Assembly (NCBI GenBank): GCA_024693365.1
Contig: JAILLF010000016.1
Span: forward strand, 1-64,000
Direction of reading: 5' to 3'
DNA length: 64,000 nt
From: Acetatifactor sp.
GTDB lineage: Bacteria; Bacillota; Clostridia; Lachnospirales; Lachnospiraceae
The notes below the pieces were generated by a model. That model worked only from the letters and a program-made list of their open reading frames with translations. It did not search any database and was not told where the DNA came from. Every line of letters begins with the position of its first letter. Position 1 is the first letter of the stretch. Positions 1 to 64,000 of the stretch are shown one piece after another. A program made the position numbers and the translations under genes.

Positions 1-76
1 GGGGCGGGTTTTCCCGTCTGTAAAGCGTATCCGTGTCTCCGGAAAACGCGTTGGAGTAATGGCTGAAAAGGAGACA

Positions 77-138
77 CAGAACCGTCCCCTGTCTCCCAGA
101 ACCGTCCCCTGTCTCCCCCAGAACCGTCCCCTGTCTCC
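77..138. repeat. Three direct copies of a 20-bp intergenic repeat
   Basis: The unit CAGAACCGTCCCCTGTCTCC occurs three times, at 77-96, 97-116 and 119-138, the last after a 2-bp spacer. It lies downstream of the minus-strand metallopeptidase gene and its terminator. A related C-rich GTCCCC core recurs in hairpin elements near 5.1, 33.3 and 60.7 kb. No coding role is visible; it looks like an intergenic repeat family. Confidence 0.85.
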
Positions 139-155
139 CCCTTCCTATGTTGCAT

Positions 156-195
156 AAAACAGGCGGCAGGGCTGATCATTCAGCCCTGCCGCCTG
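156..195 (-). terminator. Rho-independent terminator of the YgjP-like gene
   Basis: A perfect 16-bp stem (160-175 with 180-195) has a 4-nt loop. Read on the minus strand it is followed by a short T run. It lies about 70 bp past the stop of the metallopeptidase gene. Confidence 0.75.
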
Positions 196-263
196 TTCAG
201 ATCAGGCAGATATAGTTAATATTGTGTGCGCTTTAAATGTCAATAGTATCCGACCATGGAAAC

Positions 264-908
264 TTAACCGGTCATGCGGCGCATGAGCCTGGTACCTTCG
301 GTCTTGAGCCATTTCTCATATATTTTGTAGTCGGGGATGATTTTTGCGACTTCTGCCCAGAAGCGGGGGGAGTGGTTCATTTCCTTGCGGTGGCACAGTT
401 CGTGGACGATCACGTAGTCCAGGACTTTGGGCGGAGCCAGCATGAGCAGGCAGTTGAAATTGAGGTTGCCCTTGGAGGAGCAGCTCCCCCAGCGGGTCTT
501 CTGATTGCGGATGGTAATGCGGCCGTACTGCACGCCGACCAGGGGCGCGAAGTGGGCGGTCCTTTCCGGGATCACGCGCAAGGCTTCATCTGCCAGGGAC
601 CGGATCTCGTCCATGGAGAGGGGCTGTACGGGAGAGGCCGCCTCGGCGGCCATTTCTTTTTCAACAAGAGCCAGATGCTTTCTGAGCCAGGCGGAGTTTT
701 TACGGACAAAGGCTTCAATATCTTTCAAAGAGGCATTCCGGGGAGCGCGCACAATGATCCGGCCGTCGTGTTTGACCTGCAGAGACAGGGTGCGGCGGCT
801 GCTGCGGATGATCTGTATGGAATCGGGAAGAGAAGAAGAGGCGCCGAGGCTTATATACTGATCCTTCCCTTCAAAAGCGGCACCGGAATGGGGAATACTG
901 ATATTCAA
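264..908 (-). CDS. YgjP/DUF45-family zinc metallopeptidase-like protein
   Basis: A 214-aa protein of the YgjP-like (DUF45, M48-related) family. These are small soluble putative zinc peptidases whose physiological substrate is unknown. The zinc motif HELCH is at residues 169-173 with a further His at 179 (NHSPRFW), and the family-typical TRWGSCSSKGNLN block lies just before it. The N-terminal half carries the usual beta-strand region (RRTLSLQVKHDGRIIVRAP). The start is a TTG (906-908) preceded by GGAGAAAG; no better ATG is seen nearby. Its own terminator lies downstream, and the neighbouring upstream gene also ends in a terminator, so it is probably monocistronic. Confidence 0.88.
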   Translation of the reverse strand: MNISIPHSGAAFEGKDQYISLGASSSLPDSIQIIRSSRRTLSLQVKHDGRIIVRAPRNASLKDIEAFVRKNSAWLRKHLALVEKEMAAEAASPVQPLSMDEIRSLADEALRVIPERTAHFAPLVGVQYGRITIRNQKTRWGSCSSKGNLNFNCLLMLAPPKVLDYVIVHELCHRKEMNHSPRFWAEVAKIIPDYKIYEKWLKTEGTRLMRRMTG

Positions 909-940
909 AATATTTTCTTTCTCCTATACATCTCCTATAC

Positions 941-980
941 AAAAAACAGGCGGCAGGGTAGTGTTTCTCACCCTGCCGCC
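941..980 (-). terminator. Terminator of the secreted Fn3-like gene
   Basis: An 11-bp stem (949-959 with 970-980), followed on the minus strand by TTTTTT. It shares the GGCGGCAGGG stem sequence with the terminator at 156-195, so two adjacent genes have near-identical terminator stems. Confidence 0.75.
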
Positions 981-1101
981 TCTATTATACAGGCATAGTC
1001 ATATTTTGTGTGCGATATTCTCCTGGAAGACTCAGAGAAATATTATGAATCTGCCGGTTCCGTCTCCGAACCGGAAATCATTGGAAGGAATACCTTCCTA
1101 A

Positions 1102-1806
1102 TTATCTATAAGCTGTATAAATATAGAATTTGTAGGAATAGTATCCTTTGCTGGGTTCGGGCACTGTGCAGAAGACGCCGTTGCGTTTTCTCCTTGTAAT
1201 GACCCTCACATAGTAGTTCTGGTACTTCTTCAGGCTGCTTCCTCTGTATTTCTTGACAGTGCCGGAAGTGGCGGTCGCCTTCGTGCTGGTGGAGAGGTTC
1301 CAGTACCATTTGCCGGAAGGATTGGTCGTCATGAAGATATTATATCCGTTGGAACCGTAAATGATGTTCCAGTTGAACTTGACGTTTTTGCTGCCGGACA
1401 TTCTGGCATCGACATTTTTGGGCCAGGGTGTTATGAAGACGATGTTGGACCAGGGACTCTTCTGCAGCACCTGCCTGGAACTGTTGACCTTCAGCGCACG
1501 TACCTGGAACTGATAGACATGTTTGTAGTTGAGGCCGTAAACGGTGGCTCCGTAATAGTTGCCGTATAAGGTTTTGCCGATATTGTGACTTCCGTCCGTC
1601 CATGTGCATCTGATCTGATATGCATTGGCTCCGGAAACAGTATTCCAGTAGATATCACAAGATGAGAACTGGTAATTGTTCCATCTCACAAAACGTGCGT
1701 TTCCGGGTTTTTTCATGGCGGCCTCGGCGCTTGTGGCAGACAGAGAGCCGATGATAAAAACAGCAATCAGAAATGCCGCAGCGAGTCGCTTAATAGATTT
1801 TAACAT
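1102..1806 (-). CDS. Secreted fibronectin type III-like protein
   Basis: A 234-aa protein with a signal peptide (MLKSIKRLAAAFLIAVFIIG..., cleavage near ATSAEA), so exported. The mature part has two Fn3-like repeats with the pattern W-N-V-S/G-AN-Y-Q-I and W-N-I-YGSNGYNI, each ending in a YYVRV/YQFQVRA strand. It lacks a visible anchor or catalytic domain. The reading frame is open much further upstream, but the ATG at 1804-1806 is chosen because GGAGGGAAAG precedes it and the signal peptide starts there. Small Fn3 proteins like this are common in Lachnospiraceae; the exact role is unknown. Confidence 0.8.
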   Translation of the reverse strand: MLKSIKRLAAAFLIAVFIIGSLSATSAEAAMKKPGNARFVRWNNYQFSSCDIYWNTVSGANAYQIRCTWTDGSHNIGKTLYGNYYGATVYGLNYKHVYQFQVRALKVNSSRQVLQKSPWSNIVFITPWPKNVDARMSGSKNVKFNWNIIYGSNGYNIFMTTNPSGKWYWNLSTSTKATATSGTVKKYRGSSLKKYQNYYVRVITRRKRNGVFCTVPEPSKGYYSYKFYIYTAYR

Positions 1807-2194
1807 TTTCTTTCCCTCCATAGGCAGGTTTACGCTTACCTGAAAAAACGATCCGCAGTGAGTCTCTGCATCCGGACGCACACATACCGGTATCAAAAGA
1901 CATTGTGCAGATGATTTTATCAGTACCTGAGGCCGGCGTTTCCCCGTGCAGACCTCATAATTATTCATATTATAATATTTATACGACAAAAACTCAATGG
2001 CATTACATATATCATATACATTATAGGGGCAAAAGTTTATAATATAATATATATATGTATAAATATGCGATAAAGGGCGCAGGAACTGCAGATAATTTAT
2101 AGCTGTGATATTATGGACAGAATGGGAAAGTTGTGATATTATATCGTTTGCCTGAAAAATATTGAAATCAGTCAATTTTTTCGGGAATATATGC
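1807..2194. other. 388-bp AT-rich intergenic region
   Basis: It holds the promoter and about 155-nt leader of the minus-strand Fn3 gene, and the upstream region of tRNA-Arg. The frame of the Fn3 gene is open through most of it, but no signal peptide or RBS supports an earlier start. The leader contains a small CAGGT...ACCTG inverted repeat just before the RBS. I recognise no known riboswitch. Confidence 0.5.
1969..1997 (-). promoter_or_regulatory. Putative sigma-A promoter of the Fn3 gene
   Basis: On the minus strand, TTGAGT (1992-1997) and TATAAT (1969-1974) are 17 bp apart. Transcription would give a leader of about 155 nt. Confidence 0.5.
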
Positions 2195-2266
2195 GCACTC
2201 GTAGTCTAATGGATAGAACGGAGGCCTCCGACGCCTTTAATGCAGGTTCGATTCCTGTCGAGTGCA
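2195..2266 (+). tRNA. tRNA-Arg (anticodon CCG)
   Basis: A 72-nt cloverleaf. The acceptor GCACTCG (2195-2201) pairs with CGAGTGC (2259-2265), followed by discriminator A. The anticodon stem GAGGC/GCCTT encloses loop CTCCGAC, giving anticodon CCG. The T stem GCAGG/CCTGT holds loop TTCGATT. No CCA is encoded. It stands alone and is followed by a terminator. Confidence 0.95.
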
Positions 2267-2272
2267 TAGCGG

Positions 2273-2300
2273 GGCGGGATGCGTGCATCCCGCCTCTTTT
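2273..2300 (+). terminator. Terminator of tRNA-Arg
   Basis: A perfect 10-bp stem, GGCGGGATGC with GCATCCCGCC and a 2-nt loop as drawn, followed by TCTTTT. Confidence 0.85.
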
Positions 2301-2733
2301 GTACACTTTGAAACGGCTCATGCCGATTTAATTATTTTTTTATCTTTTGCAAAAACATGCACACAATTTCCTACATTGACAGCTATTTGCGTAAATATAC
2401 TATATATTGTCTGAGCATAGAGGGGAGAACTCCAGAAGTTGTTGTGCATTATGGATGGTTTTGTGTTTTAATCTCTGAGGTTTTTTACAAAATCTTACAA
2501 TAGTACTTGAATTTTACCTACTGAATACGGTACAATGAAGTCTGACAAAAATCTGACGCTTGCTGTGTGTGTCCGCGGTATCTTTCCGGGGCTGCAACGG
2601 CATTTCGTTTGGCTTCCGGTTATATATTTCCATATTTGATCGTGAGATACCGGCGGGATGAAGCGGAGCAGAGCTCATTCAGCATACATCAGATTGTTGC
2701 TAAAACCTTTATGTTTATGTAGGAGGAACTAAA
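2301..2733. other. 433-bp intergenic region upstream of gap
   Basis: It holds the gap promoter at 2507-2536 and a possible second one near 2375-2405 (TTGACA followed by ACTATA). About 200 nt of leader then runs to the RBS. No open frame with an RBS and no recognised riboswitch is seen. Confidence 0.5.
2507..2536 (+). promoter_or_regulatory. Putative sigma-A promoter of gap
   Basis: TTGAAT (2507-2512) and TACAAT (2531-2536) are 18 bp apart, about 200 bp before the gap start codon. Confidence 0.5.
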
Positions 2734-3750
2734 ATGGCAGTAAAAGTAGCAATTAACGGTTTCGGTCGTATTGGTCGTCTGGCTTTCCGTCAGATGTTTG
2801 GCGCTGAGGGTTTTGAGATCGTAGCAATCAACGATCTGACATCCCCCGAGATGCTTGCACATCTGCTGAAGTATGACAGCACACAGGGCAGATATGAGAA
2901 GGCTGATACCGTATCTTTCGGCGAAGATTCCATCACAGTCGACGGCAAAGAGATCAAGATTTATGCGAAGGCCAACGCAGCTGAGCTTCCCTGGGGCGAG
3001 ATCGGCGTAGATGTCGTTCTGGAGTGCACAGGCTTCTACACCTCCAAGGCAAAAGCACAGGCACACATCGATGCAGGCGCAAAGCACGTTATCATTTCCG
3101 CTCCTGCAGGCAATGATCTGCCTACCATCGTTTACAATGTTAACCACCAGTCCCTGACCAGCGAAGACAAGATCATCTCCGCTGCATCCTGCACAACCAA
3201 CTGCCTGGCTCCCATGGCAAAGGCTCTTAATGACCTGGCTCCCATCAAGTCCGGTATCATGTGCACAATCCACGCTTACACAGGCGACCAGATGACTCTG
3301 GACGGACCTCAGAGGAAGGGCGACAAGAGGCGTTCCCGTGCTGCAGCGATCAACATCGTTCCCAACAGCACCGGCGCTGCAAAGGCTATCGGCCTTGTTA
3401 TCCCTGAGCTGAATGGCAAGCTGATCGGTTCCGCACAGCGTGTTCCCGTTCCTACCGGTTCCACCACCATCCTTACCGCAGTAGTTAAGGGTGCTAACGT
3501 TACCAAGGAAGGCATCAACGCTGCGATGAAGGCTGCTGCTTCCGAGTCCTTCGGCTACAACGAGGATCAGATTGTATCTTCCGACGTTATCGGCATGAGA
3601 TTTGGTTCCCTGTTCGATGCAACCCAGACCATGGTTTCCAAGATCGACGACGAGACCTTCCAGGTTCAGGTTGTTTCTTGGTATGACAACGAGAACTCCT
3701 ACACCAGCCAGATGGTTCGTACCATTAAGTACTTCGCTGAGCTGAACTAA
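2734..3750 (+). CDS. gap: Glyceraldehyde-3-phosphate dehydrogenase, type I
   Basis: A 338-aa cytosolic glycolytic enzyme that oxidises glyceraldehyde-3-phosphate to 1,3-bisphosphoglycerate with NAD. The Rossmann start is [16 protein letters not shown], with the acidic NAD determinant in VAINDL. The catalytic Cys lies in [12 protein letters not shown] (about residue 150) and the C-terminal [12 protein letters not shown] is intact. Full family length. The start ATG follows AGGAGG closely. It is the first gene of the gap-pgk-tpiA run, but a strong terminator follows it, so it can be transcribed alone at a higher level than pgk and tpiA. The AAG/CTG/GTT-rich codon use suits a highly expressed gene. 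Confidence 0.98.
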
Positions 3751-3773
3751 GAGTTAGCAAAAAGAGACCTTAG

Positions 3774-3808
3774 GGGTCCGGTCTTATGGACCGGACCCTT
3801 TCGTTTTA
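3774..3808 (+). terminator. Terminator between gap and pgk
   Basis: A perfect 10-bp stem (3774-3783 with 3789-3798) and 5-nt loop, followed by TTTCGTTTT. Only some transcription is likely to continue into pgk unless pgk has its own promoter; I see no clear one in the 26 bp before its start. Confidence 0.8.
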
Positions 3809-3834
3809 CAAAAAAATAAATGGAGGATCCTAAA

Positions 3835-5058
3835 ATGAGCTTAAACAAGAAATCCGTAGACGACATCAACGCAAAGGGCAAGCGCGTTCTTGTAAGATGT
3901 GACTTCAACGTACCCCTGAAGGACGGCGTGATCACCGACGAGACCAGAATCGTTGCTGCGTTGCCTACCATCAAGAAACTGATTAACGACGGCGGCAAGG
4001 TAATCCTTTGCTCTCATCTCGGCAAGGTTAAGGACGGCCCCAATGAGAAGGAGTCCCTGGCACCCGTTGCAAAGAGACTTTCCGAGAAGCTTGGCAAGGA
4101 AGTTGTTTTCGTATCTGATTACAACGTAACCGGCGAGGCTGCTACCAAGGCCGTAGAGGCTATGAAGGAGGGAGACGTAGTTCTTCTTCAGAATACCCGT
4201 TTCCGTGGCAAAGAGGAGACCAAGAACGGTGAAGAGTTCTCCAAGGAGCTCGCTGATCTTGCAGATCTGTACGTTTGCGACGCATTCGGTTCTTCCCACA
4301 GAGCACACGCTTCCGTAGAAGGCGTTACCAAGTTCATCACCGCTAAGGGCGGCGAGAACGTTGTTGGTTATCTGATGCAGAAGGAGATCGACTTCCTCGG
4401 CAACGCAGTTGAGAATCCCGTTCGTCCTTTCGTTGCAATCCTTGGCGGCGCTAAGGTTGCTGATAAGCTGAACGTTATCTCTAACCTGCTTGAGAAGTGC
4501 GATACCCTGATCATTGGCGGTGGCATGGCTTATACCTTCTTAAAGGCGAAAGGGTACGAGATTGGTAAGTCTCTGGTTGACAATGAGAAGATCGAGTACT
4601 GCAAGGAGATGATGGAGAAGGCTGAGAAGCTTGGCAAGAAGCTGCTTCTTCCCGTTGACTCCGTTACCATCGCTGAGTTCCCTAACCCCATCGATGCACC
4701 AGTTGACACCGTTGTTTGCGACGTAGACAAGATGCCTGCTGACAGAGAGGGCTGTGACATCGGACCTAAGACCGCTGAGCTGTACGCTGAGGCAGTTAAG
4801 AGCGCTAAGACCGTTGTTTGGAACGGACCCATGGGCGTATTCGAGAATCCCATCCTTGCAGCTGGTACCATCGCAGTGGCAAAGGCTCTTGCAGAGACCG
4901 ACGCAACCACGATCATCGGCGGTGGCGATTCCGCATCCGCAGTTAACAATCTTGGCTTTGGCGACAAGATGAGCCATATCTCCACCGGTGGCGGCGCTTC
5001 CCTTGAGTTCCTGGAGGGCAAGGTTCTTCCCGGCGTTGCAGCTGCAGACGACAAATAG
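3835..5058 (+). CDS. pgk: Phosphoglycerate kinase
   Basis: A 407-aa glycolytic kinase making ATP and 3-phosphoglycerate from 1,3-bisphosphoglycerate. Family motifs are present: [12 protein letters not shown] at the N-terminus, LCSHLGKVK, the substrate-binding [12 protein letters not shown] (about residue 155), and the nucleotide-binding GGGDSASAV near the C-terminus. The frame is open from an ATG at 3820, but that ATG overlaps the GGAGGATCC ribosome binding site; the ATG at 3835 gives the standard N-terminus [10 protein letters not shown]. It lies between gap and tpiA on the same strand. Confidence 0.97.
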
Positions 5059-5073
5059 GCGGAATGAAGTGAA

Positions 5074-5170
5074 TGTCCCCCAATGAAAATTATGACGATG
5101 GGTTTACGTCAGAATTTTCATCGCCTAAATGGGGACAGAGCGAAATGAAGCATTCGTCCGCGAAGCGGAC
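5074..5170. repeat. Nested inverted-repeat element between pgk and tpiA
   Basis: A long imperfect stem starts with TGTCCCC (5074-5080) and ends with GGGGACA (5131-5137). It contains paired AATGAAAATT/AATTTTCAT arms and an inner TGACG/CGTCA stem. A second tight hairpin, GTCCGC-GAA-GCGGAC (5156-5170), follows just before the tpiA RBS. There is no T run, so it is a folded spacer or repeat element rather than a plain terminator; it may tune tpiA expression or mRNA stability. Confidence 0.65.
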
Positions 5171-5188
5171 TTTAATTAGGAGGACAAT

Positions 5189-5941
5189 ATGGCAAGAAAG
5201 AAAATTATCGCAGGCAACTGGAAGATGAACATGACTCCCAGCGAGGCAGTTGCCCTGGTAAATACCTTGAAGCCCCTTGTAGTGAATGATGACGTGGACG
5301 TGGTATTCTGCGTACCTGCAATCGATATCATTCCTGCAATGGAAGCTGCAAAGGGAACCAATATCAACATTGGTGCCGAGAACATGTATTTTGAGGAGAA
5401 GGGTGCTTACACCGGCGAGATTTCTCCTGCAATGCTGGTTGACGCGGGCGTGAAGTACGTAATCATCGGACATTCCGAGAGAAGAGAGTACTTCGCAGAG
5501 ACCGATGAGACCGTAAACAAGAAGATCCTGAAGGCATTTGAGCATGGCATCACCCCCATCATTTGCTGCGGCGAGTCCCTGAAGCAGAGAGAGCAGGGAA
5601 TCACCATTGACTGGATCCGTCAGCAGATCAAGATCGCATTCCTGAACGTTACTGCAGCACAGGCAGCTACCGCAGTTATCGCGTACGAGCCCATCTGGGC
5701 AATCGGTACCGGCAAGGTTGCTACCACTGAGCAGGCGCAGGAGGTTTGCAAGGCAATCCGTGATTGCATCGCTGAGATTTATGATGACGCAACGGCTGCA
5801 GCCATCCGCATTCAGTACGGCGGTTCCGTTTCCGCATCCAGCGCTCCTGAGCTTTTCGCACAGGCAGACATCGACGGCGGCTTGGTAGGCGGTGCTTCCC
5901 TGAAGCCCGACTTTGGCAAGATCGTAAATTACAATAAGTAA
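5189..5941 (+). CDS. tpiA: Triose-phosphate isomerase
   Basis: A 250-aa cytosolic TIM-barrel enzyme interconverting dihydroxyacetone phosphate and glyceraldehyde-3-phosphate. Active-site motifs are intact: N-K in AGNWKMNM (residues 9-16), the catalytic His in [10 protein letters not shown] (about residue 96), the catalytic Glu in [12 protein letters not shown] (about 166) and the phosphate loop YGGSVS. The start follows AATTAGGAGGACAAT. It ends the gap-pgk-tpiA glycolytic run and is followed by a terminator. Confidence 0.98.
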
Positions 5942-5969
5942 TCTGCGAAAACGTTACTCATGAAATTTA

Positions 5970-6010
5970 AGAAGGAGTTTCCTGCATATTGCAAGAAACT
6001 CCTTTTTTTG
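5970..6010 (+). terminator. Terminator after tpiA
   Basis: Stem AAGGAGTTTC / GAAACTCCTT with a 13-nt loop, then TTTTTTTG. Confidence 0.85.
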
Positions 6011-6088
6011 TTATAATAAATCAGTAATGCCCGTAGGCTGGATGGCCTTGTCACACAGACAAAACTAAATGGATTGGAGAGACGGAAC

Positions 6089-7087
6089 ATGATTTTTAAG
6101 TGTAAGAATTGTGGTGGTAATGCTGTTTACAGTCCTGAAAAACGAAGGATGATCTGCCCTTATTGCGACAGCGAGAATAGTTATGACCGTAAGACGAATT
6201 CAAATGATATTGTGAGCAACATGGAAAATTGTCCGGATTGCGGCGGTACGATTCCCGTGGAGCAGTTTGACAGCGCCATGCACTGTCCGTACTGCGGGAA
6301 CTCCATTATTTTTGACGAGCGCGTTCAGGGAGAGTATCTTCCGAAGTTTATCATTCCCTTTGAATTGGGGAAGGACAACTGTAAGGCGCTGATTCGTGAA
6401 AAATTCAAGAAATTGACGTTTGCGCCCGCTGATTTTCTGTCAGAGGTTTGTTTGAATACCATGCAGGGCGACTACGTTCCCTTCTGGTTTTATGATTATA
6501 AGACAAATGCAGTCTTTGAGGGACAGGGTACCAAGGTTCGTTCCTGGACGAGCGGAAGCTATCGTTATACGGAGACTTCTTACTATAACGTGGTCCGCGA
6601 CATGAACATTCCTTTCGAAAAATTGCCTGCCGACGCATCCATCAAGATGCCGGACAACGTAATGGACCTGATGGAGCCCTATACCTATTCAAAGCTCCGG
6701 GATTTTGAACCGGAATACCTTTCCGGGTTTAATGCGGAAATTTATAACATGCCTGCGGAAGACATTGAAGGCAGGGCAAGAAAGAAGATGGAGGACGACG
6801 CGTCCGCGATCTTAAGGAGCAGTATTTCCGGATATTCCTCCGTGATCAAGAACAATCAGAGTATTCGCGTGCTTGACCGGAACGTAAATTACGGACTGAT
6901 GCCGGTTTGGAAATATGTTTATCAGTATAAGGAACAAGAATACCCCTTCTACGTAAACGGTGAAACGGGAAAGATCATAGGCACCGCACCGCTTTCCAAG
7001 AGCAAGGTGGTGGGCTACACGTTTACGTTATGGGCCCTTCTGACGGCGATCTTGGCATCCGTCAATGGAATTTTGGGATTGATATAG
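6089..7087 (+). CDS. Double zinc-ribbon (TFIIB-type) protein with C-terminal membrane segment
   Basis: A 332-aa protein with two N-terminal zinc ribbons: CKNCGG...CPYC (about residues 4-24) and CPDCGG...CPYCG (about 47-70). A roughly 230-aa conserved cytosolic body follows, with one hydrophobic segment at the end (VGYTFTLWALLTAILASV). The frame is open from a TTG at 6074, but the ATG at 6089 sits 7 nt after GGAGAG and gives the natural start MIFKCKNCGG. It is followed 15 bp later by a TPM-domain membrane protein, and the two look co-transcribed. A protein with a similar first ribbon starts at 63728. The function of this family is unknown to me; a membrane-associated quality-control or assembly role is only a guess. 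Confidence 0.8.
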   Translation: MIFKCKNCGGNAVYSPEKRRMICPYCDSENSYDRKTNSNDIVSNMENCPDCGGTIPVEQFDSAMHCPYCGNSIIFDERVQGEYLPKFIIPFELGKDNCKALIREKFKKLTFAPADFLSEVCLNTMQGDYVPFWFYDYKTNAVFEGQGTKVRSWTSGSYRYTETSYYNVVRDMNIPFEKLPADASIKMPDNVMDLMEPYTYSKLRDFEPEYLSGFNAEIYNMPAEDIEGRARKKMEDDASAILRSSISGYSSVIKNNQSIRVLDRNVNYGLMPVWKYVYQYKEQEYPFYVNGETGKIIGTAPLSKSKVVGYTFTLWALLTAILASVNGILGLI

Positions 7088-7102
7088 GAGGGGGAGCATT
7101 AC

Positions 7103-7987
7103 ATGGAAGAATATAACGTTAAGTTGGAAGAACGCAAAAAATATATTCATTATTTTCGCGTTTGGATGATCATAGCGGCAATTGCCGTATGCGGATTTGG
7201 CGTCATGAAAGTGATCCACATGAATGACAAGGAGGCGTCGAGGAATAATTCCGAGGCACCGAGCGAGAGAGTGTTTGACTATGCTGACGTGCTTACGGAC
7301 ACAGAGGAAAAAGAGCTTTCGGAATTGATTGAGAAGCAGGAAGAATATGGAAAATGTGACATCATCCTTGTGACGATCAATCAGGAGGTTGGCTTATCAG
7401 ATTACGCATGGGAACAGAACATGATGGATCTCGCGGATGATTTCTACGATGAGCGGGCTTATGGATATGATCAGCCGCACGGAGACGGCGTGCTGATTCT
7501 CGACAACTGGTATCACCAGGGACAGTCAGACTCTCAGGCGGGAACTTGGATCTCCACTTCCGGAAAGATGATTGAGGGTCTGTCGGATTATGAGAGGGAA
7601 AGAGTGCTGGATGCCGAGGACGAAGGCTTTTACAGAAGTACCAAGGATGGCTACGCAAGTGCGATCAAGAAGATTGCACAATATGCAAAGGATGAGGGAG
7701 ACAGATCCTATCAGCTTCCCTGGCTTGTTGTTTTGATCATTCCCGTGATCGTTGCCATCATCTATTGTACTACAAACATGAAGCAAAAAGCAGGCGTTGA
7801 CACGACTTCGGCGACCACCTACGTACCCGGCGGACAGCCAGAACTGAGGGCACAAAGGGATGATTTCATCCGCAAGAACGTAACGAAGGTGAAGATTGAG
7901 ACTTCCTCAAGTTCCGGCAGCAGGGGCGGCGGATCGCACAGAAGCAGCGGTGGCTTTAGCCATGGCGGCGGCGGACGCAGAAGATAA
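7103..7987 (+). CDS. TPM-domain (YgcG/Psb32-like) membrane protein
   Basis: A 294-aa membrane protein. One membrane segment lies near residues 16-35 (VWMIIAAIAVCGFGVM), followed by an extracytoplasmic TPM domain (from about residue 55, VFDYADVLT...) with the typical GDGVLILDN core. A second membrane segment (WLVVLIIPVIVAIIYC, about 208-225) precedes a cytosolic Ser/Gly/His-rich tail ending GGFSHGGGGRRR. TPM proteins of this layout are widespread; some have phosphatase activity or assist photosystem repair, but no activity can be assigned here. It lies 15 bp behind the zinc-ribbon gene and probably works with it. RBS is GGAGGGGGAG. Confidence 0.85.
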   Translation: MEEYNVKLEERKKYIHYFRVWMIIAAIAVCGFGVMKVIHMNDKEASRNNSEAPSERVFDYADVLTDTEEKELSELIEKQEEYGKCDIILVTINQEVGLSDYAWEQNMMDLADDFYDERAYGYDQPHGDGVLILDNWYHQGQSDSQAGTWISTSGKMIEGLSDYERERVLDAEDEGFYRSTKDGYASAIKKIAQYAKDEGDRSYQLPWLVVLIIPVIVAIIYCTTNMKQKAGVDTTSATTYVPGGQPELRAQRDDFIRKNVTKVKIETSSSSGSRGGGSHRSSGGFSHGGGGRRR

Positions 7988-8009
7988 GAGAATCGAAAAG
8001 AAAGATCAA

Positions 8010-8070
8010 AGAAAAGCACAATAAGAAAAGCACAATAAGAAAAGCTCAATAAAAAAAGCTCAATAAAAAA
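8010..8070. repeat. Short tandem repeat, four units of about 14 bp
   Basis: Four near-identical A-rich units (GAAAAGCACAATAA, later copies with GCTCAATAA) lie between the TPM gene stop and the terminator. The last two differ by one A-to-T change. Probably a slippage-prone spacer with no coding role. Confidence 0.75.
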
Positions 8071-8101
8071 GCATCCATGGTGACGGCATGGATGCTTTTT
8101 A
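8066..8101. terminator. Bidirectional terminator between convergent genes
   Basis: Stem AAAAAGCATCCATG / CATGGATGCTTTTT with a 7-nt loop. A and T runs on either side let it serve both the TPM gene (+) and rpsT (-). Confidence 0.9.
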
Positions 8102-8142
8102 CTGTTCATAATAAATTTATAAAGGATCCGTAGGGGATGGGA

Positions 8143-8406
8143 TTAAGCCATCTCGTTAACGGCCTTGCTGATGCGAGCAACTTTTCTGGCAACGTTGTTC
8201 TTGTGATAAACGCCCTTGCTTCCAGCCATCTCGATCACCTTGGTAGCGGAAGCGAGTTCAGCCTTTGCAGCCTCCTTGTCGCCAGCCTCGATGGCAGCGA
8301 ATACCTTCTTGATCGCGGTCTTAACGCCAGATCTGATTGCCTTGTTTCTCTCAGCATTTACGCGCGCTACGGAAATTCTCTTCTTTGCGGACTTAATATT
8401 AGCCAA
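8143..8406 (-). CDS. rpsT: 30S ribosomal protein S20
   Basis: An 87-aa basic protein with the S20 signature NIKSAKKRI at the N-terminus and the helical body (NKAIRSGVKTAIKK...GVYHKNNVARKVARISK). It is a primary 16S rRNA binder of the small subunit. The start codon is TTG (8404-8406) with GGAGG about 9 nt upstream; non-ATG starts are known for rpsT in other bacteria, where they are tied to autoregulation. Convergent with the TPM gene; promoter mapped at 8496-8524. Confidence 0.97.
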   Translation of the reverse strand: MANIKSAKKRISVARVNAERNKAIRSGVKTAIKKVFAAIEAGDKEAAKAELASATKVIEMAGSKGVYHKNNVARKVARISKAVNEMA

Positions 8407-8495
8407 TGTAGTTTACCTCCATTTGATAATTAAACATGTGTTTCGGACTCGTTTGCACAGCCAGACACGGAGGACTAATGCAAACATACTCTTGT

Positions 8496-8524
8496 AGTTT
8501 AGGTAATTATTTTGTTTTTGTCAA
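8496..8524 (-). promoter_or_regulatory. Putative sigma-A promoter of rpsT
   Basis: On the minus strand, TTGACA (8519-8524) and TAAACT (8496-8501) are 17 bp apart, leaving a leader of about 80 nt. Confidence 0.6.
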
Positions 8525-8595
8525 TACATAAATCAGAAAAAAATGCAAAAAATAGGGATAAATTTATGGAAACGGATATTATTAAGAGGTAAGAG

Positions 8596-9480
8596 ATGAA
8601 TTCTTTTGGAATCAGAACGGATTTGGCTTTGGAGGCGCGCGAAGGAATGGAGCGCGCGGGGGAGAAACTGCATGGCGTGCGGACGCAGGAGTATGAATAT
8701 GAGAAGGCAGGCGTCCGCGTGACAAAGGTATTTGTTGAGACAAAAAATGCGGCAAATCAGTTGGGAAAACCGATTGGCTGTTACGTGACAATGGAGGCTG
8801 ACGCGCTTGGCGAACCGGATGAGGGATATCATCGTGAGATTTCGGAATGCTTTCGGAAGGAGCTTTGCCAACTTATAGAGGAAATGGCCATTTTGGTGAT
8901 CGGACTTGGAAACAGGGACGTGACGGCAGATTCCCTGGGACCAAGGATCCTAGATCATCTTTTTGTCACGCGTCATATGGTTAAGCTGTACGGAGCGGCG
9001 GCCGTCGGAGAGGGAACGGTTCACCTGATCAGCGCCCTCGAACCAGGCGTCATGGCCAAAACGGGAATGGAGACGGCGGAAATCGTCAGCGGCGTGATCA
9101 GGGAGACAAAGCCGGATCTTCTGATCGTGGCGGACGCATTGGCAGCAAGGAGTACAAAGCGATTGAACAGAACGATACAGATCACGGACGTGGGAATCCA
9201 ACCGGGCTCAGGCGTTGGCAACCATAGAAATGCGCTGACGCAGGAAAGTCTGGGAGTACCGGTGATTGCCATTGGCGTACCGACCGTGGTAGACGCGGCG
9301 ACAATCGTCGGAGACGCCATGGAGCGACTTTTGGGAACGGAAAAGATCTTTCGAAGGAGCTCTCTTGCGGATCTTAACAACATGTACGTAACGGGAAAGG
9401 ACGTTGATGAGGTCGTAAAACGCATTAGCTTTACAATCTCAGAAGGGATCAACGCTGCATTTTGCGCGGAAGGGGAATAG
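8596..9480 (+). CDS. gpr: GPR spore germination protease
   Basis: A 294-aa endopeptidase (family A25) that degrades the small acid-soluble DNA-binding proteins of spores at germination. Family sequence is clear: a pro-region ending RTDLALEAREG, then LVIGLGNRDVTADSLGP (about residue 99), PDLLIVADALAARS, and GIQPGSGVGNHR, followed by PVIAIGVPTVVDAAT. Length is normal for clostridial GPR. It heads a run gpr-spoIIP-lepA-hemW, an arrangement typical of Clostridia. The RBS AAGAGG before ATG is modest. Forespore control would be expected from the family, but no clear SigG promoter was seen. Confidence 0.95.
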   Translation: MNSFGIRTDLALEAREGMERAGEKLHGVRTQEYEYEKAGVRVTKVFVETKNAANQLGKPIGCYVTMEADALGEPDEGYHREISECFRKELCQLIEEMAILVIGLGNRDVTADSLGPRILDHLFVTRHMVKLYGAAAVGEGTVHLISALEPGVMAKTGMETAEIVSGVIRETKPDLLIVADALAARSTKRLNRTIQITDVGIQPGSGVGNHRNALTQESLGVPVIAIGVPTVVDAATIVGDAMERLLGTEKIFRRSSLADLNNMYVTGKDVDEVVKRISFTISEGINAAFCAEGE

Positions 9481-9530
9481 ACAGCCTTTGGACGTCATAG
9501 GATAGAGGGAATAGAAATGACGGGAACCCT

Positions 9531-9677
9531 ATGAGAAAAAGGCGATTTGGGAAAGCTTTGTTTCTGATCGCATGTGTCCTGTGCACTGTGCTGTCGTTCC
9601 ATATCATGAGAAAGCTTCCGGATATCCGAGATAAGAATGGATGGGCATCTGGCATTCACCGGATTTTGTTGATGTAA
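9531..9677 (+). pseudogene. spoIIP: 5' segment of spoIIP (membrane anchor) cut off by an in-frame stop
   Basis: A 48-codon ORF that starts at the expected SpoIIP position 50 bp after gpr and encodes the basic N-terminus and membrane anchor (MRKRRFGKALFLIACVLC...). It ends in TAA at 9675-9677. The downstream SpoIIP frame is the same frame and continues without another stop, so a single nonsense codon separates anchor from enzyme. Confidence 0.75.
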
Positions 9678-9689
9678 GCGGAGAGAACC

Positions 9690-10880
9690 GTGGCACCGGT
9701 CATGGCGATGGGGAAGGGTACGGAGAAAGGATATTTTGAGAATGCATTTTTGTACGTTACGGCGCCGATGATTCCCTGTCTGGAGGAGCGAGCGGCATGG
9801 AAGCTGGCGGAGGATGCGGTTGGGCGGGATAAGGAGAAGCAGGCTAATTGCGAGAAAGCTCTGGAAGACGTGAGTGACGGGATGGCAAGAGAAGAAGCGA
9901 ATTGCCCGAATGATAAGGCGGTGCAGGAAGGTGAGAATATCGCAAATGACGGTAACGTGCAAGAGGATGGAAAAACTACAGATGAAGCACTGCGTCAGAC
10001 GAGCGAAGACCTCATGAATGGCGACGATTCCGGCATGGAGGACGCAGGAGAATGGATGGAGAGAGGGACGACGCCAAAGAGCCGCCTGACGGAAAAAAAA
10101 CAAATTCTTGACGCCGTGACACTGAATACTTTTGAAGCTCTGGTCAAAAATTTTTACGTGGTCGATTCCACGACGATGGCGGATGGGGCGCTCCTTAACG
10201 CAGAACGCTTTCTGGAAAAGGATCTTCGGGTTAATCGGACAGGGGAAGGACCGCAAATTCTGATCTATCACACACATTCACAGGAAGGTTACGCTGACGA
10301 GGATAATCCGGAGGCGACAGTCGTTGGCGCGGGCATGGAACTGACTAGGATTTTGGAGGAGGACTACGGATACAGAGTGTTGCATCATGAAGACGTTTAT
10401 GACAAGCCTTCCCGCAATGGCGCTTATTCCAGGGCCTTACCAGAGGTGGAGAGGATCCTTGAGGAGAACCCAACCATTCAGGTCGTGATTGATCTGCATC
10501 GGGACGAAATGCCTGAAAAGGTCAGGCTCGTTACGGAGGTGGACGGGAAAAAGACGGCACGGTTCATGTTTTTTAACGGCATCAGCCGTACCAGAAAGAC
10601 GGGGGAATTGGATTATTTAAAAAATCAGTGGTTGGAAGAAAATCTGGCCTTTTCGTTTCAGATGGAAAAAGCTGCGCAAGAGTATTATCCTGGTCTTACC
10701 AGGAAGATTTATCTCAAAGGATACCGTTATAACATGCACGTATGCCCCAAAACGCTCCTGATTGAGCTCGGGGCGCAAAACAATACTTATGACGAGGCAT
10801 TGGCCGCATGCGGGCCGCTGGCAAGTCTTTTGGACCACGTGCTGTCGGGAGGGGAATGGATGCAAGCCTTGATCCCATGA
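9690..10880 (+). CDS. spoIIP: Stage II sporulation protein P (SpoIIP), catalytic part
   Basis: SpoIIP is a membrane-anchored peptidoglycan amidase/endopeptidase that works with SpoIID and SpoIIM during forespore engulfment. This 396-aa frame has a variable acidic linker (about residues 30-150) and then the SpoIIP domain: LIYHTHSQEGY (about 192), VIDLHRDE (about 270), a Tyr/Asn-rich segment and LLIELGAQNNTYDEA (about 355), all expected catalytic or zinc-site motifs. It begins at a GTG behind a closely spaced GGAGAG. The true gene should start at 9531, but an in-frame TAA splits off the membrane anchor. Without readthrough or a sequencing error, the enzyme would be made unanchored or not at all. 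Followed by lepA. Confidence 0.9.
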   Translation: MAPVMAMGKGTEKGYFENAFLYVTAPMIPCLEERAAWKLAEDAVGRDKEKQANCEKALEDVSDGMAREEANCPNDKAVQEGENIANDGNVQEDGKTTDEALRQTSEDLMNGDDSGMEDAGEWMERGTTPKSRLTEKKQILDAVTLNTFEALVKNFYVVDSTTMADGALLNAERFLEKDLRVNRTGEGPQILIYHTHSQEGYADEDNPEATVVGAGMELTRILEEDYGYRVLHHEDVYDKPSRNGAYSRALPEVERILEENPTIQVVIDLHRDEMPEKVRLVTEVDGKKTARFMFFNGISRTRKTGELDYLKNQWLEENLAFSFQMEKAAQEYYPGLTRKIYLKGYRYNMHVCPKTLLIELGAQNNTYDEALAACGPLASLLDHVLSGGEWMQALIP

Positions 10881-10955
10881 GAAACTATGGACAAGCCATC
10901 ATTTTTCTGATAGAATAAAAAATCAAGATTACGAAAAGAAAATGAGGGTTTTAAG

Positions 10956-12773
10956 ATGTCCCAGATCGACCAGTCGAAAATTCGAAATTTTTGCATCGTG
11001 GCTCACATTGACCACGGGAAATCCACGTTGGCGGACCGCATCATAGAGCAGACGGGTCTGCTTACCAGCCGTGAGATGCAGGCGCAGGTGCTTGACAACA
11101 TGGAGCTTGAGCGCGAACGCGGCATTACCATCAAGGCACAGGCCGTTCGCACCGTATATAAGGCGAAGGATGGCGAGGAGTATATCTTCAATCTGATCGA
11201 CACGCCGGGCCACGTAGACTTTAACTATGAGGTGAGCAGATCCCTTGCGGCCTGCGACGGAGCAATTTTGGTTGTGGACGCGGCCCAGGGAATAGAAGCG
11301 CAGACGCTTGCCAACGTTTATCTGGCGCTTGATCATGATTTGGACGTATTTCCCGTGATCAACAAGATCGATCTCCCCAGTGCAGAGCCACAGCGCGTGA
11401 TCGAAGAAATCGAGGACGTGATAGGCATTGAGGCGCAGGACGCGCCGCTCATTTCCGCCAAGAACGGCATCGGCATTGAAGAGGTGCTGGAGCAGATCGT
11501 GCATAAGATCCCGGCACCCAAGGGCAGTGCTTCGGCGCCGCTTAAGGCATTGATCTTTGACTGCGTATATGATTCCTATAAGGGTGTTATCGTCTTTTGC
11601 CGCATCATGGAAGGAACCGTGAAAAAGGGGACCGAAGTCTTGATGATGGCGACGGGAGCAAAGGAAGAGGTTGTTGAGGTTGGATATTTTGGCGCAGGCC
11701 AGTTTATTCCTTGCGAGGAACTCTCGGCCGGCATGGTTGGCTATATCACGGCGTCCATTAAGAACGTAAAGGACACCGCGGTGGGTGATACCGTGACAGA
11801 TGCCAAGAACCCTTGCGCGGAGCCGCTGCCAGGCTACAAGAAAGTACTTTCCATGGTATATTGCGGCATCTATCCCGCAGACGGAGCGAAATATCCGGAC
11901 CTTCGTGACGCACTTGAAAAACTGCAGTTAAATGACGCCTCCCTGTTCTATGAGCCGGAAACTTCCATTGCGCTGGGCTTTGGCTTCCGGTGCGGATTCC
12001 TTGGACTTTTGCACCTGGAAATCATTCAGGAGCGCTTGGAGAGAGAATATAACTTAGATCTCGTGACGACTGCGCCCGGCGTTGTCTATAAGGTACATAA
12101 GACAAACGGTGAGTGCATTGAACTTACCAATCCGTCGAACCTTCCCGACCCGTCTGAGATCGATTACATGGAAGAACCCATTGTCAGCGCCGAGATCATG
12201 GTGACCAGCGAGTTTATCGGTTCCATCATGACGCTTTGTCAGGAGCGTCGCGGACGGTATCTTGGAACGGAATACATTGAAGCGAACAGAGCACTTCTGA
12301 AATATGAACTGCCCCTAAACGAGATCATCTATGATTTCTTTGACGCGTTAAAATCCAGATCCAGAGGATATGCATCCTTTGACTATGACATTAAGGGCTA
12401 CGAGCAGTCAAAGCTTGTAAAGCTTGACATATTGATCAACAAGGAAGAGGTTGACGCACTGAGCTTTATCGTTCACGCGGATTCTGCCTATGAGCGCGGC
12501 AGGAAGATGTGTGAGAAACTGAAGGATGAGATTCCAAGACACCTTTTTGAGATTCCCATTCAGGCAGCCGTTGGCGGGAAGGTCATTGCGAGAGAAACCG
12601 TCAGGGCAATGCGTAAGGACGTGCTTGCGAAGTGCTACGGCGGTGACATTACCCGTAAGAAGAAGCTCCTGGAGAAGCAGAAGGAAGGAAAGAAACGCAT
12701 GCGCCAGGTTGGCAACGTGGAGATTCCCCAGAAAGCCTTCATGAGCGTCTTAAAGCTTGACGACAGGGACTAA
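10956..12773 (+). CDS. lepA: Elongation factor 4 (LepA)
   Basis: A 605-aa ribosome-associated GTPase. G1 is AHIDHGKST, switch/G2 lies in RERGITIK, G3 is DTPGHVDF and G4 is NKIDLP. The C-terminal LepA-specific region ends [29 protein letters not shown], the family signature. Normal length. It follows spoIIP and precedes hemW by 3 bp, as in many Firmicutes where lepA and hemW are paired. Confidence 0.98.
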
Positions 12774-12776
12774 AGA

Positions 12777-14027
12777 ATGAAAGAACTAATGCTTTACCTG
12801 CACGTTCCATTTTGCGTGCGAAAATGTAATTATTGTGATTTCCTCTCCGCCGTTCATCCGGAGGAGACGAGGGAACGCTACGTAGAGGCACTCTGTGCGG
12901 AAGTCCGTGCGAGAGGAAAGGAATATTCAGGGAGGACCGTTACCAGCATCTTTTTTGGCGGGGGAACGCCCTCCCTGCTTTTGCCTGCGCAGATTTTCGG
13001 GATTATGGACGTAATCAGGGAAACGTTTCAGGTGGCGCCTGATGCGGAAATTACGATGGAGTGTAATCCCGGAACAGTCAAAATGACTGGACGTTCAGAC
13101 GTTGAAAGGCGGCAGGTGGATTTAGACAGTGAAAGACGACAGAGGGATTTAGACGATAAGGAACGGCAGGGAAATATTGCGGAGAAAGAGAGGCTTGCGG
13201 GATATCTCAAGGCAGGCATCAACCGCCTCAGTATAGGCCTTCAGTCTGCAAATGACGAGGAACTGCAGCTACTTGGACGCATCCATGATTTCGACGCGTT
13301 TCAAAAGACATATCAGGCAGCTAGAGCGGCAGGTTTTACCAACGTAAGCATTGACCTTATGAACGCGCTTCCAGGGCAGACTTTGGATTCCTGGAAAGAG
13401 ACGCTGGAGAAGGTTTTGACGCTGAAACCCATGCCGGAGCATCTTTCCGTCTACAGTTTGATCTTAGAGGAGGGTACCCGTTTTTTTGCCTGGGACGGGG
13501 AAGGAAAATTTACCGGGAAACTGCAGATACCGTCGGAAGAGCTTGACCGGGAAATGTATGCCCATACGGGAAAGAGGTTGCGTGAAGCAGGCTTTGAGCA
13601 ATATGAGATTTCAAATTATGCCAGGGAAGGCTGGGAATGCCGGCACAATTTCGGTTACTGGACAAGAAAAGAATATTTGGGATTGGGGCTGGGTTCGGCG
13701 TCCCTTCTGGATGAGACTAGGTATTCCAATGAGACCAATTTTGGAAAATATTTGAAGGATCCCCTGGCGGGAAGAACGGCGCAACCGCTTGGCAGGAAAG
13801 AACAGATGGAGGAGTTTTTGTTCCTAGGGCTGCGCACCTGCCGGGGCGTTAAAAGGAAAGAGTTTTTGGAGAGCTTTGGAGAGTCTTTGGACCAGTATTG
13901 GCAGGCAGTGATCGATAAAAACGTGGCGGACGGATTGCTTTTGGATGACGGGGAGGGAATCCGCCTGACTGCAAAGGGAATGGATCTTAGCAATTACGTG
14001 TCGGCACAGTTTTTGCTGGATGAATAA
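12777..14027 (+). CDS. hemW: HemW-like radical SAM protein with an inserted repeat
   Basis: A 416-aa radical SAM enzyme of the HemW/coproporphyrinogen oxidase-like family, proposed to be a heme chaperone. The [4Fe-4S] motif is VPFCVRKCNYCDF (residues 10-22), followed by FFGGGTPSLL and ECNPGTV. The C-terminal HemW domain (HNFGYWTRKEYLGLGLGSAS) is present. Between ECNPGTV and the next conserved block (AGINRLSIGLQS) there is an extra stretch of about 30 charged residues made of 9-residue repeats, which family members do not normally have. It starts 3 bp after the lepA stop, with translation coupling likely. Confidence 0.93.
   Translation: MKELMLYLHVPFCVRKCNYCDFLSAVHPEETRERYVEALCAEVRARGKEYSGRTVTSIFFGGGTPSLLLPAQIFGIMDVIRETFQVAPDAEITMECNPGTVKMTGRSDVERRQVDLDSERRQRDLDDKERQGNIAEKERLAGYLKAGINRLSIGLQSANDEELQLLGRIHDFDAFQKTYQAARAAGFTNVSIDLMNALPGQTLDSWKETLEKVLTLKPMPEHLSVYSLILEEGTRFFAWDGEGKFTGKLQIPSEELDREMYAHTGKRLREAGFEQYEISNYAREGWECRHNFGYWTRKEYLGLGLGSASLLDETRYSNETNFGKYLKDPLAGRTAQPLGRKEQMEEFLFLGLRTCRGVKRKEFLESFGESLDQYWQAVIDKNVADGLLLDDGEGIRLTAKGMDLSNYVSAQFLLDE
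13101..13181 (+). repeat. 27-bp in-frame tandem repeat inside hemW
   Basis: Three 27-bp units at 13101-13127, 13128-13154 and 13155-13181 encode VERRQVDLD, SERRQRDLD and DKERQGNIA. The first two match at most positions; the third has decayed. It adds a charged, probably helical, loop to the protein. Confidence 0.85.
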
Positions 14028-14063
14028 ACTCACGGTTCTCAAGAAGTCAGAAGGACTTGCAAC

Positions 14064-14088
14064 TCATAATTTGTCCGTGCGTATACTA
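14064..14088 (+). promoter_or_regulatory. Possible SigE-type promoter of sigK
   Basis: TCATAATTT (14064-14072) and CGTATACTA (14080-14088) resemble the mother-cell sigma-E -35 and -10 elements. They lie 25 bp before the sigK start, and SigE control of sigK is the known pattern. The match is partial. Confidence 0.35.
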
Positions 14089-14112
14089 TCTTAACTAAGG
14101 CCAATAGGTGAC

Positions 14113-14763
14113 GTGGAGGCTTCGTTGCAAACCTTTTTGCATCCATTGACTCCGAAGGAAGAAGCAAGACAGCTCAGTCTGCTGAAGGAGGGAACCCCAG
14201 AGGAGGCTAATGCCGCAAAGGAAATGCTCATTGAGCATAATTTACGACTGGTGGCCCATATCATCAAGAAATATCAGATATCTGACGAGGAACCGGACGA
14301 CTTGCTTTCCATTGGCACGATTGGGCTGATCAAGGCGATAGGCAGTTTTGACGAAAGCAAGGGGAAACTGGCAACCTATGCGTGCAGATGCATTGAAAAT
14401 GAAATCTTGATGCTGCTTCGCGGCAAGAAGAAAACGGCCAGTGACGTATCGTTATATGAGACCATTGGTCAAGACAAGGAAGGCAATGAGATCCAGCTAA
14501 TGGACATGATCGAACAAAGCCAAATGGATGCCTGCGACCGTTATGAACTGAGCGAGAACGTGAAGAAACTAAAGGAAATGCTACAATCGCTTTTGACAAG
14601 AAGAGAGCGAGAGATCATTATGCTCCGGTATGGTCTGGCTGATGGCGAGGAGAAGACGCAAAGTCAGATCGGAAAACGCATGGGAATCTCCAGAAGCTAC
14701 GTATCCAGGATCGAAAAGCGGGCACTGGGAAAGCTCCGCAGAGGATTTCAACAAGAGACTTGA
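14113..14763 (+). CDS. sigK: RNA polymerase sporulation sigma factor SigK
   Basis: A 216-aa late mother-cell sigma factor. Region 2 is IEHNLRLVAHIIKKY...DDLLSIGTIGLIKAI...LATYACRCIENEI; the SigK-typical VSLYETIGQDKEGNEI links to region 4 (REREIIMLRYGL...SQIGKRMGISRSYVSRIEKRAL). The gene is continuous, with no skin-type insertion. The start is taken as GTG at 14113 and the N-terminus is short, so any pro-sequence would be minimal. Position directly after hemW suggests an independent promoter (see 14064-14088). Confidence 0.9.
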   Translation: MEASLQTFLHPLTPKEEARQLSLLKEGTPEEANAAKEMLIEHNLRLVAHIIKKYQISDEEPDDLLSIGTIGLIKAIGSFDESKGKLATYACRCIENEILMLLRGKKKTASDVSLYETIGQDKEGNEIQLMDMIEQSQMDACDRYELSENVKKLKEMLQSLLTRREREIIMLRYGLADGEEKTQSQIGKRMGISRSYVSRIEKRALGKLRRGFQQET

Positions 14764-14887
14764 ATTTTTCCGGTTCACAAGTTATAATGATTCTGTTATA
14801 TCTGTTACGGGTTAATTCTAATCCGTGACGGATATCCCATCTTTTTCATTTCATGCGCGGCGCCGTACTAAGCGGACAGCCGTTCAG

Positions 14888-14907
14888 AGAGTGCTTCGAC
14901 TCTTTTT
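14888..14907 (+). terminator. Terminator after sigK
   Basis: Hairpin AGAGT-GCTTCG-ACTCT followed by TTTT, 125 bp beyond the sigK stop. The stem is short, so this is a moderate call. A smaller ATCCG/CGGAT inverted repeat lies at about 14820-14833. Confidence 0.6.
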
Positions 14908-14944
14908 CAAATTTTAACGAAATTGACAGAAAGTATGGCGTTCC

Positions 14945-14973
14945 TTGACAAATGATAAAGTATAAAATAACAT
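14945..14973 (+). promoter_or_regulatory. Putative promoter of the LRR/SLH gene
   Basis: TTGACA (14945-14950) and TAACAT (14968-14973) are 17 bp apart, about 40 bp before the start codon. Confidence 0.55.
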
Positions 14974-15014
14974 AAAATAAGAGTTTTGTACCACGATGCA
15001 AAGGAGAAAATCAT

Positions 15015-17660
15015 ATGAAACGGAAGAATTTTTGGGAACTCCTTGGAACTGCACTCATTATGGTTGGCATGATTATTCTGGGGAACGTCGTTCCGGTTTC
15101 AGCTGCCGGGAAAATACCGATTGACGAAGATCATTTTCCCGATCCGGGTTTCCGGGCAGTTATTGCTTCCAGAGAGTATGATTGGGATCAGGACGGTTTT
15201 CTGGATGATCAGGAAAGAGGCGTTTATAACGTCTATTGTAAGCATTATCCGAACGTAAAATCACTGGAGGGAATTGAATATTTTCCAGACGTGCGCGGCG
15301 TCTGGTGTGAAGATTGCAACATTACGTCCCTGGATCTTCGCAAGAATCCGGAGGTGACGGGCGTATGGTGCTCCGAAAATCCATTGACGCATTTGGATCT
15401 TTCCGGGAATCCGAAGCTTGAGTGGCTGTATTGCTTTAAATGTGAGTTAGACACCGTGGACGTAACGCATAATCCCAAGCTGGGTTACCTTGAATGCAGT
15501 GACAATCCGCTGACTAAAATCGATTTGAGTAAATGTCCAGACTTGGAGCATTTGATTATCAACTCTTGTCAGCTGGAATATCTGGATACTAGCAATAACC
15601 CGAAGCTTTCCCATCTGGATGCGTTAAGGACTGGTTTGAAAGAACTTGATCTCGGAAACAATCCTTATATGAAGAGACTGGACGTGTGGGATAACGCGGG
15701 ATTGGAAGTGGACGTCAGCGGTCTTACGGGATTGGAGTTCTTTAACTGCGCCAATTGCGGACTTACGCGTCTTGACGTAACGCATAACCCCCAGCTGATG
15801 GTATTGATCTGTGACTGGAACCAGATTCCGGAGCTGGATCTTTCCCATAATCCTAGGTTGGCGGATCTGCGCTGTGGATGTAACCGCCTCACGAAACTGG
15901 ATATTTCTCATAATCCCCAGTTGTACTATTTACAAATTTTCGGAAATAGGATTAGCTCAGTAAACATCAATAATAACAGCCGTCTCCGCTTTATTCTTGA
16001 TCAGGTGGAAAAAGGAAACGGTTCCATGGTATATGACCCTAATTCCATGTCCTACGATTATCTGGTCGACTTTGGCGGAGACCGTGAGTACATGGATGAG
16101 TTAAGGTATTTTATCAGCATACCGACTAATTTGGAGCTGATAAGGAATCATCCGAATGAAGTGGCGGACGGTTACGACGTATATATTAATACCAACGATG
16201 GTTTTACCGGAAACGAAGATTTTGTAACCCGCGGTGAAGCGATACAGACGATGTATGAGCTGGCGGGAAGCCCGAACGTCTATGGGAACTCCCGATTTAA
16301 GGACGTGGCAGGAACTTTTTATGAGAAGGCCGTGATCTGGGGCGAGCAAAATAATATCTGTTACGGTTATCCGAATCTTTGTTCCGATACGTTTTGCGGT
16401 GACGTAGTGATTGCAAGACAGGATTTTGCGCTAATGGTTCACCATTATGCGGAACAAGTAGTATGGCTGAGTGCGTTTGACTACGGACGAACGGATGCTA
16501 AGGCAGATTTCTTTGACGTGGATTATTATGCATGGGGAGCTACTACCTACGCGATCCAGTGGGAGATTCTGGAAACAAAGAATAATTATATTTATCCGCA
16601 TGGAAGATTAACCACTGCTGAAGTGGAAAAGGGATTAAAGGAATTTCTGGATCACGTTGATCAATATGCCGTCATTCACGTTTCAACGGCAGGTGGAAAA
16701 GGAAAAACCGGCAGTAGCGTGAGGATTGGTGAAACGGTTACCGACCTGCAGATTGCTAAGAAAGGGCTGCAGTTACAGGATACCATTTCCATTAATTTCA
16801 AGTTATCCAAAACGTCGCTGCAGGGAAAATATCATGACCCCTACCTTGTTGTGACGCAGGGCGGCAATGTGACGAAATTGACGGAGTACGTGGTAGACGG
16901 AGACGATCTTGTGTTTATTTACCGGGTGGCACCGCACATGATCGGCGAAGTGGCCATGGTTGCACCGCATGCATTTTACGTGAATGGAAAGGACGTAATG
17001 GGCGTGAATACGGAGTATTCCGTTGCGCAATATTGCTACAACATGCTATCCAAGAATGAATACGCAGGCTCGCAGCATGCGACGTTTAGAAGGCTTCTCG
17101 TTGACATCCTGCGCTATGGCGATGCTGCACAGCTCTACGTAGGTTATAAGCTGGCAGAATTGGCAAGTCGCAACCTGACAAGCGCACAAAAAGCAATGGG
17201 AACGGACGTAAACGTGGCCATGACCTACAACAGCGTCAAAGAGCAAAATTACAAGACGGTGAATTCGTCCGAGGCTTGGGCAACGATCGAAAAGGCGGCG
17301 TTATACCTTGAGGCAGCAGTGAATGTTCAGTTTAAGTTTAGAGCAAACGGTCCTTATGACCTTCGCGTGGTGATCACGGATAATGCGGCATGTACGAACG
17401 TCATTGGCTCGTATCCGGCAAGTGCACTTCAAATGGATGGAGGATTATATTACGTCAACGTGGACGCCTTAAATGCGGGCCAAATGAAAAAAACAATCTA
17501 TGCCACTGTAATGAAGGGCGACAAAAAAGTCAGCAACACGTACCGCTACAGCATAGAATCCTACGCGGCTTCCATGAAAGGAAAGAATGCAAAGCTGGAT
17601 ATGCTGCTTGACGCAATGATGCGTTACGGAAACAGTGCCGAGGCATATGCCAAACAGTAA
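15015..17660 (+). CDS. Secreted leucine-rich-repeat protein with SLH-like segment
   Basis: An 881-aa exported protein with signal peptide MKRKNFWELLGTALIMVGMI..., cleavage near VSAAG. Residues about 75-320 are LRRs of roughly 21-23 residues with the pattern LDLSxNPxLxxLxCxxNxL. Residues about 395-545 look like SLH-type repeats (FVTRGEAIQTMYELAG, FKDVAGTFYEKAVIWG), suggesting cell-wall attachment. The C-terminal 330 residues form an uncharacterised domain, rich in Tyr/Ala helices and ending DAMMRYGNSAEAYAKQ, seen on other Lachnospiraceae surface proteins. A binding or adhesion role is inferred. It has its own promoter and lies 30 bp ahead of comM with no clear terminator between them. Confidence 0.85.
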   Translation: MKRKNFWELLGTALIMVGMIILGNVVPVSAAGKIPIDEDHFPDPGFRAVIASREYDWDQDGFLDDQERGVYNVYCKHYPNVKSLEGIEYFPDVRGVWCEDCNITSLDLRKNPEVTGVWCSENPLTHLDLSGNPKLEWLYCFKCELDTVDVTHNPKLGYLECSDNPLTKIDLSKCPDLEHLIINSCQLEYLDTSNNPKLSHLDALRTGLKELDLGNNPYMKRLDVWDNAGLEVDVSGLTGLEFFNCANCGLTRLDVTHNPQLMVLICDWNQIPELDLSHNPRLADLRCGCNRLTKLDISHNPQLYYLQIFGNRISSVNINNNSRLRFILDQVEKGNGSMVYDPNSMSYDYLVDFGGDREYMDELRYFISIPTNLELIRNHPNEVADGYDVYINTNDGFTGNEDFVTRGEAIQTMYELAGSPNVYGNSRFKDVAGTFYEKAVIWGEQNNICYGYPNLCSDTFCGDVVIARQDFALMVHHYAEQVVWLSAFDYGRTDAKADFFDVDYYAWGATTYAIQWEILETKNNYIYPHGRLTTAEVEKGLKEFLDHVDQYAVIHVSTAGGKGKTGSSVRIGETVTDLQIAKKGLQLQDTISINFKLSKTSLQGKYHDPYLVVTQGGNVTKLTEYVVDGDDLVFIYRVAPHMIGEVAMVAPHAFYVNGKDVMGVNTEYSVAQYCYNMLSKNEYAGSQHATFRRLLVDILRYGDAAQLYVGYKLAELASRNLTSAQKAMGTDVNVAMTYNSVKEQNYKTVNSSEAWATIEKAALYLEAAVNVQFKFRANGPYDLRVVITDNAACTNVIGSYPASALQMDGGLYYVNVDALNAGQMKKTIYATVMKGDKKVSNTYRYSIESYAASMKGKNAKLDMLLDAMMRYGNSAEAYAKQ

Positions 17661-17690
17661 GCAAAGAAAAATAAATGAAAAGGAGGTTAC

Positions 17691-19235
17691 ATGTACAGTA
17701 CAATTTTATCAGGTGCGCTTTTGGGGATCCGCGCGTGCATGGTTCAGGTAGAGGTGGATGCGTCATCCGGACTGCCAGCCATGAGCATGGTGGGATCCCT
17801 GGGCACAGAGGTCAGGGAGTCGCGGGAGCGCGTGCTTGCTGCCTTAAAAAACGCGGGAATCGACGTGCCGCCCAAACACGTCACGGTGAATTTATCACCT
17901 GCGGATCTTCGGAAGGAAGGGACGGCATATGATCTGCCGATCGCAATCGGAATGCTGGAGGCATTGGGATTCTTTCCGGAAGGAAAAGCGAAGGGAATCC
18001 TGTTTTTGGGAGAACTGGGCCTGAACGGGGAGATCCGCTCGGCGCGTGGCGTTCTTCCCATTGTACGTGAGGCGGCAATGCAGGGCATCCGGGAATGCAT
18101 TGTTCCGTATGCCAATGTGCGGGAAGGCGCCGTGATCCCGGGAATCCGCGTCAGGGGTGCCAAGGATCTGGAGCAGGTTATGGTATTTCTGTTGGCAGGG
18201 GAAGGGGAGAGAAATTCCATCCTTCCTTACGTAACACTCAAAGCAGAAGAACTCACGACAGACGATTCTCTTCGCCAGGCGGATGACTTTGCAGAAGTAA
18301 AGGGGCAGGAGGTCGCCAAGAGGGCAGCGAAGATTGCTGCTGCCGGATTCCACAATCTTCTGATGCTGGGACCTCCGGGAGCAGGAAAATCCATGATCGC
18401 AAAACGGATCCCCGGAATACTGCCTCCGCTTTCATTGGAGGAAAGTCTTGAAGTAACGGCAATCTACAGCGTGGCAGGACTTCTTGGCGAACGATCCCTC
18501 ATCACGCAAAGACCTTTTCAAAGTCCGCACCATACCATATCTCCGCCGGCCCTGATGGGAGGAGGAACCATCCCAAGGCCCGGCATTATCTCATTATCAC
18601 ATCGAGGCGTCCTATTCTTGGACGAACTTCCCGAATTTCAAAGAAATAGTTTAGACGGCATGCGTCAGCCCTTAGAGGATAAACAAGTGCAGATCACAAG
18701 AGTGGGCGGAAACATTGTTTATCCTGCTGATTTTATGCTTGTCTGTGCCATGAATCCATGTCCGTGCGGGTATTTTCCTGACCGTAACAGATGCCGTTGC
18801 ACGGAGCCGCAGATTAAACATTACGCGGGGCGAGTTTCCGGGCCCATTTTGGACCGGATTGACCTGTGTGTTGAACTGCGGTCAGTGGATGTCGCTAGTC
18901 TTCATGAAGCGTCTTCCGGTGAGCCGAGCGCGGTCATACAAAAACAGGTAGAGTGCGCAAGACGGGCGCAGGAGGAACGGTTTCGCGGGACGAAATATCG
19001 TTTTAATGGTGACGTACAGGCGGCAGACGTCGACAGGTATTGTCCTTTGGGCGAAGCGGAAAAGAAATGTATGGAGAAACTTTACGGTGAGATGGGGCTA
19101 AGTGCGAGATCATATCACCGGATCCGAAAGGTTGCGCGAACAATCGCAGATCTGGCAGGGGAAGACAGTATCCGCACGGAACATCTGCTGGAAGCGGCCA
19201 TGTACCGGCCCGTGCAGGAGATCTGGAAGGCATAG
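17691..19235 (+). CDS. comM: YifB/ComM-family Mg-chelatase-like AAA ATPase
   Basis: A 514-aa cytosolic AAA+ protein of the ComM/YifB family; ComM is a branch-migration helicase that aids integration of DNA taken up by transformation. An N-terminal ChlI-like domain (VQVEVDASSGLPAMSMVG, VTVNLSPADLRKEGTAYDLPIAIG) is followed by Walker A GPPGAGKS (about residue 229), Walker B VLFLDELPEF and a cysteine cluster (CAMNPCPCG...CRC) typical of the family. The start follows AAAAGGAGG. It is followed 68 bp later by dprA, another transformation gene. Confidence 0.93.
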   Translation: MYSTILSGALLGIRACMVQVEVDASSGLPAMSMVGSLGTEVRESRERVLAALKNAGIDVPPKHVTVNLSPADLRKEGTAYDLPIAIGMLEALGFFPEGKAKGILFLGELGLNGEIRSARGVLPIVREAAMQGIRECIVPYANVREGAVIPGIRVRGAKDLEQVMVFLLAGEGERNSILPYVTLKAEELTTDDSLRQADDFAEVKGQEVAKRAAKIAAAGFHNLLMLGPPGAGKSMIAKRIPGILPPLSLEESLEVTAIYSVAGLLGERSLITQRPFQSPHHTISPPALMGGGTIPRPGIISLSHRGVLFLDELPEFQRNSLDGMRQPLEDKQVQITRVGGNIVYPADFMLVCAMNPCPCGYFPDRNRCRCTEPQIKHYAGRVSGPILDRIDLCVELRSVDVASLHEASSGEPSAVIQKQVECARRAQEERFRGTKYRFNGDVQAADVDRYCPLGEAEKKCMEKLYGEMGLSARSYHRIRKVARTIADLAGEDSIRTEHLLEAAMYRPVQEIWKA

Positions 19236-19303
19236 CCTGATCGGAAAAGGAATATGCCTCAAATACGTGATCATGGATGATCGCAATAAGGAGGAAATGG
19301 AAT

Positions 19304-20464
19304 TTGACAATAGAGCGAATTAGTTATTTGCAGTGGATAGCAAGCTTGTGGGAATTTCCGGGGAAAACGAAGCAGATGTTGCTAAGCAAGTTTCCTGATC
19401 CTGAAAAGCTTTTTCACGTGACGAAGGACGGGTGGGAGGGACTCTTGGCTCCCAAGCAAGCGGAGATCATACTGCGAAGGCAGGAAGAAGCGTTGGCGGA
19501 CGTAAGGGCGAGAATGGGAGAACCGACAGAAAGCTCTTTACGGGCATATCTCAAAGAACAATATGACAGATTAGGCAGTCTTGGGATTTCCTTTGTGACG
19601 ATCGAGCAGGAGGAATATCCGAAGAGACTGCGGAATATCCCAGATCCGCCGCTTGGAATTTACTACAAGGGAAAACTGCCTGAGGATGAAATCGCCGTAT
19701 CCATCATCGGATCCAGGGATTGCTCTGAGTATGGAAGCTACGTGGCGAGTGCTTTGGGAAAGTACTTGGGCGAGAGGGGCATCCCCGTGATCAGCGGCAT
19801 GGCGAGAGGCATTGACGGAATCAGTCAGCAGGCTGCATTGGAGGCGGGAGGAATGTCTTACGGCGTCTTGGGCTGCGGCGTTGACGTCTGCTACCCGAAA
19901 TCTAATGAAAGGCTATATCAAAAGCTGACCTTGCATGGCGGCATTCTTTCCGAATATCCGCCGGGAACGCCGCCGGCCCCCTTTAACTTTCCGCCCAGAA
20001 ACAGGATCGTGAGCGGATTGTCTCAGGCGGTAGTCGTGGTGGAGGCTGCAGTGAAAAGCGGTACAAGCATTACGGTCTCCATGGCGCTGGATCAGGGAAG
20101 GGACGTTTACGTCGTTCCGGGGCGCGTGACGGACAGGCTCAGCGACGGGTGCAATCGCCTGATCAAGCAGGGAGCATCCGTATTTACGGATCCCGGGAGC
20201 TTTTTGGAGGAGCTTCAGGAGACCTATTTTTTACAAACCGTCAGCCCTGGGAAAAACAGTGCGGTAAAGACAAAAGTGCCAGAGTTGCCGAAGGAGCTTC
20301 AGGGGCTGTGGGCGCAACTGGAGCATACGCCAAAAAGCGTGGAGGAACTACAAAAAAACCTGGCGGAGCCTCTTTCCATCCAGGATTGCACCATACGGCT
20401 CATGGAGCTTACGTTATCCGGAATGGCAAAGCAGGTGTCGCCAGGTCAGTTTTGTAAAGCTTAG
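19304..20464 (+). CDS. dprA: DNA-processing protein DprA
   Basis: A 386-aa protein that binds incoming single-stranded DNA and loads RecA during natural transformation. The Rossmann-fold core is clear: SIIGSRDCSEYG, GMARGIDGISQQAAL, GCGVDVCYP, SEYPPGTPPAPFNFPPRNRIVSG, VVEAAVKSGTSITV, VVPGRVTD. A C-terminal winged-helix-like segment follows. The frame is open from an ATG at 19277, but GGAGG at 19290-19294 points to the TTG at 19304 (LTIERISYLQ). It lies directly downstream of comM; together they suggest retained DNA-uptake recombination functions. Confidence 0.93.
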   Translation: MTIERISYLQWIASLWEFPGKTKQMLLSKFPDPEKLFHVTKDGWEGLLAPKQAEIILRRQEEALADVRARMGEPTESSLRAYLKEQYDRLGSLGISFVTIEQEEYPKRLRNIPDPPLGIYYKGKLPEDEIAVSIIGSRDCSEYGSYVASALGKYLGERGIPVISGMARGIDGISQQAALEAGGMSYGVLGCGVDVCYPKSNERLYQKLTLHGGILSEYPPGTPPAPFNFPPRNRIVSGLSQAVVVVEAAVKSGTSITVSMALDQGRDVYVVPGRVTDRLSDGCNRLIKQGASVFTDPGSFLEELQETYFLQTVSPGKNSAVKTKVPELPKELQGLWAQLEHTPKSVEELQKNLAEPLSIQDCTIRLMELTLSGMAKQVSPGQFCKA

Positions 20465-20486
20465 CGCATACAAAAAATATCGTGTC

Positions 20487-20915
20487 TTAATCCTCGTCCT
20501 GAATGGCACTTAAGGCGTCGTTGATCAGCTTCTCGTCATATTTTTGGATCAGAATGGAAAAGTTCCAGATCATAAAGTAATTGATGACGTAAGCAATGGA
20601 GATGATCAGGCAATACTTAAGATTCGTATACCAGTGAAACAGCCAGCCAAAGCCAAGGACGATCGCATAGATCAGAAAAAAATGGAACCATTTTAGCAGG
20701 TGATACTGCGTTTTGGTCAGGGGCTTCTCCGTAAAAAAGAGGAGCGTCGGAAGACAGCAAAGAAAGCTTACGACAATGGCGGACAAAGGGACGTACCAAG
20801 CAAACAGGACGGGATCGTTTTGCAAAAAGGAGACGAATCCCATCACCCCCATGACAAGAATGATCAGAAAGGTCAGCAAAAAAGTTTGTTCAGCAATCAG
20901 TTTTAATTTTTTCAT
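20487..20915 (-). CDS. DUF3021-family membrane protein
   Basis: A 142-aa membrane protein with four predicted membrane helices (LLTFLIILVMGVMGFV; WYVPLSAIVVSFLCCLPTLL; FFLIYAIVLGFGWL; CLIISIAYVINYFMIW), matching the DUF3021 layout. DUF3021 genes commonly sit beside LytTR regulators, and the membrane protein is thought to restrain the regulator in paired systems such as the streptococcal HdrM/BrsM type. Here it is the last gene of the minus-strand operon, 29 bp after the LytTR gene. Convergent with dprA at 22 bp, with no visible terminator between. Confidence 0.8.
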   Translation of the reverse strand: MKKLKLIAEQTFLLTFLIILVMGVMGFVSFLQNDPVLFAWYVPLSAIVVSFLCCLPTLLFFTEKPLTKTQYHLLKWFHFFLIYAIVLGFGWLFHWYTNLKYCLIISIAYVINYFMIWNFSILIQKYDEKLINDALSAIQDED

Positions 20916-20944
20916 AAATGATACCTCCGGTGATCCAAGACTTA

Positions 20945-21385
20945 TTAGGCATTTATTCCCAGGCGCTTTTTGAATTCCTGCACGTAGCTTCTGGTGATGA
21001 CTAGACTTTCGCCGTTTAGAAGCGTGGCGTGAAGGCGGGCATTTTCACCTGCCTTCACGCTTTTGATTTTCCGCATGTTACAGATCATGGATTTGGAACA
21101 ACGGAAAAATCTTTGATCCAGAAGGGCTTCCAACTCATAGAGCTTATATTTTACTTCCAGACAGTCAGACTTTGTATACACAAAGGTTTTTTCATCTACG
21201 GATTCGGCGTAATAAATCTTGGAAAAGGGACAGGGTACCCGTTCGCCGTCGCGGATGCCGATGAGGGTGCGCTCACCGTTCTCCAAAAGAGAGATGGCCA
21301 TTTGCACGTCATCCGTCAAGTCCGCAACGCGGATGGAGGCTTCTTCCATTTCCTTTTCCGGAACCTTTTGAATCGTTACTTTCAA
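20945..21385 (-). CDS. LytTR-domain transcriptional regulator
   Basis: A 146-aa DNA-binding protein. Residues about 50-146 form a LytTR domain (LEALLDQRFFRCSKSMICNMRKIKSV...GESLVITRSYVQEFKKRLG). There is no receiver domain, so it is not a classical response regulator. The start is TTG (21383-21385) behind GGGGGAT. It sits 12 bp after the ABC permease gene and before DUF3021. The target is probably the operon promoter itself, where two direct repeats 21 bp apart lie just upstream of the -35 box. Confidence 0.87.
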   Translation of the reverse strand: MKVTIQKVPEKEMEEASIRVADLTDDVQMAISLLENGERTLIGIRDGERVPCPFSKIYYAESVDEKTFVYTKSDCLEVKYKLYELEALLDQRFFRCSKSMICNMRKIKSVKAGENARLHATLLNGESLVITRSYVQEFKKRLGINA

Positions 21386-21397
21386 TGCGTTATCCCC

Positions 21398-22309
21398 CTA
21401 TTTCTTCTGATAAACCTTGGGATAGATCAGACTGATGGCAAGGATGGCGGCCATCGTGATCATTATAACGTAAAAACAGGTTTGCTGCCAAGAAAATGCA
21501 TTTCCGAAGAACTCGATCTGAAAGGTAAAGTAATTCCTAATGCCACTGGTAAACAAACCCTGGTCAATGCCGCCAATGGAGTCGTTTACGTGATCCAGAA
21601 CTCCGGAAAGTAGCGTGTCCCTAAGGAGTACGGTGATCCCGGTCGCAGGAAACATTTGACAAAAATTTCGAATGGCGGAGGCAAAACCTGAGAGGGGAAT
21701 ATAAGCTCCAATGATAAAACCGGATACTGCGGAGAGAATGCCAAGGAATGCACCACTGGCCGAGGTTGTTCTGATAAATAGTACAATGAGCATGAAAATG
21801 GCCGTGGAGGATACGGAGCCGATGAAAAGCAGAAGCATAAGTTTTAGGACTGCTTTTACCGTAAGGAAGGTCGATGCTGTCAATTGCAAAAGAAAAAGAC
21901 CAATCCCCATGATTATGGAAGTCATTAGAAAAGCCGAAATTGCAGCTGCAGTAAAGTACGCAAGAATGATCTGCAGGCGGCTTGCGGGGGTTACGGTGAG
22001 ATCTACGTCGATGCCGGCTTCACGATCACTGATCAGCGTCACCAGGCAGTTATAAGGGATCGTGATCAGGGAGGATCCCATGATGCCGGACAGGAGAAGC
22101 CCGTTCACAAATGCGTCGACGTCACTGCCGTGAATGAGGGGAAGGAGAATGCCTGCGGATTCTTCCAAGGCGTTCACGTAGGTGTCACGCAAAAAAAGAA
22201 GATACAGGACAAAGATGATCAGCGGCGTCAGCATGGAAAAAAAGATCATGGTTTTGTCCTTGAAAAATACCAGAAGATTTCTTTGGGTTAGTCCTATAAA
22301 TTTACGCAT
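21398..22309 (-). CDS. ABC-2 type transporter permease
   Basis: A 303-aa membrane protein with an N-terminal cytosolic helix, one membrane segment (MIFFSMLTPLIIFVLYLLFL), a large extracellular loop and five further hydrophobic segments, the ABC-2 exporter pattern. It overlaps the ATPase gene by 8 bp, so the two are translationally coupled and form one exporter. The substrate is unknown; with a LytTR/DUF3021 pair, self-protection or peptide export is a reasonable guess. Confidence 0.88.
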   Translation of the reverse strand: MRKFIGLTQRNLLVFFKDKTMIFFSMLTPLIIFVLYLLFLRDTYVNALEESAGILLPLIHGSDVDAFVNGLLLSGIMGSSLITIPYNCLVTLISDREAGIDVDLTVTPASRLQIILAYFTAAAISAFLMTSIIMGIGLFLLQLTASTFLTVKAVLKLMLLLFIGSVSSTAIFMLIVLFIRTTSASGAFLGILSAVSGFIIGAYIPLSGFASAIRNFCQMFPATGITVLLRDTLLSGVLDHVNDSIGGIDQGLFTSGIRNYFTFQIEFFGNAFSWQQTCFYVIMITMAAILAISLIYPKVYQKK

Positions 22310-23204
22310 TTTCGAGCTCCTTTCCCGTAAGCGTTAAGAATACGTCGTCCATTGTGCCTTTCAGTATTTCATAATCTTGAATCTCTGTTTTGTGATCACA
22401 AAGAAAATCCGTGATCGCACCGTCGAAATATGCAACGTAATGATCCGTCTGATAAACGTGCTCAAAGTCTTGTAACAGGGCATCCGCATTTTCTGACGGG
22501 GCATGGTACCAGAGAAGCTTGGATCTGGCATAAGTCGTCTTTAAGTTGGCCGGCGTCCCGTCAGCGATCACCCTTCCGTGGTCAAGAATTACGACGTGAT
22601 CTGCCTGTGCGGCCTCTTCCATGTAGTGAGTTGTCAGAAAAATGGTCAAGGCCTCTTTCTTACGGAGATCGCTTAAATAATCCCACAGGAGCTTTCGCGT
22701 GGCTGGATCCAGGCCAGTTGTCGGTTCGTCAAGGAATAAGAGCTTTGGATGATGGATCAGTGCGCGGATGACGTCCACGCGGCGGCGCTGTCCGCCAGAC
22801 AATTTTTGATAGGGCTGTTTCCAAATTTCGTCCAGGAGGAACGTATCCCAAAACGGTTCCAGCTTTTTCATGGTTTCTTTCTTGGAAAAACCATAATAGG
22901 AACCCCGCGTGAGAAGATTTTCCGAGACCGTGAGTTTGGAATCCAACACGGATTTCTGAAAAACAATGCCGATCACGTCACGAATCCTGGCATCTTCACT
23001 TCCGAGCTCATGACCGAAGACAAAAGCCTCTCCGGAGGTCTTTTTCAGAACGGTACTGAGCATGTTGATGGTGGTGGATTTTCCTGCACCGTTCTCTCCG
23101 AGATAGGCGAAGAGTTCGCCCTCCGGAACGGTGAAGGATATGTCGTCTACGGCTACGTGGGTTTGATATGTTTTTCTTAAATGATTTACTTGAATGGCGT
23201 TCAT
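22302..23204 (-). CDS. ABC transporter ATP-binding protein
   Basis: A 300-aa ABC ATPase of the drug/bacteriocin-export class. Walker A is GENGAGKST (about residue 35), the Q-loop is GIVFQKS, the signature is LSGGQRRRVDV, Walker B is LLFLDEPTTGLDP and the H-loop is TTHYMEEA. First gene of the operon ATPase-permease-LytTR-DUF3021. The ATG follows AAAGGA. Its promoter and LytTR-like sites are at 23253-23322, divergent from mazG. Confidence 0.95.
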   Translation of the reverse strand: MNAIQVNHLRKTYQTHVAVDDISFTVPEGELFAYLGENGAGKSTTINMLSTVLKKTSGEAFVFGHELGSEDARIRDVIGIVFQKSVLDSKLTVSENLLTRGSYYGFSKKETMKKLEPFWDTFLLDEIWKQPYQKLSGGQRRRVDVIRALIHHPKLLFLDEPTTGLDPATRKLLWDYLSDLRKKEALTIFLTTHYMEEAAQADHVVILDHGRVIADGTPANLKTTYARSKLLWYHAPSENADALLQDFEHVYQTDHYVAYFDGAITDFLCDHKTEIQDYEILKGTMDDVFLTLTGKELENA

Positions 23205-23252
23205 GGCTTTCGCGATCCTTTCTTTGCGGAGGTTATTGTCCTGTATGAGCTT

Positions 23253-23280
23253 ACCATAACAGATTCCCGTCGGATTACAA
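23253..23280 (-). promoter_or_regulatory. Putative promoter of the ABC-LytTR operon
   Basis: On the minus strand, TTGTAA (23275-23280) and TATGGT (23253-23258) are 16 bp apart. The imperfect boxes fit an activator-dependent promoter. Confidence 0.5.
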
Positions 23281-23289
23281 GGTCACTGC

Positions 23290-23322
23290 GGGTGAATTGC
23301 ATCTCGCAGGGGGTGAAATGCA
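23290..23322 (-). promoter_or_regulatory. LytTR-type direct-repeat operator
   Basis: On the minus strand, TGCATTTCACCC (23311-23322) and TGCAATTCACCC (23290-23301) match at 11 of 12 positions and are spaced exactly 21 bp start to start, two helical turns. The nearer copy ends 10 bp upstream of the -35 box. LytTR proteins bind such paired direct repeats, and the operon encodes one, so autoregulation is likely. Confidence 0.65.
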
Positions 23323-23333
23323 CAAAAAGAATT

Positions 23334-23362
23334 TTGACGAAAACAAGTATTTTTGGTATAAT
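23334..23362 (+). promoter_or_regulatory. Sigma-A promoter of mazG
   Basis: TTGACG (23334-23339) and a perfect TATAAT (23357-23362) are 17 bp apart, about 43 bp before the mazG ATG. Confidence 0.75.
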
Positions 23363-23404
23363 TTTGTAAAAGATTATGGGAAAAGTCATTGAAAGGGAAG
23401 ACAA

Positions 23405-23875
23405 ATGACGGAAGTAGATAGATTAAAAGAAATCGTAGAGAAATTAAGGGCAGAGGACGGGTGTCCTTGGGACCGCGTCCAGACGCACGAGAGCTTAAAG
23501 CCAGAATGCATCGAGGAAGCGGCGGAGGTGATCTGCGGCATCAACATTCTCAAGGCAACGGGGGACGCGGAAAACCTGAAGGAGGAGCTTGGCGACCTTT
23601 TGTTGCAGGTGATGTTTCACGCGGTTCTGGCAGAAGAGGAAGGGCTCTTTACCTTTGACGACGTGGCGAGGACAATCAACGAAAAGATGGTACGCCGCCA
23701 TCCGCACGTATTTGGCGGCGTCAATTTCGCGTCGGATGAGGAACGGCATGCTGCCTGGGATGCCATTAAAAAGCAGGAGAAAGCCGGAAAAGAATGGCAT
23801 GCGGATTATTTGCCGGAGGCGTTTTCCGAAGCGACGGAGCTGATCGGGAGAGCTAAGCAACGAAAAGGTTTTTAG
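23405..23875 (+). CDS. mazG: MazG-family nucleoside triphosphate pyrophosphohydrolase
   Basis: A 156-aa single-domain all-alpha MazG protein that hydrolyses (d)NTPs to monophosphate and pyrophosphate, a house-cleaning function. Metal-binding acidic motifs are intact: CIEEAAEVICGI (about 38-49), NLKEELGDLLLQVMFHA (about 58-75) and the C-terminal KMVRRHPHVFGG. It corresponds to the C-terminal-half type found alone in Clostridia. Strong own promoter, divergent from the ABC operon. Confidence 0.92.
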   Translation: MTEVDRLKEIVEKLRAEDGCPWDRVQTHESLKPECIEEAAEVICGINILKATGDAENLKEELGDLLLQVMFHAVLAEEEGLFTFDDVARTINEKMVRRHPHVFGGVNFASDEERHAAWDAIKKQEKAGKEWHADYLPEAFSEATELIGRAKQRKGF

Positions 23876-23917
23876 CATTATCACTGCCGAAGGAACTGAT
23901 CGGGAGGGGATGGACAA

Positions 23918-24037
23918 ATGAGAAAATGGAATACCGCCAAGATAGTTTTGTTTGTTGCTGCTTGCGTATGCATGAACATAGGAGGAAAGCTTTTAACGGC
24001 CGTGAGTTCCGATGGGTGGATGACTATGAATCCGTAA
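23918..24037 (+). pseudogene. Out-of-frame N-terminus of the HD-GYP gene
   Basis: A 39-codon ORF beginning at the ATG with the only good RBS here (GGAGGGG, 9 nt upstream). It encodes a hydrophobic leader (MRKWNTAKIVLFVAACVCMN...) like the first membrane helix of propeller/HD-GYP proteins. It runs in a different frame from the long ORF beginning at 23926 and stops at 24035-24037. This indicates a frameshift, probably with loss of an internal segment. Confidence 0.6.
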
Positions 24038-26850
24038 AAAACGTGAACTGTCTTTACGTGGATGAAGAGGGACGTTTGTGGATCGGCACGAATGACAACG
24101 GACTCTCCATTATGATCCGGGAAAAGATTGTCAACATGTTGGATCAGTCAGACGGGCTTCCGTCCAATTCCGTGCGATGCATCATCCGTGCAACGGACGG
24201 ATATTATTACGTGGGTACGACATCCAGCATGCAGATTTTGGTGATGAACAATGGACTTAAGGCAACCAATACGCTTCCGGAAGTGAATTACACGGACAGC
24301 GTGGCAGCGGACGAACTGGGGCACGTCGCGGTTGTTGCCTCTGACGGAGAATTATTCCTGTTGAAAAAGGGAAGCATTCTGTGCTCCCTTCGCCTGCCGG
24401 ATGAGCAGGAGATATTTAATTGTTGTGCCTTTGCGCCGGACGGCACGCTGATGGTGGGTACGTCCTCCAATCACGTTTTTTACTACGACGTTGAAAAGGA
24501 TGATCTCAGGAGAAGCAAGATTTTAACCTGTCCGGACGTCAACTGCATCAATAATCTGAATTTCCTGAGTGACGGAACGATGTTTATTTCCACGGACAGC
24601 GGCATTTCCTACGTCGACTGGGAAGGCTACCACAGGTTGAATACAAATGGGTTTAATAATTCCATTGACAACATGCTGTATGACTATCAGGGAAACCTTT
24701 GGTTCACTTCCTCAAGACTCGGACTCCTTCGCCTGGCGAAATCTCCGTTTAAGGACGTATATGGTGCCATCGGCATGGATCGCAAGGTGGTCAACACGAT
24801 CGTTTTCTGGCAAGGCGACCATTACGTCGGAACGGACAAGGGTCTCGACGTTGTGGACAAAACCTGTAGTCGTCAGATTGAAAATGAATTGACAAAATCA
24901 CTTTCAGGGAAACGTATCCGCTGCATGTACGTGGATGGGAAGAATCACCTGTGGGTATGTACCTACGGCAATGGTCTGATGGAATATGCCCCAAGCGGCG
25001 AAGCTTGGTCATATAACAAGGATAATGGCAGCTTTGGAAACCGTGCCCGCATTGTGACAGGTCTTTCAGACGGAACGATTCTTGCGGCAGGAGATACCGG
25101 GATCAGCTACATCCGGGATCACAAGATCACGCAAACCATCCACAATCAGGAAGGATGGATCAATTCCATGATCCTGACCGTGACGGAGCGAAGTGACGGG
25201 ACAATCCTGGCGGGAACGGATGGCGACGGCATCGCCGTGATCAAGGATGGTAAGGCTACAAAAATGCTTACGCGTGAAGATGGGCTTAGCAGTGACGTGA
25301 TCCTGCGTACGGTCAAGGATCCCAAATCCGAAGGCGTATTTGTGGTTACCAGTAATAGTCTGTGTTATCTTGAACCGGACAATTCCATCCGCATCCTGGA
25401 CCAATTTCCTTACTTCAACAACTATGACATCTTTGTGAAGGATGAGGAAACGCTGTTTGTCATGTTCAGTGCCGGAATCTACGTGGTGGAGCGTGATGAA
25501 CTTGTTACGGGAGGTGAGATTGCGTGGGAGCTCTTGGATGCCAGAAGGGGACTTGGTACGTCGCTGACCGCCAATTCCTGGAACTGTTATAATGGAAACG
25601 GAGAGCTTTTGCTTCCCTGTGACACGGGCGTGTACGTGATCGACGTTGACAAGTATAACAACGACGTCCGTTCTTACAGAATGCAGCTTGCCTCCGTTAA
25701 ACTGGATGGAGTACCTCAGCCCATTGCAAGAAAGGGTGCCATTACCGTGGGGCAGGGTGTCAGCCGCGTGGAGCTCAGCCCTGAGATCCTTAACTATACC
25801 ATTCAGGAGCCCAATGCGGGATATTTTCTCGAGGGCTATGACTCGCAGTGGACGATTTTGCCGCAGGGGAGCCTTGGCAACATTATCTATGCAAATCTCC
25901 CGGCAGGAAATTACGTTTTCCATCTGGCCATTTTTGACAGTGCCGGTGAGCGCGTTCTGGAAGAGCGAAAGTTTGAATTGGTCAAGGAAGGCGAATTCTA
26001 TGAGCGGCCAGGCTTTGGAGTATACATGTTGCTTGTTCTTTCCCTGTTCATCATTTGGTTTACCTGGCTTGTGGTACAGAGACAGTTAAATCAACAGCAG
26101 ATTAAACTGAACATGGCAAACGAAACGGTTATGGCAATCGCAAACGCCGTCGATGCCAAGGACGTGCGAACGCATCAGCATTCCACGCGCGTGGCGGAGT
26201 ATTCGGAGATGATCGCAAGGGAAATGAACTGTTTCAAATGGTGGCAGAGAGGAAAGGCGCTTTCTAATCTAAGAAAGGCGGCCCAGTTGCATGACACTGG
26301 AAAGATCGGCGTGCCTGACAGCGTATTGAATAAAGTCGGGCGTTTGACGGATGAAGAATACGCCAAAATGAAATCCCACACGATCACTGGTGCGGAAATC
26401 TTGAAGGATTTTACTTTGGTGGAGAACGCCTCTGATGGTACGCATTATCACCATGAGCGTTATGATGGCAAGGGGTATCCTGAAGGCCTGAAGGGGGAAG
26501 AAATCCCGCTGTACGCAAGGATCATCAACGTGGCCGATACCTTTGACGCAATGACCAGCAATCGAGTATACCGAAGTTCAATGGATACGGAATACGTTAT
26601 GAATGAAATGAAGCGGGGACGGGGTACGCAGTTTGATCCCGATGCTTTGGATGCATTTCTTAGATTGGTGGAAAAGGGCGTTATTAATCCGGATAAGATC
26701 TATGCGCACAGACGCGAGGAGATCCAGCATGCGGATGAAGAAGCGCAGGCTGAATTAAAACGACGCGTGGAGGAAGACAAAAAGATCCAGGCATCGGAGA
26801 TGGAAGCCAAAGGAAAAAATGAAGAAAGCTGGAAAGGAGACAAGGCATGA
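23926..26850 (+). CDS. Beta-propeller sensor with HD-GYP phosphodiesterase domain
   Basis: A 974-aa frame with two-component-type propeller repeats (LYVDEEGRLWIGTNDNGLSI, LWFTSSRLGLLRL, LWVCTYGNGLMEY), a Y_Y_Y-like domain (about 610-690), one membrane helix (about 700-720, VYMLLVLSLFIIWFTWLVV), and a cytosolic HD-GYP domain with HDTGKIGVPD (about 789) and HHERYDGKGYPEGLKGEEIP (about 843). HD-GYP domains usually hydrolyse c-di-GMP; the metal-site residues look intact. A Lys/Glu-rich tail follows. The listed ATG has no RBS: the real start is probably 23918 in another frame, so the N-terminal membrane part appears lost or shifted. It overlaps the next gene by 4 bp. Confidence 0.85.
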   Translation: MEYRQDSFVCCCLRMHEHRRKAFNGREFRWVDDYESVKNVNCLYVDEEGRLWIGTNDNGLSIMIREKIVNMLDQSDGLPSNSVRCIIRATDGYYYVGTTSSMQILVMNNGLKATNTLPEVNYTDSVAADELGHVAVVASDGELFLLKKGSILCSLRLPDEQEIFNCCAFAPDGTLMVGTSSNHVFYYDVEKDDLRRSKILTCPDVNCINNLNFLSDGTMFISTDSGISYVDWEGYHRLNTNGFNNSIDNMLYDYQGNLWFTSSRLGLLRLAKSPFKDVYGAIGMDRKVVNTIVFWQGDHYVGTDKGLDVVDKTCSRQIENELTKSLSGKRIRCMYVDGKNHLWVCTYGNGLMEYAPSGEAWSYNKDNGSFGNRARIVTGLSDGTILAAGDTGISYIRDHKITQTIHNQEGWINSMILTVTERSDGTILAGTDGDGIAVIKDGKATKMLTREDGLSSDVILRTVKDPKSEGVFVVTSNSLCYLEPDNSIRILDQFPYFNNYDIFVKDEETLFVMFSAGIYVVERDELVTGGEIAWELLDARRGLGTSLTANSWNCYNGNGELLLPCDTGVYVIDVDKYNNDVRSYRMQLASVKLDGVPQPIARKGAITVGQGVSRVELSPEILNYTIQEPNAGYFLEGYDSQWTILPQGSLGNIIYANLPAGNYVFHLAIFDSAGERVLEERKFELVKEGEFYERPGFGVYMLLVLSLFIIWFTWLVVQRQLNQQQIKLNMANETVMAIANAVDAKDVRTHQHSTRVAEYSEMIAREMNCFKWWQRGKALSNLRKAAQLHDTGKIGVPDSVLNKVGRLTDEEYAKMKSHTITGAEILKDFTLVENASDGTHYHHERYDGKGYPEGLKGEEIPLYARIINVADTFDAMTSNRVYRSSMDTEYVMNEMKRGRGTQFDPDALDAFLRLVEKGVINPDKIYAHRREEIQHADEEAQAELKRRVEEDKKIQASEMEAKGKNEESWKGDKA

Positions 26851-28040
26851 AGCGAGTGTATGTAACAACCGTGCTAACGTGTTTGGTAATTCTGGCAGCA
26901 CTCATCGTTTGTTTTCGCATGCTGAATCTTTCCGGCGGCAAGGAGAACCTTAAGGTCGGGTTTATTTATGACAACGATGAGAGCACTCCTTATACCTATA
27001 ATTTCTCTTTGGCAAAGGATGAACTGGAAAAGAAATACGGTGAGCGCGTGGAAATTCTGACTTGTAGCAACGTGCTGGACGATGAGATGGAAGAGCCTTT
27101 GAGAGAGCTTGCAGGTGCAGGCTGCGACGTTATCTTTTTCAATGGTTACAGTGAACTGGTAGTGAAGCTGGCGCCGGAATATCCCAATGTCCAGTTTTGC
27201 CAGACGTCTTATGCGGACATGAGTGACAAAACGGTTCCAGAGAATTATCATACCTTTAAGGGCGAAGCCTATCAGGGCAGGTACGTGAGCGGGATTGCGG
27301 CCGGCATGAAAATCAGACAGATGATCCAGGAAGGAAGTCTTGGGGAAGACGAGGCAGTTGTTGGCTTTGTCGCAGCCTTTCCCACTTCGGAGGTTATCTC
27401 CGGATATACCGCATTCCTAATGGGTGTTCGTTCCATTGTTCCCACGGCCGTGATGCGCGTTAGCTACACGGAAACCTGGAGTAGCTATGCCCAGGAGAAA
27501 AGCTCCGCAAAGAAATTGATAGATGACGGATGCGTGATCATTTCCCAGTATACCGACACGATCGGACCGGCCATTGCGTGTGAAGAGGCATTGCAGAAGC
27601 GGAACGTATACTATGTTGGATTTAATCAAAGTATGTCGGAGGTGGCTCCGGGTGCATCCTTGGTTACGGCGCGAATTTGTTGGGAACAGTACGTGTTGGC
27701 TGCAGTGGAAGCAATCATGGCAAACAAGAGCATTGAATCTTGTGTTTCCGGAAACGTCCGGGGAACGGACGCTTTTGCCGGTTTTGAAGAAGGTTGGGTT
27801 GAGATGCTTGATTTGAACCAACAGGTTGCGGCTTTTGGCACACAGGAGGCCATGGACGCTGCAATAGGGAAATTTAAGCGCGGAAACAGTGATTTTGTTT
27901 TTCAGGGGGATTATCTCGGCGTAAACCCTGAGAACCCATCCGATACGTGTGATCTGCGCAATGGATATATCGAGAATGAGAAGACTTCATATCCGTTGTT
28001 CCATTACATACTCGAAGACATTATTACCATCATGAATTGA
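26847..28040 (+). CDS. BMP/PnrA-family extracellular binding protein
   Basis: A 397-aa exported protein with N-terminal signal anchor (VYVTTVLTCLVILAALIVCF) and no canonical lipobox. The body matches BMP-family (basic membrane protein, PnrA-like) ligand-binding folds: VGFIYDNDE..., AGCDVIFFNGYSE, FKGEAYQGRYVSGIAAGMK and GFVAAFPTSEVISGYTAFLMGVRS. Characterised relatives bind purine nucleosides. The ATGA overlap with the HD-GYP gene couples their translation, suggesting the binding protein feeds a signal to the propeller/HD-GYP sensor rather than to an ABC importer, none of which is encoded nearby. Confidence 0.85.
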   Translation: MKRVYVTTVLTCLVILAALIVCFRMLNLSGGKENLKVGFIYDNDESTPYTYNFSLAKDELEKKYGERVEILTCSNVLDDEMEEPLRELAGAGCDVIFFNGYSELVVKLAPEYPNVQFCQTSYADMSDKTVPENYHTFKGEAYQGRYVSGIAAGMKIRQMIQEGSLGEDEAVVGFVAAFPTSEVISGYTAFLMGVRSIVPTAVMRVSYTETWSSYAQEKSSAKKLIDDGCVIISQYTDTIGPAIACEEALQKRNVYYVGFNQSMSEVAPGASLVTARICWEQYVLAAVEAIMANKSIESCVSGNVRGTDAFAGFEEGWVEMLDLNQQVAAFGTQEAMDAAIGKFKRGNSDFVFQGDYLGVNPENPSDTCDLRNGYIENEKTSYPLFHYILEDIITIMN

Positions 28041-28068
28041 TCTCGGGGATGGAATGGATGGTTAGGGC

Positions 28069-28098
28069 TTGACATACGGCCGGGGTTGCGGATATACT
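28069..28098 (+). promoter_or_regulatory. Promoter of the 22-codon ORF
   Basis: TTGACA (28069-28074) and TATACT (28093-28098) are 18 bp apart. The start of transcription would be about 60 nt ahead of the small ORF. Confidence 0.65.
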
Positions 28099-28164
28099 GT
28101 TGAAAACGGAGACGGGCACGGGTCTCTTTGTAACTGTTAACAATGGCACTGAAAGGAGGACAAC

Positions 28165-28233
28165 ATGCTGTTACGAAGAAGTTTTAATTTCATATCGGTG
28201 CAGAGGCGGCAGTTGTCCCTGGCGCGCTATTAA
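28165..28233 (+). CDS. 22-aa basic small ORF or leader peptide
   Basis: A tiny ORF starting MLLRRSFNF and ending LSLARY, with an excellent RBS (AAAGGAGG, 7 nt before ATG), its own promoter upstream and a strong terminator 40 bp downstream. It has five Arg and no Lys. The layout promoter-RBS-short ORF-terminator ahead of a gene pair (28348 and rtcB) fits a leader peptide for attenuation or an independent small protein. I recognise no family. Confidence 0.5.
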   Translation: MLLRRSFNFISVQRRQLSLARY

Positions 28234-28273
28234 GCATATGTTTTTTTAAAAACAATAAAACCTTGGGATGACA

Positions 28274-28320
28274 AACACCTCTGTTCACGCTGCAACGAGT
28301 CAGCGCAGAGGTGTTTTTTG
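28274..28320 (+). terminator. Strong terminator or attenuator before the rtcB pair
   Basis: Outer stem AACACCTCTG / CAGAGGTGTT plus inner stem CGCTG / CAGCG, then TTTTTTG. It separates the 22-codon ORF from the downstream genes by 28 bp, leaving no obvious room for another promoter, which supports conditional readthrough. Confidence 0.85.
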
Positions 28321-28347
28321 TATGCCCAAATTTAGGAGGATAGAGTC

Positions 28348-28545
28348 ATGAAAGACAGAATGAACCCATGTATTTATTATGTCTGCAAGGATGCAGACTG
28401 CAAGAAGGGATTTGTGAAAGTAGATTTGAAGAAATGTAAGAATTGTCCTAAATACGAACCTAGGAAAAGCTCAAAGAGAGAGGAATCCGTAAAGGTGAGA
28501 AAGCAAAAAGACAGGGACAGACATGATGATTGGAGAAAGGAATAA
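28348..28545 (+). CDS. Small Cys/Lys-rich protein ahead of rtcB
   Basis: A 65-aa protein with cysteines in the pattern PCIYYVCKDADC...KKCKNCPKY (residues 7-37), a possible small metal site, then a very basic tail (KSSKREESVKVRKQKDRDRHDD). RBS is AGGAGGATAG. It ends 3 bp before the rtcB start codon, so the two are co-transcribed. A zinc-binding RNA-interacting accessory of RtcB is an inference from context; I know no named family. Confidence 0.65.
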   Translation: MKDRMNPCIYYVCKDADCKKGFVKVDLKKCKNCPKYEPRKSSKREESVKVRKQKDRDRHDDWRKE

Positions 28546-28548
28546 TTT

Positions 28549-29688
28549 ATGATAAAGATTTATGGAAAATACGCGAATGCGATTGTTTATACCGTAAAGA
28601 ATGAGGAGTATGCAATTGAGGACTACGCGAGGGCGCAGATTCAGATGATCTGTAACCACCCGAGCAGTGAGGGAAGCAAGATCCGCGTTATGCCGGACGT
28701 ACATCCCGGAAAGGTTGGCACGGTGGGGCTCACCATGACGGTAAGGAGCTCCATTTTGCCAAGTCTTGTGGGCGTGGACATAGGCTGCGGAATGACCCTC
28801 TCAAGGATCAAGACAAAGGGCATGGAATTTCAGCAGCTAGACAAGGTAATCCGTGAAGGGGTTCCCGTTGGACCGAGAATCCGGGAGACGGAGCATAAGT
28901 TCTCGGACAGGATCGACCTGTCGAAACTAAAGTGTTATAAGAGTATTAACGCGCGCAAGGCGATCCGCAGCATCGGAACCCTCGGAGAGGGAAATCATTT
29001 TATCGAAATTGATAGGGATGAGGAAGGAAATGCCTATTTGATCATTCATTCCGGAAGCAGACACCTTGGCATGGAGGTGGCGGATTATTATCTCAGGACG
29101 GGCCAAAAGGAAGCACAAATGGCAAAGCAGGGGCATGCGTCTTATGAGATGACTTGCCTTTCCGGAGCACTGATGGAGGATTATCTTCATGATCTGGAGA
29201 TTATGCAGGAATTTGCGCAGATCAACCGTGAAGCGATGACGGAAACCATTATAAAGGGCATGAAATGGAAGATCGAAGAGAGCTATGACTGTATTCATAA
29301 TTACGTGGATTTCAGCGATCCCAAGGAGCCGGTTCTTCGCAAGGGGGCGATTAGTGCGAAATGCGGGGAACAAGTGATCATTCCTATCAACATGCGCGAC
29401 GGCGTGATCCTGGGAACGGGACTTGGCAATCCGGCTTGGAATCAATCCGCACCCCACGGCTCAGGCCGCGTTTACCGAAGAACGGAGGCCGCATCCCATT
29501 ATACGGTATCGGATTTCAAGAAGACCATGCAAGGTATCTATTCCTCCTGCATCGGGAAGGAAACGCTGGATGAGGCTCCGTTTGCGTACAGGAGTCTTGA
29601 GGACTTGCAAAGCGTGATCGGAGAGACGGTAAAGGTCGATAAGATCATCCGTCCCGTCTATAATTACAAGGCAGGCGGAAAAAGTTAG
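28549..29688 (+). CDS. rtcB: RtcB-family RNA-splicing ligase
   Basis: A 379-aa RNA ligase that joins 3'-phosphate or 2',3'-cyclic phosphate ends to 5'-OH ends using GTP and Mn2+. Metal and guanylate motifs are visible: MPDVHPGKVG (about 44), GVDIGCGM (about 74), GEGNHFIEI (about 146), HSGSRHLG (about 165), and the guanylylated His region SAPHGSGR (about 302). It is shorter than E. coli RtcB (about 400 aa), as in the bacterial RtcB2-like group. Acts in RNA repair after tRNA or rRNA damage. Co-transcribed with the 65-aa Cys-rich gene. Confidence 0.93.
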   Translation: MIKIYGKYANAIVYTVKNEEYAIEDYARAQIQMICNHPSSEGSKIRVMPDVHPGKVGTVGLTMTVRSSILPSLVGVDIGCGMTLSRIKTKGMEFQQLDKVIREGVPVGPRIRETEHKFSDRIDLSKLKCYKSINARKAIRSIGTLGEGNHFIEIDRDEEGNAYLIIHSGSRHLGMEVADYYLRTGQKEAQMAKQGHASYEMTCLSGALMEDYLHDLEIMQEFAQINREAMTETIIKGMKWKIEESYDCIHNYVDFSDPKEPVLRKGAISAKCGEQVIIPINMRDGVILGTGLGNPAWNQSAPHGSGRVYRRTEAASHYTVSDFKKTMQGIYSSCIGKETLDEAPFAYRSLEDLQSVIGETVKVDKIIRPVYNYKAGGKS

Positions 29689-29696
29689 TAAAAAAA

Positions 29697-29738
29697 CAAA
29701 AAATGGGACATCCGAAGATGGCTCATTTTTTGACGTTT
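29697..29738 (+). terminator. Probable terminator after rtcB
   Basis: An imperfect hairpin with arms AAAAAATGGG and GCTCATTTTTT, just past the rtcB stop. Confidence 0.5.
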
Positions 29739-29804
29739 GAATCTTTTTTGAAGCTGATTGTTTCATTGAAGTTATCGGTGGATTATGATAAAATATTACT
29801 TAGA

Positions 29805-29990
29805 TTAGCTTACTTTCTTGAGATCGGTTTCCGCGAGCGTAATCTCAAAACATACGTGGCTCGACAGTAATTCACCCTCGCGAACCTTGAGCTTGTAAGG
29901 GATGTTTTCCTTTTCAAGACTGGCGATCATCTCATCCTTTTGGTTTTCATTGTAAAGAACGACTTTAGCTTTTTTCTGGAATAAACTCAT
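29805..29990 (-). CDS. Small conserved-looking hypothetical protein
   Basis: A 61-aa soluble protein (MSLFQKKAKVVLYNENQKDE...), convergent with rtcB, with a very good RBS (AAAGGAGG) on the minus strand. Its pattern of an N-terminal strand, a helix (DEMIASLEKENI) and two strands (YKLKVREGE, HVCFEITLAE) suggests a small ferredoxin-like fold of the kind seen in DUF2007-type proteins. No function can be assigned. Confidence 0.65.
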   Translation of the reverse strand: MSLFQKKAKVVLYNENQKDEMIASLEKENIPYKLKVREGELLSSHVCFEITLAETDLKKVS

Positions 29991-30125
29991 GTGACTACCT
30001 CCTTTTGGTGTCTAAAAAGTTTTTTTGTTTGTTGTTAGTTTTACTATACCTTTGTGAAAGTAAAAATGCTGTTTGTTTTTTGATAGAGATTCTAATCATT
30101 TTTTGATGTGAATGAGGAAAATGTC

Positions 30126-30992
30126 ATGAACTATTTTCAGTATGAAACCTATGTTTTTTATCACAGTCATGCCTTTAACGTGGCGACCGGATATGAGGGC
30201 AGGAGTTATCAAAACCATTGGCATACCTATGGAGAGATCATTCGCGTAGGGGAAGGAGTAACTAACGTTTACCGGGTCAATCAGGAAAATTATGCTCTTG
30301 ACGAGGGAGATTTTGTTTTTGTTTGGCCAATGGAACAGCATGAGATCATTGACGCAGACAGAAAAACTGCAATCGTGATTCAGTTTAGTAATGCATTTGC
30401 AAGTTCTCTTTTTGAATTTGAGAGAATCATGCATTATTTTCATGACCTTCACGTGATCCGCAAGAAGGATCATCCAGAATTGACGGAAAAGCTTTCGAAG
30501 CTAGTCGATGAGATGCGTGACGTCTATTATTCCGACGGAAGGAATCGCGAGAGCATGGGATGCATGCTACTTTTACGGACGTTAGTTTTGTTGGACGAAT
30601 ACCGGGAGGAATTGTTTAAGGAGCTTCACGGGGAGAACGCAGTGGTGGTGCCTAAGGAAACCGTCAAGAGGATGATTGAGGTGACGGATTTTATCAAGAA
30701 TAACCTTTCCACGGAAGACCTTTCCCAAGCCGCCATGGCGGAACGCGCCGGAATCAGTAAGGAATACTTTTCCAGGGCATTTAAATCATTGACGGGAGTA
30801 AATTACAATAAGTGGCTAAACATGATCCGCGTGGACCGTGCCATCTCACTGTTCCCAAATGAAAACTTAAGTCTTACTGAAATAGCAATGCATGCCGGAT
30901 TCCAAAGCATTCCGAGCTTTAACAGGGTATTCCGCGAGCTCAAGGGGATTGCACCCAGCGAGTATCGCAACATGAATGGAGCAAATAAGTGA
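30126..30992 (+). CDS. AraC-family transcriptional regulator
   Basis: A 288-aa regulator with an N-terminal cupin-like sensor domain (NHWHTYGEIIRVGEG...FVFVWPMEQHEII) and a C-terminal double HTH (about 190-285: LSQAAMAERAGISKEYFSRAFKSLTGVN...EIAMHAGFQSIPSFNRVFRELKGIAPSEYR). The frame is open from a GTG at 30108, but GAGG at 30113-30116 supports the ATG at 30126. Its stop overlaps the next start (GTGA). It heads a run of five genes ending in an ABC exporter and probably regulates it. Confidence 0.9.
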   Translation: MNYFQYETYVFYHSHAFNVATGYEGRSYQNHWHTYGEIIRVGEGVTNVYRVNQENYALDEGDFVFVWPMEQHEIIDADRKTAIVIQFSNAFASSLFEFERIMHYFHDLHVIRKKDHPELTEKLSKLVDEMRDVYYSDGRNRESMGCMLLLRTLVLLDEYREELFKELHGENAVVVPKETVKRMIEVTDFIKNNLSTEDLSQAAMAERAGISKEYFSRAFKSLTGVNYNKWLNMIRVDRAISLFPNENLSLTEIAMHAGFQSIPSFNRVFRELKGIAPSEYRNMNGANK

Positions 30993-32074
30993 AACTATTG
31001 ATCAAAGAACTTCGGGAAGCAAAAGGATATACGCAGAAGGAATTGGCGGATCTGATGCAGGTTTCCTTCCAGACTGTCAGCAAGTGGGAAAATGACGTGA
31101 ATTATCCTGACATTACGCAGATCCCCAAGCTGGCGGACGTCTTTGGCGTCAGCGCGGACGTGCTGCTAGGCATGAAACCGCTTCATGCAGAAGAAATGGC
31201 AGTCAAATACGACGAAGTGGAATACTGGAAACAGAAGCGTGACGTGATCAAGGTCTGGAAGAAATTTTATTGGAACGAGGACTATTTCAGATTTCTGGTC
31301 AGGGACGTCTGGAAGTTTTCCAAGTCCATGGACATATTGGATTTTGGATGCGGTTACGGCTATTTGGGCAGCCTGTTTTTGCCGCTTCTGCCTAAAGGAA
31401 GCACTTATTCCGGCATCGAACTGGACGAGGGACAGATCGAAGAAGCGAAAGCATATTTTGCCAAGACAGATTACGAGTGCAAGTTTTTCCAAGAGAATTT
31501 TTACGAGTTTGAACCCAAGAAAAAATATGACTTGGTCGTGGCGCTGTTCCTTTTATCCAACGTACAAAATCCACAGATCGTGCTGGGCAAGATGAAGAGT
31601 GCCTTAAAGCCGGGCGGGATGATTCTGATCATGGATGCTAACGAAGAAGTGGAACAGGCCGGATATTATTCGGGTTTGGAGAGGCAGGAGAGCGGCGTGC
31701 GTCAGCCGGACTTTGTTCCGCTGTGGGAGGATGAGCTTACCCGCGGTCAGCGTGATTACCGCATGGGAACCAAGATCCCGTACCTTCTAAAACAGGCGGG
31801 ATTCCAAAACATACGGGCGCGGATCAGCGATCAGGTCATGATTTATGAGCCGTCCGATCCCGCGAAGAAGGAATGGAACGAGGATTTCCGCTACGTGTAT
31901 TCCCGGCAGGACGCTCGACAGGGCGGCGTTGGATATTTTTTGAATCATGGATATAGTCTGCAGCGGGCAAACGAGGTGATCGACTTCTATCAAAGGACCA
32001 GTGATTACTTTGACAGGGAGGATTCCATGGCAGTAAAGACGGCGGGGGTTTATTTTGTTTATGCAAATCTGTGA
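30989..32074 (+). CDS. XRE-HTH / SAM methyltransferase fusion protein
   Basis: A 361-aa two-domain protein. Residues 1-62 are an XRE helix-turn-helix (LREAKGYTQKELADLMQVSFQTVSKWE). From about residue 105 there is a class I SAM-dependent methyltransferase with motif I LDFGCGYGYLGS, acidic motif II GIELDEGQ and ALKPGGMILIMDA. The start is GTG, overlapping the AraC stop. Small-molecule or RNA methylation plus DNA binding in one chain suggests a regulator sensing its own metabolic state, or a resistance-type enzyme; the target is unknown. It overlaps the next gene by 14 bp. Confidence 0.85.
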   Translation: MKLLIKELREAKGYTQKELADLMQVSFQTVSKWENDVNYPDITQIPKLADVFGVSADVLLGMKPLHAEEMAVKYDEVEYWKQKRDVIKVWKKFYWNEDYFRFLVRDVWKFSKSMDILDFGCGYGYLGSLFLPLLPKGSTYSGIELDEGQIEEAKAYFAKTDYECKFFQENFYEFEPKKKYDLVVALFLLSNVQNPQIVLGKMKSALKPGGMILIMDANEEVEQAGYYSGLERQESGVRQPDFVPLWEDELTRGQRDYRMGTKIPYLLKQAGFQNIRARISDQVMIYEPSDPAKKEWNEDFRYVYSRQDARQGGVGYFLNHGYSLQRANEVIDFYQRTSDYFDREDSMAVKTAGVYFVYANL

Positions 32075-33272
32075 GAATCAAATCGTAGTCAGAAGCGCGC
32101 CGTGCGACGCATCGCCGGAAGAGGTGGGGTATGACGCAGAGCGGCTTTGCTTTCTAAATCGGCATATTCAGGCTTTGATCGATGAAAAGAAGATCTGGTC
32201 CGGCAGTTACTGCCTCTGGAAGAATGGAAAGGTTATTGCTGACGCTGCCATCGGCGGGCTTGCGTGCCCCTGGATGGGACGAACGACGTTTGAACCGGAT
32301 ACTTTATTCGAGATCCAGTCTGTCGGAAAGGTCTTTACAGCCATTGCAATCCTTAAGCTTATGGAGGATGGAAGGCTGTATCTGGATCAGCCGGTAAAGG
32401 ACTGGATTCCGGAGTTTGATACAGGTGATTTTCGAGAAATCAAGATCCTGCACCTGCTTACGCATACTTCCGGCATTTGTGCACTGGAAGGAGGTTATCC
32501 GCAGGATGAGCGGCGCTGGTGGGAGCAGATGGACGAATCCGATCCGGAGCATACCTGGCTTGAGGCGGTCGTAAAGACGGGACTGCACGCGAAACCGGGA
32601 GAAAAATGGATTTATTCCATTGTGGGCTATATGATCCTTGGCGAGATCATAAAGCGTGCGTCCGGCATGGAAGCGGAGGAGTACGTTAAGAAATCTATTT
32701 TTCAGCCGTGTCAAATGTTGGATACGCATTGGAGAAAGGACGCGACGGAGGCACAGCTTAGAAGATATAACGTGGCAAATGAGACGGACCTTGCGATGGT
32801 AAAGGCGGCTGAGCAATTTGGAATTCGGAGGATGGCAGCGCCGACTTATCCGACGTGGCAGGGCATTCCGGACATGGCAGGCGGCCAGACGTCGACGTGC
32901 CGTGAAATGATGCATTTCGCAGAAATGATTCTTCGCGGAGGCACCTATCGCGGGCAGAGGGTCCTTGGGAAGAATGCATTGGAGCTTTTATGGACAAACC
33001 TAATTCCGGAGCACGTGAGGGACGTAAGCTTTGGAAGAAATGCGGGAATCCGCTATGGTGCCGGCATGCCAATCTATTCAGCGGAATATGACAGGGAGCA
33101 GATCCTAACGGAAGGCACCATCTATCATGAAGGCGCCGGGACGAGCGTATTTCTGGTAGACAGGAAGGAAGATTTTGCCGCCATGTTCCAAACCAGCTTT
33201 CGCAAGGAATTCGACTGGGATTATCGCGCGGTAAAGGGGACGGCCAGCATCATCTGGTCGGGGTTAAGATAA
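32061..33272 (+). CDS. Beta-lactamase/class C-like serine hydrolase
   Basis: A 403-aa protein of the beta-lactamase-related (penicillin-binding, esterase EstB-like) family. The SxxK motif is SVGK (about residue 94), the Tyr motif is YSIVGY (about 190) and HEGAGTSVFLVDR near the C-terminus stands in the KTG-box position. There is no signal peptide, so it is cytosolic and more likely an esterase or peptidase than a true beta-lactamase. The ATG at 32061 lies inside the end of the methyltransferase gene, and GGGGG precedes it. Confidence 0.82.
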   Translation: MQICENQIVVRSAPCDASPEEVGYDAERLCFLNRHIQALIDEKKIWSGSYCLWKNGKVIADAAIGGLACPWMGRTTFEPDTLFEIQSVGKVFTAIAILKLMEDGRLYLDQPVKDWIPEFDTGDFREIKILHLLTHTSGICALEGGYPQDERRWWEQMDESDPEHTWLEAVVKTGLHAKPGEKWIYSIVGYMILGEIIKRASGMEAEEYVKKSIFQPCQMLDTHWRKDATEAQLRRYNVANETDLAMVKAAEQFGIRRMAAPTYPTWQGIPDMAGGQTSTCREMMHFAEMILRGGTYRGQRVLGKNALELLWTNLIPEHVRDVSFGRNAGIRYGAGMPIYSAEYDREQILTEGTIYHEGAGTSVFLVDRKEDFAAMFQTSFRKEFDWDYRAVKGTASIIWSGLR

Positions 33273-33277
33273 AAACA

Positions 33278-33295
33278 GACACGTCCCCGTGACAC
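33278..33295. repeat. 18-bp copy of the GTCCCCGTGACAC element
   Basis: GACACGTCCCCGTGACAC is identical to one arm of the hairpin at 60660-60699. Here it stands without its partner arm, immediately after the hydrolase stop. Confidence 0.8.
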
Positions 33296-33398
33296 GGTCC
33301 AATTCGCGCGTAGGGCGAGTTTTTCTCGGGAATGCCGTTATTGGAAGGCGGCGCAAGATGCGATACACTCTTCTTAGCAGGAAAGGAGAGTGCTTCGG

Positions 33399-35225
33399 AT
33401 GGAAAAGAAGAGGGAAAGGAAGTATCGATTACTTCAAAACGTAAGATACGTTTATCAAGGAGTGGCAAAGCACAAACCGTATTTGATCGGGTTACTTGTG
33501 CTTGCCATTTTTTGTAGTGCGGGAAGTAAGTTTATCTGGCTGTTTCTGGGGAAGTATCTGGTGGAATACGTGGGAAAAGGGATTCCGCTGGAAGAGCTGA
33601 TCCGTTTGGTGCTGATCCTGACGGGATGCAACGTGCTGTGCATGATCGGTCAAAACGCAGTGAACTTTGGAAAGGAGCCGGCGGCGTTCTACGTAAGGCC
33701 AATGTTCATGCTGGAGCGGAACAAAAAAAGCATCGCTTTATTCTATGAGAACTTGGAGAACCAAAAGGTTCTGGATATGTTGGAAAAGTCCAAAGAGGCG
33801 ACGAGAAACGTTGACGTGGGGATCGAGGGAATCATTCGCTTTACGATTGAGTTTTGCACCCACGTGTTTACGTGTATTCTGGCAGTGATCCTTCTTTGCA
33901 GGATCAGCATTCTGTTGGCTGGCGGCGTCCTTTTGTTTGGCGTTTTGACCTACCTTTCCGTCGATAAGGCGACACGGAAGGAGAAGAAGCTTACAAACGA
34001 TGAAGTGGTCCGGGAAAAGCGGGAACTGGAATACTTTAAGAAGGTCAGCACGGACTTTGCCTATGGGAAGGACGTCCGTATGTTCCGGCTGACGGAAAAG
34101 CTTCTTGGGACGCAGGAAGGTCTTCAGAAATTCCTAAACAAAAAGGTATGCCAGGCGAGGCTACAGTGGCTAAAGAGTGACATGTTTGGCAACGTCATGG
34201 AGCTCCTTAGGGAAGGAGGCCTGTATGGGCTTCTCGTCTATTTGATCCTTCAAAATCAGCTTGGCATTGGTGACTTTTTGCTCTACGCAGGATGTGTGCG
34301 AAACCTTGCGGAGGCTTTTCAGATTCTGATGAGAACCTTTGCAAAGCTTCGGAAATGCAACGCGGAGGTGAATGACTACAGGGCTTATAATGAATTCTGT
34401 GACGCGCAGCCTGCAGGGGAAAAGGACGTTCCCAAGGAGGCGGAATATCACGTTACGTTTGAGAACGTTTCCTTCCGGTATCCGGGAAGAGAGGAATATG
34501 CGTTAAAGAACTTAAATCTTACCTTGCCATTCAAGGAAAAGCTTGCAGTCGTAGGGCTTAACGGCGCAGGCAAGACGACGTTTATCAAGCTTCTCCTAAA
34601 GCTTTATCAGCCGACGGAAGGCAGGATCCTTCTAAATGGCGTGGATCTTCGGGACATTCGGACGGAAAGCTACTATACCTTGTTTGCACCGGTCTTTCAA
34701 GACCTGGAATTATATGCCTTTACGCTTGCAGAAAATGTTTCCATGAAGACTGCGGAGGAAACGGATCCGGAGAGAGTCAGGGAATGCTTATTGCGTGCAG
34801 GATTAGGAGAAAAGCTTAAGGAATGGCCAAAGGGGATCGAGACGCCCATGCTCCGGATCCTGCATAATGACGGAATTTTGCTCTCCGGAGGGGAAAAGCA
34901 GAAGATGGCACTTGCAAGGGCACTGTATAAGGATGCACCGATCGTTGTGCTTGACGAACCGACGGCTGCGTTGGATGCACGTGCTGAAAGTGAGACCTAT
35001 GAGCGATTTGATTCCTTTGTGCATGGAAAGACTGCGGTTTACGTTTCGCATCGCCTAGCCAGCACAAGGTTTTGCGACTGTATTGCCATGTTTGAAGACG
35101 GCGAGCTTGTGGAATACGGTTCGCATGAAGAACTGATGGAATGCCGCGGAAAATATGCGCACTTGTTTGAACTTCAGGCGCAGTATTATCAGGAGGAGGA
35201 AAGCCATGAAAACGTTGCTTGCTAG
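33399..35225 (+). CDS. ABC exporter half-transporter (TMD-NBD), first of a pair
   Basis: A 608-aa type IV ABC exporter half. Six membrane helices lie in about residues 25-320 (for example PYLIGLLVLAIFCSAGSKFIWLF), then the nucleotide-binding domain: Walker A GLNGAGKTTF (about 385), Q-loop APVFQDLELYAF, signature LSGGEKQKMALA, Walker B IVVLDEPTAALDA and the H-loop SHRLAS. The ATG at 33399 is preferred over the upstream in-frame GTG because GGAGAG lies 8 nt before it. The next gene overlaps by 20 bp and is the partner half, so a heterodimer is likely. Confidence 0.93.
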   Translation: MEKKRERKYRLLQNVRYVYQGVAKHKPYLIGLLVLAIFCSAGSKFIWLFLGKYLVEYVGKGIPLEELIRLVLILTGCNVLCMIGQNAVNFGKEPAAFYVRPMFMLERNKKSIALFYENLENQKVLDMLEKSKEATRNVDVGIEGIIRFTIEFCTHVFTCILAVILLCRISILLAGGVLLFGVLTYLSVDKATRKEKKLTNDEVVREKRELEYFKKVSTDFAYGKDVRMFRLTEKLLGTQEGLQKFLNKKVCQARLQWLKSDMFGNVMELLREGGLYGLLVYLILQNQLGIGDFLLYAGCVRNLAEAFQILMRTFAKLRKCNAEVNDYRAYNEFCDAQPAGEKDVPKEAEYHVTFENVSFRYPGREEYALKNLNLTLPFKEKLAVVGLNGAGKTTFIKLLLKLYQPTEGRILLNGVDLRDIRTESYYTLFAPVFQDLELYAFTLAENVSMKTAEETDPERVRECLLRAGLGEKLKEWPKGIETPMLRILHNDGILLSGGEKQKMALARALYKDAPIVVLDEPTAALDARAESETYERFDSFVHGKTAVYVSHRLASTRFCDCIAMFEDGELVEYGSHEELMECRGKYAHLFELQAQYYQEEESHENVAC

Positions 35226-37008
35226 CTTTAAGGGAAGCGGAAGGGTATGTGCCTATTTTTATCGGTTCGCGACGAAGGAGAAACCAAAGTATCTTGCGCT
35301 GCTTATAATGAACGTAATATTGCTTTCGGGTCTGCCATTCTTAAACATCCTCATTCCGAAGAGCATGATCGAAGAACTCATGGGAGAACAAAGCATTCCA
35401 AGACTGTGCCTGTGGGTAGGACTTCTTGTCGGAGGGACCTTTGTGTTAAAGGCATTCATCAGCATGTTGCAGGAAATCCGGGAGACTTGGGAGGATGCGC
35501 TTTCCCGGAGGATCGACCTTGAAATGTCAAGAAAGGCCATGCAGATCAAGTTTGAACATACGGAATCCGAGAGCGCCCTCTCGGCAAGACAAAAGGCGGA
35601 GACGGGAATGTCATGGTATTCCGGCGGCATCAAGGGAATGTCGGAATGCATTGTGAAGCTGGGAACCAGTTTTTGCGTCATCTTTGGCGTGATCTGGATT
35701 GTCGTTGCAATCTCGCCGGTTCTTTTGCTTCTTTCGGTGGCGGCAGTAATCGTCAATGCAATCTGCACCTCCAAGATCAATCTTGCGGCCCAGGAGGTCT
35801 TTGAAAAAACGCCAGCCATCAACAAGTTCTATTCCTATATCTACACGAAGATCAATGGCCGCGAATATGCGAAAGAATTGCGGCTCTATCACGCCAGTCC
35901 GCTGGTGGAAAAGAAGGCGGCAGAGAATGCGAAGTCGTTAAATCAAATGGATAATGAGTGTGCGCGAAAGCAGTTTTCCTGGGGAATCCTTGGAAGCACC
36001 ATGTCGGCAGTGGGATACGGCATCTCCTATGGATGGCTGGGGATCCTGGCGCTGAAGGGAACCATCACCGTGGCAGAGTTTGTCACCTGCATTACTGCGA
36101 TGGAGACGCTGACCAACGGGTGCCTCATCCCCTTCATCACCAATGCGCAGCAACTGATGATGAAATGTAATTTCATGAGTGCGTTTATTGCGTATGAGGC
36201 CTTTGAAGAAGAGAAGGACCAAGGCACGGAAAAGCTTGGCGCGGAAGGCTTTGACGGGATCACATTAGAGCACATTTCCTTCCGGTATCCCGGGACGGAG
36301 CAGTGGGTTCTGCGCGACGTAAGCTTTGAGATCAAGAGGGGTGAGAGCATCTCGCTCGTGGGACTCAACGGCAGCGGAAAATCCACGCTTGTGAAGCTGA
36401 TCTGCCGGCTATATGACGTGACGGAAGGAGCAATCAAAATCGGCGGAAGGAATATCAAGGAATACTCCTACGAGGAATATGTAAAGCTTCTGTCCGTAGT
36501 ATTCCAGGATTTCAAGCTCTTTGGGTACGGCATTGAAGAGAACGTGAGGATGGGCGGAATCCAGGGAGAAGAGGCCCGGAAGCTTGAGGACGTCTATGAA
36601 CTCAGCGGCGTGGCGGAGTGGATCTCAAGTCTTGAAAAGAAGGGCCAGACGATCATCGGGAAGGAGTTTGACGTGGAAGGCGTGGAGCCCTCCGGAGGGC
36701 AGGCGCAAAAGCTTGCGATTGCAAGAGCCATCTACCAGGATGCCCCCGTGGTGATACTCGACGAGCCCACGGCTGCCCTGGATCCCGTGGCAGAATATGA
36801 GATTTACGAACGCTTCCACGATCTGATCAAGAATAAGACGGCCATCTATATTTCCCACAGATTATCCTCCTGTAAGTTCTGCGACAAGATCGTTGTCATC
36901 GGCGATCATACCGTTCAGGAAGTCGGCAACCATGAAGAACTCATGGCCAGGAACGGCATCTACGCAGACCTGTTCCAAACGCAGGCCAAGCTGTACGTTG
37001 CAGGGTAA
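35206..37008 (+). CDS. ABC exporter half-transporter (TMD-NBD), second of a pair
   Basis: A 600-aa ABC exporter half. The membrane domain occupies about residues 20-310, followed by Walker A GLNGSGKSTL (about 385), Q-loop SVVFQDFKLFGY, signature variant PSGGQAQKLAIA, Walker B VVILDEPTAALDP and the H-loop SHRLSS. The signature begins PSGG in place of LSGG, while the partner keeps LSGG, so one ATP site may be weaker, as in asymmetric heterodimeric exporters. The start ATG follows AGGAGGAGG and lies inside the end of the first half. A terminator follows. Confidence 0.93.
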   Translation: MKTLLASFKGSGRVCAYFYRFATKEKPKYLALLIMNVILLSGLPFLNILIPKSMIEELMGEQSIPRLCLWVGLLVGGTFVLKAFISMLQEIRETWEDALSRRIDLEMSRKAMQIKFEHTESESALSARQKAETGMSWYSGGIKGMSECIVKLGTSFCVIFGVIWIVVAISPVLLLLSVAAVIVNAICTSKINLAAQEVFEKTPAINKFYSYIYTKINGREYAKELRLYHASPLVEKKAAENAKSLNQMDNECARKQFSWGILGSTMSAVGYGISYGWLGILALKGTITVAEFVTCITAMETLTNGCLIPFITNAQQLMMKCNFMSAFIAYEAFEEEKDQGTEKLGAEGFDGITLEHISFRYPGTEQWVLRDVSFEIKRGESISLVGLNGSGKSTLVKLICRLYDVTEGAIKIGGRNIKEYSYEEYVKLLSVVFQDFKLFGYGIEENVRMGGIQGEEARKLEDVYELSGVAEWISSLEKKGQTIIGKEFDVEGVEPSGGQAQKLAIARAIYQDAPVVILDEPTAALDPVAEYEIYERFHDLIKNKTAIYISHRLSSCKFCDKIVVIGDHTVQEVGNHEELMARNGIYADLFQTQAKLYVAG

Positions 37009-37069
37009 TTTCAACTTGCAATTACGACTGGTTTATGGTACTTTTTATTTATAAAAGCAATCATTCATA

Positions 37070-37104
37070 ACCGCGGAAATTTCCTTCCGCGGTATCTCTT
37101 TTTT
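37070..37104 (+). terminator. Terminator of the ABC exporter operon
   Basis: Stem ACCGCGGAA / TTCCGCGGT with a 6-nt loop, then TCTCTTTTTT. Confidence 0.85.
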
Positions 37105-37146
37105 AGGTCAAAAATGTAGTGCAAAAGGATGGGCGGAGAGGGCAAA

Positions 37147-37413
37147 ATGGTACGGAAACACATTGTATTTTATGGCTCGGTGCAGGGCGTCGGATTTCGC
37201 TGGCGCGCAAAGAATGCGGCGGACCGGTATCGCTGTACGGGCTGGTGCAGAAATGAATGGAATGGGTCCGTGACCATGGAGATCCAGGGGGAGGAAAGTG
37301 CGATCGATCAAGTGATCCTTGCCATCGAAGCCGGTAGATACGTGCAGATCACAAATTTGGAAGTGAAAATCATTCCGGTGGAGGAAGAGGAGCGTAGATT
37401 CCGGACGGAGTAA
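37147..37413 (+). CDS. acyP: Acylphosphatase
   Basis: An 88-aa enzyme that hydrolyses acyl phosphates such as carbamoyl phosphate or 1,3-bisphosphoglycerate. The catalytic Arg is in YGSVQGVGFRWRAKNAA (about 9-25), and the Asn lies in GWCRNEWNGSVTMEIQGEE. The frame is open further upstream, but the ATG at 37147 follows GGAGAGGGC and gives the family's usual length. First gene after the ABC terminator. Confidence 0.92.
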   Translation: MVRKHIVFYGSVQGVGFRWRAKNAADRYRCTGWCRNEWNGSVTMEIQGEESAIDQVILAIEAGRYVQITNLEVKIIPVEEEERRFRTE

Positions 37414-37439
37414 CGCGGCGAAATGAAAAAGAAACTGTA

Positions 37440-37563
37440 AGCAGAAACAGGATATCGGAAACGAAAGACAGAGAAGGAAACAGGGGACGGAAAAGAGAAG
37501 GAAACAGGAAAAGAGAAGGAAACCGGGGACAGTGAAAGAAAAGGAAACAAGGGGGACAAAAGG
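37440..37563. repeat. Purine-rich degenerate repeat
   Basis: Repeated units around AAAAGAGAAGGAAACAGG and GGGGACAG fill the gap between acyP and the MBL gene, almost without pyrimidines on this strand. The GGGGAC words recall the other GTCCCC elements of the window. The last unit supplies the GGGGGAC RBS of the next gene. Confidence 0.7.
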
Positions 37564-38202
37564 ATGACGGAAAACATTAAGGTTTACGGGCAGAACAGTA
37601 GCAGGATCATGGATGGGGACAAGGTGATCTATGTGGATCCGTTTCAGGTGAAGGAGGAGCTTCACGACGCGGATTACGTTCTGATCACTCATGATCATTA
37701 CGATCATTTCTCGATCGAGGACATTGAGAAGGTTATCGGTTATAAGTGCACGCTGGTGGTGCCGGAACGCATGAAGGAAAAGGCGCGTGATGCCGAAAAA
37801 ATGGCAATGAAAATGGTCACGGTGACGCCCGGCGAGAGCATTGACCTGGACGGACTAAAGGTGGAAACGGTTCCGGCTTACAATATCCTAAAGCCCTTCC
37901 ATCCAAAGAGTGCGGGATGGGTTGGATACATTATCACGGCAAACGGGAAAAGGGTTTACGTGGCAGGCGATACGGACGCAACGAAGGAAGCAAAGGCCGT
38001 GAAGTGCGACGTGGTGCTTGTGCCGATCGGAGGAACCTACACGATGGATGCGAAGAAGGCGGCTGAGCTCATCAACGAAATCCATCCTGAGGTTGCGATC
38101 CCCGTGCATTACGGCATACTTGTGGGAGACGTGAAGGATGGCGAGACCTTCAAGGCATGCGTGGATTCAGGGATCCAGGTGGAATTTAAGATCCGGTTTT
38201 AA
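37564..38202 (+). CDS. Metallo-beta-lactamase-fold hydrolase
   Basis: A 212-aa MBL-fold protein with the metal motif ITHDHYDHFS (about residues 39-48), later metal-ligand region YVAGDTDATKEAK (about 137) and IPVHYG near the C-terminus. It resembles the UlaG/YtkL-like L-ascorbate-lactonase branch of small cytosolic hydrolases. The substrate is unknown. It lies between acyP and the DUF4037 cassette on the same strand. Confidence 0.85.
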   Translation: MTENIKVYGQNSSRIMDGDKVIYVDPFQVKEELHDADYVLITHDHYDHFSIEDIEKVIGYKCTLVVPERMKEKARDAEKMAMKMVTVTPGESIDLDGLKVETVPAYNILKPFHPKSAGWVGYIITANGKRVYVAGDTDATKEAKAVKCDVVLVPIGGTYTMDAKKAAELINEIHPEVAIPVHYGILVGDVKDGETFKACVDSGIQVEFKIRF

Positions 38203-38258
38203 TCGTAAGGAAGAAATGAGATGATGCCAGTTAAGATGGCATAGGGAGTGACTGACGC

Positions 38259-39254
38259 ATGAATTCGATGGAAGCTGGCAGGCGGTTTTACGAAGAACAA
38301 GTGAAAAATTTGATCCACGAGCAATTTGGACAGTACGAGGATCGCATCGCCGTTGGCATTGCAGGCGAAGGGTCGGATTGCTTTGGATATGACGATTTCA
38401 TGTCAAGGGATCATGATTTCGGGACAGGCGTCTGCCTTTGGATCACGGAGGAAGACTTGAACTTCTTTGGCCGCAGACTCTCCATCGCGTACAACGAACT
38501 TATTGACGGCATTCCTGGAAATAACCTCTCGGAGCGTCTTCGCGAAAGACGCGGCGTCATGACCATCAATGATTTTTATTCCAACGTGCTGGGTACGAGG
38601 ATTGACGCGGAGGGATTTGTACTAGTCGGGAGAGAACCCGATGGAGAGAAGAAGGCAGAAGCGTTTTTTGGTGACAGGGAATGGCAACTTCTGGATCATT
38701 CCTGCCTGGCAACGGCAGTTAATGGAGAGGTGTTCCGGGATGACCTCGGCATTTTTAGCGCCTTTCGTAACAAGCTTTTGGATTATTATCCGGATCACGT
38801 TTGGAGGATCCGGATCGCTAACGCGCTGCACCAGTATGCGTCGTCCATGCAAGTCAACTATGCGCGTTCCATGAAAAGAAGAGATTTTGTGGCGGCGCGC
38901 CTTTGCCAGGCGAAGGGAATTGAGGCGGCGATGGAACTGTTCTTCCTCATGAAGAGGGAATATCCGCCGTATTATAAATGGACCTACCAAAGAATGGCCC
39001 AGCTGGATCACAATGGCAGGTTTTCGAAAATTGTGGAGTACTTTGCCAGGATCAGATGCGATAAGGATGTTTGGGAGCTCAGCTGGCAAGGCATACCCTA
39101 CCAGTCGGTCCAACCTGTTTTGGGAGACCCGATGGTGGCTGCCGCGGAAGAGATTGCTTTTTTGATTTGCGAGATGTTGCGGGAGAATGGTTTGACAGCG
39201 GGAACGGATCCCTATCTGGAAAGGTACGTGGAGGAAGTGTTGGTTGGACGATAA
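38259..39254 (+). CDS. DUF4037 nucleotidyltransferase-like protein
   Basis: A 331-aa cytosolic protein. Residues about 32-60 carry a nucleotidyltransferase-fold signature (GIAGEGSDCFGYDDFMSRDHDF) in which the acidic residues resemble the GS...DxD catalytic pattern, and the C-terminal half is helical, as in the DUF4037 family. The natural reaction is unknown; nucleotide or aminoglycoside transfer is possible by fold. The start is the ATG at 38259 after a GGGAGTGACTG stretch. It opens a tightly packed cassette with the next three genes. Confidence 0.8.
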   Translation: MNSMEAGRRFYEEQVKNLIHEQFGQYEDRIAVGIAGEGSDCFGYDDFMSRDHDFGTGVCLWITEEDLNFFGRRLSIAYNELIDGIPGNNLSERLRERRGVMTINDFYSNVLGTRIDAEGFVLVGREPDGEKKAEAFFGDREWQLLDHSCLATAVNGEVFRDDLGIFSAFRNKLLDYYPDHVWRIRIANALHQYASSMQVNYARSMKRRDFVAARLCQAKGIEAAMELFFLMKREYPPYYKWTYQRMAQLDHNGRFSKIVEYFARIRCDKDVWELSWQGIPYQSVQPVLGDPMVAAAEEIAFLICEMLRENGLTAGTDPYLERYVEEVLVGR

Positions 39255-39295
39255 CACTGAAACGTTGATGGTTTGGAAGGGAGGAGCGACGAAGA

Positions 39296-39571
39296 ATGAG
39301 CATGGGCAGGCAATTGCATAAACTGCATTTAGACGGTTTTGGATTAGAGTCATTACGCAAGGAGTACGGCACCGGGGAGACCGTGACCATTCGTTTCCGC
39401 CTATTCGCCACGGATACGGACTATCGCTTTTTCGTGGACGAAAAGGACGTCACCTTCCAGCAGAAGTTTGATTCAAAGGGCTTTGTCTTTACGTTTATCA
39501 TGCCTGACCATGACGTTACGTTTCACATGACTTCAAGGAACAGCATGATGGCGATGAGAGAGAGGGAATGA
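39296..39571 (+). CDS. 91-aa protein of unknown function
   Basis: A small soluble beta-rich protein (LHLDGFGLESL..., VTIRFRLFATDTDYRFFVDEKDVT, KGFVFTFIMPDHDVTFHMTS). The FTFIMPDHDVTF strand resembles the end of bacterial InlB/Big-type repeat domains, here without any signal peptide. RBS is GGGAGGAG. Its stop overlaps the kinase start (ATGA), so it is translationally coupled to the kinase and may be a regulatory partner of it. Confidence 0.6.
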   Translation: MSMGRQLHKLHLDGFGLESLRKEYGTGETVTIRFRLFATDTDYRFFVDEKDVTFQQKFDSKGFVFTFIMPDHDVTFHMTSRNSMMAMRERE

Positions 39572-40617
39572 TGGGCGAAAAGGATTCGATGAACTTCATG
39601 GACGAATATGAATATTGCCCGCGATGTGATGCGAACCTTACGCTGCAAAAGGGGTACCGCAGCGACTTGCCTTTTTGGAAGTGCCGGGGCTGCGGCGAAA
39701 TGCTCATCAATCCAAATAACGAAATGGAATCAAGCATTGTCTGGATTTGCGATGGATGCGGCGCCATCCTGAACCTGCAGAAAGGATTCCGGGAGGATTG
39801 CGGCGAATGGATTTGCACGGAATGCGGGACATCCAATCCGATTTCGGATTTGGAGATTTTTCGAAGCGAAGAAGAATATGAAGCATTCCTAAAGGATCCA
39901 TATCAGGGATTGACGGATGAAGATCTGATGGAATTATTGCAATATGAGGATCTCGAGAACGTTGACGGAAGGGATGACGTGATCCTTATAAGGCAGCGTG
40001 ATACGGGAAAGCTCTGCGTGAAAAAGCTCCTTACCACCTATAATAAAAGCGTGTATGAGTTTTTGACGGGGCACCCAATCAAAGGCATGCCGAGAATTCT
40101 TGGCGTGTACGAAGGGACCAATGGCCTGGTGGTACTGGAGGAATACGTTGCGGGCCATACCCTGGAAGGCCGCACGTTTACGGAGAAAGAAACCATTCAC
40201 ATCATCATGGAATTGTGTACTATCCTTGAGAAATTACACTCCCTCCCGAAGGCCATGATCCATCGGGACGTGAAACCGTCCAACGTAATGCTGGACGAAG
40301 CCGGAGCGGTTTGGCTCTTGGACGTCAACGTGGCGAAATGGCATGATCCTGCGCAAAGGGATGACACAAGATACCTGGGAACGCAGTATTACGCGGCGCC
40401 GGAGCAGGTGGGCTATGGCTTTGAGTCCTCCTCGCCGAAGTCTGACGTCTATGCCGTGGGAATCCTCATGAACGTCATGCTCACCGGGAAATTCCCCAAG
40501 GAAGAAAAAGCGCCTGGAAAAATATGGTCCCTGATCGAAAGATGCATCAGCCTGGAAGCGGAGCGAAGATTCTCTGCAAAGGAACTGAGAGAAGCATTGG
40601 AGAAAATCGAGGAATAA
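39568..40617 (+). CDS. Ser/Thr protein kinase with two N-terminal zinc ribbons
   Basis: A 349-aa soluble Hanks-type kinase. Two duplicated zinc ribbons come first: CPRC...LQKGY...CRGCG (about 13-45) and CDGCG...LQKGF...CTECG (about 55-88). After an acidic linker the kinase domain (about 135-349) has the Lys in CVKKLL, catalytic HRDVKPSNVML (about 230), a DVN in place of DFG (about 251) and the P+1 loop GTQYYAAPEQ. There is no membrane segment or PASTA domain, unlike PrkC. It is coupled to the 91-aa gene by ATGA and followed 2 bp later by a helical protein. It probably phosphorylates a partner in this cassette. Confidence 0.88.
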   Translation: MMGEKDSMNFMDEYEYCPRCDANLTLQKGYRSDLPFWKCRGCGEMLINPNNEMESSIVWICDGCGAILNLQKGFREDCGEWICTECGTSNPISDLEIFRSEEEYEAFLKDPYQGLTDEDLMELLQYEDLENVDGRDDVILIRQRDTGKLCVKKLLTTYNKSVYEFLTGHPIKGMPRILGVYEGTNGLVVLEEYVAGHTLEGRTFTEKETIHIIMELCTILEKLHSLPKAMIHRDVKPSNVMLDEAGAVWLLDVNVAKWHDPAQRDDTRYLGTQYYAAPEQVGYGFESSSPKSDVYAVGILMNVMLTGKFPKEEKAPGKIWSLIERCISLEAERRFSAKELREALEKIEE

Positions 40618-40619
40618 AC

Positions 40620-41078
40620 ATGCAAAAGATACCGACGGATGAGTTGAATGCCCTTCTCGAAAAGGTGGATCCCGATCAGTTGGATGCCTACCTGAAATCC
40701 AGTAAAAAATACATGATGAATGATCCCAGGGAGTTCTCCTTTTACGTAAAGGACCTGCTCAATGAGAAACGAGTGAAGCTAAAGGATCTCTATCTGCTCG
40801 CCGGCGTCTCGGAGTCCTATGGAAGCAAAATCCTCAGCATGGAAAAGCACTCGAAGGACCGGGATTTGATCCTTAGGATCTGCATTGCGGGGAGGTTTTC
40901 GCTTGAGGAAACCAACCGGGCACTAAAGCTCTATGGCATGAGCGAACTCTATGCAAAAGATCCGAGGGATGCCTGCCTGATCGTGGCGATCCATCACCGC
41001 ATTTACGACCTGCTTCAGATTGATGACATCCTTGTAAAAAGAGGGCTTCAAAAGATCACGGCAGAGGAAAAAGAATAA
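40620..41078 (+). CDS. Helical, HTH-like partner protein of the kinase
   Basis: A 152-aa protein beginning MQKIPTDELNALLEKVDPDQ, with an XRE-like central segment (LKDLYLLAGVSESYGSKILSMEKHSKDRDLILRI, here seen about residues 53-88) and a helical C-terminus. The ATG at 40620 is used because it lies 2 bp after the kinase stop with GAGG just before; a frame open from 40524 would overlap the kinase. It may be the DNA-binding or adaptor target of the kinase. A terminator follows, closing the cassette. Confidence 0.7.
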   Translation: MQKIPTDELNALLEKVDPDQLDAYLKSSKKYMMNDPREFSFYVKDLLNEKRVKLKDLYLLAGVSESYGSKILSMEKHSKDRDLILRICIAGRFSLEETNRALKLYGMSELYAKDPRDACLIVAIHHRIYDLLQIDDILVKRGLQKITAEEKE

Positions 41079-41090
41079 AACGTGCAAATT

Positions 41091-41120
41091 CCCCACCATT
41101 TTGGTGGGGGTCTTTTGTTT
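41091..41120 (+). terminator. Terminator of the kinase cassette
   Basis: Stem CCCCACC / GGTGGGG with a 5-nt loop, then GTCTTTTGTTTT. Confidence 0.85.
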
Positions 41121-41179
41121 TAAAAACTGTTATTCTACAAGTAAATCAAGGAGATTACGCAGAGTAATCAATTAGTAAT

Positions 41180-41208
41180 TTGATATTTGCGGTGCTAGGA
41201 CTTATCAT
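41180..41208 (+). promoter_or_regulatory. Promoter of the XRE gene at the island edge
   Basis: TTGATA (41180-41185) and TATCAT (41203-41208) are 17 bp apart, 20 bp before the start codon. Confidence 0.5.
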
Positions 41209-41228
41209 ATTGTTAGGGGGATGACGTG

Positions 41229-41555
41229 ATGGGGTACAGGACAACACTGGGTAAATACATTTCAACGAGAAGAAAGAGCTTAGGCTTTACCCAAGAGGAG
41301 CTGGCAGAGGAGATTGGCGTTTCGAAGTCAGCAGTTGCCAAATGGGAAACAGACGGCGGCCTCCCGGACCGCGACAACCTAAAGAGACTCTCGACAACCT
41401 TAGGCATTTCCGTTGATGAGCTCCATCGCATCATCGAACTGGCAAATGCAAAGCCAATCGATTTCGAGATCAACATCACGCCGGAGATCATCGCCGCCCT
41501 GGAGGCCTACGGATACAAAGTTATCCGCCCCGGCGAGTCAGACCATACCCCATAA
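41229..41555 (+). CDS. XRE-family transcriptional regulator
   Basis: A 108-aa protein with an N-terminal XRE helix-turn-helix (ISTRRKSLGFTQEELAEEIGVSKSAVAKWETDGGLPDRDNL) and a short C-terminal domain (DFEINITPEIIAALEAYGYKVIRP). The ATG at 41229 is preceded by GGGGGATGACG. It stands at the left edge of the AT-rich island, directly upstream of the first c-di-GMP riboswitch, and may regulate the island. Confidence 0.82.
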   Translation: MGYRTTLGKYISTRRKSLGFTQEELAEEIGVSKSAVAKWETDGGLPDRDNLKRLSTTLGISVDELHRIIELANAKPIDFEINITPEIIAALEAYGYKVIRPGESDHTP

Positions 41556-41586
41556 CTTACTTCAACAAAATGATAAGTTCATACTT

Positions 41587-41704
41587 TGGCAAAACAGTCG
41601 AAAGGCTGCGACGCAAAACTAAGAGGGCCTGTGAAATGGTAGCCAGTTGCAAAAGATTTGGAAGCACCGGAAATGACCTGAGCAGGGATTTCGGGTGCTT
41701 TTTG
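41587..41704 (+). ncRNA. Cyclic-di-GMP-I (GEMM) riboswitch with terminator, copy 1
   Basis: The aptamer (about 41587-41653) has the GEMM-I hallmarks: GCAAA, hairpin CAGTC-GAAA-GGCTG with its GNRA tetraloop, the conserved GCGACGCAAA core, and a second hairpin GGCCT...GGTAGCC as tetraloop receptor, closing with AGTTGC. A strong terminator (AAGCACC...GGTGCTT at 41662-41700, then TTTT) follows. It lies 72 bp before a zinc-ribbon membrane protein gene. Whether ligand turns the gene on or off cannot be read directly. Confidence 0.9.
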
Positions 41705-41775
41705 TAAAGAAAAGGGAACGAATTATGGAAGCGTGAATAGTGAGATAAAGAAAAAATGAGAAAGTAGGTGATAGT

Positions 41776-42396
41776 ATGAAAAAATGTATTGAGTGCGGAA
41801 GAAAATTATCTGATGACGTGAAAACTTGCCTTTCCTGTGGGTCGACCTCATTTATGCAAATTGATTCAGACATGAAGGATCAGAAAGATGATTTGAAGAA
41901 TAAATTTGAATATGCAACCCCAAACGCTGAAAAAGCGAATTCTGAACAAGTGAGTGATCAGGGAAACATATTGACGAATACGGATCGGATTGCGGAGAAT
42001 GGCAGATATAGAATCTTGGAAATTATAGGCGGTATACTATGCATTGTTGGTATTTTTCTCCCATTCATTCGCGCATCTTTTTTGGGAAGCGTGGTGGAAA
42101 GAACATTTAGTGATTTGGCACCAAACGATTATGTCATTTTTTTGGTTGTTGCAATCGTTGGGGTTGCTGGAGCCTTTTTTGAAAAACATAAGCTGGCAGC
42201 CTTCGCAGGAATTGCTTATGCAGGATTGTTATATATTGATACGGAATCGTATTTTAAGGATTTAAATGAAAAAGAGTTGGGACAGTTTGTTACAAAAGGT
42301 ATTGGGTTTTATTGCATGGTCGCAGGAATCATTTTACTAATAGTGGTTGGCGGTATTGCCGACAATGAATGGCGCAAGAGGAAGAAAAATAATTGA
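41776..42396 (+). CDS. Zinc-ribbon membrane protein under c-di-GMP riboswitch 1
   Basis: A 206-aa protein. The N-terminal zinc ribbon is CIECGRKLSDDVKTCLSCG (residues 4-22), then a charged linker and three to four membrane helices (LEIIGGILCIVGIFLPFI, YVIFLVVAIVGVAGAFF, LAAFAGIAYAGLLYI, CMVAGIILLIVVGGIA). RBS is AGTAGGTGATAG. It is the first gene after the riboswitch terminator, so its expression should follow c-di-GMP. The family is the generic zinc-ribbon/membrane type, with no defined function. Confidence 0.78.
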   Translation: MKKCIECGRKLSDDVKTCLSCGSTSFMQIDSDMKDQKDDLKNKFEYATPNAEKANSEQVSDQGNILTNTDRIAENGRYRILEIIGGILCIVGIFLPFIRASFLGSVVERTFSDLAPNDYVIFLVVAIVGVAGAFFEKHKLAAFAGIAYAGLLYIDTESYFKDLNEKELGQFVTKGIGFYCMVAGIILLIVVGGIADNEWRKRKKNN

Positions 42397-42496
42397 TAAA
42401 AATGTAAACACATAATAGTATCTTGAGTAGTTTGGTTCCTAAATGCAAGTAAAAAAAAGGAATGAAATCTGAATCGTAAATGAGAAGGGAGTAACC

Positions 42497-43138
42497 ATGG
42501 CATATTGTACAAAGTGCGGCAAACAGCTAGAGCCTAACGCGAGATACTGTGTTTCTTGTGGCGCTCCAGTTATCGGTAATGACGACTTATTTTCGCATGA
42601 AAACGGCATGAATGAAGGCCGAGTACATGAATGCCCAGCTTGTCATGCGACGATTAATGCGTTTGTTTCCAAATGTCCATATTGTAATCATGAATTCAGG
42701 GATTCCAAATCTACGAATTCATTAGTGAGTATATCAAGGAGAATTCAAGAGATTGATTCCAAGAAAACTTCCTTTTTTTCTCAAACAGATTATGTACAAA
42801 AGACTTATGCAAAAATTGATTTAATCAGATCGTATCCAATTCCAAACACAAAGGAAGACATTGTTGAATTTGCTTTGATGGCAAATACAAACATTGATGC
42901 ACAAGATAATAGAAGGGATTTATCAAATGCATGGCTCGGAAAATTGGAGCAAACATACAGAAAAGCACAATTATCATTGGGGAACGATCCTGCCGTCGAA
43001 ATGATAAGAAAAATGTATGAGGAAAAACGGAAAGCTATGGAATTTGGAAGAAAAAAAGATTTAATTGTCATGCTTTCAGCAGCCCTTTTTTTGGTTATGA
43101 TTTTGCTAATTTATTTTTTGGCTATGCGGTCGCTATAA
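42497..43138 (+). CDS. Zinc-ribbon protein with C-terminal membrane anchor
   Basis: A 213-aa protein with two N-terminal ribbons (CTKCGKQLEPNARYCVSCG, residues 4-22, and CPACHATINAFVSKCPYC, about 49-66), a helical cytosolic body and a single C-terminal membrane helix (LIVMLSAALFLVMILLIYFL, about 190-210). It would be a tail-anchored cytosolic domain. RBS is GAAGGGAG. Probably in the same c-di-GMP-controlled unit as the preceding gene, 100 bp away. Confidence 0.75.
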   Translation: MAYCTKCGKQLEPNARYCVSCGAPVIGNDDLFSHENGMNEGRVHECPACHATINAFVSKCPYCNHEFRDSKSTNSLVSISRRIQEIDSKKTSFFSQTDYVQKTYAKIDLIRSYPIPNTKEDIVEFALMANTNIDAQDNRRDLSNAWLGKLEQTYRKAQLSLGNDPAVEMIRKMYEEKRKAMEFGRKKDLIVMLSAALFLVMILLIYFLAMRSL

Positions 43139-43302
43139 GCGACGGAATGGAGAAAAAGCTTTCTGTAAACATGGCAGAGTTATTTAAGAACATGAGAACT
43201 CAGTTGGTAATCGCTTAGGACATATTGAGGGGCAGGCATCAATGATTCCTTGGGGGCGCAGCTGTCATTTGTGTTTCGACAGTAACTGCTATATAGTGAT
43301 GC

Positions 43303-43488
43303 ATGGAAGAAGGCACTGAAGTTGACAATCCGTGGAGTTATGAGGGCAATTCCGATCATCCGATGTGTCCGGAATGCCGAGGCAAAATGGATTTTTATGG
43401 GCATGATGATTCGGGAGATTTCCCGTATGGTGAGGGTTATTGGGAATGTAATGAATGTGGATTTAAGATTAGTGAAGACGAATTATAA
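43303..43488 (+). CDS. Small zinc-ribbon protein, possibly a remnant
   Basis: A 61-aa frame with a clear ribbon (MCPECRGKMDFYGHDDSGDF... to CNECGFKISEDEL). There is no ribosome binding site, and two stop codons lie 3-9 bp upstream in the same frame, so it may be the preserved end of a larger decayed gene. It sits in a gene-poor stretch between the two riboswitch units. Confidence 0.4.
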   Translation: MEEGTEVDNPWSYEGNSDHPMCPECRGKMDFYGHDDSGDFPYGEGYWECNECGFKISEDEL

Positions 43489-43498
43489 GAATCCAATT

Positions 43499-43779
43499 CA
43501 AAGCATTCTGATATTTTCCAATAACCACATCGACGTGCAGAACCGTTATGATCGCATCAAGACATGCTGTGTCATCAGATTGAAAGCATGAAAGGACTTA
43601 CGGAGGATGACGCGGAAGCAGAGGCGGAAGTTATTTCCGAGGCAGCCTGTTCGAAAAATTATCCCCTAAATTTTGACATAAATGGTTTCAAAAGAAACTT
43701 TGCAACAGTTGTGGACATTTTAAGAAGAGGCGTCCATGAGAAAGGAGGAAGCTGTGCCATAATTTGTAACCAGAAATGA
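43499..43779 (+). pseudogene. Decayed coding remnant
   Basis: Two short frames seem to continue one another across a frameshift near 43560. One reads NNHIDVQNRYDRIK, the other CHQIESMKGLTEDDAEAEAEVISEA and onward to about 43779. Neither has a proper start. This suggests an eroded gene of unknown family just ahead of the second riboswitch promoter. Bases 43139-43302 likewise hold only broken frames. Confidence 0.35.
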
Positions 43780-43787
43780 CAATTATC

Positions 43788-43817
43788 TTGACAGCATTCG
43801 CAACTGTGAATTATAAT
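43788..43817 (+). promoter_or_regulatory. Sigma-A promoter of c-di-GMP riboswitch 2
   Basis: TTGACA (43788-43793) and TATAAT (43812-43817) are both consensus and 18 bp apart. Transcription would start about 25 nt before the aptamer, exactly as a riboswitch leader requires. Confidence 0.8.
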
Positions 43818-43849
43818 TTTATTATAAACCAAATAATAATACAAATTAG

Positions 43850-43966
43850 CAAAACAGTCGAAAGGCTGCGACGCAAAGCTAGAAGGGCCTGTAAAATGGT
43901 AGCCAGTTGCAATGTGTTTATAAGCATCAGGAGTGACCGCAGGGCCATTTCAGATGCCTTTTTTGT
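43850..43966 (+). ncRNA. Cyclic-di-GMP-I (GEMM) riboswitch with terminator, copy 2
   Basis: The aptamer (about 43850-43911) is nearly identical to copy 1: GCAAA, CAGTC-GAAA-GGCTG, GCGACGCAAAGC, then GGCCT...GGTAGCC and AGTTGC. A terminator-like hairpin (AAGCATC...GATGCCTT, 43922-43960, then TTTTTTG) follows. The next gene starts 63 bp later. The likely controlled unit runs from 44029 to about 53642. Confidence 0.9.
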
Positions 43967-44028
43967 TTTGCAAAGGAATGACATGAGACGAACAAAAAAG
44001 ATATTGAATCACGAAGGAGAATAATGAA

Positions 44029-44370
44029 ATGCGTATTAATGAAAATGAAATGCAGCAAATAAGAGCTATTTTAGAACAAACAACCAGATTGACATTTCCA
44101 TTCATTGCTAATAAGCAAAAGAAGGAAAAGATGTTGAGGGATGAACGATATAGAATCGAAAATAAAATTGAAAAGATTCTTATGGAATACACCCAAATGC
44201 GGAAAGAATTTGAAGAAAGAAAAGATGAGATATGGAATTCATCAGTAGACATTTCAGTAGATAAGTTTAAGAGTTTGCCAGATAAACTGCAGTTAAATTC
44301 TTTTTATTTTCAGGAAGTGATGCATGAGTATGTCGAAGAAATTATTAATCTGTTATGCGAGGAGGAATAA
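44029..44370 (+). CDS. Coiled-coil protein, first gene after riboswitch 2
   Basis: A 113-aa soluble, highly charged helical protein (NKQKKEKMLRDERYRIENKI..., then EYTQMRKEFEERKDEI), with likely coiled coil at about residues 30-70. RBS is GAAGGAGA. It is the first gene behind the riboswitch terminator and is 2 bp from the TerB-like gene. No family recognised; probably a structural partner of the following proteins. Confidence 0.7.
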   Translation: MRINENEMQQIRAILEQTTRLTFPFIANKQKKEKMLRDERYRIENKIEKILMEYTQMRKEFEERKDEIWNSSVDISVDKFKSLPDKLQLNSFYFQEVMHEYVEEIINLLCEEE

Positions 44371-44372
44371 AA

Positions 44373-44774
44373 ATGTATCTTATGATATTAGATGCTGATA
44401 AGAGGCATATCTTTTTAGATCTGGAATTATATATGGTAAATGCGGATGAGGATTTTTCGAATGAGGAAAAAATGATTATTGATGCGCACTGCATGGAAAT
44501 GCATATTGACAATAACCAATATGAACCGCACTTACCCTTGGATGAAGTACTTAAGCGCATCAAGGATAATTTTTCTGCCAGAGAGAAGCATATCGTTTTT
44601 CTTGAGTTGGCAGGTGCAATTTTAGCAGATGGAATTCTTCACGAGGGAGAACAGAAACTGGTTTCGTTGTTAAAGGAATGCCTGGAGTTGAGTCAGGATG
44701 AAATTGATAGAGCATATTTAATAATGTCTGAAATGAAATCTGTATACGAGAAATGTGCTGAATATGTAAGGTAG
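44373..44774 (+). CDS. TerB-like protein
   Basis: A 133-aa helical protein with features of the TerB fold: DEDFSNEEKMIIDAHCMEM, REKHIVFLELAGAILADGILHEGEQKLVSLLKECL (about 73-107) with the typical A-x-ADG-x-x-xxEQ acidic turn, and LSQDEIDRA. TerB domains bind metal and sit at the membrane in stress and phage-defence systems. The ATG at 44373 has GAGGAGG directly upstream and is preferred over an in-frame ATG at 44355. It is followed closely by the large membrane protein. Confidence 0.72.
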   Translation: MYLMILDADKRHIFLDLELYMVNADEDFSNEEKMIIDAHCMEMHIDNNQYEPHLPLDEVLKRIKDNFSAREKHIVFLELAGAILADGILHEGEQKLVSLLKECLELSQDEIDRAYLIMSEMKSVYEKCAEYVR

Positions 44775-44783
44775 GTGATTAGA

Positions 44784-46658
44784 GTGAGTGTGCATGAAAA
44801 GAAAATGTTACTGATGCAGAAATATGGGCCATCAAGTACAACAATGTATTATTCTGGGCCACTGCAATTAGAGAAAAAGGAAAAAAGCATTAAAAAACAT
44901 ATTAACCCATATTTCGATAAGGATAAAACCTTGGGATTAATAGATACTACGCTTGGAAATTCAGGTAAATCAGGCTATTTATTTACGGACAGTTGCGTTT
45001 ACTATGTTGAAACCCTTTCAAAACCACAAAAGCTTTGGTACGATGAAATAATAAGCGTGGAAGTGTTGGACAAACAAAAAAAAGATTGTGATCGAACATT
45101 GGCTTTTCACATGGATAACGGGTCTACTATATACTGGTATTCGAGCTTCCTTAACAAATCGCCATTATTGTCTTTATTTACAGATTTGCTAAATCTTGAT
45201 AATGATTTGTCCGGTCAAACAGAAATACATTATAAAGCTATAAATGAAAGTGGTCCAACTGCAGGCGGTTTAGAGATAGGTGCATATGGACAGGTAAACA
45301 AGTTATACGAAGAGGAGAAATTTCATGCACAGCAAGGGCATGGATACGCAGCTGAGCGTGCAAATAATTTATATGACAAATTACATGGACGAGATGCACG
45401 TATTGTTGGTGATAATAATGCTAAAAATGGCGCTGATAGAATAGTTGATGGCATATATATTCAGTCTAAGTATTGCGCAACGGGAAAAGCTTGCATAGAT
45501 GAATGCTTTAAGGATGGGGAGTTCCGTTATATGATAGATGGCAAGCCCATGCAGATTGAAGTGCCTTCGGACAAATATGAAGCGGCTGTTGAAGCGATGC
45601 AAGAAAAAATTAGACAAGGTAAAATCCCTGGCGTAAGTGATCCAAAAAAGGCCAAAGAAATTGTAAGAAAAGGTCACTTTACATATCAACAGGTAAAGAA
45701 TATAGCAAAAGCAGGAACGGTTGAATCAATAACTTATGATGCGGTAAATGGTATAATCATTGCAAGTTGTGCTTTCGGTGTCTCGGCTATGATTACCTTG
45801 GCGGCCAATCTTTGGAATGGTGAAGATTTTAATAAATCAATTAAACTTGCGACATATTCAGGACTAAAAGTTGGAGGAACGGCGTTTTTAGCCACGGTTA
45901 TAGCTAGCCAGCTATCAAAGGCGGGGTTAAATAGTGCATTAGTGGGCAGTTCAGAAGCAATTGTAGCTATGATGGGGCCGAAAGCTTCTGCGGTACTTAT
46001 AAATGCATTTAGGAATGGAAGTAATATCTATGGTGCTGCAGCCATGAAGAGCGCGGCTAAGTTACTAAGAGGCAATGTGATCACAGCCTGTGTTACGGTT
46101 GTTGTTTTGTCGGCATTTGATGTGGCTAATATTTTCAGAGGGAGAATTTCTGGAAAACAATTGTTTAAGAATGTGGCAAATACAACTGTGATGGTTGGCG
46201 CGGGAACGAGTGGATGGCTAGCTGGAGCAGCGGTGGGAACCGCGATATTTCCTGGCGTAGGAACGGTTGTTGGAATTGCGGGTGGTCTTATAGGCTCTGT
46301 TGTTGCCGGTGGCGTTGCAGGCAAGGCATCAAATGCTCTTTTGGGTATATTTGTTGAAGACGATGCAGAAGAGATGATAAGAATAATACAAGATCGTTTT
46401 AAGAAGTTGTCTGAAGATTATTTGCTTACGCAGAATGAAGCTGAAAAAATTGTAGATAACCTAAGTAAAGAACTCGATGGGAAAAAGCTTAAAGACATGT
46501 TTGCAAGCAAAGACAGAAATAAATATGCAGATGATATGCTTGATCCAATCATTGAAAAACAGGTTAAAAAGAGGCAACATATTAAAGAAATAGATCCTGA
46601 CATAATGGCAGCAACCCTTAAGGAGGTTCTGGAGGAGATTGCTGACGTGACTTCATAA
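44784..46658 (+). CDS. Large glycine-zipper membrane protein of a widespread unknown family
   Basis: A 624-aa protein. Residues 1-150 look like a small beta domain (PH-like). Residues about 185-310 are a conserved soluble region (HGYAAERANNLYDKLHGRDA, VGDNNAKNGADRIVDGIYIQ, KYC...ACIDECF) that resembles proteins seen in many unrelated bacteria. Residues about 320-525 alternate hydrophobic helices and Gly/Ala-rich zipper stretches (GWLAGAAVGTAIFPGVGTVVG), as in pore-forming or membrane-inserting proteins; a helical tail follows. The GTG at 44784 is chosen for its spacing from AGGTAGGTG. No function is known to me; together with TerB it suggests a membrane stress or defence module. Confidence 0.7.
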   Translation: MSVHEKKMLLMQKYGPSSTTMYYSGPLQLEKKEKSIKKHINPYFDKDKTLGLIDTTLGNSGKSGYLFTDSCVYYVETLSKPQKLWYDEIISVEVLDKQKKDCDRTLAFHMDNGSTIYWYSSFLNKSPLLSLFTDLLNLDNDLSGQTEIHYKAINESGPTAGGLEIGAYGQVNKLYEEEKFHAQQGHGYAAERANNLYDKLHGRDARIVGDNNAKNGADRIVDGIYIQSKYCATGKACIDECFKDGEFRYMIDGKPMQIEVPSDKYEAAVEAMQEKIRQGKIPGVSDPKKAKEIVRKGHFTYQQVKNIAKAGTVESITYDAVNGIIIASCAFGVSAMITLAANLWNGEDFNKSIKLATYSGLKVGGTAFLATVIASQLSKAGLNSALVGSSEAIVAMMGPKASAVLINAFRNGSNIYGAAAMKSAAKLLRGNVITACVTVVVLSAFDVANIFRGRISGKQLFKNVANTTVMVGAGTSGWLAGAAVGTAIFPGVGTVVGIAGGLIGSVVAGGVAGKASNALLGIFVEDDAEEMIRIIQDRFKKLSEDYLLTQNEAEKIVDNLSKELDGKKLKDMFASKDRNKYADDMLDPIIEKQVKKRQHIKEIDPDIMAATLKEVLEEIADVTS

Positions 46659-46757
46659 AGTGGGATTAAATTGAGGTTGTAAATCAAATAAGTTATTATT
46701 TTGTAAATATTTCTAAAGAATTATGGGTTAGATGATACTGCTTGTTGAGGTGATTTC

Positions 46758-46985
46758 ATGGAAGGATACATGACGATTAAAGAAACTGCGGAACAATGGA
46801 ATTTAACAATCAGACGTGTTCAGAAAATGTACGCTGATGGTAAAATCGAAGGGGTACAGAAGTTTGGAATCGCGTGGGTAATTCCATGTGATGCCAAAAG
46901 ACCAATTGACGGAAGAATAAGCACAGGTAAGTATAAGGATTGGCGCCAAAAGCATTCATCTAAAAATATATCTTACAGTGAATAG
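46758..46985 (+). CDS. Excisionase/MerR-like small HTH protein
   Basis: A 75-aa DNA-binding protein of the excisionase-like winged HTH type: MTIKETAEQWNLTIRRVQKMYADGKIEGVQKFGIAWVIP, then a conserved KRPIDGRISTGKY tail. RBS is GAGGTGATTTC. Such proteins are common in mobile regions of Clostridia and can be regulators rather than recombination factors; no integrase is present here. It lies between the membrane protein and the surface protein genes. Confidence 0.8.
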   Translation: MEGYMTIKETAEQWNLTIRRVQKMYADGKIEGVQKFGIAWVIPCDAKRPIDGRISTGKYKDWRQKHSSKNISYSE

Positions 46986-47038
46986 TGGAATTGAGACTGT
47001 TCAATTTTTGTACACATTGTTGGATTTGGGAGAAAACG

Positions 47039-50000
47039 ATGGACAAAAGAATGTTTGGGAGAAAAATTATTTTCATCGTTTGTGTATTTATTCTATCGCT
47101 TTCGGTGCCGAGTGCAGTTACTGCTGCAGTGACGAAAGAAAGGGTGAATGCACAAAAATATGAAGCAAATAGCGGATCCACCTATGTTTTCAAAGCAGAA
47201 GATAAAGTTTCTTCATATGTATATGGGAAAGAATCGGTGGGATGGTTCTATCTTGAGGGAGAGCTGCGTAATGCTGGAAAATATAATGGTGTGGACGCAT
47301 TTGGAACCAAGTCAAATGTGACTTTCGGTTATGAATATTACAATAATTTCCATTACGGCACCGAGGATGACTGGCGTTTGTATGGCAGTGATTGGTTCGA
47401 AAACAAGATTGTATTTGAGGGGCAGGATGTTAAGACTTCCTCACAGATTAACGATGGTACCATAATTGTGCAAAAATCTGATGACGGAATCAACTGGACC
47501 ACGATGACATCTTTGCAGGATTGTTTTAACTTGGGAACTAAAGGAAGGGATTCTCTATACATAACACCATCAGAAGAAGTGCGAAAAGGAACATATTATC
47601 GTGTGATAGTTGCTTACACCATGAAAAAACGTACAAAGGCAAACCCAATCCCTGCATTAGATGAGTATGACAGAAGAACTTTTGCTGAAGTCTACAGATT
47701 CTTTTTGTGCTCGGATTTTGACTTTGTGACTATCAACGATATATCGACAAGAAGGGAACTTACATTACCTGCTAATGTAAATGATGGGTTTTATGTTAAG
47801 AAAAATGGGAGCAGTGCAACCGTAAAAGTTAAAAAGACGCAGGGGATGGTATCATATGCAAATGACAACGAAGCTTATACTTCTTCAGGTGACTATACAA
47901 TTACGGTTACAACGCTACTAAATAAAGAATTTGTCTATCGCATATCTGTAAATAAGGGTATTACCATGAAAGAAGTATCAGCAAAAATTTACGAGTGCGA
48001 TGAAAAGAAAGGGTATGTAGCGGAGGGAATAGGGAATGCCGTACCTTTGTGTGGGGGAAGTGCGCATTGTAAGCTTTTTATTGGACATGATTCGGAACGC
48101 GAAGTAATAGAGACGAGAAAAAATAACATAAATACATATGGCGTACAGGGGGATGCTGCTGGATTTTATGTGGCTCTCTCAAATTTATATAATGGATGGA
48201 ATATAGTAAGTGATACATGGGGGAGGAAAGCTGAAGAAACCGTCAACGGAATTACAACTGGAGAGGTTGGAACCGGTGCCATCATCATCCAAAAATCAGC
48301 CGACGGCATCAATTGGATAAATGCTGATTATGCAGGGTATGCGAATGGTTTATATACTACCGATTATGAGAACCATTATGGCTCAGATGCTAAGATGTTA
48401 GTGTTCACGCCGGACGGAGAAGACATCTCAAAAGGAACATATTACAGGGTTTTCTATGCATACAAGGTTCAAAAGGATAAAACTGTAAAAAGATATTTGG
48501 AGGAAGACATTTTTTATCTTTGCAGCGCGTCTACTGAGGCAATAACGTTTAAGAATAAGACAAACAGGGATACTCTTGAAAAGCAGTATTCGGATATGGA
48601 TTCTGCGACTGCATCCATATGCAGAGGTTCCGAAACGATGTTGTCGGGATCTTGTACTACTACGGGCTTTTTGGTAGATTATTCAAGTAATAAGGCGGCG
48701 ACGGTCGTATTTAAGAAAAACGGGAAGGTGATTGGTCAGAATCTAAAGGAAATAAATGAAACTGGAAAATACGACATCGTAATAACTACGGCAGCCGGAA
48801 ACAGTCAGACGGTAACTATCTATGTAGACAGGGAAAACAAAGAAGACATTTATAAGAGATACTTTGGTGAATCATTTGTTCAAGGTGTGCGAGTATTGTT
48901 ACCGAGCAATGTCCCCGTTTATGAGGGCGGAACAAAAACAATGTACCATATTGAAGCCGTTTCGGATGAATTTTTGCCGTTGTATGGAACAATAACTAAT
49001 ACGACAACTAATTCCGTAAAAGAAATTAGCGGAAGCTCTTTTTCAAAGAGCGGTTATTTGACTGAGGCGGGAGAGTATACTGCCGTTTTTCATACAAACA
49101 GAACATTTGCCACTGAATCAAAATCGGGAGATGACGTTGTTATAACTATAAAATTCGAGGTTATTCCGGCAGGAACAGCACCTGGTCCGATGATCAATCG
49201 AGATAGGTTGAGAGAGTATTCAAAAACAATGCTGTCTGACGCTAAACCAATATATTATGGATTAACATATAATGTTAGCAAGGGAAGAATTACAAAGGCT
49301 TTTGCGACAAAAGAGGCAGCAATCAATTACGCTTATGATTATGAGATGAAACATAATGCTGAGAAGAACGCTGACGGTTCAATAGATCATTATAAGAATA
49401 ATGACTACAATTCTACCGCATATCAGGGAGCATTTATCACTGATAAGGAGAATTATAAGGACGCATGGGAATTACCTGAAGCAATTTATAACTATGCAGA
49501 AACAGCGGTGAAAAAATCCTACTTTGATTATGGTAATGAGTATACTCTTAATTATGATGATATAGAAGTGAAAAAAGCAATGGAATCAGGGGATTATATA
49601 TCGCTTAAATTAAACCACAGTGTTACTATTTTCGCTGATGAAGAACAAAAAGAGGCGCTCATGGATGTGGGTGATTCTTTGCCATTTATATCAGACAAGC
49701 CTTGTAAATATGCGTCAGTATCTGACCGCTCAAATTCTATTGAAGGATATAATCATTTCGAATTTACGAGTGATCCTTACGGGGCTGATTCATATGAAGT
49801 GATAATCACTGATGTTAATGGGAAAAGATATCGCATAGAGTATGATTTGAGCGTTGGAAAACAATTAGCGGATGCCGGCTGTCCCAGCTGCATTGTCTCC
49901 ATCGTTGAAAGAACTAAGTATGGACAAGAATGTGAACCTTACAAGGCTATTTTTATCAGACCAGACGAGAATACTGGTATAATAAAGATTGCTTTTGATG

Positions 50001-50875
50001 GAGAGAAAGAGATTAGGTCCTTTACGCAAGAGGATGATGCACAAGAGGATGATAAATTAATTGAGTGCAATACTTTCATCATCAGTGATTTGAAAGATGA
50101 TTTGGATCCGTACGGAGTCATCATTATTTCTCATGAAGATGAAACAGTGTTTTACACCAAAGAAGAGTTGGACGGTACAAAATGGGATTTGCCAGGCGTA
50201 TATGAAATTAAGTATCTAAATCGTTTAGGCCATTCATTTACTGTGAAGATTAAGGTAAAAGAAAACGATGTGGCGGTCATATCTTTTGAAGGCCCATGCA
50301 GTGAAGATCTAGAAGAAATACATGTAATGTATGGAGATGCACATGTTGAACTGAAAACTCCTGAGAGAATTGGTTATGATTTTGTTGGATTTGCGGATCC
50401 TGAATTTGAAGGTATTGTATACAACAGTGAGATTGAAAGCATATTGTTTAGAGGAGAAAAAAAGCTAATAACAAAGTGGAGTGCCAAGAAGTTTACCATG
50501 TCTACATTAGTAGATGGAGTGATAACGGATTATCCAATTTATTATGGACAACTAATTCCTTTGCCTAGGCCAACGCTTGAGACGGGAGATGAATTCTGCG
50601 GGTGGTTGCTTGATGGCGTGGAATATCAGGATGAGAATTATAGATTGGAAGAAGAACGAGATGTCTTATTTGAAGCTGTAATTAAAAAGGCTAACATTAA
50701 TGATGAAACATCCGTTGCAGAAGATATGCCACTTAAAAGAAGTGAAGAAGCAAATTCAAATATTGAAATTAATACAAAAAGAACGATAATTGTTATTTGT
50801 GTTTGCGTTGGAGGCATGTTGATTCTTACGACGGTGATTATGATGAGTCGTAAGTCCAGAAACAAGAAAAAGTGA
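47039..50875 (+). CDS. Large cell-surface protein with duplicated domain and C-terminal anchor
   Basis: A 1278-aa exported protein. The signal peptide is MDKRMFGRKIIFIVCVFIL..., cleavage near VTAAV. Two homologous domains occupy about residues 38-305 and 320-600; each carries (G)xIIxQKSxDGINW...(I/F)TP...KGTYYRV...AY. Further beta-rich domains follow, then InlB/listeria-repeat-like units (YDFVGFADPEFEG; LETGDEFCGWLLDG) near 1130-1220. The end is a membrane helix (TIIVICVCVGGMLILTTVIM) and a basic KSRNKKK tail, with no LPXTG motif. The ATG at 47039 behind GGGAGAA begins the signal peptide. Adhesin- or scaffold-like; likely under riboswitch 2. Confidence 0.8.
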   Translation: MDKRMFGRKIIFIVCVFILSLSVPSAVTAAVTKERVNAQKYEANSGSTYVFKAEDKVSSYVYGKESVGWFYLEGELRNAGKYNGVDAFGTKSNVTFGYEYYNNFHYGTEDDWRLYGSDWFENKIVFEGQDVKTSSQINDGTIIVQKSDDGINWTTMTSLQDCFNLGTKGRDSLYITPSEEVRKGTYYRVIVAYTMKKRTKANPIPALDEYDRRTFAEVYRFFLCSDFDFVTINDISTRRELTLPANVNDGFYVKKNGSSATVKVKKTQGMVSYANDNEAYTSSGDYTITVTTLLNKEFVYRISVNKGITMKEVSAKIYECDEKKGYVAEGIGNAVPLCGGSAHCKLFIGHDSEREVIETRKNNINTYGVQGDAAGFYVALSNLYNGWNIVSDTWGRKAEETVNGITTGEVGTGAIIIQKSADGINWINADYAGYANGLYTTDYENHYGSDAKMLVFTPDGEDISKGTYYRVFYAYKVQKDKTVKRYLEEDIFYLCSASTEAITFKNKTNRDTLEKQYSDMDSATASICRGSETMLSGSCTTTGFLVDYSSNKAATVVFKKNGKVIGQNLKEINETGKYDIVITTAAGNSQTVTIYVDRENKEDIYKRYFGESFVQGVRVLLPSNVPVYEGGTKTMYHIEAVSDEFLPLYGTITNTTTNSVKEISGSSFSKSGYLTEAGEYTAVFHTNRTFATESKSGDDVVITIKFEVIPAGTAPGPMINRDRLREYSKTMLSDAKPIYYGLTYNVSKGRITKAFATKEAAINYAYDYEMKHNAEKNADGSIDHYKNNDYNSTAYQGAFITDKENYKDAWELPEAIYNYAETAVKKSYFDYGNEYTLNYDDIEVKKAMESGDYISLKLNHSVTIFADEEQKEALMDVGDSLPFISDKPCKYASVSDRSNSIEGYNHFEFTSDPYGADSYEVIITDVNGKRYRIEYDLSVGKQLADAGCPSCIVSIVERTKYGQECEPYKAIFIRPDENTGIIKIAFDGEKEIRSFTQEDDAQEDDKLIECNTFIISDLKDDLDPYGVIIISHEDETVFYTKEELDGTKWDLPGVYEIKYLNRLGHSFTVKIKVKENDVAVISFEGPCSEDLEEIHVMYGDAHVELKTPERIGYDFVGFADPEFEGIVYNSEIESILFRGEKKLITKWSAKKFTMSTLVDGVITDYPIYYGQLIPLPRPTLETGDEFCGWLLDGVEYQDENYRLEEERDVLFEAVIKKANINDETSVAEDMPLKRSEEANSNIEINTKRTIIVICVCVGGMLILTTVIMMSRKSRNKKK

Positions 50876-50895
50876 TCATGAGCAAGGGGCGAACT

Positions 50896-53187
50896 ATGAG
50901 AAAAATGAACATTAAGATAAACAGAATACTGTCTTTGGTTGTTAGTTTCGCTCTGTTAATAACAAGTTTTTCGGGGTGCGCTGATAATCATGCTGCGATT
51001 TCAAATCCGTCGAAAAACGACATTACTACTGAAGAGATAGTAAGTCATGTTATCGAAACTTTGACGGAAGGACAGACAGAGAGCGAGAAACCTGGAATAG
51101 AGGAAGTAGAAAAGGCCGGCATCAGCGTTATTATGTCTGATAACTGGGAGGATTACATTGGTGACGTAGAAACATTTGTTTATGGCTTAATATCAAATGA
51201 ATTAGGCTTGGGGTTTGATGTCTTTCCGGCATATGTAGATTTGTCTGACGGTACGGTGATTTCTGGAATAGCATATTCTGATTACGAAGACTGCTATGTA
51301 AATGATGATGAGAGTCAATGTATATTCATGGCAGGATTTATGCCATATTGTGGAGAGCTAGACATACCATCAGATGAATTTGACGATGGGTTATTTATTC
51401 AGGATGCTGAATATGATAATGAGAAGTTTTCATTCATCATGGGTTATGAAAGTGATGAATACAGAGATCATTGCGTAGTGTATGGTCAGTATCTGCAATA
51501 CGGCATTGATGACAGTGGAAAGATTTTTTATGAAACTAGTCCATATGAACAAGGAAAGTGCAATGAAACACTGGGATCTTTGTATTCATTTGACGAAGCA
51601 AAATATGTTTATGATGATAATGTGGGAGGAAATCTACTATTATCAGGCATTTCACTTTATTCTCAGATTGACTATGCAGAATTGGAAAATGCGATAAATG
51701 AAATGCTCAGAACACAGGATCGAAACTCCTATACCATGGAAATCGAAACTTCAGCTTATTTTGCGCAAGAGGCCGTAGAAGCATATTTCATGACGTTGCA
51801 AGAGGAGAGTTTCTTGGGATACAGTACGGCTGATCTTATTGAGGAGACTCGTAAACTTGACCCTAAGGAATGTTACAGAATAACAAATGAAGGCTTGATT
51901 AAGCTAAGCTTTGAGGATGAAGGAGGAGAAGCTAGTCTTGTAAAATGGATAGTTGGTTCAACTTGCGCGATAGTTGCCATAATCGGTTTTGTTGGGGCCT
52001 CTGTTTCTAAAACATATCCGCCGCTATCTGCCGCTGCAGGCGCAATAAGTGGATTGGCAATTGATGTATTTATGCAAGTGGTGATCGAAGATGTAAGATT
52101 AGTTGAACTAGATTGGAGAAAGTCAATTGTAGCTATCGTCGCAGGAGCACTCAGTGGTTATATAGGGCCATATGTATATGCAGCGGCATCAAACACTGCG
52201 ACATATTTTGCAATGGATACATGCATAGAAGCACTGATAGGCGGAATAGAAATGGGGGCTAGAGCATGGCTCGATGGAGAAGATGGGAAAAAAATAATAC
52301 AGTCAATGGGACAAGGGTTTGCTATTGCTATGGCATTAAGCGCAGGGTTTAAGGTGGCAGGAGTTGTAGTTGAGAAGATTGCAAGAAAGATTAGCCCTGT
52401 AATCAAAGAGGCATCGATAAGAATAAATCCCACCGTCAAAAAGAAACTCAGTAAATTACAAAAAGTCATTGCGAAAAAGATTAAGAATTTCGAAAAATGG
52501 GCAGACGGAACAAAGCTTCATAGTGAATATATATCTGAAAAGATTACGGATAAGCAATTGGAGAAATTGCTTGAGGAGGGATCAAAGTATCTAAAGGATA
52601 AAAGCATTAAAAAATTGAGCTTAAATGATATGTTTGACATGAATGACAAACCCATTTCTAAGTCAGAACTGAGTGAACTTTTTGATGAAGCACCTGATAA
52701 TACCGTTTTGGCATATTTTAAGGTTGATGAAGATATCATTGAGGTAGTAAAAGTCAACGGAATCGTTTCCGTACGAACTGATGAAACAAAATATCTAACG
52801 GTGGAATTAGATTCGTGGCTTAACGCAAATAAATACTCAAGAGACGATAATTTAAAAAATGCAGTTGAAAAGATTAAAAAAGTTTGTTCGAAGGACTCGG
52901 AAAGAATTCCAGAAGTCCTTGCTGATGCCATCGAGAAAAGCAATGTCAAGCTAGAAGATATGTCGGTGTCAAAGCTGCATGAAATGATTAAGAAGAGCGG
53001 ACTGACTTTGCACGAAAATGGAGACATGAAGACCATAACGCTTATGCCAAGGAAAATTCATGAAAGCATAAAGCATATGGGCGGATTTGGACTGGCAAAG
53101 CATTTGAAATTTCATCAAGGCCATGAAAGATTAAGCAGTTTTATATCTGCAGCATCCATGGGAACGATAACGGCTGTCACGGAGTAA
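50896..53187 (+). CDS. Lipoprotein with membrane region and HNH/LHH-like toxin C-terminus
   Basis: A 763-aa protein. A lipoprotein signal ends in the lipobox SFSGC (about residue 25), then comes an acidic extracellular region (about 30-340), a Gly/Ala-rich membrane region (about 345-495) and a soluble helical part. The C-terminus (about 700-763) has LTLHENGDMKTITLMPRKIH and ESIKHMGGFG, the pattern of HNH/EndoVII-type LHH toxins (LHH/LHE...LxPxxIH...HxGG). This domain order matches polymorphic toxins. Three in-frame starts are possible; the ATG at 50896 lies just after AAGGGG. It is followed 14 bp later by a candidate immunity gene. Toxin function is inferred, not shown. Confidence 0.68.
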   Translation: MRKMNIKINRILSLVVSFALLITSFSGCADNHAAISNPSKNDITTEEIVSHVIETLTEGQTESEKPGIEEVEKAGISVIMSDNWEDYIGDVETFVYGLISNELGLGFDVFPAYVDLSDGTVISGIAYSDYEDCYVNDDESQCIFMAGFMPYCGELDIPSDEFDDGLFIQDAEYDNEKFSFIMGYESDEYRDHCVVYGQYLQYGIDDSGKIFYETSPYEQGKCNETLGSLYSFDEAKYVYDDNVGGNLLLSGISLYSQIDYAELENAINEMLRTQDRNSYTMEIETSAYFAQEAVEAYFMTLQEESFLGYSTADLIEETRKLDPKECYRITNEGLIKLSFEDEGGEASLVKWIVGSTCAIVAIIGFVGASVSKTYPPLSAAAGAISGLAIDVFMQVVIEDVRLVELDWRKSIVAIVAGALSGYIGPYVYAAASNTATYFAMDTCIEALIGGIEMGARAWLDGEDGKKIIQSMGQGFAIAMALSAGFKVAGVVVEKIARKISPVIKEASIRINPTVKKKLSKLQKVIAKKIKNFEKWADGTKLHSEYISEKITDKQLEKLLEEGSKYLKDKSIKKLSLNDMFDMNDKPISKSELSELFDEAPDNTVLAYFKVDEDIIEVVKVNGIVSVRTDETKYLTVELDSWLNANKYSRDDNLKNAVEKIKKVCSKDSERIPEVLADAIEKSNVKLEDMSVSKLHEMIKKSGLTLHENGDMKTITLMPRKIHESIKHMGGFGLAKHLKFHQGHERLSSFISAASMGTITAVTE

Positions 53188-53201
53188 AGGAGACATAACT
53201 C

Positions 53202-53642
53202 ATGTTTGGTAATGGATTTGGTCGTTTTAGGAAAAGATACAGGGTATTACAATCTCAGATTTGTGAATTGGAAAAAGAACTGGATTTTTTAGAAAATAGT
53301 TTACATTCCACGAAATGGAAGGGATATAACTATGGCCCAATAAAGTATTATGCTGAGAGATATGCTAATTGTGAGGATACACATGAAAAAGAAAGAGTTC
53401 TGTCGGTGTGCGAAAAATTGGATTCTGTTATAGAAGAGTTTGATATGTTCATTGAAAACGAATATGCCCCAAAAGTATTTGATTATTATTCCGTAAAGAA
53501 ACCCAAGGTGACTCGAATTAGTACGGATGAAGTGTATGGTTGGGAAGAGGCATTTGGGAAATCATTTGAAGATTTGGATAAAAGCCTTAGACATTCACTG
53601 GTAGGTTTAGTTGAGGAGCCTGGCAGATACGGATTTTCTTGA
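53202..53642 (+). CDS. Candidate immunity protein
   Basis: A 146-aa soluble acidic protein with an N-terminal coiled-coil-like helix (LQSQICELEKELDFLENSL) and no recognised family. It begins 14 bp after the toxin-like gene (RBS GGAGAC) and is the last gene before the tandem repeat and terminator. Position directly behind a toxin-type C-terminus is the usual place for a cognate immunity gene; that is the only basis for the call. Confidence 0.5.
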   Translation: MFGNGFGRFRKRYRVLQSQICELEKELDFLENSLHSTKWKGYNYGPIKYYAERYANCEDTHEKERVLSVCEKLDSVIEEFDMFIENEYAPKVFDYYSVKKPKVTRISTDEVYGWEEAFGKSFEDLDKSLRHSLVGLVEEPGRYGFS

Positions 53643-53692
53643 TGTCACGAAATGTCACGGATTGTCACGAATCGTCATGTAATTTCACGCAT
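53643..53692. repeat. Five 10-bp tandem repeats (TGTCACGNNN)
   Basis: Successive 10-bp units are TGTCACGAAA, TGTCACGGAT, TGTCACGAAT, CGTCATGTAA and TTTCACGCAT. They begin at the stop codon of the candidate immunity gene. The 10-bp period places the GTCAC words on one face of the helix, which could serve protein binding; it could also be simple slippage. Confidence 0.8.
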
Positions 53693-53731
53693 TGGGTATT
53701 TTTTTGAAATAGATGTGTTATGTTTATAATG

Positions 53732-53771
53732 GAGAAAGCGAACAGGAGAACAAAACCGTTGGCTTTCTCTA
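53732..53771 (+). terminator. Terminator at the end of the island operon
   Basis: Stem GAGAAAGC / GCTTTCTC with a 22-nt loop, then TATTTTCTTTT. Confidence 0.7.
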
Positions 53772-53865
53772 TTTTCTTTTGCAAAAGAATAACGGCATTA
53801 TGAAGCGTCTGCTCGTTACTGATAAATGTAGCGAGGAAGGCACAAATTGTGCAGCCCTTAACTAA

Positions 53866-53874
53866 CTAAAAGCG
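53866..53874. repeat. Left 9-bp target-site duplication of the IS
   Basis: CTAAAAGCG directly precedes the left IS end and is repeated at 55555-55563 directly after the right end. Confidence 0.85.
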
Positions 53875-53920
53875 AATAGAGTAAAGATTTAGTTGGTTGA
53901 TAAAAAAAGATAAAAAAAGA

Positions 53921-53990
53921 GAGAGTAATCTTTAATCCTTTGGTACAATGGTTTTGGACAAAAATCAAAAACTAAAGGAGGATTACTCTC
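53921..53990 (+). promoter_or_regulatory. Transposase promoter inside an RBS-masking inverted repeat
   Basis: GAGAGTAATC (53921-53930) is the exact complement of GATTACTCTC (53981-53990), which lies between the RBS AAAGGAG and the transposase ATG. A -10-like TACAAT (53944-53949) lies between the arms. Transcripts from this internal promoter would lack the first arm, while readthrough from outside would include it and could hide the start. Confidence 0.55.
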
Positions 53991-55445
53991 ATGAGTATTG
54001 TATCACTTTTTGACGAATTAGCGAAGAGTATTTTTGCGGCGGAGGAGAATTTTTTTCAGAATCCCCGGGACCTGCATTCACTGGAGACCAGCGTAAAGAC
54101 TTCCACGGAGGCGTTCGCCGCCAGGTTTCTTGGTGAAGTGCTGTCCGGACTGGACAAGTGCATTTACGAAAGCACCTGGCGGGACGGGAAATACGCGGTT
54201 CAGCGCAGGGACAAAAGAACGCTGATCAGCTCCGTCGGAGACGTTACGTTTGACTGCACTTATTACCGCGGGATCGGCGAACGCTCCGGCTTTACGCACC
54301 TTTTGGAAGACCTCATCGGCCTGGAGAGGAACGAGAGGTTTACCGAAGCGGCGGAGGTCGCAATGCTGTGCGAGGCGTTAAAGACCAGTTACCGCGAGGC
54401 GGCAAGGGTTCTGCCTTCCAAACAGGTGATCACGAAGACCACGGTCATGAACAAGGTGCACGGGATTGCGGAAGAGATTCCGGACGCGGCGCGCGAGGAA
54501 CGCAGGTCGGTGCCGTACCTGTACGTTGAGGCGGACGAAGATCACGTGGCGGAACAGCACGGAAGAAGCGCCAAAGAAGGGGAAAACGGAAGCTTTATGT
54601 GCAAGCTGGTCTACGTATACGAATGCAGGCGGGAAACGGACGTAAAGGATCGCTTTGAGCTCGTGAACAAGTATTACTTTGGAGGCCTTTATTCGGGACG
54701 GGAAGGCACGAGGAGGCTTTGGGAAAAGGTAAACCGCTTTATAGAACTCAACTACGACGCGGAGGACTTAAAGCGCATTTTTGTCAGCGGGGACGGCGCG
54801 GGATGGATCAAGGCCGGCGCGTCCTACCTCGGTAACGCGGTGTTCTGCGCCGACAAGTATCACCTCATGCAGTACCTGAACACCGCCGCGGGGCAATTTC
54901 CGGAAGAAAGGGACGCCGTGAAGGAAGAGCTGTGGCACCTGCTTCATTCGGAACGCGCGGGCGCGAAAAAAAGATTTGACGCGTACACGGGCGTGATGAC
55001 GGAGAAGGCTAAAAATCCAAAGGTCGTGGAGCAGTTAAGGGCATACGTTTTGGGCAACTGGAGTGCCGTGAGAAGAACGCTTAAAAACAAGCTCCTTACG
55101 GGATGCAGCGCGGAAAGCCACGTAAGCCACGTGCTTTCGGACCGCCTCAGCTCCAGACCGATGGGCTGGAGCCAGTCGGGCGCGGACAGGATGAGCAAGC
55201 TGCGCTGTTACGAGAGAAACAACGGGCGCGAGAAGATCATAGACCTGGTCAGGTACAGCCGCGAACGGCGAAGAATGGGCGCAACGGGAACGGAAGACCT
55301 GAGCCCGCGCGAATTGTCGGTGCACGACGTCACGGATTATCACCGCAGTCAGGCGAGGGCGTACATCGAACGGATCCAGGCGCACATACCGTTTGCCTCG
55401 ATCAGAAAGATGTTGTTCGTACGGGATCACATGGATTTGCTTTAG
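53991..55445 (+). CDS. ISLre2-family transposase
   Basis: A 484-aa transposase (UPF0236/ISLre2). Recognisable blocks are VGDVTFDCTYYR, YLYVEADEDHV (likely first catalytic Asp region), IFVSGDGAGWIKAG, FCADKYHLMQYL, a long helical stretch, and the C-terminal SHVLSDRLSSRPMGWSQSGADRMSKLR, the conserved end region. Full length, no stop or frameshift. The base composition is GC-rich, like the chromosome and unlike the neighbouring island, so the element probably came from a host-like replicon. RBS is AAAGGAGG. Confidence 0.93.
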   Translation: MSIVSLFDELAKSIFAAEENFFQNPRDLHSLETSVKTSTEAFAARFLGEVLSGLDKCIYESTWRDGKYAVQRRDKRTLISSVGDVTFDCTYYRGIGERSGFTHLLEDLIGLERNERFTEAAEVAMLCEALKTSYREAARVLPSKQVITKTTVMNKVHGIAEEIPDAAREERRSVPYLYVEADEDHVAEQHGRSAKEGENGSFMCKLVYVYECRRETDVKDRFELVNKYYFGGLYSGREGTRRLWEKVNRFIELNYDAEDLKRIFVSGDGAGWIKAGASYLGNAVFCADKYHLMQYLNTAAGQFPEERDAVKEELWHLLHSERAGAKKRFDAYTGVMTEKAKNPKVVEQLRAYVLGNWSAVRRTLKNKLLTGCSAESHVSHVLSDRLSSRPMGWSQSGADRMSKLRCYERNNGREKIIDLVRYSRERRRMGATGTEDLSPRELSVHDVTDYHRSQARAYIERIQAHIPFASIRKMLFVRDHMDLL

Positions 55446-55554
55446 GGTTTTGACATTTGGAACCGAAAGAGGTAAAATGAATTGCGTTCTGCAAAATCAT
55501 GGTATTCTAAGGTTTCTTTTTTTGATTCCCAACCAACAACAACTTTACTCTATC

Positions 55555-55563
55555 CTAAAAGCG
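55555..55563. repeat. Right 9-bp target-site duplication of the IS
   Basis: CTAAAAGCG, identical to 53866-53874. Confidence 0.85.
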
Positions 55564-55570
55564 GAATAAG

Positions 55571-55599
55571 TTGACGATTTGGTTTTTATTGGTTATAAT
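55571..55599 (+). promoter_or_regulatory. Consensus-like promoter right of the IS
   Basis: TTGACG (55571-55576) and TATAAT (55594-55599) are 17 bp apart, 8 bp beyond the target duplication. The remaining 130 bp to the next promoter hold no gene I can support. Confidence 0.6.
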
Positions 55600-55722
55600 T
55601 CTCTAGGACATATGTCATTCTTAAATTGAATGTTTTTCATTTCATATTGGCAATTCGCCAGTTTTCACCATCTTATAAACATATGTTAGCATTGACGGTA
55701 TTGTTTTTCGTATTGTTTTTTA

Positions 55723-55751
55723 TTGACGAATGGACGCATTAATGCTATCAT
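55723..55751 (+). promoter_or_regulatory. Promoter of the toxin-antitoxin remnant
   Basis: TTGACG (55723-55728) and TATCAT (55746-55751) are 17 bp apart, about 28 bp before the toxin-remnant start. Confidence 0.55.
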
Positions 55752-55778
55752 AAATATAACTAAAGAAGAGGGATTTTG

Positions 55779-55907
55779 ATGTTTGAAATCGAGTTTTATC
55801 ACGACAAAAATGGATTTAGTGATATCCCCCAAACCCCGCGTAGAGAAATCATGAGGGCTAAAGTAGAGCGTGATGATTGGAAATCAAGAAAGAGGCGAAA
55901 AGAATGA
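55779..55907 (+). pseudogene. HigB/RelE-type toxin with internal deletion
   Basis: A 42-codon ORF. Its first 16 residues (MFEIEFYHDKNGFSDI) match the start, and the rest (PQTPRREIMRAKVERDDWK) the C-terminal end, of HigB/Gp49-like mRNA interferases, which are normally about 110-120 aa. The middle, including the active-site region, is missing, with the frame preserved. The start and the overlap with the antitoxin are intact, so it could still allow coupled translation of the antitoxin while being inactive as a toxin. Confidence 0.65.
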
Positions 55908-56194
55908 GTGATTGGAAGGAATATAAGAACCGCGTTAGAGAGACAAATCCAGAGATAGGGAAAGACATTGATGAGGCTGAAAAGATTTCTGCCATTGTGG
56001 GTGAGATGATTAAGCAACGGCAAAATCTAAAACTATCGCAGAGAGATTTGGCAGAGCTTTGCGGTATTCCACATTCATCTGTAGCAAGGATTGAATCAGG
56101 AAAAACAACGCCAAATCTTTCGACGTTGATTAAGATTTTTAACCAACTTGGACTAAGTCTATCCGTTAAAACTGCCAAGAGAATGAAAAGGTAA
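55904..56194 (+). CDS. HigA-type XRE antitoxin
   Basis: A 96-aa protein with an XRE HTH (IVGEMIKQRQNLKLSQRDLAELCGIPHSSVARIESGKTTPNLSTLIKIFNQLG, about residues 28-80) and a short N-terminal helix, as in antitoxins encoded after HigB-type toxins. The ATG at 55904 overlaps the toxin stop (ATGA) and is preferred over an in-frame start at 55877. The gene appears intact although its toxin partner is gutted; it may persist as a stand-alone repressor. Confidence 0.8.
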   Translation: MSDWKEYKNRVRETNPEIGKDIDEAEKISAIVGEMIKQRQNLKLSQRDLAELCGIPHSSVARIESGKTTPNLSTLIKIFNQLGLSLSVKTAKRMKR

Positions 56195-56218
56195 AAACCT
56201 GAAAGGAAGTAGGTGATC

Positions 56219-57136
56219 ATGAGATACTTTTTGGAAAATAACAGGATCAAAGTTGAAATCGATTCGTTTGGAGCCGAGATTAAATCGGTGATTAACAAGA
56301 ATAACATGCGGGAGTATATGTGGTATGGGAATCCAAAGTATTGGGGGCGGACGTCGCCGGTGTTATTTCCGTTTGTGGGGAGTTTGAAGGAGAAGAAGTA
56401 TCGGTGGAAGGGCAAGGAGTATGCCATGGGGCAGCATGGATTCGCGAGGGACATGGAGTTTGAACTTATGAGCCAGGCGGACGACGAGATCTGGTTTCAA
56501 CTGAAGGCGAATGAGGATACGCTTAAAAAATATCCGTTTGATTTCACGCTGAAGATTGGTTATAAGCTGGAGGCGGGAGAGGAAACGGATGACGTAAAGG
56601 TCATGTGGAAGGTTTATAATCCGGCGGAGGAAGTGATGTATTTTTCCATTGGGGCGCATCCGGCGTTTTTGTGTCCTTTTCACGGATTCCGTAAGGACGC
56701 GGCAGGGTGCAAGGAGGGTTATCAGCTTTATTTCGAGGGCGTGGACGTGATTCATCATCATGGCAATGACGTTGCGACGGGGCTTGCGCTGCGCGAGGAT
56801 CTGGAAATGCCGTTGGAGAACGGGTACGTTACGATCACCAGTGATTTCTTCGACCGTTGCACGTACATGATCGAGGGGAAGCAGACGGGATGCGTAGGAA
56901 TCGCGGATGAAGAAGGGAAACACATTGTTGACGTGTGTTTTGACGCGCCTCTCTTCGCCATCTGGTCGCCGGAAAAGAAAAATGCTCCGTTTCTGTGTAT
57001 TGAGCCGTGGTACGGGAGATGCGACGCGGTGGATTTTGAAGGAGATTTGATCCAAAGGGAGTATACCAATGTCCTTGCGGCTGGTGAGACATTTGAAGGC
57101 GGATACGTCATGAAATTTTATGAATATTATTACTAA
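56219..57136 (+). CDS. Aldose 1-epimerase-family protein (LacX-like)
   Basis: A 305-aa cytosolic beta-sandwich protein of the aldose 1-epimerase family, LacX/YeaD-type. Motifs are SFGAEIKSVINKNNMREYMWYGNP, the substrate-site MGQHGFARDMEF (His about residue 69), ISIGAHPAF-like FSIGAHPAFLCPF (catalytic His, about 147) and the C-terminal CIEPWYGRCD. It probably interconverts anomers of a sugar or sugar phosphate. RBS is GGAAGTAGGTGATC before the ATG at 56219. The host-like codon pattern resumes here. A terminator follows. Confidence 0.9.
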   Translation: MRYFLENNRIKVEIDSFGAEIKSVINKNNMREYMWYGNPKYWGRTSPVLFPFVGSLKEKKYRWKGKEYAMGQHGFARDMEFELMSQADDEIWFQLKANEDTLKKYPFDFTLKIGYKLEAGEETDDVKVMWKVYNPAEEVMYFSIGAHPAFLCPFHGFRKDAAGCKEGYQLYFEGVDVIHHHGNDVATGLALREDLEMPLENGYVTITSDFFDRCTYMIEGKQTGCVGIADEEGKHIVDVCFDAPLFAIWSPEKKNAPFLCIEPWYGRCDAVDFEGDLIQREYTNVLAAGETFEGGYVMKFYEYYY

Positions 57137-57154
57137 GTACAGGTGAGAATAAAT

Positions 57155-57195
57155 GAAAAATAGTCCACGCGATTTCCTGCGTGGACTATTTTTTT
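57155..57195 (+). terminator. Terminator after the epimerase gene
   Basis: Stem ATAGTCCACGC / GCGTGGACTAT with an 8-nt loop, then TTTTTTT. Confidence 0.9.
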
Positions 57196-57204
57196 CGGAC
57201 ACCC

Positions 57205-57233
57205 TTGACGATTTCTGGAACAAATCATATAAT
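57205..57233 (+). promoter_or_regulatory. Consensus promoter upstream of the solo XRE gene
   Basis: TTGACG (57205-57210) and TATAAT (57228-57233) are 17 bp apart. The start codon used for the next gene is about 160 nt away, a rather long leader in which a second open frame (from 57260) reads into the gene. Confidence 0.65.
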
Positions 57234-57394
57234 TAGCCTATCTAGGGAACTGGCTTTCAATGGAGTTCTCATCATTGGTTTATCAACCAAATTTTCCTGA
57301 TATTTGTTATGATGCAAGTCAATGGTTTCGTGTTCTTTTTTTGTTGCTTTTTTATTTTACTTCTGAGTTGATGATTATAAGTGGGGTGAAAATT

Positions 57395-57688
57395 ATGTTG
57401 GTAAAAAGCGATGGGTTGAGAGAAAAAAAGATTGTTGAAGAAATGATATCCAAGGATGAGAATCTTTGCAGACAACATGAATTGTTTAAAGCTGAGATGG
57501 CATTTAAACAAGAACTGATTAATGCGCGGAGAGCGAATGCACTTACTCAAAAGGACATTAGTCTTAGATCGGGGTTATCCCAACAGGCGGTAAGCCGCAT
57601 GGAGAAAAGCGCTAGCGGAACCATTCAGTCGATTATTCGTTATTTAAATTCGATGGGTTATTCCTTGGCCATCAAGAAAAATGAGTAG
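57395..57688 (+). CDS. Solo XRE antitoxin-like protein
   Basis: A 97-aa protein with an N-terminal helical part and a C-terminal XRE HTH (ELINARRANALTQKDISLRSGLSQQAVSRMEKSASGTIQSIIRYLNSMGYSL), like HigA-type antitoxins. No toxin gene adjoins it. The frame is open from 57260, but that N-terminal part is hydrophobic and unlike the family; the ATG at 57395 follows GTGGGGTG. Probably a stand-alone regulator left from a toxin-antitoxin pair. Confidence 0.72.
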   Translation: MLVKSDGLREKKIVEEMISKDENLCRQHELFKAEMAFKQELINARRANALTQKDISLRSGLSQQAVSRMEKSASGTIQSIIRYLNSMGYSLAIKKNE

Positions 57689-57695
57689 CGAAAAA

Positions 57696-57738
57696 GCGAG
57701 TCCCGGGGTCGTGTCACAGGCACGTTTCCGGGACTCGC
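57696..57738. terminator. Bidirectional terminator hairpin
   Basis: Stem GCGAGTCCCGG / CCGGGACTCGC with a 21-nt loop and a run of A on the left side. It lies between the convergent XRE gene and the aldo/keto reductase gene. Confidence 0.8.
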
Positions 57739-57746
57739 TTGCAATG

Positions 57747-58871
57747 TTAGTGGTCGAGCATTTCGGAGGCTTCCTTCAGCAGATCGATGATGGGAAGGTG
57801 CTGCGGGCAGACGCCTTCGCACTGGCCGCAGGAAATGCACTCAGAGGCGCGGCCGTGTCCTTCACTGATCAAGTTGTTATAGAAGTTCTGCGGGCGGAAC
57901 TGCTCGTTGTAAAGCCGGATGGTATTGACGGATTTGAACACGTCAGGGATGGAGATGCGCATGGGACATCCGTCGGTGCAGTAGCGGCAACTGGTGCAGC
58001 CGATCTGCGGCACGTCGAGCATTCGGTCGCGAACCTCCTGAACCAAAGCAAGTTCCTGGTCGCTTAAAGGTTCGAAATTGCGGAAGGTTTGAACGTTGTC
58101 CTGCATCTGGTCTTCCGTACTCATGCCGGAAAGGATGGTCATGATGCCGGGAAGAGAGCCGACAAACCGAAATGCCCAGGATGCGACGGAGGCATCGGGG
58201 CGGACGGCCTTAAACTTGGCTTCCAGGTCAGGACGAAGGCTGGCGAGAGTACCGCCTTTTACAGGCTCCATGATGATCATGGGGATGTTGCGGGCGCTCA
58301 GGATCTTGTACAGCGCGCCGGAGCATACCACGGGATTTTCCCAGTCTGCATAGTTGAGCTGAATCTGCACAAATTCCATCTCCGGATGTGCATCCAATAC
58401 TTTTTCAAGATAAGCCGGACTGCCATGGAAGGACAGGCCAAAGTGGCGGATCTTTCCGGCTGCTTGCTTTTCCAATCCCCAGTTATAGCAGTCTAAGCGC
58501 TCATAGGTATCTCCGTTGTTGCCATCCTCGACGGAATGGAGAAGGTAGAAATCAAAATAGTCAACGCCGCAGCGTTCCAGCTGTTCGTTGAAGATGCGAT
58601 CACGGTCGTCCTTGTTTCGCATGCACCATGCGGGGAGCTTGGTGGCAAGCATAAAGCTTTCGCGGGGATAGCGTTTCGAAATGGCTTCCTTGATGGCGCG
58701 CTCGGACATGCCGCCGTGATAGACGTAAGCAGTGTCAAAGTAATTCATGCCTGCCGACATGTAAGCGTCCGCCATCTCGCAAACGCGGTCAATGTCAATG
58801 GCTCCGTCTTTTTGGGGCAGGCGCATCATGCCGAACCCAAGCTTTGGCATTTTGTTTAAATCAATACTCAT
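57747..58871 (-). CDS. Aldo/keto reductase with C-terminal ferredoxin domain
   Basis: A 374-aa oxidoreductase. The (beta/alpha)8 AKR domain (about 1-290) begins LGFGMMRLPQ, with the catalytic Asp/Tyr in YFDTAYVYHGG (about 39-49) and the Lys/His expected in later strands (MLATKLPAW, LLHSVEDG). The C-terminal 90 residues hold cysteine sets CTSCRYCTDGCP and CISCGQCEGVCP for two 4Fe-4S clusters. Such fusions occur widely in anaerobes; the electron donor is probably ferredoxin or NAD(P)H, and the substrate is unknown. RBS is AAAGGAGG on the minus strand. Confidence 0.93.
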   Translation of the reverse strand: MSIDLNKMPKLGFGMMRLPQKDGAIDIDRVCEMADAYMSAGMNYFDTAYVYHGGMSERAIKEAISKRYPRESFMLATKLPAWCMRNKDDRDRIFNEQLERCGVDYFDFYLLHSVEDGNNGDTYERLDCYNWGLEKQAAGKIRHFGLSFHGSPAYLEKVLDAHPEMEFVQIQLNYADWENPVVCSGALYKILSARNIPMIIMEPVKGGTLASLRPDLEAKFKAVRPDASVASWAFRFVGSLPGIMTILSGMSTEDQMQDNVQTFRNFEPLSDQELALVQEVRDRMLDVPQIGCTSCRYCTDGCPMRISIPDVFKSVNTIRLYNEQFRPQNFYNNLISEGHGRASECISCGQCEGVCPQHLPIIDLLKEASEMLDH

Positions 58872-58959
58872 CGATGGTACCTCCTTTTTGAAGTTCTCTA
58901 ATTTTGTTATTTTTGATCAAAATTCAATCGTTACGGGATGGAAACTCCTTCTAAAAATC

Positions 58960-58990
58960 ATTATACTTCATCGAAGTGGCATGCGGTCAA
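58960..58990 (-). promoter_or_regulatory. Possible promoter of the aldo/keto reductase gene
   Basis: On the minus strand, TTGACC (58985-58990) and TATAAT (58960-58965) are 19 bp apart, about 90 bp before the start. Confidence 0.4.
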
Positions 58991-59180
58991 GCATATTTTT
59001 AATAATGGCAAAAAATGAGAAGAAATAGCATAAATTTCATATGCGGGATGCTTATGGAGTTCTTAGGGCACAAAAAGACGTGGCTGTTACGGGGCCGTCC
59101 GTGGTATAATAAATTTGATAAAGGACAAGCTGATGATCAAGCGTGAAAACGTTATTTTCGGAAAGGTGGATGCTGTCATT

Positions 59181-59789
59181 ATGTGCGGGATATATCACGT
59201 AAACCGAGAACTGGAATATGGAATTGAGAGTCTGATGAAGATGGTAAACCGGGAGCGGAGGGCAGGAGCCGTAAGTCAAAGGATTCCTGAGATTCGTGAA
59301 AGGGACGTGCGTCCTACGGACGAGGCTCCGATCTTGTCCTGCAATGAGGACGGGATGAGCTTGCGGACGGTTCGCTGGGGACTTCCGGGGTTTCAAAAAG
59401 GCCAGGTCATCTTTAACGCAAGGTGTGAAACGGCGCTGGAACGACCAATGTTCCGGGATGGCATCCGGCAGGGAAGGATTGTGATTCCTGCCAGATCTTT
59501 TTATGAGTGGAACCGGCGCAAGGAAAAGAATACGTTTGAGCGGACGGATGGCAAAATTCTTTACTTGGCGGGCTTTTGCAGGGGAAACGGGACGGACGAA
59601 AGATTTGTGATTCTGACAACGGCGGCGAACGCTTCGATGATCCCCGTTCATGACAGGATGCCGCTCATATTGGAAGAAAGCGAAATTGAGCCTTGGCTTT
59701 TTGAGGAGGCTTGGACGGAGTCGCTTCTTCGAAAGGTTCCCGGAGTACTTTCGAGAAAAGCAGAATATGAACAGCTGAGTCTTTTTTGA
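59181..59789 (+). CDS. SRAP/HMCES-family abasic-site-shielding protein (YedK-like)
   Basis: A 202-aa SOS-response-associated-peptidase-fold protein that covalently crosslinks to abasic sites in single-stranded DNA. The catalytic Cys must be residue 2, so the ATG at 59181 (MCGIYHV) is chosen although the frame is open from 59115. Other conserved parts are WGLPGF, FNARCETALERPMF, IPARSFYEW (active-site Glu) and PVHDRMPLIL (active-site His). It has a TATAAT-like box at 59105-59110. Followed by the membrane-anchored nuclease gene. Confidence 0.92.
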   Translation: MCGIYHVNRELEYGIESLMKMVNRERRAGAVSQRIPEIRERDVRPTDEAPILSCNEDGMSLRTVRWGLPGFQKGQVIFNARCETALERPMFRDGIRQGRIVIPARSFYEWNRRKEKNTFERTDGKILYLAGFCRGNGTDERFVILTTAANASMIPVHDRMPLILEESEIEPWLFEEAWTESLLRKVPGVLSRKAEYEQLSLF

Positions 59790-59833
59790 CTTTAGGTCAA
59801 TAAGAAAACCAAAGAAGGGGAAGCAGGGGACGA

Positions 59834-60655
59834 TTGGATAAGAAACAACAATACAGACGCAGGATCAGGCGGAAGCTGTTTTGGGACAGACATAAAAATA
59901 CGATTGCCATCTGGGGCATGATCGCGCTTGGCGTTTTGGCACTTGCAGGAGCTATTTGCTGGAGGACGCTTTCAGATCAAAATGAGGCTGCCAAGGTGAA
60001 GGAAAGACTGGCCCGGATGCCTGCCGGCAGTGGTTTTTCCGTTAGCTTATGCGAGAAAGCACCTGAGAACGTTCCGGCGTATGCCGGAGAAGATTACGTA
60101 ACGTTAAACGAAGGGGTTCCTGAGTTTAATCTATATGATTTGCAAGGCATTCAGGGAGAGAACTATCGGGAATTGGACGCGCTTGGCCGTTGCGGGCCGG
60201 CGGTTGCCGTGTTGCATCATTCCATGATGCCGACGGAGCAAAGAGAGCCCATAGGGGAGATCAGGCCTTCCGGTTGGGTGCAACGAAAATATGAAGGGAT
60301 TGTGGATTCGGATCCGCCCTATTTGTATAACCGTTGTCATCTGATCGCATTTGCGCTGACGGGACAGAATGCAAACGAAAAGAACCTTATCACGGGTACA
60401 AGGCATTTCAATGCGGATTCGATGCTGTATTGGGAATTGCAGGTAATGGAGTATTTGGAGAGTAGCGATCATCACGTGTTATACCGCGTGACGCCGTATT
60501 TTGCCGGAGACGAGCTTGTGGCGAGGGGCGTGGAGATGGAGGCGTACTCCGTGGAAGATGGCGGAGAGGGAATTTGCTTTCACGTGTTTGTATATAACGT
60601 TCAGCCGGGAGTGGAGATCGATTACGCTACGGGCGAGAGTCATTTGGAGGAATAA
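59834..60655 (+). CDS. Membrane-anchored DNA/RNA non-specific endonuclease
   Basis: A 273-aa protein with a basic N-terminus, one membrane helix (IAIWGMIALGVLALAGAICW, about 24-43) and an extracellular nuclease domain of the EndA/NucA beta-beta-alpha-metal type. The active-site segment reads YNRCHLIAFALTG (about 164-176), followed by NEKNLITGTRHFN with the metal-binding Asn. Relatives have DRGHL where this has NRCHL; the catalytic His is kept. EndA-type enzymes degrade one DNA strand during uptake, which would fit with comM and dprA in this window. The start is TTG behind AGGGGAC. Confidence 0.85.
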   Translation: MDKKQQYRRRIRRKLFWDRHKNTIAIWGMIALGVLALAGAICWRTLSDQNEAAKVKERLARMPAGSGFSVSLCEKAPENVPAYAGEDYVTLNEGVPEFNLYDLQGIQGENYRELDALGRCGPAVAVLHHSMMPTEQREPIGEIRPSGWVQRKYEGIVDSDPPYLYNRCHLIAFALTGQNANEKNLITGTRHFNADSMLYWELQVMEYLESSDHHVLYRVTPYFAGDELVARGVEMEAYSVEDGGEGICFHVFVYNVQPGVEIDYATGESHLEE

Positions 60656-60659
60656 AAAA

Positions 60660-60699
60660 GTGTCGCGGGGACGTGTCAGTAGACACGTCCCCGTGACAC
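60660..60699. terminator. 18-bp stem hairpin between convergent genes
   Basis: GTGTCGCGGGGACGTGTC (60660-60677) pairs with GACACGTCCCCGTGACAC (60682-60699) around a 4-nt loop. It acts as a terminator for the nuclease gene or the xylanase gene. The second arm is identical to 33278-33295, so it also belongs to a dispersed element family. Confidence 0.75.
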
Positions 60700-60700
60700 A

Positions 60701-61942
60701 TTATTGAAGTTGTAATGCGCCGTAGAGCGCGGGTTTTGCCTTGAGGAGTGAGTTGAAAAGGAGCGGGCTGTATTCCTTGCGCCAGGACATGTTGTCCGCA
60801 AAGCCCCAGAAGGTCAGGGCGTCCATCTTTACGGCACCGGAGTCAACGCGCTCGAAAATGCCGTGAATCAAGTCATAGTAGAACTTTCTTTGTCGCTCTA
60901 AGTTCTCTTCAGTGGCCTTTTGCGGAGCCTGGTATTTGCCGAGGCAGACGTCAAGCTCGGTGAGCTGGATCTTCAGGCCGGTCTCTGCTATGGCGTCCAT
61001 GGTTTTAAAGTATTGTTCCAGGTTGTCGGTGGTGTAGAGGTGAGCCTGGAAGCCAACGCCGTCGATCAGGTAGTTGCCCTTTTTGTCCACGAGGGTGTTA
61101 ACGAAGTCAATCAAGGTCTGGGTCTTGAACTGTTCGTTATAGTCATTGTAATAGAGGTCAATGGTCTCGGGCGCGTACTTGTCTGCATAGTAGAAGGCAT
61201 ACCAGAGATAGTCGTCGCCAATGATTTTTTTCCAGTTGTTTTCACGCATGGAACCGTTTTCCATCCATGCCTCGTTTACCACGTCATAAGCATAGAAGAG
61301 GTCTAGGTAGCCAAGCGATTCAAGCTTCTCAAAAGTCTGCTTGATCATGCTTTCCATGCGGGAGAGCATTTCCTTGCGGTCAACAAATTCTGCCTTGGGA
61401 TCGAAATCTTTGTGGAAGATCCATTCGGGTGTCTGGCTGTACCATACGAGGGTGTGACCGCGCATGGAGAAGCCGTTCTTCGCGGCCCACTCCATCATCT
61501 TGATGGATTCTGCGTTGAATTCAACGACAAGCTTTCCTTCTTCCTTGCTTTTCTTTTGGCTCAAGGTGGCGTCGGGCTTCATGGCGTTTTCGCAGGTTGC
61601 GCTGTTAAAATGCGAAAGAATTAAGTCAATGGAATCTGCACGGCTGATCATGGAGCCGGTAAGGCAGGTGCCAACCTTCATGCCGTGCTCGGCAAAGAGA
61701 TCCTTTAAGTATTTCCCTTCTGCGGGATCTGGCGTAGGATCGGGCGTGGGCTCGGGAGTGGCCGTGGCAGTTGCAACTTCCGTGGATTCTTCCGACACGG
61801 TTTCTTCGGAGGAGGAGCTCTCAATGGTTTGCTCAGTCTGGGAAGCGGCAGTTCCGGTTTCGACCGTAGAAGGGTTGCCGTTGCAACCGATCAGGGACAG
61901 GAGCATTGCTCCGGTAAGCCATATTAACAATTTCTTTTTCAC
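60701..61942 (-). CDS. GH10 endo-1,4-beta-xylanase lipoprotein
   Basis: A 413-aa secreted enzyme hydrolysing xylan. The lipoprotein signal (MKKKLLIWLTGAMLLSLIGC) has its lipid-modified Cys at 20. A Ser/Thr/Glu and TPEPTPDPTPDP linker (about 25-75) follows, then a GH10 barrel with RGHTLVWYSQTPEW, acid/base Glu224 in DVVNEAW, and nucleophile Glu329 in QLTELDV. The WGFADNMSW motif near the C-terminus completes the site. No carbohydrate-binding module. It indicates growth on plant hemicellulose, in keeping with a gut or rumen bacterium. Confidence 0.95.
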   Translation of the reverse strand: MKKKLLIWLTGAMLLSLIGCNGNPSTVETGTAASQTEQTIESSSSEETVSEESTEVATATATPEPTPDPTPDPAEGKYLKDLFAEHGMKVGTCLTGSMISRADSIDLILSHFNSATCENAMKPDATLSQKKSKEEGKLVVEFNAESIKMMEWAAKNGFSMRGHTLVWYSQTPEWIFHKDFDPKAEFVDRKEMLSRMESMIKQTFEKLESLGYLDLFYAYDVVNEAWMENGSMRENNWKKIIGDDYLWYAFYYADKYAPETIDLYYNDYNEQFKTQTLIDFVNTLVDKKGNYLIDGVGFQAHLYTTDNLEQYFKTMDAIAETGLKIQLTELDVCLGKYQAPQKATEENLERQRKFYYDLIHGIFERVDSGAVKMDALTFWGFADNMSWRKEYSPLLFNSLLKAKPALYGALQLQ

Positions 61943-61990
61943 AATTTTACCTTCTTTCTGTTATGATCATCTTAAAAAAACACAAGTACT

Positions 61991-62019
61991 ATAGTATTAT
62001 AGAACCGGTAGATTGTCAA
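61991..62019 (-). promoter_or_regulatory. Promoter of the xylanase gene
   Basis: On the minus strand, TTGACA (62014-62019) and TACTAT (61991-61996) are 17 bp apart, about 50 bp before the start codon. Confidence 0.65.
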
Positions 62020-62138
62020 ATGTTTGGCGTCGGAATGACGAAAAACAATAAAAAGTAGCAAAAAATGGCAATTGTCGGGACAAAGAGTTGCGTTTTTTAC
62101 GAAATAAGATTAATTTATCTGATAAAAAAAGAAAAAGG

Positions 62139-62168
62139 TTGTAAGAATACTAAAAAAAATGATATAAT
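62139..62168 (+). promoter_or_regulatory. Promoter of the GGDEF gene
   Basis: TTGTAA (62139-62144) and TATAAT (62163-62168) are 18 bp apart, about 65 bp before the ATG. Confidence 0.6.
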
Positions 62169-62232
62169 CATAGTAACTGCAACTATGGCTTTAGGGCGGA
62201 TACTGAAATATTATCTTTTTATGGAGGTTATT

Positions 62233-63645
62233 ATGGGGTATCAGGACGTAGCAAATGGGATCGGAGCAATGACCTGCATAGTTTCCGTAGAGAAAAAAGA
62301 GGACGGAGGTTATGGAGAGATCAGGATCGTAACAGGTAACAAACCTTATATTGATTCTATAGAACACCCGGCTCCCGGGGTGGAGATGTTGACGCAAAAA
62401 TTTACTCCAAACAGTCTCTATACGGAATACATGACCAGAGACTTGAATTTTGAGCAGTATTGTTATCAGGCGGCAGTGTTGGGAAAGTGCCTTCATTCCT
62501 ATGCGCATCCTGACCGCATGCCCGTCTGGTTTAACATGACTTTTCTGCCGGTCAGTCCTAATCAGGGTAATCTGTACTATTGTACCTATACGATGGAAAT
62601 TAATTTCCAACCGGATTCCGCTGCCTTGTCGAGTTCCGTTAACGAAAAAATAGCGGCGGAGGTTCTTGAAGCATGCTTAAAAATGAGGGGAGCCTCTGAT
62701 TTTGAATCAGCATTAAAGGACGTGTTAAAGGATATCAGGGGGATGTGTCAGGCGGATTACGTTGCCATACTTAGCGTAGATGCGTATGAACGCTCCTGTA
62801 AGCTGATGAGCGAGGATGCATCGGAAAAATCAGCGCTCAGATCCTTAAATAATTATCTGAATGAGGATTTTTGCAATCTGGTATTTACTTGGGAAGATAC
62901 CATAGCCGGTAGCAACTGTATTATCGCAAAGGATAAGAACGAAATGCAGGTGATCAAGGAAAGAAATCCCGTGTGGTACGAATCCTTGATCAAGGCAGAC
63001 ATCGAATCCATCGTTCTTTTCCCGCTAAAGTCCAGAAATCATGAGCTTTTGGGATATATGTGGGCGGTTAATTTCTATAACGATGACATTATTTCCATCA
63101 AGGAAACGTTGGAGCTTACAACCTTTGTCCTTGCTTCCGAAGTTGGAAATTATCTGATTCTTGACAGACTGAAAATCTTGAGCTCAAGGGACATGCTGAC
63201 AGGCGTTATGAATCGTAATGAGATGAATAATTACGTGGAGAAGTTAAGCAAATCACGGGAGGACGCATCAAGGTCCGTCGGGGTAATCTTTACGGATCTG
63301 AACGGATTAAAGCACATAAATGATGAAGAAGGCCACAGCTCTGGCGACGTATTGCTAAAGGATTCGGCGAAGCTGTTAATGGAAGTATTTCCGCTGGACG
63401 TTATTTACAGGGCGGGCGGAGATGAATTTACCATCATCCTTTTGGACGTGAGTGAGGAGGAGATCGTAAGTAAGATCAACAGAGTGAGAGAGCTGGCCGT
63501 TAACTATGACCGCGTTGAGTTTGCGATCGGATATCACGTGGAAGCTTCTGCCAACGACATACATAAGGCATTAAAATATGCTGACATCAACATGTATGAG
63601 GATAAACGTAAGTTTTATGAGATGCATCCGGAGAAAAAAAGATAA
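62233..63645 (+). CDS. GGDEF-domain diguanylate cyclase
   Basis: A 470-aa soluble protein. The N-terminal 130 residues are an unrecognised sensory region, followed by a GAF-like domain (about 150-310) and a GGDEF domain (about 325-470) with DMLTGVMNRNEM, FTDLNGLKHIND and the catalytic GGDEFTIIL (about 396). It should make c-di-GMP from two GTP. The RxxD inhibitory site is not seen at its usual place before GGDEF. The frame is open from 62065, but GGAGG sits 7 nt before the ATG at 62233. Own promoter upstream. It may supply the ligand for the two riboswitches. Confidence 0.9.
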   Translation: MGYQDVANGIGAMTCIVSVEKKEDGGYGEIRIVTGNKPYIDSIEHPAPGVEMLTQKFTPNSLYTEYMTRDLNFEQYCYQAAVLGKCLHSYAHPDRMPVWFNMTFLPVSPNQGNLYYCTYTMEINFQPDSAALSSSVNEKIAAEVLEACLKMRGASDFESALKDVLKDIRGMCQADYVAILSVDAYERSCKLMSEDASEKSALRSLNNYLNEDFCNLVFTWEDTIAGSNCIIAKDKNEMQVIKERNPVWYESLIKADIESIVLFPLKSRNHELLGYMWAVNFYNDDIISIKETLELTTFVLASEVGNYLILDRLKILSSRDMLTGVMNRNEMNNYVEKLSKSREDASRSVGVIFTDLNGLKHINDEEGHSSGDVLLKDSAKLLMEVFPLDVIYRAGGDEFTIILLDVSEEEIVSKINRVRELAVNYDRVEFAIGYHVEASANDIHKALKYADINMYEDKRKFYEMHPEKKR

Positions 63646-63727
63646 TGAGCCCGAAGTAAATTGCGGAAACGTTATGGAATAGAAACGGATTTGGGGTGTT
63701 TGGGGGAAAGGAGAGGGGGATTGCGTC

Positions 63728-64000
63728 ATGCTGAGTTTTAAGTGCAAAAACTGTGGCGGCGAAACGTCAGTGGATTCCAGCGGGAGCCTTTTTTGTGAGT
63801 ATTGCGGAAGCAAATTTCACTTCCAGGACAAAGAGCTTCAGGAATATCGGGATTTTCGCCTGCAGATGCTAAATTACCTGCGGGGCGTTCATGATGAAAT
63901 GATCGAAGGCGAAAGCCGCGAGGATTCCCTTTGGGACCATGCAGAGACGATCTGTTACGAGACGAAGGACGGGAACGAAGTGACGGTCCGTTATTTGTAT
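63728..64000 (+). CDS. Zinc-ribbon protein, cut by the window edge
   Basis: The first 91 codons of a protein starting MLSFKCKNCGGETSVDSSGS with a zinc ribbon CKNCGG...CEYCG (residues 6-29) and a charged helical region after it. The ribbon resembles that of the protein at 6089-7087, so the two may be related. GGAGAGGGGG precedes the ATG. The rest lies outside the window. Confidence 0.75.
   Translation, partial: MLSFKCKNCGGETSVDSSGSLFCEYCGSKFHFQDKELQEYRDFRLQMLNYLRGVHDEMIEGESREDSLWDHAETICYETKDGNEVTVRYLY

Follow-up and report, generated by a model that had tools for sequence, protein, structure and literature searches.

Acetatifactor sp. contig JAILLF010000016.1 carries, within the 64,000-nucleotide stretch analysed here (the window), an AT-rich island in which two GEMM-I (c-di-GMP-I) riboswitch aptamers each precede a set of genes. 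A sequence-only reading had joined all of these genes into one c-di-GMP-responsive contact or defence module, which raises the question of which of them belong together and what they do. The island stands out by its base composition as that reading had described (GC 0.36-0.39 across 42-54 kb versus 0.43-0.53 elsewhere in the window), and the order of its genes, all on the plus strand, is borne out by our open reading frame and domain calls.

Gene sets of the island and the conserved operon

Aptamer 1 is followed by genes for a zinc-ribbon-like membrane protein of 206 aa with three hydrophobic segments (41776..42396) and a double zinc-ribbon protein of 213 aa with one (42497..43138). Of the two, described jointly as zinc-ribbon membrane proteins, the second scores 38.9 bits against Pfam and lies above the cut-off, and the first stays below it (23.1 bits, cut-off 25). 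Downstream of aptamer 2 lie a 113-aa open reading frame with no accepted family (44029..44370), a TerB gene (139 aa, 44355..44774; PF05099, 28.7 bits, cut-off 24.4) that had been recognised as TerB-like from the start, a gene for a 627-aa YeeR-family membrane protein (44775..46658) and a gene for a small HTH_17/excisionase-like protein (75 aa, 46758..46985), for which the resemblance to HTH_17 stands but the score of 20.4 bits stays below the cut-off of 27. They are followed by the gene for a 1278-aa surface protein with a signal peptide, a large ectodomain and a C-terminal membrane anchor (Surf, 47039..50875), the gene for a 763-aa lipoprotein and likely toxin (Lipo, 50896..53187; a GTG start at 50872 would give 771 aa) and the gene for a candidate immunity protein of 146 aa with no hydrophobic segment (53202..53642).

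Comparison with 15 other Lipo loci by BLAST at 0.001, up to 10 kb either side (L026, contained in L014, was left out of the counts), shows that the conserved unit consists of three genes, Surf, Lipo and the 146-aa gene, which bears out this part of the earlier grouping. Surf lies directly 5' of Lipo in all 14 informative loci, at a distance of -41 to +20 nt across nine measured sets. Genomes with the Surf-Lipo layout include records under the names Lachnospiraceae, Butyrivibrio, Fusibacillus, Blautia and Ruminococcus. In the genus group of genome G541, a Surf-type N-terminal domain is encoded in 7 of 79 genomes, each time with an adjoining gene for a tip-bearing lipoprotein; 16 of the 23 matching genomes match the C-terminal repeat region only and were left out of this count. 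Wider Lipo searches leave 2 of 397 and 1 of 138 genomes, which are lower bounds with 2 and up to 7 candidates scored per genome, respectively; the partial matches left out cover mostly the signal peptide and lipobox region and in a few cases the tip or middle, and a match in G501 over 114 N-terminal positions at 1e-9 was likewise set aside. Carriage by mobile elements was rejected: at 1e-5, none of 72,556 plasmid and 50,697 phage records matched Lipo, and the Lipo and Surf profiles had no match in viral contigs.

BLAST finds no counterpart of the zinc-ribbon proteins at any of the 15 other Lipo loci, and their genes probably lie outside the conserved toxin unit. The order TerB/YeeR/HTH/Surf/Lipo, which a single conserved module should have kept, was seen in none of these loci. 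TerB-YeeR is instead a separate set, which lies here between the switch and Surf. TerB stands directly 5' of YeeR in the window and in L118 and L120 (TerB 46% identical), and in the latter two the pair is accompanied by a third gene of about 113 codons, with neither Surf nor Lipo in the stretches read. Four further loci combine YeeR with this partner gene and lack Surf, which is absent from all seven YeeR loci read; no TerB was recognised in five of the seven. The partner gene differs from the 113-aa open reading frame of the window, where it is missing.

The region from aptamer 2 to 53642 might nevertheless be functionally a single module for defence or contact, with TerB and YeeR working together with Surf and Lipo. 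The genes are tightly spaced (TerB-YeeR 0 nt, YeeR-HTH 99 nt, HTH-Surf 53 nt) with no convincing terminator between them, and TerB-YeeR and Surf may share a transcript. In L126 a TerB gene precedes Surf by about 1.3 kb, and in L010 one follows the immunity gene after about 1.7 kb; each is the sole TerB match of its genome, and with both within about 2.5 kb of a Surf-Lipo set the link is not empty. Moreover, five of eight proteins hand-picked from the neighbourhoods of six Lipo loci match PADLOC profiles at 0.001. Against this, the TerB, YeeR, 113-aa and zinc-ribbon proteins of the window are not matched by BLAST at any of the 15 other Lipo loci, three of five genomes that have a TerB match carry it away from the module, and TerB-YeeR or YeeR occurs elsewhere with a partner gene that the window does not have. 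We therefore consider a single module unlikely; because TerB-YeeR forms a separate set, found without Surf at all seven YeeR loci read, only the Surf-Lipo-immunity part of the proposed module, with TerB occasionally nearby, is upheld. As for a possible defence function, the one strong match among nine window proteins scanned with PADLOC joins residues 33-139 of YeeR to BnzA (6.3e-12). The arrangement resembles Bunzi in that TerB adjoins a protein with a BnzA-matching N-terminus, but the match is confined to that segment, and BnzB, which belongs to Bunzi along with BnzA (PADLOC; PMC10952713), has no match among the nine proteins.

Nuclease-like tips of Lipo and the genes that follow them

Lipo carries a lipobox (Cys28), a conserved ectodomain at about residues 80-345, hydrophobic segments at about 350-500 and a tip at about 650-735. 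The tip had been read as HNH/LHH-like; it looks Colicin-DNase/WHH-like rather than LHH, with a score of 24.5 bits that falls just under the cut-off of 25. Two relatives exceed the cut-offs (P0183 with 28.7, cut-off 25; P0220 with 29.9 for WHH, cut-off 25.1), and in alignment A1 six of 29 members match WHH and one matches Colicin-DNase at 0.001. The WHH-type nuclease motif is outlined in extracts of PMC3482391 as WHH, L, H and HxG; the window tip has LHE in place of WHH and retains the later H and HxGG. Among 110 aligned LHE/WHH tips, H706, E707, H727 and G729 are found in all 110 and H722 in 109. The Lipo profile also matches the solved Rhs tip 8bd1 over the nuclease motif (2.8e-6).

Together with the window protein, 120 Lipo proteins were listed, 110 with a WHH/LHE tip, three with a tip ending in GWW and one with a tip that appears PD-(D/E)XK-like by eye; the remaining six look truncated. 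In the four proteins of the two rarer types no Pfam match covers the tip, so their toxin nature is something we infer, and the GWW tip has no credible solved relative (best E 0.22). A lipobox is not clear in about 16 of the 120 (judged by regular expression and eye; one is N-terminally short), many of which have a plain signal peptide, and lipidation is thus not essential.

The replacement of the second H of WHH by E could be taken to mean that the C-terminal domain is enzymatically dead and that Surf-Lipo serves as an adhesion or biofilm device. Surf would suit such a role with its membrane anchor and with a putative InlB-type repeat near its end, as judged from relatives: the repeat is found in 14 of 33 members of the Surf alignment, the window Surf itself has no Pfam match at 0.001, and the solved relatives yield only a weak InlB match (0.037). 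A riboswitch for a motility and biofilm signal would fit as well. The motif residues are, however, essentially invariant across the 110 proteins, and the whole domain is swapped in the other tips, which makes this alternative highly improbable.

The third gene follows the tip. Eight of the 15 other loci encode a homologue of the 146-aa protein 3' of Lipo, and each of the eight has a WHH/LHE-type tip. Both loci with a GWW tip (L021 and L024) have a different family at this place, whose two members share 60% identity across 131 aa and give no BLAST hit to the 146-aa protein at E 1. In all, 10 of 15 loci have a small third gene of a family that goes with the tip. No third gene was recognised in L012, L013, L016, L017 and L022, all WHH/LHE-type or broken, among which only L012 and L016 lie near a contig end. 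The 146-aa protein has no Pfam family common to at least two of the nine homologues among the 25 families shown. Within the operon, conservation is lowest in the tip and the third gene (mean identity 31% and 30%, versus 46% for the Lipo N-terminus and 35% for Surf). The distances of tip and third gene are correlated (r 0.55, p 0.02), but no more strongly than those of the Lipo N-terminus and third gene (0.62), and Surf distances show no correlation at 0.05 with either part of Lipo or with the third gene. With a constant N-terminus, three kinds of C-terminal tip and a tip-matched third gene, Lipo looks like a polymorphic toxin.

An exported protein with a nuclease-like end, flanked in several loci by defence-gene-like neighbours, might also be a surface nuclease directed against incoming phage or free DNA, with the 146-aa protein guarding the cell's own DNA, and hence defence rather than a weapon. 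The swapping of the tip along with the third gene is instead the behaviour of toxin-immunity pairs. In addition, a parallel family combines a short Surf with a lipoprotein bearing an LHH tip (63-83 bits, cut-off 23.3); in two of its three loci, SUKH proteins pass the cut-off, and SUKH is a known toxin-immunity family in the extracts of PMC3482391. We thus hold the surface-nuclease alternative to be distinctly unlikely.

Riboswitch leaders and their predicted response

Both aptamers belong to the GEMM-I class, as had been proposed, and exceed the RF01051 gathering score of 35: aptamer 1 (41578..41654) with 53.3 bits and aptamer 2 (43838..43914) with 50.6 bits. A hairpin and folding scan places a terminator-like hairpin with a U run behind each (41664..41703 and 43924..43964), beginning in both cases 10 nt past the final aptamer base, so the terminators described earlier are present. 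The two leaders represent a 93-nt duplication, 84% identical and 2260 nt apart. No third aptamer was found besides those at 41578 and 43838 in the 3.7-Mb, 94.5%-complete assembly, where scoring covered 150 of 428 first-look candidates. A promoter-like TTGACA-18-TATAAT (43788..43817, 12 of 12 positions) ends 20 nt 5' of aptamer 2. From 43825 to 53642, the scan revealed no convincing terminator or internal promoter, with internal promoter-like sites at chance level (46 sites overall versus 42 expected), and this region may be one transcript.

A GEMM-I aptamer is located directly 5' of Surf in L021 and L024, both Butyrivibrio, or 2 of the 13 loci with upstream DNA, where 0.0009 would be expected (P 4.5e-7, a post-hoc Poisson estimate). 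None was found in the other 11, a model built from five aptamers recovered across 27 sources only those five and two noise-level matches (12 bits, E 3.5 and 4.1), and Rfam at a loose threshold detected no riboswitch in L124-L126. The proposed link between c-di-GMP riboswitch and operon consequently recurs in two Butyrivibrio loci but does not extend to most of the loci with upstream DNA.

In folds of the nascent leaders, six of seven terminator-arm nucleotides pair with the aptamer in each of the three from Butyrivibrio (L021a, L021b and L024), and the arms of the window leaders lack Butyrivibrio-like pairing to the aptamer GCCAGUU. In full-length minimum-energy folds, which represent the aptamer without its ligand-bound form, the terminator is kept in three of five leaders (W1, L021b and L024) and lost in W2 and L021a. 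Terminator and aptamer do not overlap, an arrangement from which expression is predicted at low signal and shut-off when cyclic di-GMP is high, and folding suggests that high cyclic di-GMP turns the switch off. The Cd1 GEMM-I riboswitch of Clostridioides difficile is an OFF switch in which terminator and aptamer can coexist, but Cd1 controls flagellar genes according to excerpts of PMC9262584, and here a likely toxin-immunity operon, predicted to be switched off, lies downstream. The genome encodes 24 GGDEF domains above cut-off.

Aptamer 2 might sense 3',3'-cGAMP rather than cyclic di-GMP and tie the operon to another signal, since it has A in place of G at Rfam column 11, as does L024; we take this column to be position 20 of Vc2. 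G20A mutants bind cGAMP, as reported in parts of PMC6274999 and PMC7288161. Aptamer 1 and both L021 aptamers, however, carry G in this column, and a CBASS-type source of cGAMP was discarded, with no SMODS cyclase match in the genome. Sensing of cGAMP is accordingly very unlikely in our estimate.

Proposed mechanism and relation to known systems

Taken together, the three-gene set looks like a weapon against neighbouring bacteria, and we regard 47039-53642 as probably a polymorphic toxin-immunity operon that would work as follows. After export, Surf would be anchored in the cell membrane through its C-terminal helix and Lipo usually by its lipid, and the cell surface would display both. When cells touch, Surf or else the Lipo ectodomain may bind the neighbour, and the hydrophobic middle of Lipo may help bring the C-terminal HNH-type nuclease inside, where it would cut nucleic acid; the cytoplasmic 146-aa protein would shield siblings. 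Here and in the two Butyrivibrio, the GEMM-I switch would keep the operon off at high cyclic di-GMP and allow expression at low signal.

An outer membrane is not expected in the source lineage. The myxobacterial SitA proteins, which travel by outer-membrane exchange, are similar in being lipoproteins that join a constant escort part at the N-terminus to polymorphic nuclease tips with a cytoplasmic site of action, and in having cognate immunity genes, but the present operon has a large Surf gene, a hydrophobic Lipo middle and, in three genomes, a riboswitch, as compared with sections of PMC8546572. MafA/MafB of Neisseria share a surface-protein gene just 5' of a toxin with a constant N-terminus and a polymorphic C-terminus; compared by description, in extracts of PMC3482391, the lipobox is on the Maf partner, and here it is on the toxin. 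Lipobox-cystatin-like toxins of the lipocone study combine a lipobox and a constant domain with several C-terminal toxin domains and related immunity genes, but their tips are mostly lipid- or cell-wall-related, and the excerpts of PMC12419801 name no Surf-like partner or riboswitch. In the literature searched, we found no description of the Surf-Lipo-immunity layout and no paper joining 'polymorphic toxin' with 'c-di-GMP riboswitch', or 'polymorphic toxin' with 'riboswitch' and 'immunity protein'.

The LXG toxins of type VII secretion are alike in being polymorphic, in occurring in Gram-positive bacteria and in coming with immunity genes, but Lipo and 28 relatives have no LXG or WXG Pfam match and bear a signal peptide or lipobox instead. 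More tentatively, Surf and Lipo could possibly represent a self-contained system of contact-dependent toxin delivery in Gram-positive gut Clostridia, with a membrane-anchored presenter, a lipid-anchored toxin that has its own membrane-crossing region, exchangeable nuclease tips and no type VII secretion, and in some lineages with cyclic-dinucleotide riboswitches by which arming follows the decision between motile and sessile life. For the transfer of toxins from one Gram-positive bacterium to another, type VII secretion is the main known route. If the proposal is true, presenter plus lipoprotein toxin would be a second, simpler layout and a testable route of contact killing in Lachnospiraceae and in Butyrivibrio, Fusibacillus, Blautia, Ruminococcus and others, and a cyclic-di-GMP riboswitch before a toxin-immunity operon would tie a lifestyle signal to antagonism.

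Distribution of the surface protein-lipoprotein pair

A pattern-based scan with an alignment of the window's 763-aa lipoprotein (Lipo, 50896-53187) covered 84,980 species genomes and yielded 15 loci (L010-L024); a further locus from the family search, L026, is contained in L014 and was left out of the counts. BLAST of ten window proteins against the locus ORFs placed the 1278-aa surface protein (Surf, 47039-50875) directly 5' of Lipo in 14 of these loci, while the fifteenth, L013, begins within Lipo at the contig edge. Nine sets were measured for the gap between Surf and Lipo, which lies between -41 and +20 nt; split genes occur twice (Surf in two pieces in L012, Lipo in two pieces in L016). 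Besides Surf, Lipo and the 146-aa ORF that follows them (the third gene, 53202-53642), none of the window genes compared recurred in the 15 loci at a BLAST threshold of 0.001, save for one 40-residue match to the window's HTH protein, some 7 kb beyond Lipo in L011. The Surf-Lipo module is rare: full-length Lipo was found in at least 2 of 397 family genomes, the window's own genome counted, and in at least 1 of 138 genomes of the genus, the own one alone, both figures being lower bounds with few candidates scored per genome. A large protein set held 122 Lipo matches, own included, and the few that bear organism names come from Lachnospiraceae, Butyrivibrio or Fusibacillus. This sporadic occurrence suggests that the module may have spread horizontally.

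Several neighbours of the pair were recorded. In L012 the stretch directly 5' of Surf (784-2235) matches PDC-M09B, a candidate defence protein, over the full length (2.5e-209). In L010 a TerB protein and a protein with a partial match to BnzB (PADLOC 1.6e-29) are encoded at 12758-15163, just 3' of the candidate immunity gene. The window's AT-rich island has at its right edge, within 53876-55553, a 484-aa ORF (53991-55445) that is a transposase by eye; inverted repeats of 41 nt, 76% complementary to each other, lie on both sides of it. Five loci (L010 4935-5657, L020 75-629, L021 5265-5915, and L125 2899-3549 and L126 10457-11107 of the second family described below) share a conserved gene that is exonuclease-like by eye, no more than about 6 kb away from the Surf-Lipo set. 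Its copies show 53-77% identity to the L021 copy taken as reference; it was looked for in the window and is absent there. This gene may mark an insertion site.

Variable tips and candidate immunity genes

The C-terminal domain of Lipo, its tip, was compared in 120 listed proteins, the window's own among them. In 110 it is of the WHH type or of the window's variant of that motif, LHE; in 3 (P0238-P0240) it is the unrelated tip '..MDIDDI..GWW', named GWW after its ending; in 1 (P0236) it is PD-(D/E)XK-like by eye; and 6 proteins are seemingly truncated. The GWW tip is present in L021 and L024. In L019 the BLAST match to Lipo ends at residue 455, with the LHE..H..HxGG motif still in the tail. Across the 110 aligned tips, H706, E707, H727 and G729 are invariant (110/110), with H722 in 109 and D710 in 105. 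The Lipo profile matched the solved Rhs tip 8bd1 (2.8e-6, residues 690-732), aligning vlHEniD...H...GGisHmGG with vWHHHQD...H...GGVAHTGG. In Pfam the window's Lipo reaches 24.5 bits (cut-off 25), its relatives P0183 and P0220 lie above the cut-off, and WHH was matched at 0.001 by 6 of 29 alignment members. Given the 8bd1 match and the Pfam scores of the window protein and its relatives, we class the tip as a predicted WHH-superfamily variant, LHE, with putative nuclease activity. About 16 of the 120 Lipo proteins are without a clear lipobox (e.g. P0132, P0138, P0146, P0148, P0149), one of them N-terminally short; as many of these carry a plain signal peptide, secreted forms may exist.

Polymorphic toxins are defined, in passages of PMC12419801, by variable tips and linked cognate immunity genes. 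Homologues of the 146-aa gene occupy the third position in L010, L011, L014, L015, L018, L019, L020 and L023. The third gene of L021 and L024 belongs to another family (60% identity to each other), with no BLAST match to the 146-aa protein. No third gene was recognised in L012, L013, L016, L017 and L022, where 380, 9997, 107, 9913 and 1707 nt, respectively, lie 3' of Lipo; since this DNA is ample in three of them, the gap there is not a contig effect. Tip distances correlate with third-gene distances (r 0.55, p 0.02), and those of the Lipo N-terminus do so slightly more strongly (0.62). Surf distances showed no correlation at 0.05 with the tip, the Lipo N-terminus or the third gene, and Surf may therefore be inherited separately or recombine on its own. 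The 146-aa candidate immunity protein has no hydrophobic segment, which would be consistent with cytoplasmic protection.

A second family follows the same plan. Within the genus group of G541 (the genome of L021, Butyrivibrio sp. VCB2006; 79 genomes), the Surf-type N-terminal domain occurs in 7 genomes, after 16 others matching the C-terminal repeat region alone were dropped. Four of the seven are the modules of L012, L020, L021 and L024; in the other three (G590, G609 and G576; loci L124-L126) Surf is short, and the gene after it encodes an LHH-tipped lipoprotein of 403-419 aa (83, 63 and 70 bits against a cut-off of 23.3). Behind the lipoprotein gene, L124 and L126 encode a SUKH protein that scores over its cut-off; in L125 no SUKH protein was recognised there. 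Relatives of this lipoprotein at 1e-10 were found in exactly those 3 of the 79 genomes. The plan of surface protein, lipoprotein and immunity is thus found in two families, one of which (short Surf, LHH lipoprotein, SUKH protein) uses a known immunity family.

Riboswitch linkage and predicted switching

The aptamers, terminators, AT-rich island and gene order described in the sequence-only reading were all found in the window. Apart from its two GEMM-I aptamers (41578-41654 and 43838-43914), no RF01051 match was found in the assembly, where 150 of 428 candidates were scored; the leaders of the two aptamers are a duplication with 84% identity. A promoter-like site matching at 12 of 12 positions ends 20 nt 5' of aptamer 2; the promoter scan found none comparable ahead of aptamer 1, which starts 22 nt after the end of an ORF (41226-41555) encoding a small HTH protein by eye. 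Between the two riboswitch units, 43303-43779 holds a 61-aa zinc-ribbon-like ORF and another short ORF.

Among the relatives, L024 has a GEMM-I aptamer directly 5' of Surf and L021 has two, one directly 5' of Surf and the other 5' of an exonuclease-like gene. These modules account for 3 of the 18 GEMM-I aptamers found in 13 module genomes, with up to 150 candidates scored per genome; by a post-hoc Poisson estimate, the probability that at least two would fall by chance into the 300 nt 5' of Surf is about 4.5e-7. No GEMM-I was found in the remaining 11 loci having upstream DNA (at least 614 nt), so the riboswitch link is lineage-specific, and none was found in L124-L126.

An A stands in aptamer 2 and in the L024 aptamer at an alignment column that we take to be position 20. 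G-to-A mutants at position 20 bind cGAMP, according to passages of PMC6274999 and PMC7288161. The window's own genome has 24 GGDEF domains above cut-off, and a SMODS search of it gave no match; one of the GGDEF domains lies in the window at 63184-63612, about 9.5 kb past the operon.

In all five leaders (window, L021 and L024) the terminator arm starts 5-10 nt past the last aptamer base. The leaders are read here as having the layout described, in a part of PMC9262584, for the OFF switch Cd1, where the terminator can form alongside the aptamer and is in competition with an antiterminator. In nascent folds of the three Butyrivibrio leaders, 6/7 nt of the terminator arm pair with GCCAGUU of the aptamer; in the window's leaders only 6/16 and 6/15 nt are paired, at other upstream sites. 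For the window's full leaders, minimum-energy folding keeps the terminator in leader 1 and dismantles it in leader 2. Taken together, OFF switching by the ligand is a prediction of moderate weight, firmer in the Butyrivibrio leaders than in those of the window.

TerB-YeeR and the extent of the module

The genes behind the riboswitches include TerB (44355-44774) and YeeR (44775-46658), which form a set of their own. At least 2816 proteins are homologous to YeeR (60-69% identity in the 120 listed), but its occurrence is sparse: among 250 genomes of the family, 5 have it at 1e-50, own included, and among 101 genomes of the genus, 7 match at 0.001, two of them by short stretches only. At seven YeeR loci (L118-L123, L127), neither Surf nor Lipo was found in the 8-10 kb read: L118 and L120 carry TerB-YeeR plus a gene of about 113 aa, L119, L121, L122 and L127 carry YeeR and the ~113-aa gene with no TerB recognised, and L123 has a distant YeeR (36%) without either. 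A TerB search, which missed the window's own TerB, gave hits in 5 of 17 module genomes; in three the hit lies elsewhere, but in G576 and G532 the sole hit is at the Surf-Lipo locus, which counts against full independence of TerB-YeeR. Five copies of the ~113-aa protein, present after YeeR in six loci, are 48-53% identical to the L118 copy, for which no Pfam match was found. TerB, YeeR and this protein may be an undescribed set.

The sequence-only reading had joined all genes behind the GEMM-I riboswitches into one c-di-GMP-responsive module. This reading is only partly supported: Surf, Lipo and the third gene are conserved and are riboswitch-linked in the own genome and in two relatives (L021, L024), and TerB-YeeR occurs as a set without Surf and Lipo in the stretches read. 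The lipoprotein operon, in which the tip switches and the third gene matches it, is real and conserved. Its delivery, killing, ligand and transcript structure are putative, and, judged from sequence, the Surf-Lipo-third gene operon is best read as a toxin-immunity system.
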